Shown piece by piece: positions 1 through 64,000 of a stretch of DNA of 64,000 bases (positions within the stretch are counted from its first letter, which is position 1; every line of letters begins with the position of its first letter). The position numbers and the translations under genes were made by a program. Origin of the DNA: Acidobacteriota bacterium (GTDB taxonomy: Bacteria; Acidobacteriota; Terriglobia; Terriglobales; Acidobacteriaceae). The DNA is taken from positions 62,001-126,000 of the forward strand of contig PJLO01000008.1 in assembly GCA_003010405.1 (NCBI GenBank), given 5' to 3'. The notes below the pieces were generated by a model, which did not search any database, was not told the origin of the DNA, and saw nothing but the letters and a program-made list of their open reading frames with translations.

Positions 1-41
1 GAAGCAAAAGGTATGAGGTCTGTGGGCAGCGAGGTGGGAGA

Positions 42-410
42 GTGAACGCGCCAACGCGAAAATGGAAACGATTCAAGGTAGACATTCGAATTCGGATTCG
101 ACGTTCTGATGAGGCCGGGGTTGAAACTTCTGTGGCCCGGGCTTTTGAGCTGAGCGAAGGCGGGATGAGCGTGTATGCGTCGGAAGCGCTGGAAGTTGGC
201 ACGCTACTGACTGTGGAATTGCCTTTGTCTTCAACAGATGAACCGTTGCGCGTCCGGGCTGTGGTGAGAAATAGACGCGGCTTTCGATGCGGTATTGAAT
301 TCATCGAGCTTGCGGCGGCGGATAAATCGGAGATTCAAGCATATTTGGGAGCTTTGGCGAATGTGATAGAAATTCCATCCGCTTCCTGCTCGACGGGTTC
401 GGCGATGTAA
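42..410 (+). CDS. PilZ domain protein
   Basis: Small single-domain PilZ protein of 122 residues. The PilZ domain binds cyclic di-GMP in many bacteria. The sequence shows an Arg-rich start (RKWKRF, IRIRIRR) and the second motif ELSEGGMSVY, corresponding to the D/NxSxxG loop, followed by beta-strand-rich sequence ending in GIEFIEL. The first motif is not a clean RxxxR, so cyclic di-GMP binding is not assured. The start is GTG, preceded by a purine-rich gaggtgggag. The 3' end overlaps the convergent metallo-hydrolase gene by about 76 bases. Target unknown. Confidence 0.8.
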   Translation: MNAPTRKWKRFKVDIRIRIRRSDEAGVETSVARAFELSEGGMSVYASEALEVGTLLTVELPLSSTDEPLRVRAVVRNRRGFRCGIEFIELAAADKSEIQAYLGALANVIEIPSASCSTGSAM

Positions 411-1249
411 CGTCCAGCGGAATCTCGTGAGATGTAAGCCCACGGGGTCGTCGGGTCATGAGTAAAGATGGTGAGCCAGCGCTCCGGAATCGCTTGCCGA
501 TAGTAACGGTGGCGATTGTCGATGCACTCGATGGGTAACAGGTCGTATCCCATGACCCAGGTCGGGTGCAGGTGGGCGGAGGTAGGAATAAGGTCGCCGA
601 TATAGGCGGCTTTTTTGTTTTGGCTTTCAATGATGACGGCCTGATGGTTTTCCGTGTGCCCTGGAAATAGCTGAACACGAATGCCTGGAACGATGGGCGT
701 ATCGCCTGTAAGGAGAATGGCTTGCCCGTTGGCGACCAGGGGATCGTAGTTTTCGGTCAAGTAGCTTACGCGGTCGCGTTCGTGTTGCTGGTGAGCGTGA
801 GCCAACTCGCCCCGCTGGTAATAATAACGAGCCCGCGGAAAGGTTGAGACGAGAGCGCCATCGGCGCGACGCATGGTGTTCCAACCGCAGTGGTCAAAGT
901 GAAGATGGGTGTTAATGACAACATCGAAGTCCTCGGGTGCGAAACCAGCGGCGTCGAGGTTGGCGAGTAGACGCTCTTCGGTGCCGTAAATGGCGCGTGC
1001 CTTGTCGGACAGTTTGTTGCCGGCGCCGGTCTCAACGAGGGTCGTGTGATCCCCCGTCTGGATAACCAGGGAATTCATCGCCAGACGAAGACGGTTCTGG
1101 TCATCGGCAGGAAACTTCTTTTCCCAAAGGGGCTTGGGAACGACGCCGAACATTGCGCCGCCGTCAAGGTAGTAGTGGCCGTCCGTAATTGCGGTGAGTT
1201 CGAAGTCTCCAAGCGTGATGCGGTGCAAGGGCTGCTCCTTACTTTTCAC
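335..1249 (-). CDS. MBL-fold metallo-hydrolase
   Basis: Cytoplasmic metallo-beta-lactamase-fold hydrolase of 304 residues. The zinc-binding motif HLHFDHCGW (HxHxDH) is near residue 115, preceded by LVETGAGNKLS, and the later metal ligands are seen in FPGHTENH and GDLIPTSAH. The N-terminal DGHYYLDGGAMFG pattern is usual for the lactonase/AHL-lactonase-like branch. The start is GTG. The substrate cannot be read from sequence. It runs convergently with the PilZ gene and overlaps its 3' end. Confidence 0.85.
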   Translation of the reverse strand: MKSKEQPLHRITLGDFELTAITDGHYYLDGGAMFGVVPKPLWEKKFPADDQNRLRLAMNSLVIQTGDHTTLVETGAGNKLSDKARAIYGTEERLLANLDAAGFAPEDFDVVINTHLHFDHCGWNTMRRADGALVSTFPRARYYYQRGELAHAHQQHERDRVSYLTENYDPLVANGQAILLTGDTPIVPGIRVQLFPGHTENHQAVIIESQNKKAAYIGDLIPTSAHLHPTWVMGYDLLPIECIDNRHRYYRQAIPERWLTIFTHDPTTPWAYISRDSAGRYIAEPVEQEADGISITFAKAPKYA

Positions 1250-1379
1250 GGGAATTTAGATGTGGAAATGCGAAAAATAGGTTCAGAGATGCTGAGGTAA
1301 GGAGTGACGTTAGGGGTAATCAATAGAAGACAAAGGTTTTACCTTGAGTTACTGGTTTGGAAATGACACGAGCTGTTGA

Positions 1380-1387
1380 TTTACTAG
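1380..1387. repeat. Target-site duplication, left copy (element 1)
   Basis: The octamer TTTACTAG lies directly outside the left inverted repeat and recurs exactly at 4464-4471 outside the right one. Eight-base duplications are typical of the IS1595 family. Confidence 0.9.
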
Positions 1388-1411
1388 GGTAATAATATAC
1401 TTGACAAAATA
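1388..1411 (+). repeat. Left terminal inverted repeat, element 1
   Basis: Starts GGTAATAATATACTTGAC; 20 of 24 bases match the right end at 4440-4463. Its first 18 bases are identical to both ends of the second element at 50.6-53.3 kb. It carries the -35 hexamer of the transposase promoter. Confidence 0.88.
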
Positions 1412-1429
1412 ACCTGATTTCGCTATTCT
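1401..1429 (+). promoter_or_regulatory. Transposase promoter embedded in the terminal repeat
   Basis: TTGACA at 1401-1406, a 17-base spacer, then TATTCT at 1424-1429. The -35 box lies inside the terminal inverted repeat, so the transposase promoter is partly built from the transposon end. Confidence 0.7.
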
Positions 1430-1453
1430 GTTCTTGTAATGGAGCAGAAAGCC

Positions 1454-2413
1454 ATGAACGAGCCGACAACACTTCAAGAAGCGATCATCTACTTTGCTGA
1501 TCCCGTGAACTGCCGCGAGTACCTAGTTGCACGCCGTTGGCCGATGGGCGTCACATGTCCGCGATGTGGAAGCACTGATGTTCTGTTCTTGGAGAAGTAC
1601 AACCGCTGGCACTGTCGGGCGAAGCATTCCGCTCCGCAGTTCACATTGAAGACTGGCAGTATCATGGAGGATTCTCCCATCAGCCTCGACAAGTGGCTCA
1701 TGGCAATGTGGCTGGTTGTGAATAGCAAGAACGGCATCAGCAGCTATGAAATTCATCGGTCTATTGGCGTAACGCAAAAGACGGCGTGGTTTCTAAACCA
1801 TCGGATTCGCCTAGCCTTTGGCCTTGAGCCGGAGGAGAAGTTGTCGGGTCCGGTCGAGATGGACGAAACCTTCATCGGCGGCAAGATCAAGAATATGCAC
1901 AAGAACAGAAAGCCAAAGCCTCTCGCCAATCGCACTAAACGGCTTTCAGGAACCATCGGGAAGACTATCGTAGTCGGGATGCTAGAGCGCAACGGGCGCG
2001 TCAAAGCCGAAGTGGTGATGGAGCGGACTCAGGCAGTGTTGCATGAACTGATTCACAGAAATATAGCTCCGGGAACCACACTGATTACTGATGAACACGG
2101 CGGATATAGGGGAACCAGTTTCGAGCATCAGATCATCAACCATGCCAACGAATACGTGCGCGGACAGGTTCACACCAACGGAATCGAGAACTTCTGGAGC
2201 CTGTTGAAACGCGGTTTGAACGGTACTTACGTTTCGGTAGAGCCTTTTCATTTGTTCCGCTACATCGACGAACAGGTATATCGTTACAACAACCGTAAAA
2301 TGAATGATTCTCAGCGATTTGATCTGGCAGTGCAAGGTATCATTGGAAAGCGGTTGACGTTCGATGAACTCACGGGTAAAGTTAGCCGTTCAACAGAGGT
2401 GCGACCCTTCTGA
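1454..2413 (+). CDS. IS1595-family (ISXO2-like) transposase
   Basis: DDE-type transposase of about 319 residues. An N-terminal zinc ribbon (CPRCG, then WHCRAKH in place of a clean second CxxC) is followed by a helix-turn-helix-like stretch and the ISXO2-like catalytic domain: MDETFIGGK, TDEHGGYRG and NGIENFWSLLKRG give the conserved acidic and Asn positions. An in-frame ATG lies 15 bases upstream at 1439, but the start at 1454 is preceded by a better placed GGAG and matches the start of the related transposase at 50657 (MNEP.TLQEAI). It looks intact. Confidence 0.93.
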   Translation: MNEPTTLQEAIIYFADPVNCREYLVARRWPMGVTCPRCGSTDVLFLEKYNRWHCRAKHSAPQFTLKTGSIMEDSPISLDKWLMAMWLVVNSKNGISSYEIHRSIGVTQKTAWFLNHRIRLAFGLEPEEKLSGPVEMDETFIGGKIKNMHKNRKPKPLANRTKRLSGTIGKTIVVGMLERNGRVKAEVVMERTQAVLHELIHRNIAPGTTLITDEHGGYRGTSFEHQIINHANEYVRGQVHTNGIENFWSLLKRGLNGTYVSVEPFHLFRYIDEQVYRYNNRKMNDSQRFDLAVQGIIGKRLTFDELTGKVSRSTEVRPF

Positions 2414-2457
2414 ACCCTAGACAGGGGCGCGGCAAGAAAAGCAAAAAGTGAAGGGCC

Positions 2458-3192
2458 ATGCCTACTATTAAATTCCGGGTGCGGTTTAACGAGGGACGCA
2501 AAGGCGTCCCGCTCGAAAAGCTAGAGAAGATTGCGGCAGAACTGCGCCGCTTTCTTGCGAGCATCTCCTCTGACTTAGAGTTTCCGGATTCGATTCAATG
2601 GCTTGGCTCTGAATTTCAGAACAAATCGCTATCCTATAACCTGCAAGGAGATCGCGAGATTACCCCGGAACAGTCGCGGCATTTCAATGCTGGCGTGGAG
2701 ATGCTGACCAAGGGTGAACTTCCCCCGTTCCTTACGGACACGACGGCCAGCACGTTCTATGGAATTGCTAAAGTTCTTGATCCAGGGGAGCGATTTAGGA
2801 TTGGACTTTATCCAAAGGGTAGAATTCGCTGGTGCGACCTAACCCAAGAAAAAGTTGTTCCGATTCGCAAGGCGGAATCTTCTATGCGCTATATTGGTGC
2901 GATTCAGGGCAGATTTCATGCGTGGTATGCAGAGAGTACGCCTCCATTTTTCTATATCAGGGATCTCACCTCGCACGACTTAATTAAATGCGAATACCGG
3001 GACGAAGCGATGTACGACGAAATCCTCAAGGCCATACAGGACAAAAGAAGCGTTCTCCATGTTCATGGAGAAATTCGCGTCAATCGCTCCAGTAAGCAGA
3101 TAGAGACGGTTTCCGCCGACAAGATGTTTGGTGTGCGACCGTTCACAATGAGGGATGTGGATAAATTCCTGAATTCGGGGAACGTCCAGTGA
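2458..3192 (+). CDS. Unknown protein, partner of the PIN gene (passenger)
   Basis: Protein of 244 residues that I do not recognise. The N-terminal part reads VRFNEGRKGVPLEKLEKIA, followed by a Leu-rich helix and WLGSEFQNKSL; the rest is mixed alpha/beta with no membrane segment. The GTG start of the PIN gene overlaps its stop codon (GTGA), so the two are translationally coupled. That arrangement suggests a two-component module in which this protein could be the antitoxin or regulatory partner, an inference from context only. It lies inside the transposon, 44 bases after the transposase. Confidence 0.75.
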   Translation: MPTIKFRVRFNEGRKGVPLEKLEKIAAELRRFLASISSDLEFPDSIQWLGSEFQNKSLSYNLQGDREITPEQSRHFNAGVEMLTKGELPPFLTDTTASTFYGIAKVLDPGERFRIGLYPKGRIRWCDLTQEKVVPIRKAESSMRYIGAIQGRFHAWYAESTPPFFYIRDLTSHDLIKCEYRDEAMYDEILKAIQDKRSVLHVHGEIRVNRSSKQIETVSADKMFGVRPFTMRDVDKFLNSGNVQ

Positions 3193-3791
3193 CAGAGAAA
3201 TCATTGCCTCGAATCTACGCCGATGCGAACATGATTATCGAGCTTGGAAAGAAGGGGCGCGGATGGCACACTCTAAACAGGGCGGACGAAATCTGGTTCT
3301 TTGAGCAGATACTTAGAGCTTCGGGTGATGAAGTCCTAGAGGCTTACACTTCTTCAATTTCTTTATCTGAATGCACGCACATCAAGGACAACAGCGATCC
3401 CAATAATCTCAAAACTGTATATGACAAAGATGTACAGGAGTTTTTCAGGAATCTTCTTTGCTCTGGAACTCTAATCAAGATCGTGCAAGATTCGGTGTTC
3501 GTTGCAGAGGCGGGAAGAGACTTACTCTGGAAACATGATTTACGCCTAAGCGGGATGGATGCAATTCACCTCGCGTCGGCGATTGATGCCAATTGCAAAG
3601 AATTCCTTACGTGGGATGAGCACATGAATGATCCAAAGAATACTCAAAAGGTAGCCGTTCTCCAGAAGCTCGGCATTCGTGCGATCCTTCCATCACAATC
3701 TGAAATCCTACCATCGCAGTATAGACAAGCAAGGCTCACAGGATTGCAGCCAGTCTCGGCTATAATTCCAGATGTCCCATGCGGAGAGTGA
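3189..3791 (+). CDS. PIN-domain protein, putative ribonuclease (passenger)
   Basis: PIN-domain protein of 200 residues, the fold of VapC-type toxins and other metal-dependent RNases. Acidic residues sit at the expected places: YADANMII near residue 11-18, SLSEC in the middle, GMDAIHLASAI, and TWDEHM after it. The GTG start overlaps the upstream stop by 4 bases. It is longer than typical VapC toxins (about 130-150 residues), with a roughly 40-residue C-terminal extension. The upstream partner does not resemble the usual short VapB antitoxins. Toxin activity is inferred from family and context. Confidence 0.82.
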   Translation: MTEKSLPRIYADANMIIELGKKGRGWHTLNRADEIWFFEQILRASGDEVLEAYTSSISLSECTHIKDNSDPNNLKTVYDKDVQEFFRNLLCSGTLIKIVQDSVFVAEAGRDLLWKHDLRLSGMDAIHLASAIDANCKEFLTWDEHMNDPKNTQKVAVLQKLGIRAILPSQSEILPSQYRQARLTGLQPVSAIIPDVPCGE

Positions 3792-3956
3792 ATGAAACCA
3801 CTACCAGTACCGCACGTTCCCGGAAACACAGACGCCGAACGCTTTGATAATGCCGTCCGCAAGATATTTACCGTCTCCAAGGACGACATTCTGAAGGCCG
3901 AGGCGAAGTGGAAACAATCACGTGCTCGAAAGCAGCGAGCGAAGAAAACGGCCTGA
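3792..3956 (+). CDS. Small basic-tailed protein (passenger)
   Basis: ORF of 54 residues starting one base after the PIN stop codon. It has an acidic/hydrophobic core (AERFDNAVRKIFTVSKDDI) and a Lys/Arg/Ala-rich tail ending RAKKTA. A similar layout, with an F..A...[IV][FL].VS core and a basic tail, occurs in the 59-residue product at 51606-51785 in the second transposon. Function unknown; the close coupling to the effector gene suggests an accessory role in the module. Confidence 0.65.
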   Translation: MKPLPVPHVPGNTDAERFDNAVRKIFTVSKDDILKAEAKWKQSRARKQRAKKTA

Positions 3957-3980
3957 CCACGGGCCAGTGAATGACAGCAG

Positions 3981-4006
3981 AACCCGCCAGTAGAGGCGGG
4001 TTTTCT
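3981..4006 (+). terminator. Rho-independent terminator after the PIN module
   Basis: Perfect 8-bp stem AACCCGCC / GGCGGGTT with a 6-base loop, followed by a T-rich run. It closes the transposase-244aa-PIN-54aa transcript. Confidence 0.75.
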
Positions 4007-4018
4007 ATTGGAGTGAGA

Positions 4019-4177
4019 ATGTACGTGCAATTGACTACAGACGATAAACAAGAACTGGTACGTTTTGTGAAAGACCATGCTGCTACGCTAGGTCAGTCGA
4101 GAATTGAAATTCGCGAAAGCGGAAATGGTCAATTCGTTGCTGAACTAATGCCATGCAGCGAGCCTAGTCTTTCTTAA
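4019..4177 (+). CDS. Small hypothetical protein (passenger)
   Basis: Product of 52 residues beginning MYVQLTTDDK, preceded by a good ribosome site (ttggagtgag). The sequence is amphipathic and lacks Cys or membrane segments. The 3' end overlaps the convergent 72-residue gene by 14 bases. I do not recognise it. Confidence 0.45.
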   Translation: MYVQLTTDDKQELVRFVKDHAATLGQSRIEIRESGNGQFVAELMPCSEPSLS

Positions 4178-4382
4178 AGTGCTTGTGCCATTTCACGTGA
4201 ATGGCTATATGTTCCAAGATAAAACGAGGATGTTCTCCGCAATGGTTGCACGGCGGAAAGTGCTCGCCATAAACGCAGGTGACTTCGTGTTCGTCATGGT
4301 GAACCGTGTCATGGACGACCCTGTAGATACCAGAGTGTGGAACTTCCTGCCCCGGCTTAAAAACATCGCCAACATTCGCCAT
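4164..4382 (-). CDS. Small putative zinc-ribbon protein (passenger)
   Basis: Product of 72 residues, rich in His and Cys, with the pattern FKPGQEVPHSGIYRV, then HDEHEVTCVYGEHFPPC and CNHCGEH. It resembles a widespread family of small GIY.V.HD / FP.C..C proteins without a defined role. The Cys/His pattern suggests one bound zinc. It is read inward from the right transposon end, downstream of a promoter formed partly by the terminal repeat. Confidence 0.7.
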   Translation of the reverse strand: MANVGDVFKPGQEVPHSGIYRVVHDTVHHDEHEVTCVYGEHFPPCNHCGEHPRFILEHIAIHVKWHKHFKKD

Positions 4383-4421
4383 ATTTGCCCTCTTAAGGTT
4401 GACCCCATTGTGCTACTCAGG

Positions 4422-4450
4422 ATTACATCTGTCTAGGTTTATTTTGCCAA
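4422..4450 (-). promoter_or_regulatory. Inward promoter from the right transposon end
   Basis: On the minus strand TTGGCA (4450-4445) is followed after 17 bases by TGTAAT (4427-4422), 40 bases before the start of the 72-residue gene. As at the left end, the -35 hexamer is part of the terminal repeat. Confidence 0.6.
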
Positions 4451-4463
4451 CTACATTATTGCC
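4440..4463 (-). repeat. Right terminal inverted repeat, element 1
   Basis: Read inward it begins GGCAATAATGTAGTTGGC and pairs with 1388-1411 with four mismatches. Confidence 0.85.
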
Positions 4464-4471
4464 TTTACTAG
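4464..4471. repeat. Target-site duplication, right copy (element 1)
   Basis: TTTACTAG, identical to 1380-1387. Confidence 0.9.
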
Positions 4472-4535
4472 TAAGTGCGACCCGCGCCGGGTGACTGAGT
4501 GGTAAATACGTGCGCGAAGATAGAGATCTAAGTAT

Positions 4536-4567
4536 GTAAATGGGCGGCGTTGAGGCCGCCCATTTAC
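4536..4567 (-). terminator. Hairpin downstream of parB
   Basis: Perfect 13-bp inverted repeat GTAAATGGGCGGC with a 6-base loop directly after the parB stop. There is no clear T-run outside the A/T pairs at the base of the stem. Confidence 0.6.
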
Positions 4568-4569
4568 GT

Positions 4570-5475
4570 TCAGCGGGAGGAGTTGAGCATCTCGAGGACT
4601 CGATCGAAGTCTTCGAGCGAGCTGTATTCGAGGACGATCCTGCCCTTGCCCTGTTTGTCTTGGATCTGGACGCGGACGCCCAGGGCGCGCTGGAGCTGCT
4701 GCTCGGCATCGCGGACGTTGGGGTCGAGTACGCGCTCGGGCTTCGGGGCAGGAGGCTCGGGATGCATAAGGTTGTAAACGGAGCCTTCGACCTGGCGGAC
4801 GGACATGGAGAGCTGAACGGCGCGGGTCGCCAGCTTCATGATGGATTCGGGGGAATCAAGCCCCATTAGGGCCTTGGCGTGTCCAAAGGTGAGCTTGTTG
4901 GCTTCGACCATCTTGAGCACATCGGGCGGGAGCTTGAGAAGGCGGAGGAAGTTGGCCACGGAGGAGCGGTCCTTGCCGGTTCGCTGGGCCATCTGCTCCT
5001 GCGTGAGGCCGAATTCGAGGGAGAGGCGCTCGTAGGCACGAGCCTGTTCGACCGGGTTGAGATCCTCGCGCTGGAGGTTCTCGATGATGGTGATTTCCAT
5101 CGCCTGCTCGTTGGAGAGCAGGCGGACGATGGCAGGGACGGTTGGCTTTCCGGCGCGCTGCGAGGCGAGCCAACGGCGTTCTCCGGTGACAAGCTGGAAA
5201 CGTCCTGAATTCTGGCGGACGGTGATCGGCTGGACGACTCCGGAGACCTTGATGGATTCCGCGAGCTCGTTGAGGGCGGTTTCATCGAAGCTGGTTCGGG
5301 TCTGGTAGGGATTGCGGTCGATCAGCTCGACGGGGATGTCGCGGACGATGGTTGCGGCGGGCTGCTCCGGGGGCGCTGCGCTTGCGGAAATGGCCGCCTG
5401 GATGCCTCGCGCGGCGGGGAGAAGGGTTTCGAGACCGCGTCCGAGGGCTTTTCGTTTTTCGGGCTTTGAATTCAA
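4570..5475 (-). CDS. parB: ParB chromosome partitioning protein
   Basis: Centromere-binding CTP-dependent clamp protein of the chromosome segregation system. About 301 residues: N-terminal ALGRGLETLL (ParA-interacting end), the ParB/Srx domain with NPYQTR and the GERRW motif, ENLQREDLNPVEQARAY, a helix-turn-helix region (TQEQMAQRTGKDRSSVANFLRLL) and a C-terminal dimerisation segment. The reading frame extends upstream into parA, but the likely start is TTG at 5475, 8 bases after GAGG and just past the parA stop. It forms an operon with parA; three parS sites lie just upstream of parA. Confidence 0.93.
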   Translation of the reverse strand: MNSKPEKRKALGRGLETLLPAARGIQAAISASAAPPEQPAATIVRDIPVELIDRNPYQTRTSFDETALNELAESIKVSGVVQPITVRQNSGRFQLVTGERRWLASQRAGKPTVPAIVRLLSNEQAMEITIIENLQREDLNPVEQARAYERLSLEFGLTQEQMAQRTGKDRSSVANFLRLLKLPPDVLKMVEANKLTFGHAKALMGLDSPESIMKLATRAVQLSMSVRQVEGSVYNLMHPEPPAPKPERVLDPNVRDAEQQLQRALGVRVQIQDKQGKGRIVLEYSSLEDFDRVLEMLNSSR

Positions 5476-5488
5476 TTGATTTACCTCG

Positions 5489-6286
5489 CTATGCGGTTGT
5501 GTGAGTGGCAGTGGCGCTGCGGTTTTTGATCCGCTCCATGACTTCGAGGGCAAGCTTGATGTAGCGATCGGCGCCACGGGATTTGGGGTCATAGAGAATG
5601 ATGGGTTTCCCGTGGCTGGGAGCTTCGGCGAGCCGAATGTTACGCGGAATAGAGGTTTCGTAGAGGAGATCGCCAAAGTAGGATTTGAGCTCGCTGGTGA
5701 CGCCCTGGGCGAGATTGGTGCGGTCGTCATACATGGTCAGGACGACGCCTTCGACGGAGAGGCTCGGGTTGAGGGTCTGGCGGATGCGCTCGATGGTGTC
5801 GAGAAGTTCGCTGACGCCTTCCAGCGCAAAGTATTCGGCCTGCATGGGAACGAGGACAGAATTGGCCGCTACGAGCGAGTTCAGGGTGAGGAGATCGAGA
5901 GCAGGGGGACAGTCGAGAACGATAACATCGAATTGGTCGCAAATGGATTGGAGAGCATGGCGAAGCCGGTATTCGCGATATTCAGCGTTGACGAGCTCTA
6001 TGTTGGCTCCGATGAGGTGTTTGGAAGAAGGGATCACCTTGAGGAGCTCGATTTCCGTTGGCTGGAGCAGCTCCTGGGCTTCGGCGTCGCCCATGAGCAG
6101 TTGATAGGTTCCGAGACGTTCTGCGTTCCTGGCGAGGCCGAGGCCCGAGGAGGAGTTGGATTGCGGATCGCAATCGACGAGAAGAGTCCGTATTCCGCTG
6201 ACGGCGAAGCTGGCCGCGAGATTGATGCTGGTGGTGGTCTTTCCAACCCCGCCCTTTTGATTGGCGATCGCAATGACGCGAGACAT
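5489..6286 (-). CDS. parA: ParA chromosome partitioning ATPase
   Basis: Soj/ParA-type deviant Walker ATPase of 265 residues that moves ParB-parS complexes along the nucleoid. The P-loop KGGVGKTTT is at residues 11-19, followed by LLVDCDPQSNSSSGLG (A'), VIVLDCPPALDLLT (B) and the C-terminal DPKSRGADRYIKLA. The frame is open further upstream through two parS sites, but ATG at 6286 (MSRVIAIANQKGG) with GGAG upstream is the natural start. Confidence 0.95.
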   Translation of the reverse strand: MSRVIAIANQKGGVGKTTTSINLAASFAVSGIRTLLVDCDPQSNSSSGLGLARNAERLGTYQLLMGDAEAQELLQPTEIELLKVIPSSKHLIGANIELVNAEYREYRLRHALQSICDQFDVIVLDCPPALDLLTLNSLVAANSVLVPMQAEYFALEGVSELLDTIERIRQTLNPSLSVEGVVLTMYDDRTNLAQGVTSELKSYFGDLLYETSIPRNIRLAEAPSHGKPIILYDPKSRGADRYIKLALEVMERIKNRSATATHTTA

Positions 6287-6460
6287 ATAGACTCCGAACA
6301 GCCGGAAGTGGAATAACAGCGGCTGCGAAATGTAGGCCAGTCTCAGGTTAAAGGAGTGTGTCGGCGAGAGCAATGGGGAAAGGGCGTTGGAGTTGTGGAT
6401 TTGGCGGATAAGTGAGGAAAGCCGTGGGAGGAGAGTTGCATCGGGAGGACCGGGATTGAC

Positions 6461-6476
6461 TGTTCCACGTGGAACA
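6461..6476. promoter_or_regulatory. parS site 1
   Basis: Perfect 16-bp palindrome TGTTCCACGTGGAACA, a close variant of the classical parS TGTTTCACGTGAAACA. Confidence 0.9.
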
Positions 6477-6496
6477 CAGGCTGGCGGAGCCCGAAT

Positions 6497-6512
6497 TGTT
6501 CCACGTGGAACA
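6497..6512. promoter_or_regulatory. parS site 2
   Basis: Identical 16-bp palindrome TGTTCCACGTGGAACA, 20 bases after site 1. Confidence 0.9.
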
Positions 6513-6557
6513 TTGATGGATGCAAGAAGCTGTTTCGAAACGGAAAATAGAGGCGAG

Positions 6558-6573
6558 TGTTCCACGTGGAACT
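6558..6573. promoter_or_regulatory. parS site 3, overlapping the rsmG stop
   Basis: TGTTCCACGTGGAACT, one mismatch to the palindrome; its last two bases lie in the rsmG stop codon. Confidence 0.8.
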
Positions 6574-7210
6574 ACGCCGCCGTCCAGGTCAGAAGGATGC
6601 GCTGCTCAGAGGCGGGGAGATTGATGGCGGCACATTCGCCGGGCGGCAGGAGGGAAACGGCGCGCTGGCGCTGCGATTCGCCTATGAGAATAGCGAGGCG
6701 ACCGCCGGGGGCTACGAGCCGAGCGGCAATGGCCAGGACGTTCTCGAACTTCTCGACAGCTCGCAGGGTGACGAGGCTGGCTTGTTGGGAAACGGTCTCG
6801 GCGCGGGCGTTGAGTACCTTCAGTTCGGAGAGATGGAGCGCGCGGGCGACTTCACGCAGGAATGTTGCTTTCTTGCCGTGCGCCTCGACGAGAGTGAGTT
6901 GAAGCTGGGGAGCCCAGTACTTCATGGGAAGACCGGGAAAACCCGCGCCACTGCCCAGATCAAAGACGTCCTGCCGGGAGTCGCGGGAGAAAAGATGGCG
7001 GGCGGCAAAGAGGGATTCGCCGAAATGGCGGATCACCATCTCTTCCGGAGACCGCAAGGCGGTGAGATTCATGCGCTGGTTCCAGCGGATTAAAAGGTCG
7101 AGATGAACTTTGACGGATTCCAGCAATTGATCATCCAGTTCGGCGGCAGGAACGCAGGGGGCGAGCAAATCGCGCAGGGCGGGGATTTCCATATAAATAG
7201 GATAAAACAA
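6572..7210 (-). CDS. rsmG: 16S rRNA (guanine527-N7)-methyltransferase
   Basis: GidB/RsmG, an S-adenosylmethionine-dependent enzyme that methylates G527 of 16S rRNA. 212 residues with WNQRMNLTALRSPEEMVIRHF, the SAM-binding VFDLGSGAGFPGLPM, LVEAHGKKATFLREV and TLRAVEKFE. A second Met at residue 7 (7192) could be the start. It lies upstream of parA-parB in the same direction, the usual origin-proximal arrangement. Confidence 0.95.
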   Translation of the reverse strand: MFYPIYMEIPALRDLLAPCVPAAELDDQLLESVKVHLDLLIRWNQRMNLTALRSPEEMVIRHFGESLFAARHLFSRDSRQDVFDLGSGAGFPGLPMKYWAPQLQLTLVEAHGKKATFLREVARALHLSELKVLNARAETVSQQASLVTLRAVEKFENVLAIAARLVAPGGRLAILIGESQRQRAVSLLPPGECAAINLPASEQRILLTWTAA

Positions 7211-7363
7211 CGGAACAGCCTAAGGGGATTTGAGTGCTCTACGAGAGTCGTTCGGGGTGGAAGAAATATTGGTAAATGTAAATGTATAGCAAGTGACAAA
7301 CATGAATATAGCGAAACATAAATATTTATAGAAAACGATGGATGTGCCAATGTAAAAACCTCC

Positions 7364-7402
7364 TGTCATTCTGAACCGCTGGCGACGCGGTTCAGAATGA
7401 CA
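7364..7402. repeat. Perfect 16-bp inverted repeat
   Basis: TGTCATTCTGAACCGC, 7-base loop, then its exact complement, in the gap between rsmG and the next gene. It resembles the TGTCATTCTGA-type intergenic repeats I associate with acidobacterial genomes. The 90 bases to its left are markedly AT-rich. Confidence 0.6.
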
Positions 7403-7418
7403 AGCATTCCGGGCAGGG

Positions 7419-8432
7419 TTAGAAGCCTTCGAGGACAATCTTTCCGATGGAGCGATTGGACTCGATGGCGGCGTGCGCTTTGCGGAGGTTTTTGGCATTG
7501 ATGTGTCCGGCGGCAGTGCCGAGCGTGGAGTGTATAAGTCCTGCATCGACAAGTGTCGATATCTGTTCGAGAATGCGATGCTGCTCGATCATGTCAGCAG
7601 TTTGGAAGGTGGAGCGAACGAACATCAGCTCCCAGTGCAGGGAGGCGGATTTGGGTTTCAGCTTGTTGGCGTCGAGCGAAGGTGGCGAGTCAATCAGGGC
7701 AAATGCTCCCTGCGGAGCAATGATGTCGACAATTTGGTCATAGTGCTGATCGGTGTGAGTGAGGCTGATGACGAAATCCGCATACGGAAAGCCCAGCTTG
7801 CGAACCTCGTCGGCAAGTTTCTTCGAGTGATCGACAATGTGATGGGCTCCCGCTTTGCGTACCCACTGGTGCGATTCAGGGCGCGAGGCGGAACCAATGA
7901 TGGTGAGTCCGGTGAGCCGGTGGGCCAGTTGTACGAGGATGGAACCGACTCCGCCGGAGGCTCCAATGACGAGGAGAGTGCCGGCCTGCTGCGGCTTGCC
8001 GAGAGGGATGCGGAGGCGGTCGAAGAGCAACTCCCAGGCGGTGAGCGAGGTAAGCGGGAGGGCGGCGGCTTCGGCAAAGGAGAGAGACTTCGGCTTGTGA
8101 CCGACAAGGCGCTCATCGACGAGGTGAAACTCGCTGTTGGTGCCGGGGCGCAGGATGGATCCGGCGTAGAAGACTTCGTCACCAGGATTGAACAGAGTCG
8201 CGTCGGGCGCGGTGGAGAGGACTACGCCAGCGCAATCGTAGCCAAGAATTTTGGGGTGCGCTTCGGTTCCTTGCTCCCTCATGCGGACCTTGGTGTCAAT
8301 GGGATTGACCGATACGGCATGGACGGCGACGAGGAGATCGCGGCCCCTGGGCTCGGGTGTGGGGAGTTCGAAATCGAAGAGAGATTTCGGGTCAGACGGG
8401 GGCAGGGACTTCACGTAACCAACGGCTTTCAT
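7419..8432 (-). CDS. Zinc-binding-dehydrogenase-family (quinone oxidoreductase-like) protein
   Basis: Medium-chain dehydrogenase/reductase of 337 residues. The GroES-like N-terminal domain (VAVHAVSVNPIDTKVR, LGYDCAGVV) is followed by a Rossmann NADPH domain with LLVIGASGGVGSILVQLA. It lacks the structural and catalytic zinc Cys/His sets, so it belongs with the zinc-free quinone-reductase-like branch despite the usual family name. Substrate unknown. Confidence 0.85.
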   Translation of the reverse strand: MKAVGYVKSLPPSDPKSLFDFELPTPEPRGRDLLVAVHAVSVNPIDTKVRMREQGTEAHPKILGYDCAGVVLSTAPDATLFNPGDEVFYAGSILRPGTNSEFHLVDERLVGHKPKSLSFAEAAALPLTSLTAWELLFDRLRIPLGKPQQAGTLLVIGASGGVGSILVQLAHRLTGLTIIGSASRPESHQWVRKAGAHHIVDHSKKLADEVRKLGFPYADFVISLTHTDQHYDQIVDIIAPQGAFALIDSPPSLDANKLKPKSASLHWELMFVRSTFQTADMIEQHRILEQISTLVDAGLIHSTLGTAAGHINAKNLRKAHAAIESNRSIGKIVLEGF

Positions 8433-8675
8433 GAGCGCTCCTTACGGAAGTGATGTCTCCGGGAGACGGAGGCTGAGCTGGAAGTGTAGCGCAAGCAGAC
8501 GGGGCGCAGCGCTGATATTCATAAAGAATGCAAAGATTCGAGTTTTCGATTAATCGAGCTCTGGCCTGTTTCAAAAGAGCTAATATCACGGGGAAGAAAA
8601 AGGTTGCCGAAGTAGCGTAGCTCGCCGTCGACACCTCTGCTCTTCATTCATACATTCCAAGGAGGAGGTGCATGC

Positions 8676-8870
8676 ATGACGGAGTCCCATGCGCGGAAAG
8701 ACGAAAACGTGGAACAAAAGCCAGCGGCAGCTTCCGAGAAAGAGAGCCGCTTCCACCGCCATGTCAAAGTGATCATTGCGCGTGTTCTCGCAAAACAGCG
8801 CGCGGATACTAAAAAAAGGCCTATTCAATACCTGGATATTGAAAACGAGGGTACGGAACCGTGGCACTAA
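8676..8870 (+). CDS. Small hydrophilic hypothetical protein
   Basis: Product of 64 residues, highly charged (ESRFHRHVKVIIARVLAKQ), without Cys or membrane segment. A very strong ribosome site aaggaggagg lies 8 bases before the ATG, which supports it being real. It precedes the Mth938-like gene by 27 bases in the same direction and may be co-transcribed. Not recognised. Confidence 0.55.
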   Translation: MTESHARKDENVEQKPAAASEKESRFHRHVKVIIARVLAKQRADTKKRPIQYLDIENEGTEPWH

Positions 8871-8897
8871 GCTGCCAGTCCCAGTGGAAAACGTTTT

Positions 8898-9245
8898 ATG
8901 AAATTTGAAGAGTTTTCATTCGGCCGATTGCGGATCGATGGCACCGATTACGAGTACGACGTGGTGATCGACCGCGGAAAGATCAGCAGGCGCAAGAAGA
9001 AAGCGTCAAAGAAGTATCGCGAGTCGTTTGGGCACACGCCACTTTCGCTGGAGGAAGACATACCCTGGAAATGCCGCCATCTGGTCATTGGAACAGGTGA
9101 GGGCGCACTGCCCGTGATGAATGAGGTAAAGCGCGAAGCCAAACGGCGCAAGATTGAACTACTGGTTCTGCCGACGGAAAAAGCGATTGAAATACTGAAC
9201 AAGCTGCCGGAAGATACAAACGCAATTTTGCATGTTACCTGCTGA
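8898..9245 (+). CDS. Mth938-like domain protein
   Basis: Protein of 115 residues of the Mth938/NDUFAF3-like fold (DUF498). It carries LRIDGTDYEYDVVID at the front, HLVIGTGEGALPV in the middle and LLVLPTEKAIEILN near the end, the usual layout. Eukaryotic relatives help assemble respiratory complex I; the bacterial role is undefined. A terminator follows. Confidence 0.8.
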   Translation: MKFEEFSFGRLRIDGTDYEYDVVIDRGKISRRKKKASKKYRESFGHTPLSLEEDIPWKCRHLVIGTGEGALPVMNEVKREAKRRKIELLVLPTEKAIEILNKLPEDTNAILHVTC

Positions 9246-9256
9246 GTCAGGAGTTG

Positions 9257-9303
9257 GGCCACCCGCGCGGGATGAGGTTCGCGAGGGTGGCCTTTCTGTT
9301 TTT
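9257..9303 (+). terminator. Rho-independent terminator
   Basis: GGCCACCC / GGGTGGCC stem over a GC-rich loop, then tttctgtttttt. Confidence 0.75.
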
Positions 9304-9358
9304 TGGAAAGGCTTTGGAAAGATCGCAAAGACCCAAGCCGGATGCTACGGCCAGACGT

Positions 9359-11473
9359 CTACAGAGCGGCGGCGGCTTGTTTGCGCTGGCGCGATTGGAT
9401 CTCTATGTAGATGTTCAGGAGCGAGACGGCAGCGGGAGTTACACCGGGGAGTCTCGATGCCTGGCCAATGGTTTGTGGACGCAGGCGGGTTAGCTTCTCC
9501 TTCATCTCGCGGGAGAGGCCGCTGATGGTGGAGTAGTCGAACCACGCAGGAATGGTCTTGGTTTCGGCTTTCTTGAGGCGCTCGATGGCCTTCTCCTGTT
9601 GCTGGAGGTAACCTGCGTACTTTACTTCGGTTTCAACGGATTTCAATTCAACCCAGATTGCGGAAGGGAGCTGGGAGCCACATTGGCAGGAGGCAGGCAG
9701 ATCTGCGGGGGCCTCGTCTTGCTCGTTGTTTTCGTTTTGTCCAAATTCCAGTTCCCCACTCAAGCCAGAAGAGGGCTTGAATGGGCCACCCGCCCGTGAG
9801 GCCGCTTCGGGGGATGTTTGATCCCACATCTGCTGACTGCGGCAGATGTGGGGCACGATGCCGTCATGGGAGAAGAACTCGGGGGCGAGCTGGCGGCAGA
9901 TGGGGACCAGGTCTTCGATGGTGATTTCGGGGCGGCGCAGGAGTTGAGCCCAGGTTGATCCGGATACGCCGCTGATTTTTTCAGCCAGTCCGGGGGGGAG
10001 ATCGGCTCCGGCGCGCTGGGTTTCAAGCTGGCGGCGCAGGTGCTCCATGCGGCGCTGCTTGGCCTCGTAGTTCGCCCATGCTTCGTCGCTGATGAGGCCG
10101 ACGCGGCGGCCATAGGGAGTGAGGCGGCGGTCGGCGTTGTCGATGCGCAGGTGAAGGCGGAATTCGGCGCGCGAAGTGAACATGCGATAGGGTTCGACGG
10201 TTCCCTTGCTGATGAGGTCGTCGATGAGTATGGCGGTGTAGGCTTCGCTGCGGTTGAGGGTCAGGGGCGGCTCGCCTTTGATGGCCAGGGCTGCATTGAT
10301 TCCGGCCATCAGGCCCTGGCAGGCGGCTTCCTCGTAACCGCTGGTGCCGTTGATCTGTCCGGCAAGATAGAGGCCGCGAATTTTGCGGGTCTGGAGAGTG
10401 CGCTCCAGCTCGGTGGGATCGATGGAGTCGTATTCGATGGCGTAGCCGGGCCGGAGCATTTCGGCGCGCTCAAGGCCTGGGATAGAAGCGAGCATCGCAA
10501 ACTGAACATCGACGGGGAGCGAAGTGGCCATGCCGTTGATGTAGACCTCATGCGTGCTGGTGCCTTCTGGTTCAAGATAGAGCTGGTGGGTTTCCTTGTC
10601 GGGAAACTTCACGATCTTATCTTCAATCGAAGGGCAGTAGCGCGGGCCGATGGAGCGGATCTGACCGCTGTACATGGGCGAGCGATGAACATTCTCGCGA
10701 ATGATGCGATGGGTTTCAGGCGTGGTGAAGGCGATGTAGCAGCTGACCTGGGGCTGCGTGATGTTGAGGGTGCGGAAGCTGAAGGGCGTGGGATCGGCGT
10801 CGCCGGGCTGTTGCTTGAACCGTGACCAGTCAATGCTGCGGCCATCGAGGCGCGGAGGGGTTCCGGTCTTGAGGCGGCAATGGCGGAGGCCGAGCTCTTT
10901 GAGGTTTTCGCCAAGAAGAATGGAGGCAGGCTCGCCGTTGCGTCCGGCGGTATAGGTCTGCTCGCCACAGTGAACGACCCCGTTGAGGAAGGTTCCTGTG
11001 GTGACGACAATGGCTCGAGCCGAGACATTACGTCCATCGCGCAGCCGGAGGCCCTCCACGCGGCGATTGTCGCCCTCGCCCGCGATGATCAGCTCGGCGA
11101 CTTCGGCTTGCTTGACCTGAAGGTTGGGCTCGCTTTCCAGGACCTCGCGCATTTTTACGCGGTACTTTTGCTTGTCGCACTGAGCGCGGGGCGACCAGAC
11201 GGCAGGGCCGCGGGAGGTGTTCAGGAGACGGAACTGGATGCCTACGGCATCGGTGACCTCTGCCATGATGCCGCCGAGAGCGTCGATCTCGCGAACTATA
11301 TGTCCCTTGGCGATTCCGCCCACGGCGGGGTTGCAGCTCATCTGCGCGATGAGATCGGCGTTAAGTGTGTAAAGAGCGGTGCGCAGCCCCATGCGCGCGG
11401 CGGCCATGGCCGCTTCGCAACCGGCATGACCGGCTCCGACGACGGCAACCTCGAAGTGTTCGGAAAAGCTCAT
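9359..11473 (-). CDS. mnmG: tRNA uridine 5-carboxymethylaminomethyl modification enzyme MnmG
   Basis: FAD-dependent GidA/MnmG that works with MnmE to modify the wobble uridine of tRNAs. 704 residues, longer than the usual roughly 620-640. The FAD motif [12 protein letters not shown] is at residues 10-21, with [45 protein letters not shown] and the C-terminal SGLSREM.EKL and [18 protein letters not shown]. The extra length is about 70 residues between APEFFSHD and [11 protein letters not shown] and is partly encoded by a hairpin repeat at 9823-9852. The frame stays open and catalytic motifs are intact, so it is probably functional. Confidence 0.95.
9823..9852. repeat. REP-like hairpin inside mnmG
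   Basis: CCCACATCTGC, 8-base loop, GCAGATGTGGG, within the mnmG coding sequence (residues about 541-551). The same arms occur between genes at 11611-11640. Confidence 0.8.
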
Positions 11474-11553
11474 AGGAATTGTTATTAGTTTATCAAGTGC
11501 GTTTAGCCTTGAAAGGTCTCATACTTCGGCGGGGCTCAGGAGGCGGAGAGCTT

Positions 11554-11591
11554 CCCACCTTAGCGCCGAAAAAGCACGGCGCGAGGGTGGG
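11554..11591. repeat. Intergenic hairpin, first of a pair
   Basis: CCCACCTTAGCGCCG pairs with CGGCGCGAGGGTGGG (13 of 15) over an 8-base loop, 20 bases before the next hairpin. Confidence 0.65.
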
Positions 11592-11610
11592 TACCGACTA
11601 TCCTGTCAGT

Positions 11611-11640
11611 CCCACATCTGCTAACTACGGCAGATGTGGG
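11611..11640. repeat. REP-like hairpin, intergenic copy
   Basis: CCCACATCTGC, loop taactacg, GCAGATGTGGG; same arms as the copy inside mnmG. Confidence 0.8.
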
Positions 11641-11681
11641 GCACCTGCCCTGCTTAGAGAGTCAGGTTAACGAGGTGAGAT

Positions 11682-12674
11682 ATGAAAGCTGCGGTGCTTG
11701 GTTCTCCGGGGAGGATTTTGGATCGGCCTTTGCGTATTGAAGAGGTGGCGAAGCCTGAAGCTGGAGCGGGGCAAGTGCTGCTGCGGGTGCGGGCTTGCGG
11801 AGTTTGCCGGACGGATCTGCACATTGTAGAAGGAGAGCTTGCGCCTTTGCGGGCCAAATTAATTCCCGGGCACCAGATTGTGGGAGAGGTTGCAGGTGGT
11901 GCCACGCCGGAGCTGCCGATGGGCGCGCGGGTTGGCGTGTCGTGGATTGGGGGCACCGACGGCGAGTGCTGGTACTGCCGGAACAATATGGAGAACCTTT
12001 GCGATGCTCCGACGTTTACGGGCTACACGGTGGACGGGGGATATGCGGAGTTTGCTGCGGCGAGGGCGGACTTTGTGTTTCCTTTGCCGGAGGCGCTCGA
12101 CGACCTGCACGCCGCGCCGCTGCTTTGTGCGGGCATTATCGGGTTTCGCAGTCTGCGGGTGGCCGGAGTCGCGCGGGGAGAAAGAGTTGGGCTGTTCGGC
12201 TTTGGGGCTTCCGCGCATCTGGCGATTGAGGTTCTGCGGGCGTGGGATTGCGAGGTTTATGTTGCGACGCGGGGCGAGTCTCACAGAAAGCTGGCCGAGT
12301 CGCTAGGCGCTAAGTGGGTGGGAGCCGAGGCGGATCGGCCTCCGGTGGAGTTGGACCGGGCGGTTACCTTTGCTCCGAGCGGGAAAGTGGTTGTGGCGGC
12401 ACTCTCAAGTTTGCGGAAGGGCGGGGTCGTGGCCATCAACGCAATTCATCTGGATCGTATCCCTGAGTTCGATTACGACAGCCTGCTGTGGGGAGAACGG
12501 CAGATTCGAAGCGTGGCGAACATGGCTCGGGAGGACGCGCGCGATTTTCTTAAGGTCGCGGCCAAGATACGGCTTACGCCGAAGGTCACGACCTTCGCTT
12601 TAGATCAGGCGAACGAAGCGTTGGCGGCGATCAAGAACGACGCGGTGGATGGGGCGGCGGTGATCGTTTCGTAG
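11682..12674 (+). CDS. Zinc-dependent alcohol dehydrogenase
   Basis: Medium-chain zinc alcohol dehydrogenase of 330 residues. Catalytic zinc motifs are present: ACGVCRTDLH (Cys42) and GHQIVGE (His64, Glu69). The structural zinc loop reads DGECWYCRNNMENLC: three of four Cys (96, 99, 107) are kept and the first is Asp93, which could still act as a ligand, since an acidic residue at this site is known in some archaeal dehydrogenases. The nucleotide-binding loop is GLFGFGASAHLAI. Oxidises an alcohol or reduces an aldehyde with NAD(P); physiological substrate not known. Confidence 0.88.
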   Translation: MKAAVLGSPGRILDRPLRIEEVAKPEAGAGQVLLRVRACGVCRTDLHIVEGELAPLRAKLIPGHQIVGEVAGGATPELPMGARVGVSWIGGTDGECWYCRNNMENLCDAPTFTGYTVDGGYAEFAAARADFVFPLPEALDDLHAAPLLCAGIIGFRSLRVAGVARGERVGLFGFGASAHLAIEVLRAWDCEVYVATRGESHRKLAESLGAKWVGAEADRPPVELDRAVTFAPSGKVVVAALSSLRKGGVVAINAIHLDRIPEFDYDSLLWGERQIRSVANMAREDARDFLKVAAKIRLTPKVTTFALDQANEALAAIKNDAVDGAAVIVS

Positions 12675-12738
12675 TGTGTGATATCCTGTAAGGTCGTCAA
12701 TATACTTCATTATTTGGAAGTTGCGGAAAGGGTACCCA

Positions 12739-12978
12739 ATGGAAGAAAAGAAATATGGCTGGAACGGCTGGAAGATGCCGATACTACATCCGAACGACCC
12801 AGACTTCTGTGAATTGGGCTGCCCGATTTGCGTGCCTGCTCGTAACGGGAACAAGGTTGCCAAAGCCGTACAGAAATTCGAAGAGATCATTACTGGCGGT
12901 AAAGGTTGTTGGTGGGGCCGAGCCAGAAAACGGAAGTACGGTGTAGGTCCCTCGGAGTGTGTGCCTCGAAAGAAATAA
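12739..12978 (+). CDS. Small Cys-containing hypothetical protein
   Basis: Product of 79 residues beginning MEEKKYGWNGWKMP, with CELGCPICVPARNG near residue 24 and two further Cys (GCWWGR and SECVPRKK). The Cys pattern could bind a metal. The frame also opens at a TTG at 12721, but the ATG at 12739, preceded by gaaaggg, is preferred. Trp and Lys rich; not recognised. Confidence 0.55.
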   Translation: MEEKKYGWNGWKMPILHPNDPDFCELGCPICVPARNGNKVAKAVQKFEEIITGGKGCWWGRARKRKYGVGPSECVPRKK

Positions 12979-13073
12979 AACGCGTGCGATCCGCTGCGCA
13001 CCAGCCTGGCTCTGCGCAACCTGCGACCTCGCTCAAAACTGCATCAAGGCCGCCATCGCATGGACTCCAACAG

Positions 13074-13110
13074 GTCCCGCTCGGGAAAACTGAGCGGGAC
13101 TAGCCTTTTG
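13074..13110 (+). terminator. Hairpin terminator
   Basis: Perfect GTCCCGCTC / GAGCGGGAC stem with a 9-base loop, followed by tagcctttt. Confidence 0.6.
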
Positions 13111-13126
13111 AGGGCGGGAGGGAATC

Positions 13127-13879
13127 ATGGACATAATTGGACTTTTTGCAGCAGCAATGGCGGCCGGTGCCGCTACCATCGCCGGAGCGCATGCGATGGT
13201 GCCGTGGTCGCAAGTTTATGGCGAAAACTTCAATGGAATTGAGGATGGCGCGAAGGTTTTGGCCCTGACGTATGACGACGGGCCGAACGATCCCTGGACG
13301 ATGAAGCTGCTGGAGGTGCTGGCGAAGCACGAGGTGTCGGCGACGTTCTTCATGGTAGGAGAATACGTGCAGGAGCGTCCTGAGATTGCGCGGGCGGTTT
13401 TCCAGGCCGGGCACGCGATTGGCAATCACGGCTTTTCGCATCGCAACCTCATCTTCGCAAACGATACCGAACTGCGTCAGGAACTGGAAGACACTTCGAA
13501 GGCGATTGAGGACGCCACAGGCAAGCCTCCGTTCCTTTTTCGTCCGCCATTTGGCGCGCGAAGGCCAGGAACTTTCAAAGTGGTCAGGCAATTGAGAATG
13601 TTTCCGGTGATGTGGCGCGTGACCTGCTACGACTGGTCAGCGAAGTCGCACGAAAAGATTCTGAAACATGCACGGCGGCAGATTGTGGGTGGAGAAATTG
13701 TGCTGCTGCATGACGGCGGACATCACCGGATGGGAGAAGACCGCAGCCACACGGTGAAAGCTACCGACGAGCTGATTCGTGAATACAAAGAAAAAGGGTA
13801 TCGATTTACGACAGTGCCCGAGATGATGAAGATGTGCCCGGAAGTGAGAATGCCGGACGGCTTGCCGCGCGCTACTTAA
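13127..13879 (+). CDS. Polysaccharide deacetylase (NodB homology)
   Basis: Carbohydrate esterase family 4 protein of 250 residues. A short hydrophobic N-terminus (LFAAAMAAGAATIAGAHA) could be a signal or anchor. Metal and catalytic motifs: TYDDGPND (motif 1, Asp-Asp), HGFSHRNL (motif 2, His-x3-His) and RPPFGARRPGTF (motif 3), then LLHDGGHHR near the end. Removes N- or O-acetyl groups from cell-wall or exopolysaccharide. Ribosome site gggcgggagg. A hairpin at 13947 follows. Confidence 0.88.
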   Translation: MDIIGLFAAAMAAGAATIAGAHAMVPWSQVYGENFNGIEDGAKVLALTYDDGPNDPWTMKLLEVLAKHEVSATFFMVGEYVQERPEIARAVFQAGHAIGNHGFSHRNLIFANDTELRQELEDTSKAIEDATGKPPFLFRPPFGARRPGTFKVVRQLRMFPVMWRVTCYDWSAKSHEKILKHARRQIVGGEIVLLHDGGHHRMGEDRSHTVKATDELIREYKEKGYRFTTVPEMMKMCPEVRMPDGLPRAT

Positions 13880-13946
13880 TGGTGCCGAATGCAGCGAAGC
13901 AGCTGTCTTTGAGCAAAAGCCAACTTTGCTCAACAAATCCAACTGA

Positions 13947-13977
13947 AAAAGGAGGGCGCGCGGAGTGTCCTCCTTTT
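13947..13977 (+). terminator. Rho-independent terminator
   Basis: AAAAGGAGG / CCTCCTTTT stem, 13-base loop; the T-run is part of the stem. Confidence 0.65.
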
Positions 13978-14157
13978 CGATGTAGGCGAAAAGACCTCGT
14001 GGTGCTTTGCAAGCTTCACACCCGCCAGATAAGCGCCGGAGCGCCGCCACATTAGCCACTGGACAGACGGCTTTGACTGGTCCAAGGAATGCCGATTGTG
14101 CTATTTGCCTACCGGAAGAGAGCTATGTCTGCGGCTCCGCCAGCATTGTTCATGTAG

Positions 14158-14424
14158 TCAGATATGCCCAGCAGATGAATTATGGTGTGGAGCATGTTCT
14201 GAAAGTGATAAACGTTGCTGGTGGACGAACCTGCTTTCACGTGAGGGCCGGCCGTGTTTCGAGCGGGGAAAGCTCACCGCCGTTGCCGAACTCACAATCG
14301 AGGAATCCATACTGCCGGAAGGGAAGCCGTTTTGCCCTTCACCTGAGCCGCAGAGAAGCAGCACTACGAGGGCGAGCACGCAAACAGCCGCGAACTTTCT
14401 GTTTCTGGAATTTTGTTCAGTCAT
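14158..14424 (-). CDS. Possible small secreted protein or gene remnant
   Basis: An 88-residue frame starts MTEQNSRNRK and has a convincing signal-like segment (FAAVCVLALVVLLLCGSG). The part after it is Ser/His-rich and unlike a folded domain. Another minus-strand frame continues with a sensible sequence (HFQNMLHTIIHLLGI), so a frameshift may have broken an originally longer gene. No good ribosome site. The rest of 13978-14576 shows no gene. Confidence 0.3.
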   Translation of the reverse strand: MTEQNSRNRKFAAVCVLALVVLLLCGSGEGQNGFPSGSMDSSIVSSATAVSFPRSKHGRPSRESRFVHQQRLSLSEHAPHHNSSAGHI

Positions 14425-14576
14425 GACGAAATGAGAGGTTGGGCGTTTTCTAAATGTTGCCTCAGGGTTCCTTGGCGGCATAGTGTCTGATGTGCGGACG
14501 ACTAGGCAAAAAAAACGGATGCAGCGAATCCTTTTTTGTCCAGCAGCCTCTTTCAAAGTAGAGGGGGCAATAATTC

Positions 14577-15134
14577 ATGAGCACGATGATTTCGGTTGCA
14601 GCTTTGAGTAGCGAAATAGCCAGCGGAAAGCATCCGCAGATGATCGATGTGCGCTCGCCTTCCGAGTACGCGGGCGGACATATTCCGTGTACCATCAGCG
14701 TTCCGATGGATCAGTTCGAGGCCCGGAAAAAGGATTTGCGGCTGGAAGACGGAGTTGTACTGGTTTGCAAAGCTGGCAGCCGGGCGCAGATTGTGGCCGG
14801 ATGGCTGGGCTCGGATACCCCGGTGCGGGTACTGGAAGGCGGGACAGACGCCTGGATTCGCGCAGGGCTTGATGTTGTGGTTTCGGCGAAGACGCGCTGG
14901 TCGCTGGAACGGCAGGTGAGGTTGATAGCGGGCGCACTGGTGCTGATGGCCGCGGCGCTGGCAATCTCCGGCTTCCAGTGGGCAATCTGGGTAGCGCTGT
15001 TGATGGGCGTGGGCCTGACGTTTGCGGGCCTGACCGACATCTGTCCAATGGCGATTCTGCTGACCAAAATGCCATGGAACCAGGCGCGGACGAAAGGAGA
15101 CAGCAAAGTTCAGAACGCGTGTTGCGGGAGATAG
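14577..15134 (+). CDS. Rhodanese / DUF2892 membrane protein
   Basis: Protein of 185 residues with a rhodanese domain (IDVRSPSEYAGGHI, active-site loop VCKAGSRA with the catalytic Cys, LEGGTDAW) followed by two membrane segments (about residues 118-155), like the YgaP family. Such proteins handle sulfane sulfur at the inner membrane face. It is the first of three same-direction genes with an ECF sigma factor and an OsmC-like protein. Confidence 0.87.
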   Translation: MSTMISVAALSSEIASGKHPQMIDVRSPSEYAGGHIPCTISVPMDQFEARKKDLRLEDGVVLVCKAGSRAQIVAGWLGSDTPVRVLEGGTDAWIRAGLDVVVSAKTRWSLERQVRLIAGALVLMAAALAISGFQWAIWVALLMGVGLTFAGLTDICPMAILLTKMPWNQARTKGDSKVQNACCGR

Positions 15135-15176
15135 CGACACAGCTTGAGGAATGCGTTTTGGGCGAAAATCCCCGGC

Positions 15177-15701
15177 ATGGAATTTGAAAAGCTCGCCAAC
15201 GAACACAAGGACGCGGTGTACCGCCAGATGCTGCGGGTTTGCGGGAATCATGCGGATGCCGAAGACGTGCTGATGGAAGCTTTGCTGAAGGCTTATAGCA
15301 GCTTGGGGCAGTTGCGCGAAGCCACAGCGTTTCGGGCGTGGCTGGCGCAGATTGCGCGGAGACTGTGCTGGCAGTTGCGGGAACGCGAGGCGATGGCGCC
15401 ACTGCTGCAGCTTTCCGCAATGGAAGAGGAAGGAACGGAGCTGGCGTCTGATAGTGAGGCGCTTGATGTGGAACTGGCGCGACGAGAGATGAAGACCCTG
15501 CTGTGGCGGGCAGTTGATGAACTGCCGCAGGATGCGCGTGAAATGTATCTGCTGCGCGACGTTCAGGGGATAAGCGGCGAGGAAGTGGCAAGAAAATTTG
15601 GCATTACTGTGTCGGCTATGAAGAGCCGGCTGCACAGGGCACGAAAAACGGTGCGCGAACGGCTGGACCAGATTCTGTCGGCTGGCGCGGGACAGAGATA
15701 A
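15177..15701 (+). CDS. ECF-type RNA polymerase sigma factor
   Basis: Sigma-70 family protein of about 174 residues. Region 2 covers DAVYRQMLRVCGNHADAEDVLMEAL with FRAWLAQIARR, and region 4 covers LPQDAREMYLLRDVQGISGEEVARKFGITVSAMKSRLHRARKTV. An in-frame TTG at 15144 is an alternative start; the ribosome site is weak for both. No anti-sigma gene is adjacent; it sits between a rhodanese and an OsmC gene, suggesting control of a thiol or peroxide response, by inference. Confidence 0.85.
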   Translation: MEFEKLANEHKDAVYRQMLRVCGNHADAEDVLMEALLKAYSSLGQLREATAFRAWLAQIARRLCWQLREREAMAPLLQLSAMEEEGTELASDSEALDVELARREMKTLLWRAVDELPQDAREMYLLRDVQGISGEEVARKFGITVSAMKSRLHRARKTVRERLDQILSAGAGQR

Positions 15702-15714
15702 GGAGGAGATAACC

Positions 15715-16122
15715 ATGGTGGAAGTCTCGGTAGAACATCTGGGGTCTGTGCAATTTGAAATCAAAGCGCGTGGTTATTCGATCCTTTGCGATCAACCGGC
15801 GGGAAATGGTGGCTTTGACGAAGGAATGATCCAGCCGGAACTGCTGCTGGCATCACTGGGTTCGTGCGCGGGATATTTCGTGGCGGATTACCTGAAGCGG
15901 CAGAAACTGGCGACAGAGGGGACGAAGATTCACGTGACGGCGGAAAAAGTTAAGAATCCTTTTCGGCTGGATAATTTCAGAATCGAAGTAGAAGTGCCTG
16001 CTGGATTGAGCGAGGAACACCTGAAGGGCGTACGCGAGGCGGTGCATCACTGCCTGATTCATAACACGCTGATGAATCCGCCGAAGATCGATTTGGAGGT
16101 CGGCACGGGCGTTATCCGGTAA
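15715..16122 (+). CDS. OsmC family protein
   Basis: OsmC/Ohr-fold protein of 135 residues; family members reduce organic hydroperoxides with two cysteines. The two Cys are at LGSCAGYF (about residue 51) and HHCLIHNTL (about residue 111). A very strong ribosome site aaggaggag precedes the ATG. Overall sequence is of the general OsmC rather than the Ohr type. Follows the sigma factor by 13 bases. Confidence 0.87.
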   Translation: MVEVSVEHLGSVQFEIKARGYSILCDQPAGNGGFDEGMIQPELLLASLGSCAGYFVADYLKRQKLATEGTKIHVTAEKVKNPFRLDNFRIEVEVPAGLSEEHLKGVREAVHHCLIHNTLMNPPKIDLEVGTGVIR

Positions 16123-16330
16123 GGCGCTGCCCGCTTCGGAAGGAAGAAGCAAACGGACACCGCCCTGCCACAGCCTCACCTCGTGCCGCAGGGCGGCACA
16201 TTTGCCAGCGAGCAGGGCAGATATGAGTCTGCGCATGGCAAAAATTATTTTCCGCCAGAAAATCTGAGCCAAATCGCGAATACGCGCCAGCGTATGTTGC
16301 TGTAAAAGACGACAGATAGATCATAGTGAG

Positions 16331-16360
16331 GTATGTCAGCTGGTATATCAGCTGACATAC
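16331..16360. promoter_or_regulatory. Strong palindromic operator candidate
   Basis: GTATGTCAGCTG, 6 bases, CAGCTGACATAC: a perfect 12-bp inverted repeat. It ends 29 bases before the -35 box of the promoter at 16390 and is not followed by a T-run, so a protein-binding site is likelier than a terminator. The remainder of 16123-16330 shows no gene. Confidence 0.6.
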
Positions 16361-16389
16361 GTAAGTCATGTATTGTCAAATACTTACCC

Positions 16390-16418
16390 TTGACGCGCAT
16401 TTTCTTTTCTGGCATTCT
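16390..16418 (+). promoter_or_regulatory. Sigma70-like promoter
   Basis: TTGACG (16390-16395), 17-base spacer, CATTCT (16413-16418). The leader contains a perfect 11-bp hairpin GGGCAGGAGTG / CACTCCTGCCC at 16479-16503. Confidence 0.5.
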
Positions 16419-16533
16419 TCCCTTGTGACTGCATTGCAATGAGTTTGCTGTAATGCCTTGGTGATTCTGCCAGGGCGTGGGCAGGAGTGCTGCACTCCTG
16501 CCCGCTCCTATCTCCATAGAAAGGGAAGATGAA

Positions 16534-16794
16534 ATGGACCTAATGCAAGTAATTGATCCGGTGGCGTTCGAGGAATGGATCAGCAGACGTTTTGCTGGCG
16601 ATGGGGCGCTGAATGGCCTGAATGGCGGAAGCGAAAGCATCACCTTGCAGCGGTTGATGGCGAATGCAGTAACCGATCCTCAGGTAACAATTCTGTCCCG
16701 CGCCGTTGCCGAAACGGGTGTCGATGAAACGCACGCGAGGATGACAATCGCTCTCATGCAAGCGTTCCTTCAGACCAGCGCATCAGCGCATTGA
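16534..16794 (+). CDS. Small hypothetical protein
   Basis: Product of 86 residues, starting MDLMQVIDPVAFEEW after the ribosome site aagggaag. Mostly helical by composition (LQRLMANAVTDPQVTIL, ARMTIALMQAFLQ); no Cys, no membrane segment. Not recognised. It is the first gene after the palindrome and promoter and lies 51 bases before the DUF6884-like gene. Confidence 0.55.
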   Translation: MDLMQVIDPVAFEEWISRRFAGDGALNGLNGGSESITLQRLMANAVTDPQVTILSRAVAETGVDETHARMTIALMQAFLQTSASAH

Positions 16795-16845
16795 GCATAA
16801 GAACAGGAAGTTTGCTTAAGAGATTAGGCCCGAGGGGCGGTCCAA

Positions 16846-17244
16846 ATGCGAATATATCTAACACATTGCTGCAAGAAGAAGGCCCCGGAATTTAGGGGCA
16901 CCGGCCTGACAGTACGACCGGACATTTTGTACACGGCTACTCCCACACAACGATTTATGCAACGATGTGTCCAAAGCGGCAAGGAATGGGCGATTTTGTC
17001 TGATCTATATGGGGTTTGGTTCCCCGATGTGGAACATGAATGGTACGAGAAGGACCCCAACACTGTTACGGAAAGAGAGTTTGCATCACTTCGCAGTGAT
17101 TTAGAGACTGCACTGGCACGCTATGCAGAGATCATGTTCTACCACAATCCTGGTCGATTCCATCCACTCTATGGACGGCTACTGGCTGAGAATAGCCTTG
17201 CCGGGAGAGTAAAGCTCATTTCGCATCTGCGGGATATTCAATGA
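16846..17244 (+). CDS. DUF6884-like protein
   Basis: Protein of 132 residues beginning MRIYLTHCCKKK, with DILYTATPTQRFMQRC, WAILSDLYGVWFPDVEHEWYEKDP and FYHNPGRFHPLYGRLL. The pattern matches the DUF6884 family, distantly like YaaA-type proteins; no biochemical role is established that I know of. Ribosome site gaggggcgg. Its stop overlaps the start of the next gene (ATGA). Confidence 0.7.
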   Translation: MRIYLTHCCKKKAPEFRGTGLTVRPDILYTATPTQRFMQRCVQSGKEWAILSDLYGVWFPDVEHEWYEKDPNTVTEREFASLRSDLETALARYAEIMFYHNPGRFHPLYGRLLAENSLAGRVKLISHLRDIQ

Positions 17245-17936
17245 ACGCGTCAACCGATGATCTTTGCGCTTGGGTACACACCCAGATTGAACGCAGACCC
17301 CTTATTTCCTATCCGTTCAAGCTGGACTCCTTACCGAAGAACGGAATCTATTTCTTCTACGAGAACGGAGAGGCCCAGAATCACGCGGCGTCAGAACTAC
17401 CAAGAATTGTGAGGGTAGGAACACACAAAGACGGGAATTTCCGGTCCAGAATAGCAGAGCATTTTCTCCTAGACGAACACAAGATGGCTTTCGATGCAGA
17501 TAAACCAGCCCCGCACGAGCGCAGTATTTTCAGAAAACACATCGGAAGAGCGTTGCTAGAGCGCGAGAAGGACGCGTACTTGAAGGTGTGGGAACTGGAT
17601 TTCACCACGAGGGCGACCCGGGACTTGTATCGGCATTTAAGGGACATTCGGATTGAAACAGAAATTGAATTAGAGGTAACTCGGATTCTGCGCGATACTT
17701 TTACGTTCCGGTACATCGAAATCCCAGGCGAGAAGGACCGGATGGGGGGAGATGGTTTAGAGAAAGCACTGATCGGTACTCTTGCCCAATGCGCCTGTTG
17801 CACCTCAAGCCCAAGCTGGCTGGGGAGGCACTCGCCTAAGCCGAAAATCTCTACTGGCCATCTTTGGCTAATTCAACACCTGAAGGCTCATCCGCTGACC
17901 CAGCAGCAACTTCAGGCCATTTTAGCTGCGATCTGA
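17241..17936 (+). CDS. GIY-YIG nuclease-like protein
   Basis: Protein of 231 residues. The N-terminal half has NGIYFFYENGE (residues 34-44, the GIY strand), RIVRVGTHKDGNFRSRIAEHF (55-75, the YIG strand with Arg and His) and a later GLEKALIGTLAQC (172-184) that supplies the catalytic-type Glu. These are the elements of a GIY-YIG nuclease, although the strand motifs are divergent (RVGTH for YIG). The C-terminal part has a short Cys cluster (CACC). Coupled to the DUF6884-like gene by a 4-base overlap. Confidence 0.68.
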   Translation: MNASTDDLCAWVHTQIERRPLISYPFKLDSLPKNGIYFFYENGEAQNHAASELPRIVRVGTHKDGNFRSRIAEHFLLDEHKMAFDADKPAPHERSIFRKHIGRALLEREKDAYLKVWELDFTTRATRDLYRHLRDIRIETEIELEVTRILRDTFTFRYIEIPGEKDRMGGDGLEKALIGTLAQCACCTSSPSWLGRHSPKPKISTGHLWLIQHLKAHPLTQQQLQAILAAI

Positions 17937-18073
17937 AACCTTCCAAGTTTGCGGTCGCGGTTAACCTTGAATAGATATAGATCTAAACGGGGGGTTAGAT
18001 CTTGTACGCAGGAAGACTTTTGTCGCTTATTATCGCGCATAAACGAGACCGGACGGGTATTCGGCAAGATCAG

Positions 18074-18100
18074 CGGCAGCCGTTGATGGCTGCCGTTTTC
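18074..18100 (+). terminator. Rho-independent terminator
   Basis: CGGCAGCC / GGCTGCCG, 6-base loop, then ttttc. Otherwise 17937-18455 shows no gene. Confidence 0.7.
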
Positions 18101-18455
18101 GTTGTGTGCCGTTAGAGTAAACGCGACCAGGACTACCTATCGCGCAGTCAATCGTGGCCGAGGAGTTCGCCAGTCTGCCGGGTGCGCCTGTAAGACACAG
18201 AAAAGAAATACGGTTCTAAGTTCCAGAGATTAGATAATTATCGTAAGCGCTGTCTCTAATAGCACGTTACAACCCGCGCGTCCCGCATTTTCGTGGTGCA
18301 CTGGCCTAGTGTTTTCCCGTTTTGGAATGCAATGCCAAATAAGTTGGCCACTCCAGCTACTCAGGCTGCATCGAAAAGCAGAGTACCTGCTAACATAGCG
18401 CCTCCAATTGTTCATTTGTTTGTTCATTGTTCGAGTTCCGATCAGGAGAGTCTGT

Positions 18456-20702
18456 GTGAAGAGATTCGCGAAGTTACTGCCCATTGCTCTAATTTTCGTT
18501 GTCTTTGCCGGGCTCGCCGGCTGTGGAGGTAGCTCGAAAAAAGCCACCCCGGTACCCGCGACATTATCGACGATCACCGTTGGCGCCGGCGCATCCACGG
18601 TCAACCTGGGGCAGACGCTCAATATGACAGCGATTGCCACTTATAGTGACAAGACCACGTCGAATGTCACCACATCCGCCACGTGGCAGACGTCCGATCC
18701 CACGATTGCGATCATAGACAGCAAAGGCCTGCTGTCTGCCGCTGGACCAAATACGGGAACCATTACGGTAACGGCAACAGTAGGAAACACGTCTGGTTTC
18801 ATGGACATTAAAGTGCAGACCTCCGGGTCGTCTCCCGGGGCGGCGACTCTAACCCAGATCGTGGTAACACCAGTTAATCCTCTTGATTCTCCCACCTCCG
18901 TTGCCAAGGGACAGACACAGCAGTTTGCAGCCAGCGGTATTTATTCAGACGGCAGCCAGGCTGACCTTACGAGGGGAGTTGTCTGGAGCACTGGCGACAG
19001 CAGCATCGCCACTATTACTCAGACCGGGAACGCCACGGGAATCGGCATTGGATCGACAACGGTTATTGCAACCCTCGGCTCGATTTCCGGTTCTGCTCCG
19101 CTATCGGTAAGTTCCGCATCGCTTTCGTCAATCAGCATTGCGTGCGACCCGGTGAATCTGACTATTGAAATAAACGGCCAGGCGACGTTTAGCGTGACCG
19201 GAATCTACAGCGACGGCACCGCGCAGGACTTGACGGCAGTCGCTACCTATTCATCGGCGGATTCGACAATCGCGGCCTTCAAATCCCCGGCGCCGAACGC
19301 CAATGTGGCAGCCGGCGTAGCGGCGGGTACGGTTAACATCTCAGCAAAGGTGGGTACGTTGTCGGACACTGAGACGCTGACCGTGCTTCCGGCAACGTTG
19401 ACTGCTCTCAGCATCACGCCGGAAACAGCATCAATCGCAAAGGGCACGACTCAGCAGTTCAGCTTGACTGGTATTTACAGCGATGGCAGCTCTGGACCGT
19501 TAACCGGAGGCGTGAGCTGGAGTTCTTCGGCTCCTTCCATTGCGCTTATCGATCAGACCACTGGCTTGGCCCAGGGAATTGCGGCCAGTGCCACTCCTGT
19601 CACCATCCAGGCCCAGTATGGCGGACTCTCAGCGACAGCAGAGTTGACGGTTAGGGCGGCAACTTTGTCTTCGATTCTGGTTACCCCGGCCATGCCTACG
19701 GTCGGGATGGGAGGCTCGGTACAGTTCACAGCTTCCGGCGTATTCAGCGATAACACTACGCAGGACCTGTCATCAGTGGTCCAATGGAGTTCGTCCGCGC
19801 CCAGTGTCGCCAGCATCAACAGCGTCGGCGTGGCCAGCGTTTCCACCAGCGCCACACCCGGTCAGACCACGGTAATTACTGCGCAGTATCTGGGCGTAAG
19901 CGGATTGACTACCCTCACCGCCGCTCGCGTCACACTCACGGGGATCAATGTGCTCCCTGCCTCTCCGGTTGTGCCGACACGCAGCAGAGTCCAGTTCACT
20001 GCCATGGGCGTATACAGCGATGGCAGCACGGCTCCGCTCAGTGGCGTGAGGTGGACTACCTCCAGTCCAAGCAGAGCGATGATTAACCGGCAGGGATTAG
20101 CCCGCACCAAGTGGCGAACCGGCGCGGTGGTAGTGTGCGCGAGGTTTAGAGGCATCACAGGCTCGACGACGATGACAATCACGTCTTCTACTTTGACGTC
20201 GGTGACGATTTCGCCTGTCAACCCGACAATTGCAGTTGGCACAACGCAGCAGTTTGCGTTGACTGGGACCTACGGTGACGGCACGACGATAGACGTAACG
20301 CCGGGAGCATACTGGACCACTTCCAACTGGAGAGACGTGGTTGTCGGCAGATATGGATTGGTCTTCGGCAGGGCGGTGGGGCAGGCCACGATCACAGCGA
20401 ACTATAAATCGTTGAGCGATCAAACCTTGATGACCGTCTCAGCTGCCACTCTCACCGGTATCACGGTTAATCCGCCGACTCCGACCGTTGTACTTGGCGG
20501 AGTGCAGCAATTCACGGCCACTGGAAGCTTCAGCGACGGCAGCACGCAAGACATCACGTCGCTGGTTCAATGGAGTTCGTCGGCTCCGACAACTGCGGTT
20601 GTAAACAAGCTCGGCGTGGCTTCAAGCACCTCGATCGGCTCGGCAACAATCAGCGCAACCTTTAAGGGACAAACGGGAACCGCGGTTCTGAACGTGAACT
20701 AG
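18456..20702 (+). CDS. BIG2 repeat lipoprotein
   Basis: Secreted lipoprotein of 748 residues made of eight bacterial Ig-like (BIG2) repeats of about 85-90 residues. The start is GTG at 18456 with AGGAG 7 bases upstream; the frame is open to 18408. The signal peptide ends in a lipobox (AGLAGC). Each repeat has the pattern L..I.V.P, V..G...QF.A.G.YSDGS, W.SS.P..A.I and a closing strand. The repeats diverge in the sixth and seventh (RTKWRTGAVVVCARF, SNWRDVVVGRYG). Such proteins are cell-surface adhesion or scaffold modules. Confidence 0.88.
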   Translation: MKRFAKLLPIALIFVVFAGLAGCGGSSKKATPVPATLSTITVGAGASTVNLGQTLNMTAIATYSDKTTSNVTTSATWQTSDPTIAIIDSKGLLSAAGPNTGTITVTATVGNTSGFMDIKVQTSGSSPGAATLTQIVVTPVNPLDSPTSVAKGQTQQFAASGIYSDGSQADLTRGVVWSTGDSSIATITQTGNATGIGIGSTTVIATLGSISGSAPLSVSSASLSSISIACDPVNLTIEINGQATFSVTGIYSDGTAQDLTAVATYSSADSTIAAFKSPAPNANVAAGVAAGTVNISAKVGTLSDTETLTVLPATLTALSITPETASIAKGTTQQFSLTGIYSDGSSGPLTGGVSWSSSAPSIALIDQTTGLAQGIAASATPVTIQAQYGGLSATAELTVRAATLSSILVTPAMPTVGMGGSVQFTASGVFSDNTTQDLSSVVQWSSSAPSVASINSVGVASVSTSATPGQTTVITAQYLGVSGLTTLTAARVTLTGINVLPASPVVPTRSRVQFTAMGVYSDGSTAPLSGVRWTTSSPSRAMINRQGLARTKWRTGAVVVCARFRGITGSTTMTITSSTLTSVTISPVNPTIAVGTTQQFALTGTYGDGTTIDVTPGAYWTTSNWRDVVVGRYGLVFGRAVGQATITANYKSLSDQTLMTVSAATLTGITVNPPTPTVVLGGVQQFTATGSFSDGSTQDITSLVQWSSSAPTTAVVNKLGVASSTSIGSATISATFKGQTGTAVLNVN

Positions 20703-20724
20703 GCTCCTGAGGTTTCGACCACTT

Positions 20725-20752
20725 GGCCCTCACTTTTGGTGGGGGCCTTTTC
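20725..20752 (+). terminator. Rho-independent terminator
   Basis: GGCCCTCAC / GTGGGGGCC with a short T-rich loop, followed by tttt. Confidence 0.7.
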
Positions 20753-20835
20753 TTTCAAACAAAATGTGTCGTTGCAAACTTTAGGGACGAGCAGCTTTGG
20801 AAAGGGGTATCATCTTTGGCCAGTGAGGTGGTCCT

Positions 20836-21282
20836 ATGCCGCTTGCCGAGTCGGTTCGTTCAATTCTGAAACAGAAAGGCGGAGTCGTTCATTCCATCTC
20901 TCCGTCCGATACGGTTTACGAAGCCATCGCAATGATGGCTGAAAAGCAGGTAGGCGCGCTGGTTGTGATCTTTGAAGGCGAGATTGCGGGCATTGTTTCG
21001 GAACGCGACTACGCGCGTAAGGTGATTCTGAAGGGGCGATCTTCGAAAGAAACCACCGTCTCGGAGATCATGAGCTCCCCAGTGATTTTTGTCTCTCCAG
21101 AACATACCGTCGGCGAATGCATGAAGATCATGACAGAGCATCGCTTTCGACATCTGCCGGTATTGGAGCAAGACCGGATCGTTGGCGTAATCTCGATCCG
21201 CGATCTTGTGAACTGGATTCTTTCGGAGCAAACGGAAACCATTCGCCACCTGGAGGCCTACATTACTGGCAGGCCATCCTGA
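20836..21282 (+). CDS. CBS-domain protein
   Basis: Protein of 148 residues made of two CBS domains and nothing else. Domain 1 runs from about VHSISPSDTVYEAIAMM to IVSERDYARKVIL, domain 2 from MSSPVIFVSPEHTVGECM to VGVISIRDLVNWIL. CBS pairs bind adenine nucleotides and act as energy sensors; the partner is not evident here. Confidence 0.87.
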   Translation: MPLAESVRSILKQKGGVVHSISPSDTVYEAIAMMAEKQVGALVVIFEGEIAGIVSERDYARKVILKGRSSKETTVSEIMSSPVIFVSPEHTVGECMKIMTEHRFRHLPVLEQDRIVGVISIRDLVNWILSEQTETIRHLEAYITGRPS

Positions 21283-21324
21283 CTAATGCTTTTTATTGCA
21301 AAGTGGCGGGGTGCGCCGAAAATG

Positions 21325-21792
21325 TTAGGAGAGCAGGTCGAGAACCTCGGAGAGTTTTTGGCGAATTCTCCGCAAGTCTTCTTTGTCTCCGGTTCCGTTT
21401 ACGGGAAACGGCGTAGTCGATTGCGCCTGATCGACAGGTTGCCCAGCATATTCGACTGAATCAGAAGGCGGGGCCGCATTCAGAAGCTGATCCGATGATC
21501 TGCCTGAGCGCGTCTCTTCGCGAAGTTTTTCGCGAGCACCGGCGATCGTGAAGCCATCTTCGTAAAGCAGCTTGCGAATCTGTATTACATACTCCACGTC
21601 CTTGCGGCGGTACATCCGCTGCCCTGAACTGCTTTTGCCGGGCTTCAGTTGCGGAAACTCCGTCTCCCAGAAGCGGAGAACGTAGGTCGGCAGGTCTGCT
21701 AACTGGCTCACTTCACCGATGCGAAAATAAAGCTTCTCCGGAATCACTACATCCGCGAGCGCCTTGGCGTGTTTGCGTTTGGCTGTAGGCAT
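21325..21792 (-). CDS. MerR-family transcriptional regulator
   Basis: Protein of 155 residues with a MerR-type winged helix-turn-helix (YFRIGEVSQLADLPTYVLRFWETEFPQL, then RMYRRKDVEYVIQIRKLLYEDGFTIAGAREKL). The C-terminal third is low-complexity and short, without a recognisable ligand domain or Cys motif, so the inducer cannot be guessed. Confidence 0.85.
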   Translation of the reverse strand: MPTAKRKHAKALADVVIPEKLYFRIGEVSQLADLPTYVLRFWETEFPQLKPGKSSSGQRMYRRKDVEYVIQIRKLLYEDGFTIAGAREKLREETRSGRSSDQLLNAAPPSDSVEYAGQPVDQAQSTTPFPVNGTGDKEDLRRIRQKLSEVLDLLS

Positions 21793-21869
21793 CGTAAAAG
21801 AACTCTATTTAGCCGTTCTTGTCTTGTAACACGAGTATGGCGTCCCATCAAAGTGGCCCGCGCACAAAT

Positions 21870-22050
21870 AAAAAGTCTCCGCGGGCAGCGCGGAGACTGG
21901 CGACAGAGAAATCGAGGTCTAGCCACCTCACAGGTCCAGTACCGCGTGCAATTTATACGTACCGCGGCGCTAGATTGGACCCCTCTCCCTTGAAGATACT
22001 CGCAAAAGATCTGCTAATCCTGCCTACATGTTGGATGCAATCAAGTGCTA
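21870..22050 (-). ncRNA. Candidate small RNA upstream of the MerR gene
   Basis: On the minus strand TTGACA (22086-22081) and CAAAAT (22063-22058) are spaced by 17 bases. About 150 bases further a strong terminator AGTCTCCGCG / CGCGGAGACT ends in TTTTTATTT (21898-21868). Inside, GGTCCA/TGGACC and CCGCG/CGCGG arms can pair. No ORF of note is present. This is a prediction from promoter, fold and terminator only; a long leader or cryptic transcript is possible. Confidence 0.35.
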
Positions 22051-22279
22051 GTCCAAGATTTTGTTGCTAGTTACTCTGATTGTCAATAGATTTTTGTCGT
22101 TTCTTGCTTGACGAGCCACCTGAAGCTTATCAATCTTCTTAGTTCCTGCCGCGATTGCCTCACTGATCCGAATCCGGAATCGAGATGGCGATGAAAGTAT
22201 CTTCGCCGCGTGTTCTGCGAGCGGTGCTAAACTGCTGGGCTCGGACGTTTTACGCTGGCTCTTCTGGGAGGCGAACGCC

Positions 22280-23341
22280 ATGCCGAACCTAATGTCGGCG
22301 GTAATGAAGAGTAAGCCGGCAGCGGGGATCGAAATCCGCGAAGTTCCCATCCCTGCCGTTGGCCTCACCGATGTCCTTGTTAAGGTGAAGGTCGCCTCTA
22401 TTTGCGGTACGGATCTGCACATCTACAACTGGGACCCGTGGGCGCAGGGACGCATCACTCCTCCGCTCATCCCCGGACACGAATTCTGCGGATACGTCGA
22501 GGCCATCGGTGACGAGGTCACGAATGTAAAAGAGGGCGACTTTGTTTCGGCGGAAATGCACGTCGCCTGCGGCAAGTGCCTGCAGTGCCGCACCGGGCAG
22601 GGGCACATCTGCCAGAATGTGAAAATTATCGGCATCGACCGGAACGGAGCATTCGCCGATTATGTCGTAATTCCCGAGTCGAACATCTGGAAGCTAGATC
22701 CCGCGATCCCGCACGAATACGCATCGATCCTCGATCCGCTTGGAAATGCGTTTCACACGGTGCTCTCAGGCGATGTAGCGGCCAAAAACATCGCAATTAC
22801 CGGATGCGGCCCCATCGGACTGTTCGCTATCGCCGTGGCGCGTGCCTGCGGAGCGGCCCAGGTCTTTGCCATCGAGGTCAACGAATATCGCCGCAACATT
22901 GCACGGCAGATGAAGGCCGACTTCGTGCTTGACCCCGCGAGCGAGGACGTGCGCGCCATCATTCGCGATCACACGAACGGCTATGGCGTCGACGTGCTGC
23001 TGGAAATGGCCGGACACAAGGACGCGGTGAGACTCGGCTTTGATATCTTGCGCACCGGTGGCCGTGTGAGTCTGCTCGGAATCCCTTCGCGTCCCATGGA
23101 ACTGGATCTTGCGCGCGACATCATATTCAAAGGCGCAACTGTGTTCGGCATCAATGGACGCAGGATGTTCGAGACCTGGTATCAGATGACCGCGCTGCTC
23201 AAGGCGGGAAAGCTCGAACTGCATCCGGTGATCTCGAACCGCTTGCCGCTTTCCGATTTCAGCAAGAGCATGGACCTGCTGAATTCCGGCAAGGCCTCGA
23301 AAATTCTGCTTTACACCGACGGTGTCGACAGCACGTTCTGA
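22280..23341 (+). CDS. tdh: L-threonine 3-dehydrogenase
   Basis: Zinc- and NAD-dependent enzyme that oxidises threonine to 2-amino-3-ketobutyrate. 353 residues; catalytic zinc motif SICGTDLHIYNWDPWAQ, GHEFCGYV, structural zinc loop CGKCLQCRTGQGHIC, Rossmann motif ITGCGPIGLFA, and ILDPLGNAFHT, all characteristic of TDH. It sits 10 bases before kbl, so the two form a threonine-to-glycine operon. Start context gggaggcgaacgccATG. Confidence 0.95.
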   Translation: MPNLMSAVMKSKPAAGIEIREVPIPAVGLTDVLVKVKVASICGTDLHIYNWDPWAQGRITPPLIPGHEFCGYVEAIGDEVTNVKEGDFVSAEMHVACGKCLQCRTGQGHICQNVKIIGIDRNGAFADYVVIPESNIWKLDPAIPHEYASILDPLGNAFHTVLSGDVAAKNIAITGCGPIGLFAIAVARACGAAQVFAIEVNEYRRNIARQMKADFVLDPASEDVRAIIRDHTNGYGVDVLLEMAGHKDAVRLGFDILRTGGRVSLLGIPSRPMELDLARDIIFKGATVFGINGRRMFETWYQMTALLKAGKLELHPVISNRLPLSDFSKSMDLLNSGKASKILLYTDGVDSTF

Positions 23342-23351
23342 AGGGAGTCTC

Positions 23352-24563
23352 ATGGCCATGGCTCGCATCAACCCCCTCGCATTCCTCTCCGATGAATTGA
23401 ACACGCTGAAGGAGCAAGGCACCTATTTCAAATTGCGCGTGCTGGATGACGAGCAGGCTCCGGTTTGTCACTTTGACGGACGCAAGGTGATTAACCTCGC
23501 CTCCAACAACTATCTCGGGCTTACCACTCACCCCAAGCTTCGCGAGGCCGCGCTGGAGGCCACGCGCAAGTACGGAGTGGGCTCCGGCGCCGTGCGGACC
23601 ATTGCCGGGACCATGAAGCTTCACATGGAGTTGGAAGAAAAAATTGCGCGCTTCAAGGGCGTGGAGGCATGCGTCGTCTTTCAGTCCGGCTTTACGGCCA
23701 ACGCCGGAACCGTATCGGCGATCCTCGGTAAAGACGACTACATCATCAGCGATGAGTTGAATCATGCGTCCATCATCGATGGCTGCCGCCTGTCGCGCGC
23801 AAAGATTCTGGTCTTCCGCCACAAGGACGTGGCACACGCGGAAGAGCAACTCGCCAGCGTTGCCAATCTTCCGGGGAAAAAGCTTCTGATCAGCGATGGC
23901 GTCTTCTCGATGGACGGCGACATCGGTCCGCTGCCGGGGCTTTGCGCTGCAGCGGAAAAGTATGGGGCAATCATGATGGTCGACGACGCGCACGCCTCCG
24001 GGGTTCTGGGGCGCAATGGACGCGGCACTATCGACCACTTCGGAGTGCACGGGCGCGTTGACATCCAGGTGGGCACGCTTTCGAAGGCAATCGGCGCACT
24101 CGGCGGATACGTCTGCGGCACGCGCGACTTCATCGAATACCTATACCACCGCGCACGGCCGTTCCTGTTCTCCACCTCGCATCCGCCATCGGTCGCTGCC
24201 ACCTGCATTGCGGCGTTTGATGTGCTGGAGAACGAGCCGGAATTGATTGAGCGCCTGTGGTCAAACACCCGCTTCTTCAAAAAAGAACTGGGACTGCTTG
24301 GCTTCAACATTGGCGGTGTCACCACGCCAGCCAGCGAAACTCCGATCACGCCCATCATTATCGGCGATGGACGCGCCACGATGGACTTCAGCAAGGCGCT
24401 CTTTGAACAGGGAGTCATGGGAACAGGCATCGCCTTCCCAACTGTTCCAGAGGGCAAGGCACGGGTACGAACCATCGTCACGGCAACGCATACGGAGGCT
24501 GAACTCAGTCAGGCGCTCGAAATCCTGGGCAGAGTTGGGAAAAGCATGGGGCTGATCGGGTAG
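23352..24563 (+). CDS. kbl: Glycine C-acetyltransferase (2-amino-3-ketobutyrate CoA ligase)
   Basis: PLP enzyme that cleaves 2-amino-3-ketobutyrate with CoA to glycine and acetyl-CoA. 403 residues from ATG at 23352, 6 bases after gggag; the frame is open further up but that overlaps tdh. Motifs: NNYLGLTTHPKL, GSGAVRTIAGT, DELNHASIIDG, VDDAHASGVLG and the PLP-lysine loop TLSKAIGALGGYVCG. Confidence 0.95.
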   Translation: MAMARINPLAFLSDELNTLKEQGTYFKLRVLDDEQAPVCHFDGRKVINLASNNYLGLTTHPKLREAALEATRKYGVGSGAVRTIAGTMKLHMELEEKIARFKGVEACVVFQSGFTANAGTVSAILGKDDYIISDELNHASIIDGCRLSRAKILVFRHKDVAHAEEQLASVANLPGKKLLISDGVFSMDGDIGPLPGLCAAAEKYGAIMMVDDAHASGVLGRNGRGTIDHFGVHGRVDIQVGTLSKAIGALGGYVCGTRDFIEYLYHRARPFLFSTSHPPSVAATCIAAFDVLENEPELIERLWSNTRFFKKELGLLGFNIGGVTTPASETPITPIIIGDGRATMDFSKALFEQGVMGTGIAFPTVPEGKARVRTIVTATHTEAELSQALEILGRVGKSMGLIG

Positions 24564-24643
24564 GGAATAACAGCGTTCCTAGTGACCGGAGGCACCTGAG
24601 AGCTATAATAATTTCGCTTCCCAACTTCAACAAATCTGCGAGG

Positions 24644-25123
24644 TTGACGCCCTTGGCCCGTCATCTGTTTGCGGGATTTAGCGGAATTGTAGTGGCAGTT
24701 GCTATTCCAATTGTGGTAATGGCGGTTTCCTATCGTCTGACTGATAAAAGCACGCACTACACGTTTGAACCTCGCGGGCAGGGAAGCTTTGAGCCCAGAC
24801 TTGCCAACTATGTCGGGTTCGCTCAGTACATCATTGGATTAGCAACGGGGTCTTTGGCGCTTGCGGCGGGTTCATCCATTCTTAAGAGTTCGGGAGTACT
24901 TCATTGGCGTTTTGCATCACCGCTGACGTTACTGGGTGCGAGCGTGATTTATGGTGTGTGCTTTATCGCGTTAATCAATTACTTCTACGAAGGATTTTTG
25001 CATGACGCCCACAGCTACAAACAATTCCGTTACAACCTAAACAATACTTTTGGTTTTTCGTGCTTGCTATCATTTGCCATCGGATACATGTGGCTTGCGG
25101 TCATCATCACAAAGAGCAGCTAA
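24644..25123 (+). CDS. Hypothetical multi-pass membrane protein
   Basis: Product of 159 residues with four predicted membrane helices (GIVVAVAIPIVVMAVSY, YIIGLATGSLALAAG, LLGASVIYGVCFIALI, LLSFAIGYMWLAVII). The first start in frame is TTG at 24644 preceded by gcgagg; a TTG at 24653 is also possible. A TATAAT lies at 24604. AT-richer than its neighbours by eye. Not recognised. Confidence 0.6.
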   Translation: MTPLARHLFAGFSGIVVAVAIPIVVMAVSYRLTDKSTHYTFEPRGQGSFEPRLANYVGFAQYIIGLATGSLALAAGSSILKSSGVLHWRFASPLTLLGASVIYGVCFIALINYFYEGFLHDAHSYKQFRYNLNNTFGFSCLLSFAIGYMWLAVIITKSS

Positions 25124-25152
25124 TACAAGAGTTGCAGAACCGCAACCCGGCG

Positions 25153-25539
25153 TTAATACTCCTCTCTGTCTACATACAGCAGCTCATTCTCTCCGTAGGT
25201 GTCCAAATTTCCATCTTTGTTGCGCTTGCTACCACAGATAAGGTCGTAACCATTAACGTCCCTACTGGTGAAGAGTTCGCACTCAACCGTCATACCCACG
25301 TGTAGCTCACAATGTTGAGTTACGTTTGGATTTTCGACTCCCTTGATGTTGTTACATCTTGCGTAGTATTTGTGCCCGTCATGTTCGAGCACCACGGGTA
25401 CTTCAAACACGAGACTGCTCTCGCTATTTGTGCGCCCGACAACCTTGTAGCGGGCGTGTCGTTTGTGGCGTTCGTATGCAACCAGTGATAACAACATCAT
25501 GAGCACGCATACCACAATCAACACTTCTCGTCTTTTCAT
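25153..25539 (-). CDS. Hypothetical membrane-anchored protein
   Basis: Product of about 128 residues from the ATG at 25539 (MKRREVLIVV); the frame extends to 25599. One N-terminal membrane helix (VLIVVCVLMMLLSLVAY) is followed by a Lys/Arg-rich stretch and a soluble beta-rich domain with four Cys (YARCNN, QHCELH, VECELF, LICGS). Topology suggests a periplasmic or outer-leaflet domain. Convergent with the preceding membrane-protein gene. Not recognised. Confidence 0.5.
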   Translation of the reverse strand: MKRREVLIVVCVLMMLLSLVAYERHKRHARYKVVGRTNSESSLVFEVPVVLEHDGHKYYARCNNIKGVENPNVTQHCELHVGMTVECELFTSRDVNGYDLICGSKRNKDGNLDTYGENELLYVDREEY

Positions 25540-25758
25540 GCCGACCAACCGTCGCATTAAAATACTTGGCGCAATATCATATCGTTCCAATGAACTCACC
25601 GGGACAGCTCGCTAGGACGTGGAACATCTTACAATCCACGAAGCAATTGCGAAAGAGTGACCTTGAATCCATTGGCTTAGAAGTAACAACCCGCACGGAC
25701 GCACCGGGAAGGGTCCGTTGCGGCTGCCCTTTCGTATTTTTGCGGAGGATCTCGGGGG

Positions 25759-27717
25759 CTATTCTTTGGCGAGTTCTGCGAGCAGTTCTTTGCCATACTT
25801 CTCAGCGCGCTTCGGCCCCATGCCTTTGATCTCCAGCAATTCGCGCATAGTACGTGGCCGTGTCCGCGCAATCTCAAGCAGGGTCGCGTCTTGCAGCACA
25901 CAGTAGGGAGGCCAGTGGTTTTTGCGAGCGATATCCAGCCGGAGGGTGCGCAGTCGCTCGAAGCGGGCCTCTACCGCACGCCCGTGCATAGCTCCCACCT
26001 TGCCGCCAGCAACTTCCTTGGCCGCGGCGACTTTTGCCCGCGTGGTGCGCTCCCCGCTCTTGTTCGGAGCTTCGCGCGATATCGTCGCTGCGATTCGGGA
26101 GACCCTCGCTTCCGAGGAAGGCTGGTCTGAGTGCTTCGGCCCGGCATTCAATAGGTGCAAAATCCGCGTACCGAAGTTCTCGATGATTTTGTTGTGCACC
26201 TCGAAGTCGTCGCGTAATTCTTCAATGGATTTCGGGGGATTCTCAATCAGCCGTTGCAGCAGTTCATCGGGCAGGTGCTGAAAAAACATCGTTCCCAGCG
26301 AGCGTACGGCATCGCGGCGAAGGTCCTTCAGGCGTGCCAGCCGCGCGTCATCAGGAGACAGCACCACGGGACCAACCGCGCGCTCCATGATCTCCGCGCG
26401 AGAGTTTTGCAACGTGCCGCTGGAATGCGTTGCGGCCTCAGCGGCGACCGCCGCAGCTCGACTGCTCATCTTTATCGCGGGCCTGCCGGCGCGGCAGACG
26501 TCGCAGTTGCAGTCTTGCGGAACCTTGTCTTCGCCGAAGTATTCCAGAATCTGACGGCGGCGGCAGCGCTCCCAGCGGGCGTAGTTCTGCATGGCGTTCA
26601 GTTGTTTTTCACCCCGCTTCTGCAGCGCTGCAATGTCCCGGCGCGTCAACTGACCGTTGGTGTCGCCAATCTTTTCGATAAAGAATTTCTGCATCATTAC
26701 ATCGGCGGGAGCGAAGTACAAAATGCAATCAGCGGGCAGACCATCGCGTCCTGCGCGTCCGGCCTCCTGGTAGTAGGCTTCCAGGCTGCCGGGCAGGTTG
26801 TAGTGGATCACGTAGCGCAGATTCGGCTTGTTGATGCCCATGCCAAAGGCGTTGGTCGCAACCACGATGGCATTTTCATGATCCACAAAGCGGCCCTGAT
26901 TGCTGCTGCGCGCCTCCTGATCCATGCCAGCGTGATAAGCCACTACTACGCGTCCACGCAACTTGCTTCTGAGAAGCGATGTAACCTCCTCCACGTGTTT
27001 GCGGGTGGAACAGTACACGATGCCGCCGGATTTCTTATGCGAGAGATAGTCGAGAAGTTCATCCTGTTTGTTCTTTGCTTTGGCAAAGACAACTGACTGA
27101 TAGCTGAGGTTGGGGCGGTCGAAGCCGGTGACGTGGATCGCCGGATTCTTGAGCCGGAGGTTGCTCACGACATCGGCACGAACCTCAGGCGTTGCCGTGG
27201 CGGTCAGTGCAATGGTCAGCGGCTCGCCCAGTTGCTCGCGCACCTCGCCGAGGCGCAGGTATTCCGGACGGAAGTCATGGCCCCACTGGCTGATGCAGTG
27301 CGCCTCGTCGATGGCCAGCAGCGACAACTTGCGCTGCGTGATGATGGAGAGAAAACCGGGGGCGCTGAATCGCTCGGGGGCGACGTAGAGCAGGCCGCGG
27401 AATCCATCGCGCAGTTTTGCCATGACTGCGCGCTGCTCATCCCAGGTTTGTCCGCTGCACAACATCATGGCGGGAATCCGCAGTGCGCGCAATTGGCGCA
27501 CCTGGTCGGTCATCAGCGATATCAGCGGGGAGATGATCAGCGTGAGCCCGCGCAGCGAAACGGCGGGCAATTGATAACACAGGCTCTTGCCCGCGCCCGT
27601 CGGCATTACAACCAGCGCATCGCGGCCCGCGAGCACGTCATTCACTATTTCGCGCTGCTGGGAGCGAAATTCCTTTAGACCGAAAATAGAGGCCAGAATG
27701 GTGTCGGCATCACGCAT
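25759..27717 (-). CDS. recQ: ATP-dependent DNA helicase RecQ
   Basis: Superfamily 2 3'-5' helicase acting in recombination and fork repair. 652 residues: Walker A MPTGAGKS (about 38-45), DEAHCISQWGHDFRPEY (motif II), ALTATATPEV (III), ATNAFGMGINKP, QEAGRAGRDG (VI), the RecQ zinc site with Cys near CRRRQILEYF and CNCDVC, a winged-helix region and a C-terminal HRDC-like domain (about 570-650). The linker before HRDC is Ala/Lys/Arg-rich and low complexity. Confidence 0.93.
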   Translation of the reverse strand: MRDADTILASIFGLKEFRSQQREIVNDVLAGRDALVVMPTGAGKSLCYQLPAVSLRGLTLIISPLISLMTDQVRQLRALRIPAMMLCSGQTWDEQRAVMAKLRDGFRGLLYVAPERFSAPGFLSIITQRKLSLLAIDEAHCISQWGHDFRPEYLRLGEVREQLGEPLTIALTATATPEVRADVVSNLRLKNPAIHVTGFDRPNLSYQSVVFAKAKNKQDELLDYLSHKKSGGIVYCSTRKHVEEVTSLLRSKLRGRVVVAYHAGMDQEARSSNQGRFVDHENAIVVATNAFGMGINKPNLRYVIHYNLPGSLEAYYQEAGRAGRDGLPADCILYFAPADVMMQKFFIEKIGDTNGQLTRRDIAALQKRGEKQLNAMQNYARWERCRRRQILEYFGEDKVPQDCNCDVCRAGRPAIKMSSRAAAVAAEAATHSSGTLQNSRAEIMERAVGPVVLSPDDARLARLKDLRRDAVRSLGTMFFQHLPDELLQRLIENPPKSIEELRDDFEVHNKIIENFGTRILHLLNAGPKHSDQPSSEARVSRIAATISREAPNKSGERTTRAKVAAAKEVAGGKVGAMHGRAVEARFERLRTLRLDIARKNHWPPYCVLQDATLLEIARTRPRTMRELLEIKGMGPKRAEKYGKELLAELAKE

Positions 27718-27822
27718 GGCAGGGAAAAATTAGCTCCGATAGTAAACGCCCGCTTTAATGCCTGTTGCTAACAGCCAATTGAAGCTGGTCTTTCGTTATT
27801 GCTCGCGCGGGAACGCGTCGGT

Positions 27823-29109
27823 TTATAGTTCGTTGAATACGATGTTTCCGCCGACTATGGTCGCGCGCGCTTTTCCGAAGAACTGCATTCCGTCATAAGG
27901 ACAGTTGCGGGAACGCGAGCGAGTTTTTGTAACGTCGTAGGTCCAGCGTTCTTTTGGATCGAAGATGGTTATGTCGGCTACTGAGCCTTCGGCAAGAGTG
28001 CCTCGACCATTCAGGCCGACGATTTTTGCCGGATTTGTCGAAAATAATTCCACGATGCGCTTCAGAGGAACCTTGCCGGTGTGATGCAGCGTTGTAACTG
28101 CTGCCGCCACTGCAATCTCAAGTCCGGTGATGCCGAAAGCAGCTTTATCGAATTCCACTTCCTTTTCAAACAACGCATGAGGAGCGTGGTCGGTTGCAAT
28201 GGCGTCAATGGTTCCGTCGATCAGCGCGGCGACCAACGCTTTCCGGTCGGCTTCCGAACGCAGCGGCGGATTCATCTTGTAGCGGGTGTCGTAGGTCGAG
28301 CAACTTTCTTCGGTGAAGAGAAAGTGATGCGGCGTGACCTCCGTGGTCACGTTCACGTGCTTAGCGCGTCCCAGGCGCACCAGTTCCAACGATTTAGCAG
28401 TGGAGACGTGGGCGATGTGCAAATGCGCACCCTCCTGACTGGCGAGGCGAATGTCCCGCTCCACGACCAGCCACTCAGAAGCTGCGGGCTGTCCGCGCAG
28501 TCCGAGTTTGAAGGACATGACTCCCTCGTTTATCGGATTGCCGCCCGAGATATTCTTGTCTTCGGCGTGCTGAATCAGCGTAAGGCCGATTCTGGCGGCG
28601 TGCGCCAGCGCCTCGCGCATGACGTTGTCGTCCATAATTGCGTTGCCATCGTCGCTGAGGGCCACTGCACCGGCTTTCTTCAGTTCGCGATAATTGCTGA
28701 GCTTTTCTCCCTGGCTGCCGAGCGTTGCCGCTGCAATAGGAAAGACGTTTACAACAGCGCCGCGCTCCTTGTCCTGCATCCATCGCGTTAAGGCCGGTGA
28801 GTCGTTTATGGGCCGCGTATTGGGCATCGCGCAAACCGAGGTAAAGCCGCCCGCCGCGGCTGCGGCTGTTCCGGTTGCAATTGTTTCCTTATGAGTCTGT
28901 CCCGGTTCGCGCAGGTGTACGTGAATATCTATGAACCCGGGAGCAACGACCAGCCCTTTCACATCGAGTGTCTCATCGGCTGTGGTTTGGGCCGCGCCTG
29001 GGGCTGCAATCTCCAGCACATGACCATCGCGGAGCACGAGATCGGCAGGCGCATCGAAGGCTCTCGCGGGATCGATCAGGTGTCCGCCCTTCAGCAGAAT
29101 CGTGCTCAT
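27823..29109 (-). CDS. pyrC: Dihydroorotase
   Basis: Cyclic amidohydrolase that closes N-carbamoyl-aspartate to dihydroorotate in pyrimidine synthesis. 428 residues, the type usual for bacteria with an operon-encoded PyrC. Motifs: DIHVHLREPGQTHKET (metal His pair), AMPNTRP, SDDG, HAED, AHVSTAKSLELV and ATDHAPH. Its start overlaps the pyrB stop by 4 bases (ATGA), so pyrR-pyrB-pyrC is an operon. Confidence 0.94.
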   Translation of the reverse strand: MSTILLKGGHLIDPARAFDAPADLVLRDGHVLEIAAPGAAQTTADETLDVKGLVVAPGFIDIHVHLREPGQTHKETIATGTAAAAAGGFTSVCAMPNTRPINDSPALTRWMQDKERGAVVNVFPIAAATLGSQGEKLSNYRELKKAGAVALSDDGNAIMDDNVMREALAHAARIGLTLIQHAEDKNISGGNPINEGVMSFKLGLRGQPAASEWLVVERDIRLASQEGAHLHIAHVSTAKSLELVRLGRAKHVNVTTEVTPHHFLFTEESCSTYDTRYKMNPPLRSEADRKALVAALIDGTIDAIATDHAPHALFEKEVEFDKAAFGITGLEIAVAAAVTTLHHTGKVPLKRIVELFSTNPAKIVGLNGRGTLAEGSVADITIFDPKERWTYDVTKTRSRSRNCPYDGMQFFGKARATIVGGNIVFNEL

Positions 29110-30014
29110 CGCTTTGCTCCCAACAGAGTTTCGAGAATTGCCATGCGCACCTTTACGCCGTTCAGAACCTGTTCCAGTACGACCGACTGTTCGCAGTCGG
29201 CAACCTCGTCGGTCATCTCCATTCCGCGAATCATCGGTCCGGGGTGCATCACGATTGCGTCTTTCTTTGCCATCTTCAACCTTGTCGTGGTCAGTTGATA
29301 GCGGCGGATATATTCCTCGACATTGATCTGCATTCCGGAGAGCCGTTCCTTTTGCACGCGCAGCATCATCACCACGTCGGCGTCGCGGATTGCCTTTTCC
29401 ATGTCGCGCACGATCTCGAGGCCAGGCGCAAGTTCAAGCGCCGAGTCAGGCAGCAGCACATCGGGTCCGCAGAACACGACTTGCGCGCCCAACTTGGTGA
29501 ACAGGTGCGCATCGCTGCGAGCAACGCGGCTGTGGAAGATATCGCCAATGGTGACGATCTTCAGACCCTTTAGGCTCTTCTTATGGTCAAGGATCGTGAA
29601 TGCATCGAGCAATGCCTGCGAGGGGTGCGCGTGCATTCCGTCTCCGGCGTTGATAATCGGAATATCGATCAGCCGCGACAAAAGTACCGGGGCCCCCGAG
29701 CTGGGGTGCCTCATAACAATGGCGTCCACTATCGACTGGAGCGTGCGTCCGGTGTCCTTCAGCGACTCGCCCTTTTCGATGCTGGCGGTGGTTGCATGAA
29801 TTACTACCGTGGAGGCGCCCAGGGACTTGGCTGCGATTTCAAAACTGGTGCGGGTGCGGGTCGAATTTTCGTAAAAAAGTAAGGCGATGCGGCGGCCACG
29901 AAGAGTCACGCGCGGCCGGGCTGGATTCATACGTTTCGCCAGCGTCAGGATGTCGAGGATCTGCTGCGAGTCCAGCGGCTCGATCCCGAGCAGCGACCGG
30001 GGCTTGGCTTTCAT
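29106..30014 (-). CDS. pyrB: Aspartate carbamoyltransferase, catalytic chain
   Basis: Catalyses carbamoyl phosphate + aspartate to carbamoyl aspartate. 302 residues: carbamoyl-phosphate loop YENSTRTRTSFE, MRHPSSGAP, INAGDGMHAHPSQALLD, and the aspartate-side MHPGPMIRGMEM. No regulatory pyrI gene is present. Second gene of pyrR-pyrB-pyrC. Confidence 0.95.
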   Translation of the reverse strand: MKAKPRSLLGIEPLDSQQILDILTLAKRMNPARPRVTLRGRRIALLFYENSTRTRTSFEIAAKSLGASTVVIHATTASIEKGESLKDTGRTLQSIVDAIVMRHPSSGAPVLLSRLIDIPIINAGDGMHAHPSQALLDAFTILDHKKSLKGLKIVTIGDIFHSRVARSDAHLFTKLGAQVVFCGPDVLLPDSALELAPGLEIVRDMEKAIRDADVVMMLRVQKERLSGMQINVEEYIRRYQLTTTRLKMAKKDAIVMHPGPMIRGMEMTDEVADCEQSVVLEQVLNGVKVRMAILETLLGAKR

Positions 30015-30026
30015 GTTGTCCTTCGC

Positions 30027-30608
30027 TTAGCCTTCGACTTCCGGCACTCGCTCAACCAGAAGAACCTTTTCCATCTGGTCCGTCTCGCTGAGCTTTACCT
30101 CGATGATTTCCTCATGGGTCGTCTGCACTCGGCGTCCAATGAAGATTGCCTCGATCGGCAATTCGCGATGTCCGCGGTCAATAAGAGCCAGCAGTTTCAC
30201 GCTGCGCGGCCGTCCCTGGTCGAACAGCGCATCGAGCGCGGCGCGAATCGTGCGTCCGGTGTAGAGTACGTCGTCACAGAGCACAACATCTTTGCCCGTA
30301 ATATTGAAGCCGATCGGGCGAGGTTCCACCACCGGCTTCGGACCCACCGTTGAAAGATCGTCGCGATAAAGCGTGATATCGAGCGAACCGACCGGCACAA
30401 CACCTTTTTCAATGCGCTCGATAAGCTTGGCCAAGCGCTCTGCGATCGGAATACCCCGGCGGCGAATACCTACCAGGACAAGGTTTGCGATCCCGTTATT
30501 CTTTTCTACGATTTCGTGCGCCAGACGAACCAGTGTGCGCTCGATTTCAGAGGCAGACATGAGCTGCTCTTTTTCGCGAAGATGAGGAGGCCGAGATATA
30601 ACGTTCAT
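30027..30608 (-). CDS. pyrR: PyrR bifunctional regulator / uracil phosphoribosyltransferase
   Basis: PRPP-binding protein, in many bacteria an RNA-binding attenuator of the pyr operon. The PRPP loop VVLCDDVLYTGRTIRAALDAL is conserved, preceded by LVGIRRRGIPIAERL. From the ATG at 30608 it has 193 residues; an ATG at 30560 (MSASEIERTL) would give 177, close to the family norm. I do not see a clear pyr attenuator in the short upstream gap. Confidence 0.9.
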   Translation of the reverse strand: MNVISRPPHLREKEQLMSASEIERTLVRLAHEIVEKNNGIANLVLVGIRRRGIPIAERLAKLIERIEKGVVPVGSLDITLYRDDLSTVGPKPVVEPRPIGFNITGKDVVLCDDVLYTGRTIRAALDALFDQGRPRSVKLLALIDRGHRELPIEAIFIGRRVQTTHEEIIEVKLSETDQMEKVLLVERVPEVEG

Positions 30609-30664
30609 AACTGCCTGATGATACGCGAGGCGGCAAGTCTGGGGCAAGGACAACCCATGCCGGG

Positions 30665-31408
30665 TCAGTTCTGCTTGCGGTCGCTTCCCTGTCCAAACAA
30701 TGCCGCGCCCAGTGCGCCTCCGAATGCGCTTGCTACAAGGAAAAACACTCCCAGCGTAGCCATTCCGATCAAAGAAATAATGATCAGGCCATGGTCAGTG
30801 GCAACATAGTTTTGAAACTGTTCCAGTTTCTGATGCATTGCGGGATCGGGATTGGCTGCTATGATGTCCGGCATTCTTTCCTGCATGACATGGTGCATCT
30901 CCGCCATTCTGCCGGGGTTGAAAAACTGGGAAGCACTCAAAATCGAGAGCAGCACGAATCCCCAGCCTCCCGCAAGTGCTCCAATCTTTGCGCCAGTCCA
31001 AGGCGTAAGCGGGAGAGATCTCGCCTTGCGCCGGTAAAGTGTCAGTGCGAGTCCGCCCGATGCGAACATGCTCAGCAAGGCCAACCAGATCACTCCACTC
31101 GAAGTTCCAACGGCAGCAAACAGGCCGGCGATTAGCGCCGCGCTGATGGCTGGACGCCAGAGCAGTTTGTCCTGGGCTCGATAGGTTGGTTCCGGAGATG
31201 GTGGCGTGAACTCTTTGCGATCGTCTTTTATCATCGGCTCCGCCGGGGGCTGCAGGTCTTCGGGAGTTCCCGGCGGGAGAGGCTCCGTCACAGGGGCTGT
31301 AGGTGGCCGCACCGGAACTTTAATCTGCGGTGCGTGACATTTGGGACAGAAAGGATGTCCATCCTCTACTACCACTCCACATTGGTTGCAGTTATGCTCC
31401 ACGCACAA
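30665..31408 (-). CDS. Zinc-ribbon membrane protein, unknown
   Basis: Product of 247 residues. An N-terminal zinc ribbon (CNQCGVVVEDGHPFCPKCH, residues about 7-25) is followed by a Pro-rich linker and four hydrophobic segments (AALIAGLFAAVGTSSGVIW, LALLSMFASGGLALTLY, ALAGGWGFVLLSI, and LIIISLIGMATLGVFFLVA). The middle has a Met/His-rich stretch (MAEMHHVMQERMPD). The general layout is common in acidobacterial proteins of unknown role. Confidence 0.75.
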   Translation of the reverse strand: MCVEHNCNQCGVVVEDGHPFCPKCHAPQIKVPVRPPTAPVTEPLPPGTPEDLQPPAEPMIKDDRKEFTPPSPEPTYRAQDKLLWRPAISAALIAGLFAAVGTSSGVIWLALLSMFASGGLALTLYRRKARSLPLTPWTGAKIGALAGGWGFVLLSILSASQFFNPGRMAEMHHVMQERMPDIIAANPDPAMHQKLEQFQNYVATDHGLIIISLIGMATLGVFFLVASAFGGALGAALFGQGSDRKQN

Positions 31409-31477
31409 AGGCTAACAGCCAGACGGCGATGAAGCAAATGCAATGATGCGAAGCATTGCTGCTGCGATTCTCGCGTG

Positions 31478-32806
31478 CTACAGCAACGTTTTTGCGAGCA
31501 GCCATATATTCAGCCCGGCAATGAGCAGGGCAGTTGCCCACGAGAGCGCCTTAATCCATGGTGGATTCACGAATTCACCCATGAGTTTCCGGTCGCTGGT
31601 AAACATTACCAATGGAAACACGGCGAAGCTCAACTGCATGCTGAGCACAACCTGACTGAAGATCAGGAGCTGAGCGGTCCCTCGTTCTCCTGCGATGGCG
31701 GTTACCACGACGGCGGGTACGAGCGCCACTAGGCGGGTAATCAACCTTCTTACCCAGGGCTTGGCCCGCATGCGGAGGAAGCCCTCCATCACGATCTGTC
31801 CGGCCAGCGTTCCCGTCAGGGTTGAGTTCTGTCCACTGGCCAGCAACGCAAGCGCAAATACTCCGCTTGCTGCGTTTACTCCCAGCAGGCCGGACATCAG
31901 CTTGTAGGCGTCCTGTATTTCCGCTACTTGGTGGTGCCCAGCTCGATAAAAGGTCGCAGCTGCGACTACCAAAATCGCGGCGTTCACAAACAGCGCGACG
32001 GTTAGCGCTACCGCGGAGTCGATGTTGCAGTAACGCAAGGCCTCGCGACGCCCTTCCGGAGTTCGTGCATAATCACGCGTCTGCACAATCGCGGAGTGCA
32101 GATAGAGGTTGTGCGGCATCACGGTCGCGCCCAGAATTCCGATGGCAATGTAGAGCATGAGAGGATCCTGCAGAATTACAGGATCGGGAACGAACATAGA
32201 TTTCAGCGCTAATCCAAACTCCGGTTTCGAGAACAGAATCTCCAGCCCGAAGCAGAGACCGATTGTCGCTGTCAGTGTAACCACAATTGCTTCGATATAC
32301 CGGAAACCGCGGTTCTCCAGCAGCAGGAGCAACAGCACGTCAAAACCTGTAATGACAACGCCGATCAGCAGCGGAATATGGAAGAGCAGTTGCAAAGCTA
32401 TTGCCGAACCGATGACCTCTGCCAAATCGCACGCGGTAATGGCGACCTCGGCCAGCACCCAGAGCCCGAACGCCGTCCCGCGCCCAAAGCGTTCACGGCA
32501 GGCTTGTGCCAGGTCGAGACCACTCACTACGCCAAGCTTGATCGACAAGCTTTGCAGCAGAATTGCCAGCAGGTTTGACAGAACGATTACATACAACAGG
32601 GAGTAGTTGTAGCGCGAACCCGCCGCCAGGTCCGTGGCCCAGTTTCCCGGGTCCATATAGCCGACTGCAATCAGAAAGCCCGGACCTGCAAAGGCCAGCA
32701 GCTTGCGCATCACTCCAGCGCGATGCGGCAGAGGAACATGGGTGCGAATCTCCGGCAAAGTAGAGGGAATCGTCGCTGCTGGTTGCTCTTGTCCGTAGGT
32801 ACTCAT
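31478..32806 (-). CDS. mntH: Nramp-family divalent metal transporter
   Basis: Proton-coupled Mn/Fe importer of the Nramp family. 442 residues from ATG at 32806 (MSTYGQEQP); the frame extends to a TTG at 32857. Eleven or so membrane helices. Substrate-site motifs: [14 protein letters not shown] in helix 1 (DPGN) and [19 protein letters not shown] in helix 6 (MPHN). Start of the divergent purD lies beyond a 160-base gap; no clear MntR or Fur box is seen. Confidence 0.92.
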
Positions 32807-32968
32807 CTTTGTCCGTCCGTTGGGCACCGAATTCAGCTGAACTAATATTGGATGCAAAGGCGCTCACGTTCGATTTTGCGAAAGGCGATCAGAATCCGCT
32901 GCGACGGTGTATTTCAAAGAGTTGACTTATGGTGTAGCGAACTCATAACCTTTGGGGTTGGAGACATC

Positions 32969-34237
32969 ATGAAAGTTCTTGTGCTGGGCGGCGGAGGCCG
33001 CGAACACGCTCTGGTTTGGAAGCTGAAGCAATCGCCTCGGGTGGACGAAGTTTTTTGCGCTCCCGGCAATGCCGGCATTGCGCAGGAGGCAACCTGCCTT
33101 CCCTGTGATCTTACGCGTCTGGATTCGATCATCGAGGCGGTCCTTAAGGTGGGTCCGGACCTGGTTGTCGTAGGCCCAGAGGTTCCGCTCACGCTTGGTA
33201 CGGTTGATGAGTTGCGTCGGCGGGGGATTTCCGTCTTTGGTCCTACTCAGGCTGCGGCGCAATTGGAATCGAGCAAGAGCTTTTCCAAGGCCTTCATGAC
33301 CCGGCACCGGATTCCCACTGCGCGCTACGCGCAGGTTCACGCAGTATCGGAGATCAAAGATGCACTCGCCCACTTCAGCGCTCCCATCGTGGTCAAAGCC
33401 GATGGTCTCGCCGCGGGTAAGGGCGTGGTGATTGCCGCCACCAAGGAAGAAGCGGTGGCCACCGCTACGGCCATGCTGCAAGGCTCGCTCGGAGAGGCCG
33501 GGTACAACATTCTTTTTGAGGAGTTTCTTCAGGGCGAAGAGATCAGCTTCCTAGTCATCAGCGACGGCGAGCGCGTTGCGCCGCTGGTTCCCGCGCAAGA
33601 CCACAAGCGCATCGGCGATGGCGATACCGGCCCGAACACGGGAGGGATGGGCGCTTACTCCACTGCTGGCCTGATTGATGACAATATGCGCGAATGGCTT
33701 CTCCGCCATGTTGCGCGTCCGGTAATTGCGGGCATGGCAGCGGAAGGCACACCTTACACGGGAATTCTTTACTGCGGCTTGATGATGACAGCGCGCGGCC
33801 CGCAGGTGCTCGAATTCAACTGCCGTTTCGGCGACCCGGAAGCTCAGCCGATTTTGATGCGACTGGAGAGCGATCTTTTGGAAGCTTTCGAGGCAAGCAT
33901 CGAGGGAAGGATCAGCGATGGCATCTTCCGCTGGAGTCCCGAGCCGAGTGTTTGCGTTGTAATGGCCTCGCATGGCTACCCCGGCAAATACGAGTCCGGC
34001 AAGTGCATCTCCGGCCTTGAACGCGCGAACGCTCTGGATGGCGTGAAAGTTTTCCATGCTGGTACGAGCCTCGTTAGCGGCGAGATGGCGACCGCCGGTG
34101 GACGCGTGCTCGGAGTCACGGCTCGCGGCGCCGATCTTGAAGCTGCGGTCGCACGGGCGTACGAGGCTGTTCAATGCATCAGCTTTGACGGAATGCAGTA
34201 CCGCACTGACATCGCTCATCGCCGATTGAAGCGCTAG
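32969..34237 (+). CDS. purD: Phosphoribosylamine-glycine ligase
   Basis: Second step of purine synthesis, ATP-grasp enzyme joining glycine to phosphoribosylamine. 422 residues from ATG at 32969 with GGAG upstream; the longer frame to 32852 is spurious. Motifs: LGGGGREHALVWKL, GNAGIAQEA, GLAAGKGVVIA, QDHKRIGDGDTGPNTGGMGAYS and EFNCRFGDPEAQ. A TTGACT box with weak -10 lies at 32923-32951. purE follows in 27 bases. Confidence 0.95.
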   Translation: MKVLVLGGGGREHALVWKLKQSPRVDEVFCAPGNAGIAQEATCLPCDLTRLDSIIEAVLKVGPDLVVVGPEVPLTLGTVDELRRRGISVFGPTQAAAQLESSKSFSKAFMTRHRIPTARYAQVHAVSEIKDALAHFSAPIVVKADGLAAGKGVVIAATKEEAVATATAMLQGSLGEAGYNILFEEFLQGEEISFLVISDGERVAPLVPAQDHKRIGDGDTGPNTGGMGAYSTAGLIDDNMREWLLRHVARPVIAGMAAEGTPYTGILYCGLMMTARGPQVLEFNCRFGDPEAQPILMRLESDLLEAFEASIEGRISDGIFRWSPEPSVCVVMASHGYPGKYESGKCISGLERANALDGVKVFHAGTSLVSGEMATAGGRVLGVTARGADLEAAVARAYEAVQCISFDGMQYRTDIAHRRLKR

Positions 34238-34264
34238 ATCAGAAATTTTGGTAACAAGAGCTCT

Positions 34265-34783
34265 ATGGAAAAAAAGCCGCTAGTCTCCATCATTATGGGA
34301 AGCGATAGCGATCTCGATGTCATGAACGAGACCGCCAAGGCGCTGGAACTATTCGATATCTCTTATGAGATGGACGTTTGCTCCGCGCACCGCTCTCCGG
34401 CGCGTACAAGCGAATTCAGCCGTAAGGCGGCTGGGCGCGGAATCCGGGTCATCATCGCCGGTGCGGGCGGTGCCGCCCATCTTGCGGGAGTAATCGCCGC
34501 TGAGACGATTACTCCCGTGATCGCCGTTCCGATTGCAGCCACATCGCTGGGCGGACTGGACGCGCTGCTCGCCATGGTGCAGATGCCTGCGGGGATTCCC
34601 GTCGCGACAGTTGCCATCGGCAAGCCGGGAGCCACGAACGCTGGAATTCTCGCCGCGCAGATACTGGCCACCAGCGACGGCGCGCTGGCCAAAAAGCTCA
34701 TGGCCTATAAGGAAAAGCTGGCGCTTGGTGTGGAGGAGAAGTCGCGCAAGCTGCAGGCGAGCCGCCGAGACGTGAACACTTAA
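34265..34783 (+). CDS. purE: N5-carboxyaminoimidazole ribonucleotide mutase
   Basis: Class I PurE, moving the carboxyl group in purine synthesis. 172 residues: IIMGSDSDLDVM, the CSAHRSPART loop, AGAGGAAHLAGVIAAET and GLDALLAMVQMPAGIPVATVAIG. No purK is nearby. The stop is 4 bases from the convergent galU stop. Confidence 0.95.
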   Translation: MEKKPLVSIIMGSDSDLDVMNETAKALELFDISYEMDVCSAHRSPARTSEFSRKAAGRGIRVIIAGAGGAAHLAGVIAAETITPVIAVPIAATSLGGLDALLAMVQMPAGIPVATVAIGKPGATNAGILAAQILATSDGALAKKLMAYKEKLALGVEEKSRKLQASRRDVNT

Positions 34784-34787
34784 AAAT

Positions 34788-35747
34788 TCAGACGCGAGAA
34801 GTCCCCGATTTGCGCTGAGGGTTGCTGTCCTGCAAGGTCTGTTCCTCGGCGCACAGCTCGAGTGAGGCCATGTCCAGCGCCAACAGGTATTCCTTGAAAG
34901 CCGGTCCCAGAACCTCATGTTTTAACGCGTACTCCACGGTGGCTTTCAGGAAGCCAAGCTTGTCTCCGGCATCGTGGCGCTTGCCTTCAAAGACATAGCC
35001 GTAAATTTTTTCGTGCCGCAGGAGCTTCTTCATTGCGTCAGTCAGTTGAAGCTCTCCTCCAGCTCCAGGCCTGATCGCCTCGACCATCTCAAAGATGCGC
35101 GGTGTCAGCACATAGCGGCCAATGATGGCGAGACTCGACGGAGCCTCCTCAAACTTCGGCTTCTCCACCATGTCCGCGATTTCGTAAAGACGGCCATTGA
35201 ATCCCGGCACCGGCTTCGCGTCCAGCACACCGTAAGCGGAGATCGCCTCGCCCTCTACAATCTGGGTCGCGATCACGGAACAGTGTTTTTCATTGAAGAC
35301 GTCGATCAACTGCTTCAGGCAGGGGGTGTCGGGCGAATCGACGAGGTCGTCGGGTAGTATCACCCCGAAAGGCTCATTGCCCACGAGTCTTTTTGCCATC
35401 AGCACGGCGTGGCCCAGGCCCAAGGGTTCCTTCTGCCGAACCGTGCTTACGTGCGCCAGTCGCGCAACCTGTTTTGCGGTTTCGAGCAGCGTGGATTTAT
35501 TGCGTGTGGCCAAGGCATGTTCGAGCTCAAAACTGATGTCAAAATGATCTTCCATGACGGTCTTGCCGCGCCCGGTCACGATGATGATTTCCTCGCATCC
35601 GGAGGTAATCGCCTCTTCCACGCCGTACTGGATAATCGGCTTATCGACTATGGGCAACATCTCTTTCGGCATGGCCTTGGTTGCTGGCAGGAATCGCGTG
35701 CCTAAACCCGCGGCGGGGAATACTGCTTTACGTACTCTCAATGTCAT
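34788..35747 (-). CDS. galU: UTP-glucose-1-phosphate uridylyltransferase
   Basis: Makes UDP-glucose for glycans and cell envelope. 319 residues: nucleotide-binding AAGLGTRFLPATKAMPKEMLPIVDKPIIQY, EIIIVTGRGK, GLGHAVL, LPDDLVD and KPKFEEAPS. No operon partner in the same direction is close by. Confidence 0.94.
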   Translation of the reverse strand: MTLRVRKAVFPAAGLGTRFLPATKAMPKEMLPIVDKPIIQYGVEEAITSGCEEIIIVTGRGKTVMEDHFDISFELEHALATRNKSTLLETAKQVARLAHVSTVRQKEPLGLGHAVLMAKRLVGNEPFGVILPDDLVDSPDTPCLKQLIDVFNEKHCSVIATQIVEGEAISAYGVLDAKPVPGFNGRLYEIADMVEKPKFEEAPSSLAIIGRYVLTPRIFEMVEAIRPGAGGELQLTDAMKKLLRHEKIYGYVFEGKRHDAGDKLGFLKATVEYALKHEVLGPAFKEYLLALDMASLELCAEEQTLQDSNPQRKSGTSRV

Positions 35748-35907
35748 CGTTGCACTCAGTACAGCTAGGATTCAGAAATCTGTTAAAAATCTCGTTTGTG
35801 TATGCCGGAGCTTTCGCATGTACTCTCAACGTATCCTCAGTCGTTTGGCCCCGTCCCAAAATTGTAACGCAGCAGCTTCGCGCATAGCTCGGGGATGCGC
35901 CTCGTGT

Positions 35908-37734
35908 TCACAGTGTTGGCGAATCATCTCTTAATAATGCGCGCCGAATCACCTTCACCGGCGCCACGCCTTGCCTCATGAAAAGGTCGTGAAATTCACT
36001 TGGCTTCGGCGTTCCCTTCTGGTGTTTCGTCCAATCCGCGCGCAGTTTTTGTATCTGCAGCTTCCCCAGCGTGTACATCAGGTAAGTGGGGTCGCCAGCT
36101 CCGCGCTTCACCTCGCGCTTTGCGTTCGACTCTGTTTGGTAGCCTTCTTTCACGAAGAAGGCGGTCGCCTCATCCATTGTCATCGTGCCGGTATGCATGC
36201 GGATGGCGACTACGTACCGGGCATTGCGCAGCAACGCGTACTGCAACTGTCCCAACCGCAATTTCAGGTAGGCTGTGTCCTGCTCCTCGGGTATGCCCGG
36301 GGTGCGTCCATAACCTTCGTCGATCATCATTTGCTCGGTGTAATGAGCCCAACCTTCTATATTTGTCCCGGAAAAGTGTCCGCCGGTACTGCTCAGGTCC
36401 AGGCTGAGAAATTGTCTTATGCGCGAGGGCACATGTTCATTCCACAGATACTGCTCGTAATGCCCTGGAATGACCTCATGGATTGCCGTGCTCGTAACGG
36501 CGCCCCGGTTGAAGGCCGCCATGTATTGTTCCACCTGCGGCGGCGTCCAATTCTTTTCGGGAAGCGTGACATTAAAGAATGCCTCAGTTGCCTTCGTTTC
36601 GAAAGGCCCCGGTGTGTCCATCGAAGCAAAAGTAGTTGCTCGCAAGAACGGCGGTGTCTCCTGCAGCTTTGGCAGAGTTCGCGAAGGCGTGGTAATGATT
36701 GCGTGAGTGTCCGTAAACTCGCGGATGCCTGCCAGCTTATCGCTGAAAGCCTTGAGCAGCTCGCCCGGTTGTGGATGTTCCTTCTCGATCTGCGCCAGCA
36801 GTTGCGGCGGCGTCCTGGTTGGATCGATCAGCTTTGCAACACGCTGAAACTCGTTCTGGTTGCGGTGCAAGTTATCCAGCCCCACCTGTAACAGATGATC
36901 GAGCGGTATATCCACCATTTCTTCGCAGGCGAGTTTCCTGCGCAGGTTTTCCGCGCCCAGTCTGAAATCACCGTTCGAGCGCCGCAGGAGGTCGCTCCTG
37001 ATCCACGCCTCATATTCGCCTAGTGCCGCGAGTACGCCTACGTTCGATCTCGCAAACTCTGCCTGGAGCTTGGCATCTTTCACGTCGCTGAATGCGGAAG
37101 GCACATCCTTTTGAAAGAAATCGACGATGCCGGGCAGTTGCTCCAGCGCGATTTCCGCAAAAATGCGGGGAGGATTTTCCAGATTTGTGCGCGCCTGTTG
37201 CAGCAATGCGGGCATCTGGCGCTCGCGTGCGATCAGCGCCACCAGCCTCACCTCCGGCGGGACAAAGTTGCGCCCCATTAGCAGAAGCGTCGAATCGCTC
37301 AGCACGGAAGAGTAGTAGTCCGGGTTCTTGCGCCAAACCTGTTGAATCTGTAGCTCGAAAATGCGCGACTGCACGAAAGCCAGCAGCATCTCGCGATCGT
37401 CCAAAGCCCAGCGCGACCAGCCTTTGGTGTCGAGCGCCTCAAGCCGCTTTTCGTATTTCCCATAGAGCGCGACCTGCTTTGCAACGCGCACCGCGTCGTA
37501 GCTCTCCATCCGCGTGTCGTACTGGTGAAAGCCTGCCCGCGTGCCAGCGCTGGGCAGGAAATCGAAGAAGGTTGCCATGAACTCGTCGTGCAACCCAGTC
37601 AGGCTCTGGGGATATGTTTCCGGAACTGTGGCCTGTGTCATTGCCGCGCCCGGCAATGCCGCCTCACCATTGTGTTCTGCGAAGGAAAACGTCGAAAGGC
37701 TGACAAGCAGCACTGCGGCGGCAAATCGAATCAT
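35908..37734 (-). CDS. DUF885 family protein (putative metallopeptidase)
   Basis: Secreted protein of about 608 residues from ATG at 37734 (MIRFAAAVLLVSLSTFSFA), which gives a clean signal peptide; the frame is open to 37770. The C-terminal half has a zinc-peptidase-like motif IHEVIPGHYEQYL, with GWAHYTEQMMIDEGYG downstream supplying the likely third ligand. DUF885 proteins are thought to be metallopeptidases; substrate unknown. It lies 36 bases after mfd in the same direction. Confidence 0.85.
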   Translation of the reverse strand: MIRFAAAVLLVSLSTFSFAEHNGEAALPGAAMTQATVPETYPQSLTGLHDEFMATFFDFLPSAGTRAGFHQYDTRMESYDAVRVAKQVALYGKYEKRLEALDTKGWSRWALDDREMLLAFVQSRIFELQIQQVWRKNPDYYSSVLSDSTLLLMGRNFVPPEVRLVALIARERQMPALLQQARTNLENPPRIFAEIALEQLPGIVDFFQKDVPSAFSDVKDAKLQAEFARSNVGVLAALGEYEAWIRSDLLRRSNGDFRLGAENLRRKLACEEMVDIPLDHLLQVGLDNLHRNQNEFQRVAKLIDPTRTPPQLLAQIEKEHPQPGELLKAFSDKLAGIREFTDTHAIITTPSRTLPKLQETPPFLRATTFASMDTPGPFETKATEAFFNVTLPEKNWTPPQVEQYMAAFNRGAVTSTAIHEVIPGHYEQYLWNEHVPSRIRQFLSLDLSSTGGHFSGTNIEGWAHYTEQMMIDEGYGRTPGIPEEQDTAYLKLRLGQLQYALLRNARYVVAIRMHTGTMTMDEATAFFVKEGYQTESNAKREVKRGAGDPTYLMYTLGKLQIQKLRADWTKHQKGTPKPSEFHDLFMRQGVAPVKVIRRALLRDDSPTL

Positions 37735-37770
37735 TTCTAGTCCTCGTCCCGGCCAGCTTTTCAGGAACAT

Positions 37771-40700
37771 TTACGCTGGGGTGGGCTCTGCCTCAAAGCC
37801 TTCCAGAATCTTGCGTAACCCGTTCAATACCTCTTCGGGGCGTGTCGCCTTCAGCGAAAATTTCAGTACTCCCTGGGGTGTAAACACCACGCCCTTGTGC
37901 CTGGCTACCAGTTGCATGATCTTCTGCGGGTCGGCCTCCGCCGTCTGCGTGAACTTTATGCTTACCTGGTCGCGTTTGCGCTCAATGCTGGCAACTCCCA
38001 GCCGCTGGCACTCCAAACGGAGATGCGCATATTGCACGAGGTGCTGCAATGCTGCCGGAGGCTCGCCGTAACGGTCGCGCATCTCGCTGACCACATCGCT
38101 TAGCTGCTTTTCATCCGTGGCGGCCGCCATACGCTTGTAGATGCGCAAGCGCTGGTTCTCTTCATGAATATATTCATTCGGAATGCGAATATTTAGACCT
38201 AGATTCAGCGCGGTATCCAGCGCCTCAGGAACGGGTTCGCCTTTCAACTCGCGAATCATCTGTTCGAGCATGGTGGTGTACATCTCAAAGCCCACGGCTT
38301 CGATATGGCCGCTCTGCTGCCCTCCGAGCAGATTTCCCGCACCGCGCAACTCGAGGTCGAGTGCGGCGATTTTAAAGCCCGCGCCCAGTTCGCTGAATTC
38401 CTTCAGCGCCGCCAATCTGCGCCGTGCCAGGTCGTTCAGTTCGCGATCCGGCGGCACCAGCAGATAAGCGTAAGAGCGCCGGTTCGAGCGGCCAACGCGT
38501 CCGCGTAACTGGTAGAGTTCGCTCAAGCCGTGGCGGTCGGCGCGATTGATAATGATAGTGTTGCAGAGCGGAATGTCGAGTCCGTTTTCAATGATCGATG
38601 TGGCGACTAGGATATCGGCCTCGTGGCGCATGAAGGCCAGCATGACTTTCTCCAGCTCGCCTTCGCCCATCTGTCCGTGGCCTACCAGGATTCGCGCTTT
38701 TGGCGCCAGTTCACGCAGCTTCGACGAAATCTCGAAGATTGACTCGATGCGATTGTGTACAAAATAGACCTGGCCGCCGCGCTCGAGCTCCTGCTCGATG
38801 GCGGAGCGAATCAGCTTTTCATCCCATCCCGCAACTACGGTCTGAATCGCCAGGCGATCGCGGGGCGGAGTTTCAATGACGCTCATGTCGCGCAGTCCGA
38901 GCATGGACATGTGCAGGGTGCGCGGTATCGGCGTCGCCGACAAGGTCAGCACGTCCACTTCCTTGCGCAGTTGCTTGAGCCGCTCCTTGTGCCTCACTCC
39001 GAAGCGCTGCTCTTCATCGATAATCACGAGGCCAAGGTCGGGAAAGCTAATGTCTTTCGAGAGCACGCGATGCGTACCGACGAGAATGTCCACCTTGCCG
39101 TTCTCGACCTTTTCCACGATCTCTTTCTGCTGCTTCGCGGTACGGAAGCGCGAGATCATTTCGATGGTTACGGGAAAGGCGGCGAATCTGCGCTTGAAGG
39201 TCTCGTAATGCTGGAAGGCCAGGACCGTGGTGGGGGCGAGAAGCGCGACCTGCCGGCTGTCATTGACTGCTTTGTAGGCGGCGCGCATCGCCACTTCCGT
39301 CTTGCCGTAGCCCACGTCACCGCAGAGCAGGCGGTCCATCGGCTGCGGAGATTCCATGTCGCGCTTGATATCTTCCACGGCTGCGACCTGATCATCGGTC
39401 GCGTTGTATTCAAAAGCGTCTTCGAACTCGCGCATGAACTGGGTGTCGGCTGAGTATTGATAGCCCTGCGCGGTTTTGCGCTGAGCGTAGAGTTTCAGCA
39501 GCTCATCGGCCATGTCGGCCATGGCCTTTTTCACGCGCGTCTTGGTCTTCACCCATTGCTGCGTGCCAAGCCGGTTCAGCACTATCTGCCCGCCCTCGGC
39601 TGAACGATACTTTTGCACGAGGTCGAGCCGAGTCAGCGGAACGTACAGCCGCGCCCCTTCCGCGTATTCCAGGACCATGAACTCGGACTTCGAGCCGTCC
39701 GCCTGCGGAATCTCGCGCAGGCCCAGATAGCGCCCAATGCCGTGTTCGACGTGAACAACGTAGTCACCTACGGCCAGGTCGCGGAAATCCGATAAAAACG
39801 CAGAGGTCTTGGATCGCGGCCTCTGCTGCCGTGCGGCACCCGCCTCAGACTCGTCAAAAATATCGTTGGCACCGAACAGCACCAGCTTCGCGTCCGGTAG
39901 CGCCACCCCGGCCGGGACGTAGCCGCATACAAGGGCCGTTGCCGCGCTCTCGTCGTTAAAGCAGGCGGCTTCTTCGCTGATTGCCGATGGCTTGTTTCGT
40001 GTGCCGAGGCGGTAGGGCACTTGGTACTCGTTGAAAATGTCCGCGAGCCTTTCCAACTCGCCCATCGAGCCCGCGACCAGCAATACACGCTCACCCGCTT
40101 CGGAGAGCTTTTTTACTTCCTCCAGCAGCTTCGGTATCGCACCGTGAAAGCGCGGGGTCGGACGCGAACTGAATTGCAGGAGCTCCGCGCCGCCGCTTGT
40201 CTCCAGCCCTAGTTGCTCTACATCCAGCCCCTCGGTCTGCGCCACGCGCTCGCGCCACACTTCGGGAGTCACGTACAGCTCCTCCGGGCGTACCAGGATG
40301 CCTATGCCGCTGTGCTCATGCGCATCGACCAGCCGCTGCCACCAGGCATCGTGATCCTCGGCCAGCCTCTCCGGTTCATCCAGCACGACGGCGGCCTCTG
40401 GTATCAGGTCGAAGATCGTGTTCTCCGCGCCCGCTACTGGGGCAAAAAATTCCCAGCCGGGAAACACCGTTACTCCGCCTGCTTTTGCGGCATCTTCGAG
40501 CGCTTCCTCGGTGCCGCGAACCCGTCTTCCGCTGAGCCTTGCATTTATCGTCGCCAGCAACTCTTCGGTCACCGGAGTCTCGGTCAGCGGCAGGAGCACG
40601 ATCTCGTCAAGCCCGGTGGCGGATCGCTGCGTCACAGGATCGAAGCGTCTCATCGACTCCACTTCGTCGCCGAAGAGTTCAATGCGCACCGGGCGATCCA

Positions 40701-41295
40701 TCTCCGGGGAATAGACGTCCAGAATGCCGCCGCGCTGCGCATACTCGCCCTGCTGCTCCACTATGTCCGTCTGGCGGTAACCGACGACATTGAGGTGCTG
40801 CACCAGGCTTTCCAGATCCAGCCAGTCTCCCTTGCGCACCGTCCGGGCCAGGTCGCGGTAATACTCGGCGTCGCGGAGGCGAATCGTGGTGGCGGCAAAG
40901 GGCGCAACCACCAGCGATGCCGTTCCGCTGGCGATGCGCCAGAGCGCACGCGCGCGCATCTCCTGAATCTCAGGATGTGGAGAAAGGTTTTCGAAGGGAA
41001 GCACGTCCCGAGCCGGAAAGTAGGCCACCGAGTCGGGCGTGGCCACGCCGGTCATCTCGCAGAGGCTTTGCAGGAGCGGCAGCAGCTCTTCAGCCGTGCG
41101 GTTATCGCTCACCAGCAGCAGCAGAGGCCGAGCCGAAGCCCGATGCAGCAGTGCATAATGCAGCGCACGCGCGGTGGGAGTAAGGCCGGAGACACGAATG
41201 CGCCCCGCGCCTCCCTTCAGATGGGTTGCAGCACGTTGAAAACTCGAGGTAAGCTCGACGCCCGCGAGCAGCTCGCGGACGAAAGGGAGGATCAT
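37771..41295 (-). CDS. mfd: Transcription-repair coupling factor
   Basis: Removes stalled RNA polymerase and recruits UvrA. 1174 residues: UvrB-like N-terminal part (SVAYFPARDVLPFENLSPH), the CarD-like RNA polymerase interaction domain (VGDYVVHVEHGIGRYLGL), the translocase with Walker A GDVGYGKTEVAMRAA, DEEQRFGVRHKERLK (motif II), TLSATPIPRTLHMSM, QLRGRVGRSNRRSYAYLL, and the C-terminal TRCF domain. Length and order match the family. Confidence 0.96.
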   Translation of the reverse strand: MILPFVRELLAGVELTSSFQRAATHLKGGAGRIRVSGLTPTARALHYALLHRASARPLLLLVSDNRTAEELLPLLQSLCEMTGVATPDSVAYFPARDVLPFENLSPHPEIQEMRARALWRIASGTASLVVAPFAATTIRLRDAEYYRDLARTVRKGDWLDLESLVQHLNVVGYRQTDIVEQQGEYAQRGGILDVYSPEMDRPVRIELFGDEVESMRRFDPVTQRSATGLDEIVLLPLTETPVTEELLATINARLSGRRVRGTEEALEDAAKAGGVTVFPGWEFFAPVAGAENTIFDLIPEAAVVLDEPERLAEDHDAWWQRLVDAHEHSGIGILVRPEELYVTPEVWRERVAQTEGLDVEQLGLETSGGAELLQFSSRPTPRFHGAIPKLLEEVKKLSEAGERVLLVAGSMGELERLADIFNEYQVPYRLGTRNKPSAISEEAACFNDESAATALVCGYVPAGVALPDAKLVLFGANDIFDESEAGAARQQRPRSKTSAFLSDFRDLAVGDYVVHVEHGIGRYLGLREIPQADGSKSEFMVLEYAEGARLYVPLTRLDLVQKYRSAEGGQIVLNRLGTQQWVKTKTRVKKAMADMADELLKLYAQRKTAQGYQYSADTQFMREFEDAFEYNATDDQVAAVEDIKRDMESPQPMDRLLCGDVGYGKTEVAMRAAYKAVNDSRQVALLAPTTVLAFQHYETFKRRFAAFPVTIEMISRFRTAKQQKEIVEKVENGKVDILVGTHRVLSKDISFPDLGLVIIDEEQRFGVRHKERLKQLRKEVDVLTLSATPIPRTLHMSMLGLRDMSVIETPPRDRLAIQTVVAGWDEKLIRSAIEQELERGGQVYFVHNRIESIFEISSKLRELAPKARILVGHGQMGEGELEKVMLAFMRHEADILVATSIIENGLDIPLCNTIIINRADRHGLSELYQLRGRVGRSNRRSYAYLLVPPDRELNDLARRRLAALKEFSELGAGFKIAALDLELRGAGNLLGGQQSGHIEAVGFEMYTTMLEQMIRELKGEPVPEALDTALNLGLNIRIPNEYIHEENQRLRIYKRMAAATDEKQLSDVVSEMRDRYGEPPAALQHLVQYAHLRLECQRLGVASIERKRDQVSIKFTQTAEADPQKIMQLVARHKGVVFTPQGVLKFSLKATRPEEVLNGLRKILEGFEAEPTPA

Positions 41296-41398
41296 TACCC
41301 AGTTATTCTATCAGGACGCGAACGTGCTACGGTTCAAACCAATTTCTGAGCAAAAGGCCTTGACTCAGCTCTGCCCGAGAGTCATTCTGACTGGCGCT

Positions 41399-41965
41399 AT
41401 GTCGGAGAAAATAAGTTACTCGCTTTCGGATTCGGAGCTCCTCAATTATTCGCGCGAGCATCTGCTCCACGAACTCCAGATCTTTTGGTGGCTTACTAAA
41501 GAGCTTCCCACAAAGCCGAACGGCTTTGAGTTGTCTGCGTTGCTGGAGTCCTTTGCAATACATTTCCGCAATTTGGTTAATTTTCTTTATCCCGAATCAC
41601 TACGGCGCGGTGACGTAACGGCGGCGGATTTCTGCGAATGTGGTTGGCATCTTGGGAAGATTCCAGATGACCTCAAATCCGCACGTGAACGGGCAAACAA
41701 AGAAGTCAGCCACATCACCTGCGAGCGGAAGACGGGCGACGACCCGAACAAACCTTGGGATGTTAAAGCGCTCTTCGATAAGATTGACGATAAGGCAAAA
41801 GAATTCGCTGACGCGGCTTCCGAAAAGAAGTTGCATCGAAAGGTTGTGGAGTGGCTACGCGCGACACCCTCCATGAAGGAGAGCATGTTGGCAGTTGCTT
41901 CCACGATAAAGACGAACACTGTAACCCAAACCAATACCTTCAGTTGTGAGCCGCCTGGGCAGTAA
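41399..41965 (+). CDS. Hypothetical protein, HEPN-like features
   Basis: Product of 188 residues from ATG at 41399 (MSEKISYSL); the frame is open to 41324. All-helical by composition. The segment LESFAIHFRNLVNFLYPE recalls a family of small helical proteins with an H.RNL..F pattern, but the RX4-6H signature of HEPN RNases is not complete. Function unknown. Lone gene, divergent from mfd. Confidence 0.55.
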   Translation: MSEKISYSLSDSELLNYSREHLLHELQIFWWLTKELPTKPNGFELSALLESFAIHFRNLVNFLYPESLRRGDVTAADFCECGWHLGKIPDDLKSARERANKEVSHITCERKTGDDPNKPWDVKALFDKIDDKAKEFADAASEKKLHRKVVEWLRATPSMKESMLAVASTIKTNTVTQTNTFSCEPPGQ

Positions 41966-42019
41966 CCTTTCGGGCTTGGAAGTCTATCGCGGTATTCTCC
42001 TGCCCGGAAGACCTAGGCC

Positions 42020-43411
42020 CTAAAGATCTATGTGCAGCCGCAGTCCTGGGACCACCACTGGACCGCGGTCGCGGTTATAGCCCGGATTCCAGATGCGCTG
42101 CAGGTCCACGCTCAGAAAAATTCCGCGCCAAGCGTGAAACGTGTAGTAGCCCTCGAAGATTGTCTCCCGCCCGTAACGCAAGTTGCCGTCGCCCAACAGG
42201 AAGCCAATGCCGCCATTTTGCAGGTATTCCTGATGCGAGGCTGAGATTCCATTTGTCGCCACCGCCGCGCCTACCTTGTCCAGCTTACGATGCCAACGCG
42301 CGCCCGCTACATCCGCACCGAACGCAATTGTGGAATCCACCTCAGTGTAGGCATAGGATTCATGCTGGCCTTCGTTCCAGCCCAGGCGTAAAAAGGCACG
42401 CACATCCTTTGGCAATTCCTGCTGAGCGTTGAAGCCGAAACCGTACTTCACCGTGCCCTGTCGCCTTGTGTTTTCAATCTTTGGAGTCGGGTCGATGCCG
42501 GCTTTGTATCGAGCGACCGCCTGCTGATAGTCCCCCATGTTGGCGTGGTTCTCGTAGGCCAGCAGTCGAATGGTGGTCTTGCGATCTTTCAGCAGCGTGG
42601 GACGCAACTCCAGTTCGTAATTCTCCGCGCGGGCGCGCCGCAGGTTCCAATCAAGGTCGGTTCCGTTGGCAGTTTTCGGCAGCAGCAGTTCGCCAAAGCG
42701 AAAGCCCCAGCGTGCGCTTTGGTACTCGGCCACGATGCCATAAGTGTAGCCGCGAGTATCGGCTGCGTAGTCATACGCGCCGTTTGCGTCCACTGTCCAG
42801 TTCAGAAATTGCAGGTGGCTGTCGCTCCCGACTTCGTTTACATCGAAAAAATCTACCGTGCTCATCTTGCCTACGCGAAAATCGAGTCGGCGTGCGGGGG
42901 CGCTGGTGGCCAGGGAAAGAGGACCGCGTTCCAGTTTCACGTCTTCTTTGGACAATCGTACGGTCTGATGAAAGATTGCTCGCGCCAGGTAGGGAGCCTG
43001 ACCGAGAGTGGGGTTGCGCACCACGTCCAGATTGGTAAATCCCGCCATACCCAGCGCGTCGCTCAGCCCGCGTCCGCCGGACGATTCCACGTCTACGAGC
43101 GCCTCAGCGCCGCGCCAGGGCTGATAGCCAAGATAGAGCGTTTCCACGTTGGAGGTCGCATGTTCGCCATTGGAGTGAAGACTGTTGACCCCGCTGTAGG
43201 TCGAGTGAAACTCGGGATGCGCCTGGAAAACTATGTTGACCTGACCGCTCACCCACCACCGGGCCGTCTGCGAATGAGGGAACATGGTGGCAATTTCGTC
43301 TTGGGCTTCGGGAGCTTCGGGCGCGGGTTGTTGCGCGGCACACAGCAGCGGAAGCGCCAGGGCGCAGAACAACACGACGAGTTGGGTGAAAAAAAATAAC
43401 TTCTTGGGCAT
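42020..43411 (-). CDS. OprB-like carbohydrate porin
   Basis: Outer-membrane protein of about 463 residues from the ATG at 43411 (MPKKLFFFTQ), whose signal peptide ends near LLCAAQ; the frame extends to 43471. Beta-strand-rich throughout with an ending typical of barrels (GLRLHIDL). Pattern ARWWVSGQVNIVFQAHPEF, GAEALVDVESSGGRGLSDALGMAG and LRLGWNEGQHESYAYTEVD fit the carbohydrate-selective porin OprB family. Substrate unknown. Confidence 0.8.
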   Translation of the reverse strand: MPKKLFFFTQLVVLFCALALPLLCAAQQPAPEAPEAQDEIATMFPHSQTARWWVSGQVNIVFQAHPEFHSTYSGVNSLHSNGEHATSNVETLYLGYQPWRGAEALVDVESSGGRGLSDALGMAGFTNLDVVRNPTLGQAPYLARAIFHQTVRLSKEDVKLERGPLSLATSAPARRLDFRVGKMSTVDFFDVNEVGSDSHLQFLNWTVDANGAYDYAADTRGYTYGIVAEYQSARWGFRFGELLLPKTANGTDLDWNLRRARAENYELELRPTLLKDRKTTIRLLAYENHANMGDYQQAVARYKAGIDPTPKIENTRRQGTVKYGFGFNAQQELPKDVRAFLRLGWNEGQHESYAYTEVDSTIAFGADVAGARWHRKLDKVGAAVATNGISASHQEYLQNGGIGFLLGDGNLRYGRETIFEGYYTFHAWRGIFLSVDLQRIWNPGYNRDRGPVVVPGLRLHIDL

Positions 43412-43579
43412 AACAAAACTGGAGGGAAATGCAAGTACCTCCTTTTCTCTCATCCAGCCTGGCCGGAACACAATAGTAGGATGATGAAAAATTGGTTAAG
43501 CGGAAGGAAAACGAATTTGAAATCAGAATTCCCATTCCGTATAACTTCGTTTGTGGCCAGTGTGGCGCAACGGGAAAAC

Positions 43580-45151
43580 CTACTGGGTTGCGCCTTTGCC
43601 AGCTTCCGGCGGCCTCGTTCCGGCTATGTATGAGGTCAGGCGTTCGCGAAGCTGCTCCAGTAACTCCCAATCTTTGCGGAAGAACGTGATGGTTGCGCGG
43701 TCTTTCGGCTTTTTGCGCAACTCGGCATCCACCCGCGACAGAGCCAGCAGATAGCCCAATTTCACGTCCGAAGCCGTTTCCGTCAAAGTGTTTGCGCTCA
43801 GCCCAACCTTCGGTTGTGATTCGCCGTTCCGGGCATTGAGCCACATGCCGCCTTTCTCATCCAGAGTGATCCAGCTTTTCGAGGCCACATGGCTTGCGAG
43901 ATTCCGGAAATTATCCAAACTGCTTATGTAGCCCCGCTCAACTGCTTCGGCCTCATATCGCCGGACGCTCGCTTCATAACCGAACCAATCTTCCTGAGCG
44001 CCGAGGGCATCCAGTCGCGCAAACCGGATCTTCTGGTTCAGTTCCTCTTCCTGATCTCTGTCTCTTTTTGCTTGAGCCTCTCGCAGTTCGGCTTCCAGCG
44101 TGATCACTTCGCCCGATGGCCTCCGTTGCAATTCCCGCTCCGGATCGAATCTGCCGGTGATTGCGTAGATCGTGCCGAAGGCCGAAAGTAATCGCCACCG
44201 GTTGGCGCGGCAGAGTTCCTCGGTTCCCTTGCGATTGTCCTGGCTTGGCGCATACTCGCCGGGAATCTGGGAAAAACGAACAACCTGGAACTCCAGTTCG
44301 GGATGCTTAGCCCCGTAGCGGGCAAAAGATTTTGCAACTGCCTTGGGACCTGTCGCCCCGAAGTCGTTGATGCGGTCCGCCTTTGCCGCCCCAGGAAAAT
44401 AGGAATTCACTACGTCGCGCGCAAAGCTCGCGCAATTATGGTTGTACCCGTTATAGCGATTTTGATTCTTGGCGGAGTTGTACTTCTCAACGAGTTTGCG
44501 GTCCTGTGCTTCGGTGGTCTTTGCCTTGAACAGGTAAACGTCGCGCAAAAAGACCGTGCCCACCGTGTCACGCCAATAAGCCCTGGGATTTGTCGCGCAT
44601 CTTCCGGTACACACGCTTGTCAGATATTTCTGGCGATAACGGTCCTGCAGAATCCAGCGCACCATAGGGCTGGCGTACAAGGGGCGCGCCGATTCGTCCT
44701 CCACGCCGTAGAGGTAGACATTCAGCGGAATCGCGTTCCACTCGTACGGACGGTCTTCGCCAAAGCTGGGATAATTGGTGAGGACGACTCCGTTCTCGTC
44801 GGGTCGGCATAGACGTAACTTCACCGGAGAGGCCGCGCAGACTCCAGACAGGTACACGGCCGAATGTCCCGCTCCGGTCCATTGCGATGCGCCAACTTTC
44901 AAAGCTTCGTTCAGAAACAGGCCCACGTCTGCGTGCATGGAGCCGCAGAGCGCGGCCAGCAGCACTGCAAATCCCGCCAGTCGAATTAGCGAGTATGGCA
45001 GTTTCCGTATTTTCTTACTTTTTTGATTAGATCTCTGATTGGGCTGTACTTCTTCTGGCCGCCCCAGCTCTGTGATAACTTTCACACGCCTGTTTCCGAT
45101 CTTTGCTATGTTTGAAAGGCGCAAACTCCTATTTTGCGGAGCTACTCTCAT
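43580..45151 (-). CDS. DUF4105-like secreted protein
   Basis: Product of up to 523 residues. A hydrophobic segment at about 57-72 (IRLAGFAVLLAALCGS) looks like a signal peptide, which means the true start is probably inside the first 50 codons (a GTG at 45082 is one option). The central QNRYNGYNHNCASFARDVVN carries an HNC motif typical of papain-like or NlpC/LRAT-like enzymes including DUF4105. The C-terminal third is coiled, charged helix. Divergent from hemL by 32 bases. Confidence 0.65.
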   Translation of the reverse strand: MRVAPQNRSLRLSNIAKIGNRRVKVITELGRPEEVQPNQRSNQKSKKIRKLPYSLIRLAGFAVLLAALCGSMHADVGLFLNEALKVGASQWTGAGHSAVYLSGVCAASPVKLRLCRPDENGVVLTNYPSFGEDRPYEWNAIPLNVYLYGVEDESARPLYASPMVRWILQDRYRQKYLTSVCTGRCATNPRAYWRDTVGTVFLRDVYLFKAKTTEAQDRKLVEKYNSAKNQNRYNGYNHNCASFARDVVNSYFPGAAKADRINDFGATGPKAVAKSFARYGAKHPELEFQVVRFSQIPGEYAPSQDNRKGTEELCRANRWRLLSAFGTIYAITGRFDPERELQRRPSGEVITLEAELREAQAKRDRDQEEELNQKIRFARLDALGAQEDWFGYEASVRRYEAEAVERGYISSLDNFRNLASHVASKSWITLDEKGGMWLNARNGESQPKVGLSANTLTETASDVKLGYLLALSRVDAELRKKPKDRATITFFRKDWELLEQLRERLTSYIAGTRPPEAGKGATQ

Positions 45152-45183
45152 TGTAGACCAGCTCTGCTTTCGGTCGGTTCCTC

Positions 45184-46485
45184 GTGTCCAGAAAACTCGA
45201 TCTCTCGCATTCTTTGCAGCAGCGTGCCGAAAAATTCTTTCCCGGCGGCGTCAACTCTCCGGTCCGCGCATTTCGCGCCGTCGGCGGCGAGCCGCCCATC
45301 ATCGTCAGTGGCAACCGCGCACGCATGACCGACGTTGATGGGAATCAATACATCGATTACGTGCTTTCCTGGGGGCCTTTGCTGCTGGGCCATTGCGCTC
45401 CGGAAGTCGTCGGGGCCGTGATTGAGGCCACCCGCAAAGGCACAAGCTTCGGGGCTTCCACGCCATCCGAGGCCGATCTTGCCGAAGAGGTCATCAAAGC
45501 GTTTCCCTCGATGGAAAAGGTACGCTTTGTCTCCAGCGGAACCGAGGCCACAATGTCGGCCATCCGCCTTGCGCGCGCTGCCACCAATCGCAAATACATT
45601 GTGAAATTTGAAGGCTGCTACCACGGCCACAGCGACGCATTGCTGGTGAAGGCCGGCTCCGGCCTGGCTACATTCGGAATTCCGGGTTCGGCCGGAGTTC
45701 CTGAAGAATTTGTGAAGTTTACTCTGGCGCTTCCCTATAACAACGTTGCCGCGCTGAAAGAAGCTTTCCAGAAGTTCCGGGGCCAGATAGCCTGCGTCAT
45801 CATCGAACCCGTAGTCGGCAACATGGGCTGCGTTCCACCGAAGCCGGGATACCTGGAGTCGGTTCGCTCGCTGACACAGCGGGAAGGAACCCTGCTGATT
45901 CTGGACGAGGTGATGACGGGGTTCCGCGTCAGCTACGGCGGCGCGCAGGAGCTCTACGGCATCAAGCCGGACCTGACGACACTGGGCAAGGTGATTGGCG
46001 GAGGATTGCCGGTAGGCGCTTACGGCGGCTCAGCGGCGCTCATGAACCAGGTCGCGCCTCTCGGCCCGGTTTATCAGGCCGGAACTCTCAGCGGAAATCC
46101 ACTGGCGATGGCAGCAGGACTGGCCATGCTGAGAACCCTGAGCGCTGGACGCGAGACAATCTATCCCCGCCTCAATACGCTATCGGAAAAACTTGTCGGG
46201 GGAATCACGGGAGCTGCTCGCGAAGCGGGAATTGCCGTCAATGCCAACCAGGTTGGCAGCATGTTTACCTGGTTCTTCACCGATCACGAGGTCTTCGACT
46301 GGAACACGGCCGCCACCTGCAACACGGAACTCTTTGGCCGGTTTCATCGCGGCATGTTGGATGCGGGTGTTTGGTTGCCAGCCTCGCAGTTCGAGGCCGC
46401 CTTCCTCAGCACGGCTCACACGGAAGAGGATATTGATGCCACAATCGCCGCCGCCCGGAAGGTCTTCGCCGCAATCCGGGCTTAG
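45184..46485 (+). CDS. hemL: Glutamate-1-semialdehyde 2,1-aminomutase
   Basis: PLP enzyme making 5-aminolevulinate in the C5 tetrapyrrole pathway. 433 residues from a GTG start. Motifs: [49 protein letters not shown] and the PLP-lysine [17 protein letters not shown]. No other hem gene in this window. Confidence 0.95.
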
Positions 46486-46524
46486 GCGATCAAGGTCGAG
46501 CGATAGAGAATTTCAGGCGCGCCT

Positions 46525-47010
46525 CTATCGCTTGTAGCCAATCTTGCGCAGCAGGTCGTGACGCCAAGCGACGTCGGCCTGTTGCTCGACTCCTTTCGGC
46601 GAGTTTCCGTCAATTACGCCAAGAATGCCGCCGCCCTGTTCGCTGATTGCAACGATCACTTCGACGGCATTGGCCGTCGCGCAGAAGATATTACAAACCT
46701 CCGGAATGTTGCGAATCACGTTCAGGATGTTGATGGGATAGGCGTTCTGAAGCAGAAGAACAAAGACGTGTCCGGCAGCCAGCGACTGCGCGTTTCGGAT
46801 TGCCTTCTCGCGCAAAACGTCGTCATTCGCCTCCGAACGTATGAGACATGCTCCGGAGCTTTCATTAAATGCGAGCCCGAATTTTGCTTGAGGCACTGTC
46901 GTCGCTATCGCCTCGTAAATATCCTCGACGGTTTTGATGAAGTGCGCCTGGCCAATAATAATGTTGGCTTCTGGTGGGATCTCCATAGGCACTGATTTCA
47001 ATTCAAGCAT
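46525..47010 (-). CDS. Adenosine-specific kinase-like protein
   Basis: Protein of 161 residues from ATG at 47010 with AAGGAG 9 bases upstream; the longer frame to 47136 is not needed. It matches the DUF355 family described as adenosine-specific kinases: IIIGQAHFIKTVEDIYEAI, PQAKFGLAFNESSGACLIRSE, AGHVFVLLLQNAYPINILN, VCNIFCATANAVEVIVA and GGGILGVIDG. Common in archaea and thermophiles, sporadic in mesophilic bacteria. Confidence 0.85.
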   Translation of the reverse strand: MLELKSVPMEIPPEANIIIGQAHFIKTVEDIYEAIATTVPQAKFGLAFNESSGACLIRSEANDDVLREKAIRNAQSLAAGHVFVLLLQNAYPINILNVIRNIPEVCNIFCATANAVEVIVAISEQGGGILGVIDGNSPKGVEQQADVAWRHDLLRKIGYKR

Positions 47011-47131
47011 TCTTGCGATTCTCCTTTTACTTACCAAAGGTGTTGCCAAAGGATAAACACGGCAGTATCGGACGCCAATTATATCCAAATAGACCGCTGC
47101 CTGATTTACCTCTGCGCGCGAGGCGAAAAGC

Positions 47132-47160
47132 CCCATATTTGCTAACTGCGCAAATATGGG
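47132..47160. repeat. REP-like hairpin, diverged copy
   Basis: CCCATATTTGC, loop taactgc, GCAAATATGGG. Same geometry as the CCCACATCTGC hairpins at 9823 and 11611, with arm changes that preserve pairing. Confidence 0.7.
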
Positions 47161-47198
47161 CCACCTGCTTGCGGCAGGATCGGCAGACTGCGTTTAGT

Positions 47199-47633
47199 TC
47201 ATTTTGCAGGTATGCGAACGATCTCGACAGAGCAGTTGGTGTGGCGGGCGACCGCTTCCGACACACTGCCGAGAAGAAACCGTCCCAGTCCTTTACGGCC
47301 ATGCGATCCGACTACAACCAGGTCGGCCTGCCACTGCGCAGCTTCCTCAATAATGACTGTCTTCGCATCGCCGGTAACGACTGAGGTTGACACGCTGAAT
47401 CCCGCTTCAGCTAGTGTTTCCGCCGTGCGTTCCACCAACGCTTTGGCCCGATGTATCTGGTCATCGAGTTCCGGATGGTAGCCGGGCGCCATCTGCGGCA
47501 TCGGCGTAATGGAAAAGGGTTCAACCACGCTTAAGACTCGGACCTCGTTATCCTGTGAGCGAAACTGCTTAGTAATACTCTGCGCGGCGGCATCGGAAAA
47601 GCTCGAACCATCGGTAGCAAGCAAGATCTTCAT
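47199..47633 (-). CDS. Universal stress protein
   Basis: UspA-fold protein of 144 residues. [16 protein letters not shown] at the start and the ATP-binding [20 protein letters not shown] (G-x2-G-x9-G-S) near the end show it belongs to the ATP-binding branch. Single domain. Role under stress inferred from family. Confidence 0.9.
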
Positions 47634-47785
47634 GGCTTCCTTTTACGTGGCGACTCTGTGAAATATCACAGGCATTTTCCTGCAGCAGCATTTTGTCTCA
47701 GTTCATCTGCTTCCACAAGACGTCGCCCGTCCACCGCAAGCAGCGGATCACTCTCAGGCTGGGAAAGGGTAAAGCTTGCTCACAA

Positions 47786-48493
47786 TTACCAACCTGTTTG
47801 GCCCATCCGTCGGAGAATGACGGCGCTGTAGCGACTCATGCGTTCGGGCCGTCGTTTGAGCGGAGCCGGTAGAATCGCCGCCAGCCGGGCCGATTGTTCC
47901 CTGCCGATGTTTCGCGCAGCGATTCCGTTATGGTAACGGCTTGCCGACTCTGCGCCATAGACAGCAGGACCCCATTCGACCACGTTTAGATAAAGCTCCA
48001 GAATGCGCTGCTTGCCGAGAACTACTTCGGCAACCGGCACCAGTGTGGCCTCCGCGCCCTTGCGGAGAAAAGATCGACCGGTCCCGAAGAACAGGTTCTT
48101 TATGAGTTGTTGCGTGAGCGTCGAGCCTCCGCGCGTGCGGCCGCCTTCCAAATCCTCTTCGGCAGCGAGTCGGATGGCGTGCCAATCGAACCCACTGTGG
48201 CGGTAGAAGCGCGCGTCCTCCGCGGAAATGACAGCGTGCTGGAGATTGGGCGAGATTTGCCGGAGCGGAATGAATTTGTAGCGCTCGTGATACGGCGTGT
48301 GGTGAATCCACGCCTGCACGCGCCGCTGGAGGTGGACCGCAGTCGTCGGCGGGGCGATCCACCGGGCGGCGACAAGGGTCAGCGCAGCAAGCGACCAACA
48401 AAGCGCCGCCCCGATAAAAAGCGATCGAACAAGAGACCGGAAGAAACCTTTCCGACGCGGGGTTCTGGTGTGTGTGTTTGGTCTTGCAGTCAT
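47786..48493 (-). CDS. mtgA: Monofunctional peptidoglycan glycosyltransferase
   Basis: Family 51 glycosyltransferase polymerising lipid II. 235 residues with an N-terminal membrane anchor (LFIGAALCWSLAALTLVAA) and motifs ISAEDARFYRHSGFDW (catalytic Glu), GGSTLTQQLIKNLFF, RKGAEA and KQRILELYLNVVEWGPAVYG. No transpeptidase domain. Matches MtgA length. Confidence 0.92.
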   Translation of the reverse strand: MTARPNTHTRTPRRKGFFRSLVRSLFIGAALCWSLAALTLVAARWIAPPTTAVHLQRRVQAWIHHTPYHERYKFIPLRQISPNLQHAVISAEDARFYRHSGFDWHAIRLAAEEDLEGGRTRGGSTLTQQLIKNLFFGTGRSFLRKGAEATLVPVAEVVLGKQRILELYLNVVEWGPAVYGAESASRYHNGIAARNIGREQSARLAAILPAPLKRRPERMSRYSAVILRRMGQTGW

Positions 48494-48871
48494 CTATCAA
48501 AATGATAGCTGAGCTGGATCGCGCTTCTGGCCGAGATGCTTCACGAGTGTGAATTAACGATTGTGAAATCAGCGCAGTAAGATCAAACTTGGCCAGCAGA
48601 AGCGTTACCGGGTTTGTGAACTAGCAAGGTGAGTGACGTGGCCGCCCGGGGGGGGGGGCACAAGAAGGCGGGCTGCTAAGACCAGGGGACAGAAGCAAAC
48701 AGCTCTGAATCGTCGTGCCACGGCGAAAAGGCTGAAATTGCTTGCGGCTCAAGCGGTGTCGGCACATAACCGAGCATCGCTTGAGCACCGCGTCTGTTTA
48801 ACCCCTTCGTCCCCCTGGTCTGTAGCACACTCCTGCTCAACTCAATTGTCGATACTGCTGGAAAGAAACTT
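48494..48871. other. Intergenic region with an inverted-repeat block
   Basis: No gene seen. A run of 11 G at 48648-48658 follows gccgccc. At 48679-48695 AGACCAGGGGACAGAAG is mirrored by CTTCGTCCCCCTGGTCT at 48805-48821, and inside GCTCAAGCG (48747) pairs with CGCTTGAGC (48778), so 48679-48821 can fold as one palindromic unit. Confidence 0.5.
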
Positions 48872-50050
48872 TCAAGCTCGGTTGACGTTTTCCTTACCGG
48901 CGTTCCGTTCGCTCCACCAGGCGCGCAGCCGCGGCAGGCAATCGTCAGAGGAGTTTGCGCTAACAACCTCACGTGGAGCGCCCGTGATCGAATCGGCGAA
49001 CAACGTTTGCAGATTGCTGGATGCATTGAAAATCCAGTTCTCGCGCTCAGCATCGAAGGGGACGCCCATTAAAGCCAAATTCTCAAGCAAAGGCACCTGC
49101 CGCAAAGAATCCAAGTTCTCAAGCTGACTGCACCCGCTCAGATCCAGCGACCGCAGGCCACTCAAGTACCCTAAAGGATCCACATTCTCAAGCTGACTGC
49201 ACCCGCTCAGGTCCAGTGACTGCAGGCCACGCGACTCCCGCAAACAAGCCACGCTCTTAAGCTTACTGCACCCGCTCAGGTTGAGCGACCGCATGACACT
49301 CAAGTTCCGCAAAGAATCCAAGTTCTCAAGCTGACTGCACCCGCTCAGGTCGAGCGACTTCATTGCACGCAAATTCCGCAAAAAATCCACGCTCTTAAGC
49401 TTTCTGCACCCGCTCAGGCTTATTGAACGCAAGCCACGCGACTCTGCCAAAAGATCCAGGCTCTCAAGCTGAGCGCGTCCGCTCAGGTCGAGCGACCGCA
49501 TGCCGCGCAAGTCCTGCAAAAAATCAATGTTCTCAAGCTGATCGCATCCGTTCAGTTCGAGCGACAGCAGGCCACGCAAATTCCGCAAAAAATCCAGGCT
49601 CTGAATCTGATCGCAACCCCTGAGGTTGAGTGACTGCAGGCCAAGCAAGTCTCGCAAGAAATCCACGCTCTTAAGCTGCCTGCACCCGCTCAGGTCGACT
49701 GACTGCAGGTCACGCAATTCGCGCATCATGTCCAGACTCTTAAGCTGCCTGCACCCGCTCAGGTTGAGCGTCCACAGGTTACGCATGCCCTTCAGGAAAT
49801 CCAGGTTCTCAAGCTGATCGCACCCGCTCAGGTCGAGGTACCGCAAGGCGCGCAGTCCCCGCAAAAGATCCAAGCGCTCAAGTCGCCTGCACTCACTCAG
49901 GTCGAGCGACCGCAGTTGGGTGGCAATGGTGGATATGTCCGAAGGCAGTTCAGATACCTGAAGCCCTTTCAGTGAGAGATTTTGAGAGCACTCGCTGCGA
50001 GCTTCCTCAATGCGATGGATAGCTTCATTTAAATCTTGCTGGCTGTTCAC
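48872..50050 (-). CDS. Leucine-rich repeat protein
   Basis: Product of 392 residues. A helical N-terminus (LNEAIHRIEEARSE) is followed by LSLKGLQVSELPSDI and then twelve tandem 23-residue LRRs (residues about 46-321) with consensus L.SLDLSGC.QLENLD.LR.L. The C-terminal tail EVVSANSSDDCLPRLRAWW resembles the junction that leads into the Roc GTPase in Roco proteins, but the protein ends there and no GTPase sequence follows. No signal peptide. Likely a cytosolic protein-binding scaffold. Confidence 0.8.
   Translation of the reverse strand: MNSQQDLNEAIHRIEEARSECSQNLSLKGLQVSELPSDISTIATQLRSLDLSECRRLERLDLLRGLRALRYLDLSGCDQLENLDFLKGMRNLWTLNLSGCRQLKSLDMMRELRDLQSVDLSGCRQLKSVDFLRDLLGLQSLNLRGCDQIQSLDFLRNLRGLLSLELNGCDQLENIDFLQDLRGMRSLDLSGRAQLESLDLLAESRGLRSISLSGCRKLKSVDFLRNLRAMKSLDLSGCSQLENLDSLRNLSVMRSLNLSGCSKLKSVACLRESRGLQSLDLSGCSQLENVDPLGYLSGLRSLDLSGCSQLENLDSLRQVPLLENLALMGVPFDAERENWIFNASSNLQTLFADSITGAPREVVSANSSDDCLPRLRAWWSERNAGKENVNRA
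49088..49915 (-). repeat. Twelve 69-bp tandem repeats (LRR coding)
   Basis: The LRR block is visible at DNA level as a 69-base periodicity with the recurring string ctgcacccgctcaggt every repeat or two, so the copy number could vary by recombination or be mis-assembled. Confidence 0.75.
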
Positions 50051-50588
50051 TGGTATGAATACCTCCCGTGCACGGCGGCGGAAAGCCCGTTAGAGTACGA
50101 AGATGGCTGCAGACCCGCAGCGCCATGTTGACGATTGCAACGACATCAAATTCAGAACGAAACAACCCACATTCTACACGTATCCTGAAGCATTCCAAAA
50201 GTAAGACAAGAAAACACACTCAGGGAACACTTGGCTCGGTGCGAGCTGCCGCCCTGTTGAATGGCCGTGCTGGATGGCACCTGACACTGTTACAGGGCCG
50301 ACCACAGAGTTTCTGCAACTCCCTTGTCCTTATTCCCGGCTCCTCTGGATCAGTCTGGGACTCCATGAACTTCGTCACCTGAAAGTTGATAACCTTCGCG
50401 CGGATAGCAACGTCCAAGAAACATGAAGAAGCACTACGGTTCTTTTGTCAGCGAGTTCCAGAGAGCTTCTCTGGCAAAAGAGATACACCGTAGCGTCGTT
50501 GTTCCCAAGAACAAAAAATTTACGACACGCAGGGAAATGTCGACAGGCACGACCTGCGTACAGCTATGCTCAGCTGCCTGCTAAGAAG
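50051..50588. other. Intergenic region before element 2
   Basis: No convincing gene. Short frames lack coding character and ribosome sites. The last 8 bases (50581-50588, CTAAGAAG) are the left target-site copy of the second IS1595 element. Confidence 0.5.
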
Positions 50589-50613
50589 GGTAATAATATA
50601 CTTGACTAACCAA
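50589..50613 (+). repeat. Left terminal inverted repeat, element 2
   Basis: Begins GGTAATAATATACTTGAC; exact inverted match to 53286-53310. Contains TTGACT, the -35 of the transposase promoter (17-base spacer to TACTCT at 50625-50630). Confidence 0.9.
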
Positions 50614-50656
50614 CCTTTTTGTTCTACTCTGCTTCTTAGTTAGAGAGGCAAGCGTT

Positions 50657-51595
50657 ATGAACGAACCGAAAACCTTGCAAGAAGCGATCCTGTACTTTAG
50701 TGACGAACAGACTTGCATCAACACTGTCGCAGCCCTGCGCTGGCCTGATGGCGTAACCTGCCCCGCTTGTGAAGGTAAAGAGCACTATTACCTAGCGACT
50801 CAGAAGCGCTGGAAGTGCAAGGAGTGTGGCCGTCAGTTTTCGGTAAAGATCGGCACCATCTTTGAAGACTCTCCGATCAAGTTAGACAAGTGGCTCACTG
50901 CGCTATGGATGATCGTAAATTGCAAAAATGGCGTCAGTTCTTATGAGGTTCACCGCACTATCGGAGTCACTCAGAAATCGTCATGGTTCATGCTGCAAAG
51001 GCTTCGCTTGGCGCTCCAGAGCGGTTCTATTACGAAGCTTGGCGGTTCTGGAACTCCCGTCGAGATGGATGAAACCTTCATCGGCGGCAAGGTCAAGAAC
51101 ATGCACAAAGCTAAGAAGCCCAAGGCTGCAACCAAGAGCCGTGGCATCGTTGGCAAAACTATCGTGGTCGGGATGCTGGAACGCAATGGCCGTGTTAAAG
51201 CACAAGTCGTAGAGAGCCGCACTCAAGCCGTTCTGCATGAACTCATCCGCAAGAATGTCGCCACCGGAACCATTCTCATGACCGACGAACATGGCGGATA
51301 TAGGGGAACCGACTTTGAGCACGAAATCATCAACCACGCCAACGAGTACGTGAATGGCTTGGTCCATACCAACGGCATCGAAAACTTCTGGTCACTGCTC
51401 AAGCGCGGATTAAACGGCACCTACGTTTCAGTCGAACCGCTCCATCTCTTCCGCTACATCGACGAACAGGCTTTCCGCTTCAACAACCGCAAACAAAAAG
51501 GCCAGAATCTAAACGATTCTGACCGCTTCCAAATTGCGCTATCGCAGATTTCCGGAAAGCGCCTGACCTATGCTGAAGTAACCGGAAAGTGCTGA
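50657..51595 (+). CDS. IS1595-family (ISXO2-like) transposase
   Basis: Transposase of 312 residues, clearly related to the one at 1454 but not identical. N-terminal zinc ribbon with two clean pairs (CPACEG, WKCKECGRQF), then SYEVHRTIGVTQKS and the catalytic MDETFIGGK, TDEHGGYRG, NGIENFWSLLKRGLNGTYV. ATG start after agagaggcaag. The frame is intact. Confidence 0.94.
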   Translation: MNEPKTLQEAILYFSDEQTCINTVAALRWPDGVTCPACEGKEHYYLATQKRWKCKECGRQFSVKIGTIFEDSPIKLDKWLTALWMIVNCKNGVSSYEVHRTIGVTQKSSWFMLQRLRLALQSGSITKLGGSGTPVEMDETFIGGKVKNMHKAKKPKAATKSRGIVGKTIVVGMLERNGRVKAQVVESRTQAVLHELIRKNVATGTILMTDEHGGYRGTDFEHEIINHANEYVNGLVHTNGIENFWSLLKRGLNGTYVSVEPLHLFRYIDEQAFRFNNRKQKGQNLNDSDRFQIALSQISGKRLTYAEVTGKC

Positions 51596-51605
51596 GAGCG
51601 TCCAG

Positions 51606-51785
51606 TCAGCCCTTATCGCCGCAAGCGCGGCGCGAAGAAGAACGAGGCCGGGGCTTAGCAGCCTTAGCCTTTTTCTCTAATTCCACTCTTTCCTTCATCT
51701 CGGCGTGAGACACGCGCAACACTTTACCTAAAGCTTCGACGAAAGCGCCGTACTCATTGCTACTGGATGGTTCTACTTTGCTCAT
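51606..51785 (-). CDS. Small basic-tailed protein (passenger)
   Basis: ORF of 59 residues, MSKVEPSSSNEYGAF at the start, core FVEALGKVLRVSHAEM, then a Lys/Ala and Arg/Ser-rich tail. Overlaps the 3' end of the 306-residue gene by 26 bases. The core and tail resemble the 54-residue product at 3792-3956 in the other transposon. Function unknown. Confidence 0.6.
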   Translation of the reverse strand: MSKVEPSSSNEYGAFVEALGKVLRVSHAEMKERVELEKKAKAAKPRPRSSSRRACGDKG

Positions 51786-52680
51786 TGAAACCTTCCAACT
51801 TCGCCAAGAAAAACGATTCTGGCTTTTGTCGTTTCGGCACGATCATTCGAGTCGTCTTGATGATCGTCGCACGATAACGGGATGGGACCGCCGCAGCTTG
51901 CTTAACCGTGATGGCGTCACTAAACGTTCCCTCTATTTCCTCTCCATCATCACAGTTTAGCTTAAAGGTTTTCGCCTCGCTATTCACAGCTACCAAATCG
52001 CCATCCTTAACCAGAATGGTCTCAGTTGTCGTCTCGACGATGTTCTTCTGCAACGTCGCCAGCTGTTCATACGATGCTTTTACTCGACGCTTTGTCTGCC
52101 GATCTGAATCCCATTCCAATCCTATTCCATATTTATGTTGGATGTGAACGTCTAACCACTCATTCACCGCCTCCATTGGCTGAGGCCCCAGCATTCTAGC
52201 AATTTCATTAACCCGTTTCGATTCGATTAAATCGAAAACCATTTCCGATGCATCATCAACCGGATTGCCTGTCAGCAACGCTGCGTGCTGCTCAGGAATC
52301 CTTGGCAACGTGACAACCACGCCAACTGATCCGCTGAAGCAATAGCTATAGCCGAGCACTCCTGGCAGACCTTCTTTTGTAAGCTTCGAATAGATGCTCA
52401 CAAAGAGCTTCTCGAAGGCCGCCCAAGCCTCAGCGATTCCCCCGAGAGAGGGTAACATTTCAGGATCAATCGTATAACGGTAGACTTCCTGTTCCTGAAT
52501 GGCCGCCAGCTCTAAGAATTCAGCTTCAAGGCTCTTACGCACATTATTCAATGTGCGGAGATTGGCCGCTAGAGAGCGACTATAGCCTCTATTTTCGGGC
52601 AGCAAGATTGCATTCTCTACCTGAGCAATAAGCGCATTGGTGTCTTGCAGCCTTTTTTGAATTTGCTCACGAGCGTTCAT
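51760..52680 (-). CDS. Unknown protein, partner of the nucleotidyltransferase-like gene (passenger)
   Basis: Protein of 306 residues that I do not recognise. It begins with a coiled-coil-like helical segment (residues 1-65) and continues as a mixed alpha/beta protein; the C-terminal third is beta-rich (LVKDGDLVAVNSEAKTFKL, RYRATIIKTTRMIV). No membrane segment. Its start codon overlaps the stop of the preceding gene (TAATG), so the two are translationally coupled. Confidence 0.75.
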   Translation of the reverse strand: MNAREQIQKRLQDTNALIAQVENAILLPENRGYSRSLAANLRTLNNVRKSLEAEFLELAAIQEQEVYRYTIDPEMLPSLGGIAEAWAAFEKLFVSIYSKLTKEGLPGVLGYSYCFSGSVGVVVTLPRIPEQHAALLTGNPVDDASEMVFDLIESKRVNEIARMLGPQPMEAVNEWLDVHIQHKYGIGLEWDSDRQTKRRVKASYEQLATLQKNIVETTTETILVKDGDLVAVNSEAKTFKLNCDDGEEIEGTFSDAITVKQAAAVPSRYRATIIKTTRMIVPKRQKPESFFLAKLEGFNEQSRTIQ

Positions 52681-53216
52681 TAGGCACCCGCTCCCCTTGC
52701 GTCGGCAGCTTGTGGCTGTTTGATCGCAATCACAGCAATGCCCTTAGGGTCACGAGTCACATAGCTATGACCAAAGTCTTCGTTGAATCCAGCAATCGTG
52801 GCGTCCGAGAGCACACGCAATATCGATGACGGAGGATATTCCAATACGGAATGCGTATCGCACAAGTATTCGGCGCGATACGCCTGCTTTTTTTGAATAT
52901 CGCCAAGAGCTTCAAGAACTTCTATCTGCTCGTTCGTGCCAGCATCCAAGAAGTGAGACGGAGCTATCAAAAGCAGATCGGCATCTTCTGGGCTTTCCTT
53001 GCTCGTCAGGAAACTACCATCTACCCACAATTCGGATTCGTCGATTCCAATATCCAATAGTCTATCGACGAAACGCTCAAGTCCAGCCATGATCTTCTGA
53101 CGCACCTGTGAATTGGGGAATTCATCGACACACATCCTCCTCAATTCATCTAGCCTCATTGGACGCAACCCCTCGGCCAGAAGTGGAGGATATTCCTTTT
53201 TGTGTTGATTCCCCAT
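52680..53216 (-). CDS. Nucleotidyltransferase-like protein (passenger)
   Basis: Protein of 178 residues from ATG at 53216 (MGNQHKKEYPPLL), preceded by gggggtt; the frame reaches 53297. The central LWVDGSFLTSKESPEDADLLL carries a GS...D.D arrangement typical of minimal polymerase-beta-type nucleotidyltransferases, similar to DUF6932 proteins. Such enzymes occur as toxin or antiphage effectors. It is the first passenger gene read inward from the right end of element 2, and readthrough from hisC would also enter it. Confidence 0.72.
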   Translation of the reverse strand: MGNQHKKEYPPLLAEGLRPMRLDELRRMCVDEFPNSQVRQKIMAGLERFVDRLLDIGIDESELWVDGSFLTSKESPEDADLLLIAPSHFLDAGTNEQIEVLEALGDIQKKQAYRAEYLCDTHSVLEYPPSSILRVLSDATIAGFNEDFGHSYVTRDPKGIAVIAIKQPQAADARGAGA

Positions 53217-53285
53217 AACCCCCAAACGATACAAAAACCAGCAATCCCAGTCAACAACTCCGCACCAATATTGACACTGATATAC

Positions 53286-53310
53286 TTGGTTAGTCAAGTA
53301 TATTATTACC
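53286..53310 (-). repeat. Right terminal inverted repeat, element 2
   Basis: Exact inverted copy of 50589-50613. Read inward it supplies TTGACT at 53297-53292; the -10 further in is poor (TCAATA or neighbouring registers). Confidence 0.9.
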
Positions 53311-53318
53311 TTAAGAAG
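53311..53318. repeat. Target-site copy at the hisC stop (element 2)
   Basis: TTAAGAAG, one base different from CTAAGAAG at 50581-50588. Its first three bases are the complement of the hisC stop codon. Confidence 0.75.
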
Positions 53319-54438
53319 TTACCACGCGCGCCAGCGCCTTCTTCAGCGCCTCCATGCATTTTGCGTTCTGCTCCGGTGTGCCGATGGTGATTCGTATCGT
53401 CTGCGGCGCGCCCCACATCCCCAATGGACGCACAATTATCCCTTGTTGTTGCATCCGCTGGCCGATAACCGACGCATCCTCGCCTACATCGACATATACG
53501 AAATTCGCCCACGTAGGCGTTACCGGCAGTCCCATCTCCGCCAACTGATTTTCCATCCAGGCCACGCCCGCCGCGTTGTTTTCGACCGTCTTCTGAGTGT
53601 GCTCCTCGTCCACCAGCGCGGCAATTGCCGCCGCTTCCGCAAATACGGAGATCGAAAACGCCGTCCGCCCGCGCGCAAAATATTCGATCAACTCTGTGGG
53701 CCCGAACCCATATCCCACGCGACAACCCGCCAGGCCCTGCACTTTGGAGAACGTGCGCAGCACGACCACATTACGCTCCTCGCGCACATACTCCAGCGAC
53801 CGCGAGTACTCCACGCCGCGCTGCCTTGCCAGATAATCGGCAAACTCGTAATATGCCTCGTCGAGCACCACCAGCACATTGCTCGGCACGCGGTCCAGAA
53901 AGCGCGTAACCTGCTGCGAGTCCAACATCGTTCCCGTCGGATTGTTCGGGTTTGCAATAAAAACCACACGCGTGTTCTGGTCGATTGCCGCCAGCAGCGC
54001 ATCCAGGTTGAACGTGTTCGCCTGCATCGGAACCTGGCGCAGCGTGCCGCCCGCCGCCTGCGTTGCCATGGCATAGGCCAGGAACGACCGCTCACTCGTC
54101 ACTGCGTTCAGCCCCGGCGACAGCAGCGAGTGCGCAATAATGTCGATGAACTGCGTTGACCCACCCGTTACCAGCACCTGCTCCGGCTTCATGTCGAACC
54201 GCTCGGCGATCAGGTTGCGCAACTCCGTCGCATCGTTGTCCGGATACAAATGCACAAATGGAGCGGCCTCCCGCATTGCCTCCACCGCTCGCGGCGACGG
54301 CCCGAGCGGGTTCTCATTCGACGCCATCTTCGAGCACACGACGCCGCACTCCCTCTCCGCCTGTTTCAACGGCTTTCCCGGCTTGTAGCTCGCTAGCGTG
54401 CGAATGTGTTCAGGCACTAAAACATCGAACCGGCTCAT
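53311..54438 (-). CDS. hisC: Histidinol-phosphate aminotransferase
   Basis: Class I/II PLP aminotransferase of the histidine pathway, 375 residues from ATG at 54438 (MSRFDVLVPEHI) with a GGAGGG ribosome site; the frame is open to 54504. Motifs: LASNENPLGPSPRAVEAM, VTGGSTQFIDIIAHSLLSPG, ANPNNPTGT, LDEAYYEF and the PLP-lysine RTFSKVQGLAGCRVGYG. The last codons are intact although an IS1595 element is inserted exactly at the stop. No other his gene nearby; it might serve other aromatic substrates. Confidence 0.92.
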   Translation of the reverse strand: MSRFDVLVPEHIRTLASYKPGKPLKQAERECGVVCSKMASNENPLGPSPRAVEAMREAAPFVHLYPDNDATELRNLIAERFDMKPEQVLVTGGSTQFIDIIAHSLLSPGLNAVTSERSFLAYAMATQAAGGTLRQVPMQANTFNLDALLAAIDQNTRVVFIANPNNPTGTMLDSQQVTRFLDRVPSNVLVVLDEAYYEFADYLARQRGVEYSRSLEYVREERNVVVLRTFSKVQGLAGCRVGYGFGPTELIEYFARGRTAFSISVFAEAAAIAALVDEEHTQKTVENNAAGVAWMENQLAEMGLPVTPTWANFVYVDVGEDASVIGQRMQQQGIIVRPLGMWGAPQTIRITIGTPEQNAKCMEALKKALARVVTS

Positions 54439-54629
54439 AGTCCCTCCGCAACCCGCGTCAATTCGACCGGGCTTTCCATTTTGTTCCACACAGACATTGC
54501 CCATTGTTACGGGGCACGAGATTAGGAGCGTGTCCGAGTAATGCCAAAATCAGCATTTGAGACCACAAACAGCTTACCGAAGTAGAAAACTCAAGATGCG
54601 GAAATACAACTGACTACTCGGATGGGCTC

Positions 54630-55892
54630 CTAGTATCGGTTGTCGAACACTCGATTCGTCTTCTTCTCGCTGCGGGGCAGGTCGCCGATGGCGACCGCCT
54701 TAGGAACGATGGTTAGGCCGATGCGCGTCTTAAAGCTATGGCGAACCGCCGCCTCCACTCCTTTGATGGAAGCCCCCTCCACTGTCTCGAAAAACACCGT
54801 CATAACGTCGCGGCCCTCGAGATGGTCAATCATTACCTGGAACTCGCTGCTTGTGCCCTCTACCTCGTGCAGTATCTCATCGATCTGCGCTGGAAAGATG
54901 TTGACGCCCTTGACCTTCACCATATCGTCTGTGCGTCCCAGGATGACGTCGATACGCGGGTAGATGGACCCGCATGCACACTCGCCCGGAATAAAACGGG
55001 TCAGGTCGTGGGTCCGATAGCGAATGAGCGGAGCGCCCTCTTTGCGCAACGTTGTGATGACCAGTTCACCGACCTCGCCTTCCGAAACTTGCTCACCTGT
55101 GTGCTGGTTGATGATTTCGAAATAGAGATAGTCGTCCCAGTAGTGCATGCCACATTCGTGCTCACACGAGATGCCGATGCCCGGTCCGTAGATTTCGGTC
55201 AGTCCGTAGATGTCGAAGAGTTGCACGCCCAGCTCGGTGGCGATGCGGTGGCGCATCTGCTTACCCCAGCGTTCCGAACCGATGAGGCCCTTGCTCAGGT
55301 GGATTTTGCTGCGGATGCCTCGCCGGTCGATTTCTTCTGCTAACAGGAGCGCATACGATGAGGTCGCGCACAGCACCGTGCTCTTGAGGTCGCTCATCAT
55401 TTTAAGCTGCTTGTCAGTGTTGCCGGGCCCCATTGGCACCACCATCGCTCCCAGCCGTTCGGCGCCGGCCTGAAAACCGATGCCTGCGGTCCACAGCCCG
55501 TAGCCGGGGGTCACATGGATTCGGTCCAATGGGGTGACGCCCGCCATCTCGTAACATCGCGCGAACATCTCGGCCCATTCGTCCACATCGCGTTTCGTGT
55601 AGGGAATTATGATTGGTAAGCCGGTCGTGCCCGAAGACGAATGAATGCGCACAATATCTTCGTCGGGAACCGCCTGCAGTCCGAGCGGGTAGGCATCGCG
55701 CAGATCGCCCTTGTCGGTAAATGGGAGCCGCTCAAAATCCTCCCAGCTTCGAATGCTCGAAAGGTCCAAGTCCGCAAACTTGTCGCGGTAAAAGGCGCTC
55801 TTTTTCGTGATGTTGGCGAGGAGATCTAGGATGGTCTCGAACTGCGCCGGTTTCTTTAAACTGGATTCACCCACCAAACTAGATTCACTCAT
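54630..55892 (-). CDS. paaK: Phenylacetate-CoA ligase
   Basis: Adenylate-forming enzyme converting aryl acetates to CoA thioesters. 420 residues from ATG at 55892 (MSESSLVG) with gaagg upstream. Motifs: SSGTTGLPIIIPYTKRD (phosphate loop), YGLTEIYGPGIG, RTHDLT and GRTDDMVKVKGVNIFP. Downstream of iorA-iorB in the same direction, so aryl-pyruvate oxidation and aryl-acid activation are grouped. Confidence 0.93.
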   Translation of the reverse strand: MSESSLVGESSLKKPAQFETILDLLANITKKSAFYRDKFADLDLSSIRSWEDFERLPFTDKGDLRDAYPLGLQAVPDEDIVRIHSSSGTTGLPIIIPYTKRDVDEWAEMFARCYEMAGVTPLDRIHVTPGYGLWTAGIGFQAGAERLGAMVVPMGPGNTDKQLKMMSDLKSTVLCATSSYALLLAEEIDRRGIRSKIHLSKGLIGSERWGKQMRHRIATELGVQLFDIYGLTEIYGPGIGISCEHECGMHYWDDYLYFEIINQHTGEQVSEGEVGELVITTLRKEGAPLIRYRTHDLTRFIPGECACGSIYPRIDVILGRTDDMVKVKGVNIFPAQIDEILHEVEGTSSEFQVMIDHLEGRDVMTVFFETVEGASIKGVEAAVRHSFKTRIGLTIVPKAVAIGDLPRSEKKTNRVFDNRY

Positions 55893-55929
55893 CGGGATAC
55901 CTTCTTCTGCAGTTATTGTCCGGTTGTGC

Positions 55930-56535
55930 TCACCCTGCGTTTGAGCCAACGGCCCGGGCACCGCAGTGCAGCGCCTGGATATTCATATCTACGAACGCTT
56001 TGCGAACAGAGGCCCGTATGGCGGCCTCAAGCTGCTGAACCGTGAAGCACAGCACCCCGGCTGCCGCAACTGCGCCAAGTAAAGCCACGTTAAGAACTTT
56101 AGGCGAGCCGACCTCGGCGCATATAGCATTACCGTCGATCACCATGAGTTGCGCGCCGCACTGGCCAAGGTGCGCAATCATTTCCTTGCCGTTGTACTCC
56201 TTCTGGGCCAAGGCCGCCGAAACGGGCGCAACGGGGTGAGTATTGACGACCACGCAACCTCCCGAGCGAAGGTACGGAAGACAACGTACCGCCTCCCCCG
56301 GCTCAAAACCCAGCAAAACATCCGCTGCACCGAGCGGCACGAGGGGCGAGGCGATTGCGGTTTCGGACACGCGCACATGGCTCACCACAGAGCCACCGCG
56401 CTGCGCCATACCAAGTGTTTCAGAGGTGCGGACGGCCATTCCCTGGTTGATGGCGGCATATGCTACGAGCTTTGAGGCCAGAACTATTCCCTGTCCACCT
56501 ACGCCAGCGATGATGAGATTTGTGCTTCTGCTCAT
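55930..56535 (-). CDS. iorB: Indolepyruvate ferredoxin oxidoreductase, beta subunit
   Basis: Beta subunit of the arylpyruvate:ferredoxin oxidoreductase. 201 residues from ATG at 56535 (MSRSTNLIIAGVGGQGI), overlapping the iorA stop by 4 bases; the frame is open to 56604. The GVGGQG motif and TSETLGMAQRGGSVVSHVR are the conserved gamma-domain signatures of 2-oxoacid oxidoreductases. Confidence 0.93.
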   Translation of the reverse strand: MSRSTNLIIAGVGGQGIVLASKLVAYAAINQGMAVRTSETLGMAQRGGSVVSHVRVSETAIASPLVPLGAADVLLGFEPGEAVRCLPYLRSGGCVVVNTHPVAPVSAALAQKEYNGKEMIAHLGQCGAQLMVIDGNAICAEVGSPKVLNVALLGAVAAAGVLCFTVQQLEAAIRASVRKAFVDMNIQALHCGARAVGSNAG

Positions 56536-58364
56536 TGGGTCACTTCCGTTGGAGTGATGGGGACGATCGCATGGAAGGGGCAGATCTGGGCACAGAGGCC
56601 GCAACCCGTGCAGAGCGATTCATCAATCATCGCTTTACCTCCCACGCTGGTCATAGCGGGGCACCCAAGGCTGGTGATGCACAGCTTGCATTTGCAGGCC
56701 TCCCGGTCCACTTTAAAAGCAGGGCCGGGGGATGTCACCTGGATGCAGGGTGATTTAAATATCAGCGCCGAGACTCCGTTTGCAGAAGCAGCAGCCGCGC
56801 GAGTGACCGCGGCCTGAGCCTGATCGTGTTTGAGCGGATCGCACGACTCCACGTGCTTAACGCCGATCGCCCGCAGCAGCGTGGCGATGTCGATCTTTTC
56901 TGACATTGAGCCCGTGATGGTGACACCGGTTCCGGGATGCGGCTGCAACCCGGTCATAGCTGTGGTGGAGTTATCCAGCACGACGAGTACGATGTTGGTT
57001 TGGTTGTAAACAGCGTTGATAACGCCAGTAATCCCCGAGTGGAAGAATGTAGAGTCCCCAATGAACGCAAAGTGCACCGCGTCGGGCTCTGCCAAGTGGA
57101 GTCCCTGAGCAATCGTAATGCCAGCGGACATGCACAGACAGGTGTCCACCATTTCAAGTGGCTTGGCGTTGCCGAGCGTGTAACAACCGATATCGCCACT
57201 GAAGACGGCCTGACGATTACGCATCGCTCGCTTCACCGCCACGAACGACGCACGGTGCGGGCAACCGGCACAAAGCACTGGCGGACGGGCCGGTGGGGCA
57301 GGTGCGGTGCCTGGTGCGGAGGCACAGCTAGCGGCTGGTGCGATCGGAAGTCCGAAGAAATTGGCAAGCGCCCGGGTCACCGAGTCAACCGTGTTTTCAC
57401 CGGCTAGTTGAATGTGGCCGCTGCCCTTGCCCAATACAGTCACTGGAATTTGGCACTCACCAGCGAGGCGCTGCAGCTCACGTTCTATAACAGGATCCAG
57501 CTCTTCTACGACGAGCACTCTTTCAAGCCCTTGGAGGAATTCGAGCCCCAATCGTTTGGGAAATGGGTGGGGCGTGGCCACGCGCAGCATCTTGTGCGCG
57601 GGAACCTTCTCACCTGAGCGGGAGAGAGCTTCATCAATGTACGCGGCACTAATGCCGTTTGTGGCAATTCCAATCACGCCCTCGCCCCTGAGCAAATTGA
57701 ATCGGTAACCCGAAAACTCTTCGCTCATTACGGGGAGCCGCTGTTCAATTTTGATGTGGTTCTCATATGAGAGGCGCGGGAAGATCACCCACTTGGAATC
57801 TTTGACAAACTTTCCTCGCGCTGGCGGCGCCACGGATTCGCGAACTTCGACAGGCGCGCTGCCGTGGCAGACTCGCGTGGTCGGGCGAAATATCACCGGG
57901 GTTCCATAGCGCTCGGAGAATTCAAAGGCGTCGCCAATCATCTCGTACGCCTCTTCGGGCGAGGCCGGATCGAACACGGCCAGCTTGGAAAACAGCCCAA
58001 AGGTGCGTGTATCCTGCTCCGTCTGTGAGGAAATGGGTCCGGGATCATCGGCAACAACAACGACCATGCCGCCCTTGACTCCAATGTAGGCGAGACTCAT
58101 CAATGGGTCGGATGCCACGTTGAGTCCGACCTGCTTCATGGTGACCATCGACCGCACGCCAGAGAGCGCCGCGCCGGCCGCGACCTCAAGTGCCACTTTC
58201 TCATTGACGGACCACTCCACGTGGACGCCACCAGAATTACGCTTGGATATTGCGGGGAGAATCTCGCTCGACGGTGTTCCAGGATACCCGGTCACCACTC
58301 CTACACCAGCAGCGATCGCACCTAGCGCAATCGCTTCATTTCCCATCAGAAACTCTTTCGCCAC
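56532..58364 (-). CDS. iorA: Indolepyruvate ferredoxin oxidoreductase, alpha subunit
   Basis: Thiamine-diphosphate enzyme that oxidises aryl-pyruvates from aromatic amino acids to aryl-acetyl-CoA with ferredoxin. 610 residues, GTG start. Motifs: VVTGYPGTPSSEI, VEWSVNEKVALE, CAGCPHRASF, the TPP loop GDSTFFHSGITGVINAVYNQTN and, at the C-terminus, two Cys clusters (CKCKLCITSLGCP and CTGCGLCAQICP) for 4Fe-4S centres. First gene of iorA-iorB-paaK. Points to anaerobic or fermentative amino acid use. Confidence 0.94.
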   Translation of the reverse strand: MAKEFLMGNEAIALGAIAAGVGVVTGYPGTPSSEILPAISKRNSGGVHVEWSVNEKVALEVAAGAALSGVRSMVTMKQVGLNVASDPLMSLAYIGVKGGMVVVVADDPGPISSQTEQDTRTFGLFSKLAVFDPASPEEAYEMIGDAFEFSERYGTPVIFRPTTRVCHGSAPVEVRESVAPPARGKFVKDSKWVIFPRLSYENHIKIEQRLPVMSEEFSGYRFNLLRGEGVIGIATNGISAAYIDEALSRSGEKVPAHKMLRVATPHPFPKRLGLEFLQGLERVLVVEELDPVIERELQRLAGECQIPVTVLGKGSGHIQLAGENTVDSVTRALANFFGLPIAPAASCASAPGTAPAPPARPPVLCAGCPHRASFVAVKRAMRNRQAVFSGDIGCYTLGNAKPLEMVDTCLCMSAGITIAQGLHLAEPDAVHFAFIGDSTFFHSGITGVINAVYNQTNIVLVVLDNSTTAMTGLQPHPGTGVTITGSMSEKIDIATLLRAIGVKHVESCDPLKHDQAQAAVTRAAAASANGVSALIFKSPCIQVTSPGPAFKVDREACKCKLCITSLGCPAMTSVGGKAMIDESLCTGCGLCAQICPFHAIVPITPTEVTQ

Positions 58365-58544
58365 TGTCTCGATCCCCCCAAGGGTTCGGTAACAGGCCTA
58401 TTCCCCGGTTGGGGACTCTGAACAGCCCTTGTCAGTTTAGTATTAGCGACTTTATTATACCGCAACACTGTTCCGAGACATCTCGGCCGCAGGCGTCCCC
58501 GAGTTATCTCTCTGGGCAGGAGAGCCGCCCGGGTGTCAAACATC

Positions 58545-58690
58545 CAGCAGCACACAATTCACTTCCAAGAACACTTCGTCGACAGATGTACGTTGTAGCC
58601 GTAGTCGCAAAAGAACGGTGGCCATATAGCGACTCTTTCAGGTTGAGCTGTTCAGCCGAATGAGAATCAAATAGGTGCTGTGCTCGCCAG
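58545..58690 (-). pseudogene. Remnant B of a sugar O-acetyltransferase gene
   Basis: On the minus strand, in shifted frames: LFDSHSAEQ, then FFCDYGYNVHL and DEVFLEVNCVLLDV followed by a stop. These match the N-terminal half of maltose/nodulation O-acetyltransferases (left-handed beta-helix, Maa/NodL type). Bases 58549-58583 closely match 59033-59068 in remnant A. Confidence 0.6.
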
Positions 58691-58733
58691 GTCAGCGGCC
58701 ACGCTGGTAGGACGTTTCTTCTGAACTGAAAAA

Positions 58734-58773
58734 CCCGCATGTGCCAGAATCTTTCTGACCTGGCACATGCGGG
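58734..58773. repeat. 14-bp perfect inverted repeat
   Basis: CCCGCATGTGCCAG, 12-base loop, CTGGCACATGCGGG, between the two acetyltransferase remnants. No T-run follows. Confidence 0.6.
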
Positions 58774-58804
58774 CGAGCAGGGTTGCCCACAACAGGCTGC
58801 CCAG

Positions 58805-59095
58805 CATCCACATTCCGTGTTACAACTGCTCCCGCCCCTTGCGATACAGCTGTCGGTGATGGTCATCCCCGCGAAGAATAACGCACCACCACCAATCCAG
58901 ACTTTCGTGCCTATTCTGATTGTTGCCGCATTCGCACCCCGAAAGCAGGGTGTCACGGTCGTGTGGGTGGTCGACTGCAAAAATCTGGACTCCCGGCCCG
59001 ACCTGAGTACCGTCGCCGATATAAATCGGCACAACATCCAGCAGTACACAATTTCAAGTTTAGGAACACCCCATCACCAAGATGGTTGGAGGAGT
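58805..59095 (-). pseudogene. Remnant A of a sugar O-acetyltransferase gene
   Basis: On the minus strand: HLGDGVFLN, then NCVLLDVVPIYIGDGTQVG, VQIFAVDHPHD, and after a frameshift RIGTKVWIGGGALFFAGMTI and TDSCIARGGSS. These are the central and C-terminal hexapeptide-repeat parts of a Maa/NodL-type acetyltransferase, broken by at least two frameshifts. The rest of 58365-59221 shows nothing coding. Confidence 0.7.
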
Positions 59096-59221
59096 ATCGA
59101 CGCCTTCCCGCTTATTTACCTTCTTCTCCGAGGTAGCCACGTCGATCAGCGCAAAGCGTTCGCACTGTCCAAAATGCACGCAAGCGATTCCGTAAAAAAT
59201 GGAATAGCAATTCTCATTTCA

Positions 59222-60160
59222 TCAGTCGTTACCTTGAATAACTTTTAGCTGAAGATCTGATTTTTTCTTTTTCAGCGCGGCGATGGGCTGAATGATGTCC
59301 TGCATCAGTGCTGCTGTTTGTGAAGTGGCAAAATGTTGGACAAACGCTTTGCCATCGTCGCCGGCTTCTGCAATCCGCGGATCCATAGGTATGGAGCCGA
59401 GAAATGGAACGTTCATGTCGGTGGCCATGCGCTGGCCGCCACCGGAGCGCAAGATCGAGGTGACTTCGCCGCACTTGGGACAAACGAAGCCGCTCATGTT
59501 CTCTACGACCCCCAAAACCGGGAGCTCAAGTTGCTTGCAGAAGTTGATCGACTTGCGCACATCCACGGCAGCAACTTTTTGTGGAGTAGTAACAACCACT
59601 GCACCATCGCATTTGTCGATTAACTGACAGATCGAGAGCGGCTCATCTCCAGTTCCTGGAGGACAATCTACGATCAGATAATCCAAATCGCCCCAGTTTA
59701 CGTCCATCAGAAGCTGCTCGATCATGCCGGCCTTTATGGGGCCACGCCAAATTAGTGGCTTGTCCGGGTCCTGCGTCAAAAAACCGAGGGACATGACCTT
59801 CAGACCGCTCAGATCAATAGGCTTCCACAGTCCATTGAATCTGCATACCTTGCGGCCTTCCAGGCCTAACATCGTTGGAATACTGGGGCCGTGAAGATCT
59901 ATATCCAGCAATCCGACTTTCTTCCCCTTCATGCCTAAGGCTACCGCCAGGTTCACCGCCACGGTGCTTTTCCCTACGCCGCCCTTACCTGATAGCACGA
60001 GGATTTTGTGCTGTATCAGGCACAGGCGGGGCTGAAGCTGCTGGCGCTTTATGTATTCTTGGTCACTTTCATCGCTCATTCGGGTGCTAGCTGAACAACT
60101 CGCGTCCCCGCAGCTTCCGTAGGCGGCATGATCTTGACCTGGCGTTTTCGTTCCCTGCAT
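59222..60160 (-). CDS. Mrp/NBP35-family Fe-S carrier ATPase
   Basis: P-loop ATPase of 312 residues that, in this family, carries and delivers Fe-S clusters. Walker A LSGKGGVGKSTVAVNLA (about 55-70), DIDLHGPSIP, VDCPPGTGDEP, and the metal-binding CPKC near residue 230. An N-terminal Cys pair (GSCGDASCSAS) adds possible ligands as in NBP35-type proteins. A start at residue 28 is possible. First of the cluster with NifX-like, CGGC and DUF5320 genes. Confidence 0.9.
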   Translation of the reverse strand: MQGTKTPGQDHAAYGSCGDASCSASTRMSDESDQEYIKRQQLQPRLCLIQHKILVLSGKGGVGKSTVAVNLAVALGMKGKKVGLLDIDLHGPSIPTMLGLEGRKVCRFNGLWKPIDLSGLKVMSLGFLTQDPDKPLIWRGPIKAGMIEQLLMDVNWGDLDYLIVDCPPGTGDEPLSICQLIDKCDGAVVVTTPQKVAAVDVRKSINFCKQLELPVLGVVENMSGFVCPKCGEVTSILRSGGGQRMATDMNVPFLGSIPMDPRIAEAGDDGKAFVQHFATSQTAALMQDIIQPIAALKKKKSDLQLKVIQGND

Positions 60161-60240
60161 CTATTTCTCCTGACTTCGTCTGCGATGAGTGCCTGACTGC
60201 AAACTATCGCGATATTGATCGAACAAGGGAATCTTCGCTT

Positions 60241-60600
60241 TTACCAGTGCCCTTCGACATTGGCGGATTCCGCAAGCTTCAAGTTCCCGGCTCTAAATTG
60301 TTCAATCGCATCTGCGACCGTCCCCGTCGCGCCTGTGTAGACGGCGACGTTCCCCTCTCGAAGTATCTCGAACGCCTTCGGCCCAACGTTTCCCGTAATC
60401 AGGGCCTGAACCCCAAGCTCAGAGACTCTCTTGCCCGCCTTGATACCCGCGCCTTGCGCGGCATTCACGTTGGCTCCGTTATAAATCACCGCTGTCACGT
60501 TCATTTCCGTATCAACCACAACGAAGTACTTTGCTCTGCCGAAACGAGGATCGACTGCTGACTGAAGAGCTTCACCTTCGGACGTAATTGCAATTCTCAT
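60241..60600 (-). CDS. NifX-like (dinitrogenase iron-molybdenum cofactor biosynthesis) domain protein
   Basis: Single-domain protein of 119 residues from ATG at 60600 (MRIAITSEGEAL) with a gagg ribosome site. Pattern SAVDPRFGRAKYFVVVD, NVNAAQGAGIKAGKRV and GVQALITGNVGPKAFEIL is the NifX/NifB C-terminal fold. No nif genes are in the window; solo domains of this type with Mrp ATPases are common in anaerobes, where their cargo is unknown. Confidence 0.88.
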   Translation of the reverse strand: MRIAITSEGEALQSAVDPRFGRAKYFVVVDTEMNVTAVIYNGANVNAAQGAGIKAGKRVSELGVQALITGNVGPKAFEILREGNVAVYTGATGTVADAIEQFRAGNLKLAESANVEGHW

Positions 60601-60789
60601 ACGCATTCCTCTGCAGAGGCATGGAGCACGTTCCATGCCAATTTTTCCCCGCAACAGAAAATCTGGCCTATCGTGTTATGACCAAAGGAATTGCAATTGT
60701 CTTGTGCATGTGAAGCGAGATTGGAGGACAGAAGAGTCGTGCAGAATGCAAGACTAGCTTTTATTGCGATCCCGCTGGAGGAAGCAAGT

Positions 60790-60868
60790 CGGTAGTCCAT
60801 TCGATCTCGCCGGAAGCTGAATTCCTTATAGCAAGCAGCCTCTCCGGTCTCGATCGAATGGACTACCG
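60790..60868. repeat. 17-bp perfect inverted repeat flanking a 45-base loop
   Basis: CGGTAGTCCATTCGATC at 60790-60806 and its exact complement at 60852-60868. A CCGGA string inside both arms can extend the pairing. It sits just after the CGGC gene on the minus strand. Confidence 0.7.
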
Positions 60869-60879
60869 TTTGTAGCTAG

Positions 60880-61209
60880 CTAGTGACTCCAATCGATGAT
60901 CTTTACATCCGAACCAATCTTTTTTGCGACGGCTTCCCGCATAACTGAAAAGTGCGGACAGGGTATGCCGATGGGGTTTCCTTTTGAAATACAGGAAGTG
61001 AATACGATAGCCTCCGCGCCTGCATCGACCATCAGCTTTGCTCGGGAAACAGCCCGCTTTCCAGGGCAGCCCCCGCAACTGACAAATCCAACAATTTCCA
61101 CGGGACCGGTTTCCTCAAATGCCATTTTGCCTTCTGAGGCGATCTTAAAATCCATTCTTCCCGGACACATGTCTTCCGTTTGCTGACACCTGATAATTCC
61201 TACCTTCAT
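60880..61209 (-). CDS. CGGC-domain protein
   Basis: Protein of 109 residues of the CGGC family, predicted metal- or Fe-S-binding. Cys-rich: IIRCQQTEDMCPG, FVSCGGCPGK (the CGGC motif), FTSCISKGNP and GIPCPHF. Seven Cys in all. Widespread in anaerobes; function undefined. Lies between the NifX-like gene and the sigma54 activator, same direction. Confidence 0.87.
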   Translation of the reverse strand: MKVGIIRCQQTEDMCPGRMDFKIASEGKMAFEETGPVEIVGFVSCGGCPGKRAVSRAKLMVDAGAEAIVFTSCISKGNPIGIPCPHFSVMREAVAKKIGSDVKIIDWSH

Positions 61210-61388
61210 ACCCTAGCCCTTCTTTGGTTGGAGATTCTGTTCACAATACACTCGAGACTAGACGAATCCCAGGCAGCTTATTGAGCGGATCGTTTAGCCT
61301 GTTACTGTCGATTCCGCACGTCGCATTCCAATAAGACTTAGACCTGAAATTGTCGGTAATATCCTGAGTCTGTTTAGGCGCTACAGAA

Positions 61389-62732
61389 TTATCTTTTCTT
61401 GCTGCGCCCATCCTGAGCGGGGGTGGTAAGCCCCAATGACTTAAGCCTACGATACAGCGTACTCGGGTTGATCCCTAGCTCATGTGCAGTACGTTGACGA
61501 TTGCCGAGGTTCCGTTTGAGAGCCTGCTCGATCATGTGTACCTCCGCTGACCGCATGCTCATCGCGGCACCCGAAGTAACGCCTGTTTTATCCGTGGGAC
61601 GAAGTTCGATTGGCAAGTGCTGTGGTTCAATCAGTCCACCTCGGCACAGCACGAACGCCTGTTCGATGATGTTTTCCAACTCTCGCACGTTTCCGGGATA
61701 GTTGTGATCCATGAGGCGAACCAACACCTCCTGTGATAGACCGGCGATATCCTTCTCCTGCAGACGATTGAACTTGGCAATCAGATGCTCCACCAGCAAG
61801 GGGATATCCTCGCGCCGTTCCCTCAAGGCGGGGATCTTCAAATAAATCACTCGAATGCGGTAGAAAAGATCTTCGCGGAATTTTCCTTCTCTGACCAATT
61901 GGGCCAGGTCTTTATTGGTGGCGGCCAACACCCTGACATTGATTTTCACAGACTCGGTCGCGCCCAGAGGTTCAACACACCGTTCTTGCAATACTCTCAG
62001 TAGTCGAACCTGCATGGCCGGTGAAACGTCACCGATCTCGTCCAGAAAAATTGTGCCACCATCGGCCAGAACGAAACGCCCCGGCTTGTCGCGCCGTGCA
62101 TCAGTAAACGCTCCAGCTTTGTACCCAAAGAGCTCTGATTCCAGCAAGGTATCCGGCAAGGCCGCACAGTTCACTGCTACAAAGCGTTTTTTACTGCGAG
62201 GAGAAAGGTTGTGAATCGCCCGGGCGAATAACTCCTTGCCAGTGCCGCTTTCTCCTTCGATCAGCACCGTACTGTGGCTTTCCGCAATTTTCGGAAGTAT
62301 ATCGAACAGGTTGCGCATAGCCGGACTGTGACCAACAATGTCCTCGAACGTGTATCTTGCTTCCAGCTCTTTGCGCAACTGCTCTAGCTGACTGAGATCC
62401 TGAAACGTTTCAACGCCGCCAATCACAGAGCCATCTTGGCCACGCAGCAAAGCGGTGGAAATGCGGATTGGCACTCTGTTGCCGTTTGCATCGATGATAT
62501 TCGCGGTTGCGCTGACTACGGGGTTACCACTCGAAAATGTGCGCCGCAAAGCACACGCCCCCTCACAGATGTTCGCCCGGAAGACGTCGCAACACATCCG
62601 GCCCAATGCGTCCCGCTGGCGGACACCGGTGATTTGTTCGGCTGCTCGATTAAATGCGGTGATCCGCCAGTCGTGGTCGACGGTGAAAACGCCTTCATTA
62701 ATTGAATCGAGAATGGGATCACTGCTCGCCAT
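61389..62732 (-). CDS. Sigma54-dependent transcriptional activator with PAS domain
   Basis: 447 residues from ATG at 62732 (MASSDPILDSINEG); an upstream start at 62762 is possible and the frame is open to 62966. PAS sensor (1-110) with a Cys cluster C47, C48, C56, C60, then the AAA+ domain with GESGTGKELFARAIH (Walker A), GAFTDARRDKPGRF in place of GAFTGA, and GGTIFLDEIGD (Walker B), and a Fis-type HTH (NLGNRQRTAHELGINPSTLYRRL). Likely controls the neighbouring metal cluster. Divergent from the second NifX-like gene. Confidence 0.9.
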   Translation of the reverse strand: MASSDPILDSINEGVFTVDHDWRITAFNRAAEQITGVRQRDALGRMCCDVFRANICEGACALRRTFSSGNPVVSATANIIDANGNRVPIRISTALLRGQDGSVIGGVETFQDLSQLEQLRKELEARYTFEDIVGHSPAMRNLFDILPKIAESHSTVLIEGESGTGKELFARAIHNLSPRSKKRFVAVNCAALPDTLLESELFGYKAGAFTDARRDKPGRFVLADGGTIFLDEIGDVSPAMQVRLLRVLQERCVEPLGATESVKINVRVLAATNKDLAQLVREGKFREDLFYRIRVIYLKIPALRERREDIPLLVEHLIAKFNRLQEKDIAGLSQEVLVRLMDHNYPGNVRELENIIEQAFVLCRGGLIEPQHLPIELRPTDKTGVTSGAAMSMRSAEVHMIEQALKRNLGNRQRTAHELGINPSTLYRRLKSLGLTTPAQDGRSKKR

Positions 62733-62784
62733 TGATACTAACTGTAAACTACATGGAGGCATTCTGCAATGGTATGTCAGGTCG

Positions 62785-62807
62785 TATTCGTGCAACCTGC
62801 ACGAATA
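62785..62807. promoter_or_regulatory. Palindrome in the divergent promoter region
   Basis: TATTCGTGC, 5 bases, GCACGAATA: a perfect 9-bp inverted repeat between the sigma54 activator and the divergent NifX-like gene. A candidate activator binding site. I do not find a clean -24/-12 promoter beside it. Confidence 0.55.
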
Positions 62808-62886
62808 TTTGGTGCGTGCATCTTCCAGTCTCTTGGCGTCAGAACAACTTAAGAGTTTGGCCTCCAATGTGCATTCGCAGAAACTG

Positions 62887-63447
62887 ATGAGAATTGCGAT
62901 TCCACACTGGCAAGGTCGAGTCTCCCCGGTTTTCGATGTCGCACTGAATTTTCTGCTGATAGACATCGAGAGTGGACGCGAGCTTCGACGCCAGGAAAAA
63001 CAGCTGCGCGAGATGAATATGATTCCGCGCGTCTCTGGGTTTTTGACCTTCGGAGCCAGGATCTTGATCTGTGGTGCGATTTCCGCGCCAATCGAGGCGA
63101 GGTTAGTTGAGTCCGGCGTGCAGGTGATTGGGTTCGCATGCGGAACTGTTGAGGATGTTTTGGCTGCTTATTTGAGCGGCAAACCAATAGGTCCGGCATT
63201 TTCCATGCCTGGTTGCGAGAGATGGCGTCGTCCCAGAGAAGGCGGTTGTGGGGCTGGCAGAGGCCAAGGCGGGAGGATGTTCAAGGGTCAGGGTGCAGGC
63301 CGAGGGGAAACGGGCGGAGTTTGTGGTGCTGGCCCCGACTGCTTTTGCGTCTGCCCGCAATGTGGGGAGAAGACCCCGCACACAGCGGGAAAGCCATGCG
63401 CTCAGGTATTGTGTCCCAACTGCGGAAGCCCAATGGCGCGATTCTAG
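62887..63447 (+). CDS. NifX-like domain protein with C-terminal zinc ribbon
   Basis: 186 residues from ATG at 62887 (MRIAIPHWQGRVSPVFDVA). The NifX-type domain (1-110) is followed by a Gly/Arg-rich hinge (GGCGAGRGQGGRMFKGQG) and a zinc ribbon with CPQCGEKTPH and CPNCGSPMAR. The Gly-rich region resembles that of the neighbouring DUF5320 protein, hinting that they interact. The frame is open much further upstream, but that part overlaps the divergent regulator. Confidence 0.83.
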   Translation: MRIAIPHWQGRVSPVFDVALNFLLIDIESGRELRRQEKQLREMNMIPRVSGFLTFGARILICGAISAPIEARLVESGVQVIGFACGTVEDVLAAYLSGKPIGPAFSMPGCERWRRPREGGCGAGRGQGGRMFKGQGAGRGETGGVCGAGPDCFCVCPQCGEKTPHTAGKPCAQVLCPNCGSPMARF

Positions 63448-63605
63448 TGGCTCATTTGTCTTCGTTGCCTCTTAAGAATTGGTCGCGTGCAGAGATGCCC
63501 AAACCAGCGAAATCGCGCAGTTTAGGTGAGTGCTTCGTCCCGGGGTCTCAATCTTGCGTGTGGGACGTGAGTTAGTCAAAAGGAAGAAAAAGGAGGAAAT
63601 ACAAA

Positions 63606-63944
63606 ATGCCATATGGAAACGGAATGGGACCATCAGGAAAAGGTCCTATGACAGGACGGGGTGCAGGTTTCTGCAATGGCCTCGACGCACCTGAATCAGT
63701 CAGGCCGGGGCGTGGAATGGGCAGAGGTGCTTGCGGCGGCGGACGCGGACACCGTTGGAGAAATCAGTTCAGAGCCACTGGACAGGGCCGGTGGGCCGGA
63801 CCGGCAAATCAGATTGCGGCCTCGCCGACAGGTCAAGAACAGCAGATTAATTCTCTAAACGAGCAGGTGTCGTCTCTCAGGTCCATGCTTGACCAGGTGA
63901 AGGAGAAAATCGAAAAACTCGGCATAAAGAGCGAGCAGAAGTAA
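63606..63944 (+). CDS. DUF5320 family protein
   Basis: 112 residues, ATG after a strong aaaggagg. N-terminal PYGNGMGPSGKGPMTGRGAGFC and Gly/Arg-rich PGRGMGRGACGGGRG, then a C-terminal coiled coil (INSLNEQVSSLRSMLDQVKEKI). This is the usual DUF5320 form found with NifX-like and Mrp genes; function unknown. The last 56 bases of the window show nothing. Confidence 0.85.
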   Translation: MPYGNGMGPSGKGPMTGRGAGFCNGLDAPESVRPGRGMGRGACGGGRGHRWRNQFRATGQGRWAGPANQIAASPTGQEQQINSLNEQVSSLRSMLDQVKEKIEKLGIKSEQK

Positions 63945-64000
63945 ATTGCGGACTCAGTAATCCATGTAACGTCAATTTAGAGAATAAGGCCAAGACTTGA

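Follow-up and report, generated by a model that had tools for sequence, protein, structure and literature searches.

The gene pair and its IS1595-family carrier

In the window, which is the whole 64,000-nucleotide stretch of soil-bacterial DNA analysed here, two overlapping genes of the forward strand lie between a transposase gene and a small ORF. The upstream gene, u (2458–3192), starts with ATG and codes for a protein of 244 amino acids, in which an N-terminal domain (residues ∼1–130) and a predicted OB-type domain (∼142–231) can be told apart. The downstream gene (3189–3791) starts with GTG and codes for a PIN protein of 200 amino acids (Pfam PF01850) having acidic residues at positions D12, E61, D124 and D143. 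As the original prediction had claimed, the two ORFs overlap in a GTGA (3189–3192), where the stop codon of u (TGA) and the start codon of the PIN gene (GTG) have bases in common. A GGGGA lies immediately 5' of this GTG, and in the second copy of the pair (locus L181, described below) the purine-rich GAGGTGAGG stands ahead of the corresponding PIN start. Purine-rich stretches in front of both GTG codons fit a possible translational coupling of the PIN gene to u.

The PIN protein matched the Pfam family with an E-value of 1.2e-6 (29.6 bits; cut-off 23.6). Its four acidic positions were identical in the sole full relative, the one from L181, which itself scored below the same cut-off (20.3 bits against 23.6). 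The PIN catalytic residues predicted for this gene were, in this respect, borne out. A structure prediction made from these two sequences only had a mean pLDDT of 33. The PIN protein had no NCBIfam match, so no curated VapC model recognises it, and no PADLOC match. For u, there was no match in Pfam, NCBIfam, PADLOC or PHROGs, in agreement with the earlier statement that the partner carries no familiar antitoxin motif. It was also said to be larger than VapB, and its 244 residues indeed put it above the usual antitoxin size.

Both genes are carried by a mobile element. A stretch of 3076 bp (1388–4463) ends in imperfect terminal inverted repeats (GGTAATAATATACTTGACAAAATAACCT / GGCAATAATGTAGTTGGCAAAATAAACCT) and is bounded by two exact copies of an 8-bp target-site duplication, TTTACTAG, at 1380–1387 and 4464–4471. 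Its transposase (1439–2413, forward strand, 324 aa) is an IS1595 (ISXO2-like) DDE enzyme (PF12762, 4.9e-41; PF12760, 6.7e-9; NF033547, 4.3e-56). The DDE_Tnp_IS1595 domain, the inverted ends and the 8-bp duplication place the carrier in the IS1595 family, and the transposon location that had been proposed for the pair now has its two ends at 1388 and 4463. The gap between the transposase gene and u is only 44 bp, and u and the PIN gene are without a clear promoter of their own. A promoter-like TTGACA-17-TATTCT (1401–1429, forward strand; 10 of 12 matches) lies upstream of the transposase gene and overlaps with the left inverted repeat. Such sites were no commoner than in shuffled sequence, and as a candidate for a transposase-side promoter it is suggestive only.

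The element holds more genes than the original prediction had described, notably a small basic ORF directly behind the PIN gene (3792–3956, forward strand, 54 aa, beginning MKPLPVPHVPGNTDAERFDNAVRKIFTVSKDDILKAEAKWKQ). A YjzC-like ORF is also present (4164–4382, reverse strand, 72 aa), which matched Pfam PF14168 at 1.3e-5, with 25.8 bits against a cut-off of 25.

In two congeners (L192 and L194), the metallo-hydrolase gene and parB, which flank the element in the window, are close together with no element in between. These loci show a site free of the element in relatives; the exact empty target is not seen there. In both congeners a small lysine- and cysteine-rich ORF was observed between the metallo-hydrolase gene and parB, and the window site showed no such ORF.

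A second copy of the pair and the cargo of sister elements

A second complete pair was found on a 57-kb viral contig (L181), which was identified in a scan for the beginning of the small ORF. There it lies in another IS1595 element (7427–10231) having its own 8-bp duplication, CAAATTAG, and the gene order transposase–u–PIN–small ORF is the same as in the window element. The u homologue (8649–9455) has 28% identity (tblastn E-value 2.6e-33) and the PIN homologue (9445–10002) 37–40% (2.7e-33), while the transposases are 61% and the small ORFs 67% identical. In L181, u and the PIN gene overlap by 11 bp, and the PIN gene and the small ORF by 4 bp. Identities between the two copies at the first, second and third codon positions were 0.42, 0.57 and 0.31 for u and 0.52, 0.65 and 0.28 for PIN. 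The third position being lowest and the second highest in both genes is as expected for proteins under selection. The recurrent gene order, together with codon identities of this type, argues that the pairing is not due to chance. The exact element ends, the element-free congener site and this second, diverged pair in another IS1595 lineage agree with the mobile two-gene module that had been predicted.

A third trace of the pair (L081:1-1500, genome G055) is an IS1595 deletion derivative flanked by TTCGCAAT. It consists of an end sequence, the C-terminal ∼48 residues of a PIN relative (44% identity) and two copies of the small ORF, in this order. The known copies are two complete pairs and one remnant, and the co-occurrence of u and PIN is hence based on few events. 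Single-sequence searches with u in genome contigs, and with u and PIN in viral contigs, plasmids and phages, gave no match. A guessed consensus, on which no claim is based, likewise had no match in plasmids. Searched with profiles built from both copies, 280 relatives, viral contigs and 398 genomes from the phylum to which L166 belongs yielded no additional complete pair, the distant-phylum searches having been run without a positive control.

Transposase relatives were present in 58 of the 120 genomes searched. To collect sister elements, many loci of transposase relatives were fetched and viral contigs were scanned for the end sequence. Matching ends and at least seven of eight duplicated bases defined an element; this rule gave 48 candidates, 44 of which were used in the census. 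The cargo varies among these sisters. Pfam matches among 51 cargo proteins were to DUF3800 (nine proteins; reported to be a nuclease domain with an RNase H fold, PMC10910872), SocA_Panacea (two), SLFN_AlbA_2 (two) and AIPR, N6_N4_Mtase, DUF6932, Mrr_cat, SIR2_2 and HTH (one each), and NCBIfam added a match to a Y4mF-type antitoxin. Counts of such 'defence-like' cargo are descriptive, having no background set. The AIPR protein, from L069, matched AbiU over its whole length (6.5e-155). In L094:2770-3797 a SocA_Panacea protein (3.7e-20) overlaps a 124-aa protein of no known family, possibly forming a toxin–antitoxin pair. In L165:421-2298 the cargo begins with an AAA_15/AAA_21 ATPase, continues with a 182-aa protein that has a PIN-like start, and ends at the small ORF. 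This second protein had no Pfam match, and a comparison with the window PIN protein detected no relationship between the two. PADLOC matches to pAgo in L071 and L170 were rejected as Argonaute, as the proteins look like SLFN_AlbA_2 / HATPase_c_4. No Rfam RNA was found inside the elements; tRNAs were seen in the flanks of two loci only.

The window itself holds a second element of the same IS1595 group (50589–53310), whose duplication agrees in seven of eight bases and whose transposase frame is interrupted by one TGA. Its cargo is another two-gene cassette on the reverse strand, in which the gene of a DUF6932 protein (52680–53297) overlaps by one base that of a 306-aa partner (51760–52680); the conserved small ORF is at 51606–51785, also on the reverse strand. 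In L171 a relative of the 306-aa protein (30% identical) is found immediately ahead of the small ORF. Homology between u and the 306-aa protein of the window was considered and rejected, hhalign having found nothing.

Using a profile of 18 small ORFs, we found an ORF of ∼55 aa in 43 of the 44 duplication-bounded elements, whatever the cargo; as 18 of these 43 had trained the profile, the independent count is about 25 of 26, and some of the scores are weak. In 27 of 39 classified elements, covering both cargo orientations, it follows the largest cargo ORF on the same strand. It had no family match. We considered whether it might be the antitoxin of the PIN protein. This was ruled out because the small ORF accompanies nearly all cargo types, and it is taken to be a component of the element or the cassette.

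In a transposase tree of 43 rows, where some of the cargo labels were assigned by eye, the window element falls in a clade of four (support 100/99), whose other members carry DUF4145-type, DUF6932-pair and HEPN-like cargo. The L181 transposase clusters with those of elements that carry DUF3800, methyltransferase and other cargo, and the starred branches of the tree force at least two changes for the u–PIN label. As its two carriers are in different supported clades with neighbours of other cargo, u and PIN were kept or gained together, and the pair behaves as one unit in a cargo-swapping group of transposons. Its presence in two lineages may reflect a double acquisition or an old inheritance with replacement elsewhere; the tree fits both and cannot tell them apart. 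On either view the two genes remained linked as other cargo was changed.

Domains of the partner protein

Over its N-terminal ∼130 residues, u shows homology to the N-domain found in a set of longer proteins from one acidobacterial family, with E-values down to 6e-11 for a single sequence and 1e-26 for a two-row profile. In these relatives (L002-L006) the N-domain is followed by a membrane segment and then by a C-terminal domain with matches to annotated RodZ proteins. An OB-type domain was absent from them, and the loci fetched showed no neighbouring PIN gene. An N-domain profile (A2) had matches in only 2 of 396 genomes of the phylum. As regards a partner regularly occurring without PIN, which would refute the proposed pairing, the outcome was divided: the N-domain alone occurs in five genomes of one acidobacterial family, while the full combination of N-domain and OB-type domain was found only beside a PIN gene, in two of two cases.

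The predicted model of u had a mean pLDDT of 66, the OB part being at about 60. Its C-terminal domain runs in the order strand–strand–strand–helix–strand–strand. Matches of the model in Foldseek and VIA-align are concentrated on about residues 141–231, and among the solved matches listed over this region nearly all are OB proteins, including SSB, RPA, PriB and the Asp-, Asn- and Lys-tRNA synthetases (anticodon-binding domains). The best of them reach a Z of 8.3 and a Foldseek E-value of ∼0.01, where a Z of about 8 can also reflect a common arrangement. The C-terminal part of u (∼142–231) is likely to be an OB-type domain according to this model. The OB fold is often used for binding of single-stranded nucleic acid or tRNA, and it also mediates protein contacts.

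Possible functions and relation to known systems

The reading that we tentatively put forward, close to an even call and a little on the doubtful side, is that the PIN protein is an RNase which, together with its cognate OB-fold partner, forms a toxin–antitoxin-like module or a defence effector carried as passenger cargo by IS1595. The PIN match with its four acidic positions, the OB-type structural matches, the recurrence in L181 with overlapping gene ends in spite of low protein identity, and the separate transposase clades of the two carriers were counted for a PIN RNase with a cognate partner. Conflict genes in the same slot of sister elements (AIPR/AbiU, SocA/Panacea, the DUF6932 pair, a DNA methyltransferase and AAA_15) were also counted for it. 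A toxin–antitoxin or defence role is plausible. Counted against it were the small number of copies, the moderate model of u, the occurrence of the N-domain elsewhere without PIN, and the lack of a DNA-binding antitoxin motif and of PADLOC or NCBIfam matches.

We infer binding, inhibition, RNase activity, toxicity and a trigger that would fit together as follows. u would be made first and would bind the PIN protein co-translationally by means of the GTGA coupling. Bound u would hold the PIN protein inactive, and its OB-type domain would give the complex its target or trigger. Once u is titrated away or occupied by a ligand, the PIN protein would cut RNA, and this cutting would either stabilise the element or stop phage growth.

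In the main rival explanation, which is possible but rather unlikely, the nuclease consists of two proteins and u serves as its recognition subunit. The OB-type domain of u would bind foreign or stress-linked nucleic acid and bring the PIN protein there, so that the pair would work as a defence or interference effector and poisoning of the cell would not be needed. The OB-type fold predicted at 142–231, the size of u above that of usual antitoxins, its lack of an operator-binding motif and the many nuclease-like or nucleic-acid-modifying cargos of sister elements (DUF3800, AIPR, methyltransferase, SLFN_AlbA_2) would all suit such a subunit. However, OB folds also serve in protein contacts, and neither u nor the PIN protein matched a PADLOC model of a known anti-phage defence system.

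That the pair is neither toxin nor defence and serves the housekeeping of the element, for example in RNA processing or in the control of transposase expression, seems distinctly unlikely. The short gap behind the transposase gene and the lack of a clear separate promoter would allow co-transcription, but close relatives of the transposase are without the pair and have unrelated cargo in the same slot, and the nearly universal part of these elements is the small ORF, not u–PIN. It is very improbable that two unrelated genes having no joint function were picked up as chance passengers. Although the cargo of this IS1595 group is very varied, a second, distant element has the same genes in the same order and again overlapping, with both proteins apparently under selection, and this second copy disfavours chance.

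Beyond the preferred reading of a PIN RNase restrained by its partner, we propose, with more doubt than conviction, that this IS1595 subgroup, which is common in Acidobacteriota and occurs in phage contigs too, is dedicated to shuttling cassettes for toxin–antitoxin and defence functions. Its transposase, TTGAC-bearing ends and ∼55-aa accessory protein would stay constant while the cassette is exchanged, and OB-partner/PIN would be a new two-gene RNase module. If the group does swap conflict cassettes, the slot beside the small ORF would be a simple marker for uncharacterised toxin–antitoxin and defence genes; many of the cargo genes in those slots match no named family. Small DNA-binding antitoxins are the usual partners of PIN toxins, and a two-domain partner of OB type, if true, would mean that a PIN nuclease can be restrained or aimed in a different manner.

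In the literature covered, outside of which most subscription papers fell, we found no link of IS1595 to DUF3800 or to Acidobacteria and toxins. Nor did this literature contain an account of conflict cassettes that vary while a small ORF stays the same, which is a weak indication that such an arrangement is new.

Like VapBC, the window pair consists of a partner gene and, translationally coupled behind it, the gene of a PIN protein, both on a mobile element. Unlike VapB, u is a protein of 244 aa with a RodZ-like N-domain and an OB-type fold, and it has no AbrB, RHH or HTH antitoxin domain; nor does the PIN protein match any NCBIfam VapC model. Assignment of the pair to VapBC was rejected on these grounds, a VapB-type DNA-binding domain having been sought in Pfam and NCBIfam. 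With the acidobacterial RodZ-like membrane proteins u shares the homologous ∼130 N-terminal residues, whereas those proteins have a membrane segment and a RodZ-type C-terminal domain in place of the OB-type domain.

The carrier resembles other members of the IS1595 family in its DDE_Tnp_IS1595 domain, imperfect inverted repeats, 8-bp duplication and passenger genes behind the transposase. A review (PMC5704250) covers the 8-bp repeats typical of IS1595 as well as the lincomycin-resistance element tISCpe8, and passenger genes in IS1595 elements are already known (Siguier, Gagnevin and Chandler 2009, as cited in that review). The present group differs in that the cargo changes from copy to copy, with many families of toxin–antitoxin or defence-like type, and in that the ∼55-aa ORF accompanies it in 43 of 44 elements, those that trained the profile included.

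Follow-up and report, generated by a model that had tools for sequence, protein, structure and literature searches.

The locus and its genomic setting

The window, the whole 64,000-nucleotide stretch of Acidobacteriota DNA that was analysed, is part of contig C44 of a 3.64 Mb genome. It contains a compact island in which two overlapping genes, here called A and B, follow a palindrome, a second inverted repeat and a small ORF. In window positions, the features are as follows.

15715-16122: OsmC-like gene (PF02566 match), left neighbour of the island
16331-16360, strand not applicable: palindrome upstream of the module, with 15-nt arms (16331-16345 and 16346-16360) that are 93% complementary
16474-16508, strand not applicable: second inverted repeat, with 17-nt arms (88%), directly ahead of the small ORF
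16534-16794, plus strand: small ORF of 86 aa, an open frame and an orphan
16846-17244, plus strand: gene A, 132 aa, divergent DUF6884/YaaA-like
17241-17936, plus strand: gene B, 231 aa, GIY-YIG-like, PADLOC PDC-M57B family
17241-17244, plus strand: ATGA start-stop overlap coupling the stop of A to the start of B
18072-18097, plus strand: terminator-like hairpin downstream of B
From about 18408: long repeat protein, right neighbour of the island

Genes A and B are both open frames, and the 4-nt ATGA overlap bears out the coupling described in an earlier note on this DNA. Both genes (G+C 0.489 for A and 0.510 for B) are poorer in G+C than a set of 40 long ORFs from the window (mean 0.560, sd 0.040), a mild sign of foreign origin. 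At the DNA level, three congeners (G396, G397 and G398) had no match to A-B. In these congeners the OsmC gene adjoins purE or purD, whereas purE lies approximately 18 kb further on in the window genome; A-B therefore occupies a rearranged place, an inversion or rearrangement breakpoint. Across 15715-34765 the order is OsmC, A-B, the repeat protein and CBS, continuing to purE. Judged by eye, the locus lies outside any recognisable defence island. There was no Rfam match within 14500-20000 and no tRNA within the window.

The palindrome reported in the earlier note is present. As RNA it folds with -21.2 kcal/mol (z -4.1), and none of 200 shuffles folds equally well. It occurs as a single copy in the genome (allowing up to three mismatches), and in nine other loci the sequences ahead of A hold only scattered, chance-like palindromes. 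The operator role that had been proposed is thus not supported. Similarly, the proposed promoter was not recovered: a scan of 16100-18300 gave two sigma-70-like sites where 1.8 were expected, which is not above chance, and both lie on the minus strand. The second inverted repeat and the terminator-like hairpin had not been part of that note. Its small gene of unknown function does have an open frame, but relatives were found in none of 99 other genomes searched, and no Pfam family matched even at E 10. As relatives were not found, the 86-aa ORF was dropped as a third member, and it probably lies outside the A-B system.

Gene A: a divergent DUF6884/YaaA-like protein

PF21818 (DUF6884) is the sole Pfam match of A (E 1e-4), with a score of 22.9 bits that falls below the gathering cut-off of 30 bits. 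The earlier assignment of A as DUF6884-like is upheld by this match, though below cut-off. Protein A is 52% identical to its relative in genome G022 and 50% identical to that in G224. In profile-profile comparison, A and its relatives matched a profile of 13 DUF6884 proteins over residues 2-90 (probability 89.4, E 2e-6).

The Pfam authors, in the accessible text of PMC11701544, describe DUF6884 as a distant YaaA relative with CxxxK and LSAxxG motifs; the same text shows a base-flipping model for DUF6884 and cites YfjM as a lesion interactor. The CxxxK motif is kept in A as C8/K12. Residues 51-56 of A read LSDLYG where DUF6884 has LSAxxG, such that L, S and G are kept. The alanine is replaced by D in all three members of the window's A subfamily, and A is without the conserved C-terminal part of DUF6884.

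A model of A predicted from ten sequences has a pLDDT of 73.5, with residues 109-132 falling below 50. Its best match is Escherichia coli YaaA (5caj; Z 6.2, 96 aligned residues, rmsd 3.2), the only chain at Z>=5 among the 1000 compared. A is thereby predicted, with moderate model confidence, to have a YaaA-like fold. By itself, Foldseek returned nothing significant for the model, so the fold assignment comes from the second aligner; a Foldseek comparison with viral models also lacked significant matches. A profile search with the relatives of A against solved structures returned a weak YaaA line (E 0.43). A is probably a base reader or a base-acting partner. A also matches the PADLOC 'MTase_II' model PDLC03340 weakly (window 16846-17244, E 0.0025); this model perhaps contains a DUF6884-like stretch.

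Gene B: a GIY-YIG-like protein

Two stretches of B carry the motifs discussed below.

17340-17465, plus strand: B residues 34-75, with the GIY strand, the RVG strand (YIG position) and the R70xxxH74 helix
17754-17792, plus strand: B residues 172-184, a helix (170-182 in the model) with E174 invariant in 12 of 12 proteins

Pfam gave no match for the window's B, which matches the PADLOC PDC-M57B models PDLC04713 (E 1.8e-54) and PDLC04714 (E 9.1e-22). None of 12 B proteins reached a Pfam GIY-YIG cut-off, the best hit being PF20815 at E 0.025 in two of the 12, and a profile search of B against solved structures gave no useful match. The model of B, predicted from 12 sequences, has a mean pLDDT of 87.6. 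With the second aligner, every one of the five PDB entries listed is a GIY-YIG nuclease (rmsd 3.4-4.7), and their Z-scores of 4.7-5.4 are middling by the tool's own scale; the UvrC N-domain 1yd6 and T4 EndoII 2wsh score 5.4, and R.Eco29kI scores 4.7-4.9. Plain Foldseek found no match for the model at E<=0.001. The GIY-YIG fold that the earlier note had expected is thus the one that the model of B resembles.

Across 12 aligned B proteins, residues Y37, R58, G60, R70, H74 and E174 do not vary. When residues 26-76 of B were aligned locally with the host's own UvrC, none of 2000 shuffles reached the score, and R70 aligned with the UvrC arginine. Profile-profile comparison of B with a single UvrC gave the correct motif alignment at a low probability (2.4, P 0.019). 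Residue E174 is presumed to be the metal-binding glutamate, with a catalytic role equivalent to that of the GIY-YIG glutamate. The motif of the window's B reads GIYFF...RVG, and R58 replaces the second tyrosine of YIG in all 12 B proteins. Furthermore, approximately 100 residues separate R70 from E174, and this stretch has a conserved motif of its own, RSIFRKxIG. Owing to R58 and to this spacing, B is called GIY-YIG-like and is set apart from canonical members; its nuclease activity is predicted.

Recurrence of the pair

Of 297 genomes drawn from the phylum, three carry B. An independent search with the A of G022 found matches in three of 396 genomes, and these are the three with B in the first draw. 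At class level B turned up in 12 of 399 genomes, a sporadic occurrence, and is absent from congener G397, a member of that draw. In all 14 B-bearing genomes surveyed in the phylum, B has a YaaA/DUF6884-like neighbour, which in G409 is a broken piece only, recognised by eye.

The 11 class loci other than the window differ in the kind and position of A. A DUF6884 gene lies ahead of B in three (L064, L065 and L069), and a longer DUF6884-like gene follows B in six (L068, L070, L071, L072, L073 and L074), L073 being counted on a broken piece readable by eye only. A YaaA-like gene follows B in one locus (L067) and precedes it in another (L066). Both the A-B and the B-A order thus occur, with overlapping ends. 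The longer and YaaA-like kinds match DUF6884 in profile-profile comparison with probabilities of 95.7 and 91.9; as a control, B compared with the longer kind gave 0.5. Outside the phylum, the Nitrospirae locus L003 has B with a YaaA/DUF6884-like neighbour, and 4-nt A/B overlaps recur in L003 and L018. In L012 of genome G224 (8651-9566) the A-B junction is lost, the 3' part of A and the 5' part of B being missing. AbiEii genes adjoin two of the 11 class loci, and a PLD gene matching defence models lies beside the pair in L003.

B was found on 13 viral contigs, one of which (L055) starts inside B and was left out as not assessable. A is adjacent to or fused with B in 11 of the remaining 12. Contigs L040, L053 and L059 were left out of the count as repeats of L021 and L017. 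B is identical in L041, L042 and L055 (in L055 over the part of B present), and L019 and L020 look near-identical, so the independent viral cases are fewer than the contigs. Three loci encode single-chain A-B fusions (L017, L021 and L022), with the nuclease at the C-terminal side. L057 carries B without A, and the start of B is also missing there. By eye, the pair lies between head genes of the prophage-like contigs L042, L054 and L058, and type I restriction-like genes lie beside it in L022.

One bacterial plasmid, from Deinococcus, was found with both genes, A followed by a frameshifted B. B stands without an adjoining DUF6884 gene on seven haloarchaeal plasmids; such a gene lies 2-7 kb away in six, and the stretch examined of the seventh holds none. 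A DUF6610 gene lies near B on two haloarchaeal plasmids (L005, 6640-7581; L006, 5880-6812), and HNH and ArdC-like genes are nearby in several records. On the Tolypothrix plasmid L044 (3147-4474), a gene that RefSeq names a GIY-YIG nuclease lies 8 bases ahead of a DUF6884 gene, and a NACHT NTPase comes next. It was not counted as a case of the pair, since that name was unmatched by Pfam or PADLOC.

A search of the GenBank phage collection with the window's B found no relative of B. The L021 fusion matched 35 phage records, all through its A half; among its matches (the 35 phage records and 15 of 98 plasmid records), DUF6884 neighbourhoods were examined in nine regions. The window's type of A was sought in viral contigs and not found, nor was the A of L003. 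The pairing recurs in other genomes and on viral contigs, as the earlier note's reading of a module implied. Of the regulated two- or three-gene nucleic-acid module proposed there, the two-gene core is well supported, but the third gene, the promoter and the palindrome regulation are not.

Exchange of A and the possible target base

Four kinds of A accompany B: canonical DUF6884, the window's short kind, a 225-aa kind that follows B, and a YaaA-like kind. In a tree of 27 B proteins, those of the window, G022, G224 and G473 form a clade with support 99/99. The first three have the short kind of A, and G473 has a YaaA-like gene instead. The branch of L067 is long, which leaves its own place in the tree unsure. 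That one B clade is served by two kinds of A suggests, from the sequences, a swappable reader and a conserved nuclease. Such a combination is in keeping with a nuclease that takes its target from A.

The longer and YaaA-like kinds of A match PADLOC DpdC models (best E 7e-8). DpdC hydrolyses dPreQ0 to dADG in the Dpd pathway, as described in the portion of PMC12839542 available. In Variovorax, a DUF6884 gene overlaps the DpdB gene. In Halorubrum tailed virus 29 (L047, 5007-6132), a DUF6884 gene annotated 'peroxide stress protein YaaA' shares a few bases with DpdA; this overlap suggests that it has a DpdC-like function there.

L021/L040 is the only pair locus with an adjacent 7-deazaguanine gene, a QueC gene just upstream. 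As a single locus, it was not accepted as proof of a 7-deazaguanine target. On the phage-like contig L040 (4701-8701), QueC, the DUF6884-B fusion, a SIR2-like/AAA gene and a nucleoside 2-deoxyribosyltransferase-like gene stand in a row, possibly a larger defence or base-modification cassette. From the DpdC matches, the overlaps with DpdA and DpdB and the QueC locus, 7-deazaguanine derivatives are our best guess for the target of at least some members. These are links of the family, none of which ties in the window's A.

Proposed function and alternatives

Our preferred reading, a tentative one given a little less than an even chance, is that A and B form a two-subunit, modification-dependent (type IV-like) DNA restriction nuclease, its cutting and its role in defence being predicted. 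A, with its YaaA/DUF6884 fold and DpdC relationship, would recognise an altered DNA base, probably by flipping it into a pocket, and may also act chemically on that base. B would be recruited by A and would cut the DNA nearby. Cells and temperate phages that carry the pair would thereby destroy incoming modified-base DNA, and the reader could be exchanged while the nuclease is kept. Modification-dependent cutting is suggested by the architecture of the pair, and CMoRE shows that a GIY-YIG nuclease with a modified-base sensor can be a type IV defence. Base reading by A, DNA cutting by B, the defence outcome and the target base are all things that we infer.

The recurrent pairing and fusions, the two gene orders, the exchange of A kinds and the family links of A were counted in favour of this restriction nuclease, as were sporadic occurrence, carriage as prophage cargo, the AbiEii neighbours and the PADLOC candidate labels of both families. 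Counted against it were R58, the sub-cut-off Pfam scores, the middling Z-scores, the haloarchaeal non-adjacency, L057, the lack of a defence island and the single QueC locus. The PDC label is itself a prediction, and this too was counted against.

A might instead be a base-processing enzyme (a glycosylase or hydrolase), with B incising at its product as in base-excision restriction. DpdC, a profile relative, acts enzymatically on a DNA base (in the available text of PMC12839542), base-excision restriction is described in PMC10273834, and A keeps both CxxxK and LSxxxG. The D in place of the LSA alanine and the missing C-terminal part in the window's A argue the other way, and we regard an enzymatic A of this kind as unlikely. 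Somewhat less probable still is a housekeeping DNA repair pair, in which A would bind lesions such as abasic sites or oxidised bases and B would incise. YaaA belongs to the oxidative stress response, YfjM has been detected together with abasic and RNA-base lesions (both from the accessible text of PMC11701544), and the pair comes after an OsmC-like gene. A housekeeping role sits poorly with the sporadic distribution of B across the class, with A-B DNA unmatched in three congeners and B absent from G397, and with carriage within the structural regions of prophages as well as on a plasmid.

The remaining alternatives appear improbable. A toxin-antitoxin pair, with B as a toxic nuclease and A as its antitoxin, would suit two small overlapping genes with AbiEii genes beside some class loci, but three single-chain fusions and the origin of A in a base-acting fold family leave it little room. 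Marginally less probable is action on RNA, for example tRNA. Enzymes of 7-deazaguanine also exist for tRNA, and the present results fit DNA or RNA alike; against this, DUF6884 relatives adjoin DpdA and DpdB, which work on DNA, and the structures nearest to the model of B are DNA nucleases. Free-standing homing nucleases are common among GIY-YIG enzymes, and a selfish or homing cassette would agree with the position of the pair between phage head genes and, in the window genome, at the breakpoint of a rearrangement. Its constant partner of a base-acting fold and its several unrelated genomic positions, with no intron or intein seen, make a homing cassette the least credible of these explanations.

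Wider significance

Phages evade restriction by base replacement, 7-deazaguanines included. To our knowledge, few host nucleases that attack base-replaced phage DNA have been described. A compact pair with a swappable reader would offer a direct test of host counter-attack on modified phage DNA. It would also supply a role for DUF6884, a large uncharacterised family, and might lead to tools for cutting DNA at rare bases. It is conceivable, though we think it doubtful, that the window represents one branch of a general class of modular restriction nucleases made of two parts, in which a single GIY-YIG-like cutter works with exchangeable YaaA/DpdC-fold readers and each pair targets a different hypermodified phage base, 7-deazaguanine derivatives included. 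If this is true, DUF6884 would gain a defence function, and DpdC-like enzymes would appear in a new light, as readers enlisted for attack.

Comparison with known systems

According to the predicted model, B shares a common fold with R.Eco29kI, the UvrC N-domain and T4 EndoII, and the RxxxH spacing of B is that of R.Eco29kI. B differs from all three in its stretch of approximately 100 residues between R70 and E174, with the motif RSIFRKxIG, and in the R that replaces the second tyrosine. The resemblance to the Dpd system lies in A, as DpdC and relatives of A are placed in one family in the accessible part of PMC11888242. Unlike in that system, the partner in the pair is a nuclease-like protein, and DpdA and DpdB were not noted beside the pair.

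CMoRE (PD-T4-3) is a single-chain type IV restriction enzyme for 5hmC/5ghmC that combines a GIY-YIG nuclease with a modified-base sensor (PMC12923530). The pair likewise joins a GIY-YIG-like nuclease to a base-sensing part, the sensing here being predicted. In CMoRE, as far as the available text of that source describes it, the nuclease is N-terminal in the one chain, the sensor is without known homologues and the motif is GIYxY-YIG. The window's pair has two genes, a YaaA-fold partner and GIYFF...RVG, and the fusions found elsewhere have a C-terminal nuclease.

The closest counterpart in composition is PADLOC PDC-M57 (PDLC04712 for A; PDLC04713/04714 for B), a candidate phage defence of the same two genes. 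PDCs are described in the accessible text of PMC12988326 as putative candidates from guilt-by-embedding, mostly unvalidated. Among the papers searched, none names PDC-M57 and none combines YaaA, GIY-YIG and phage. The earlier note's view that no system of this composition had been described is mistaken on one point, as PADLOC-DB pairs both families as PDC-M57. PDC-M57A corresponds to the DUF6884 family, with the L003 protein scoring E 1.5e-58 and 4e-47 against the two. The window's B belongs to the same family as PDC-M57B and the pair is adjacent, whereas the window's A has no PDC-M57A match at E<=1. The A of G022 also has no match at E<=1, and that of G224, from the same subfamily, reaches E 1.3e-4. 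Loci in the B-A order and those with other kinds of A lie at the edge of or outside the PDC-M57A model. The present PADLOC A-gene model thus misses or barely detects several natural forms of the pair. In this comparison the window's pair is a divergent form of the catalogued defence candidate PDC-M57, for which defence is predicted.
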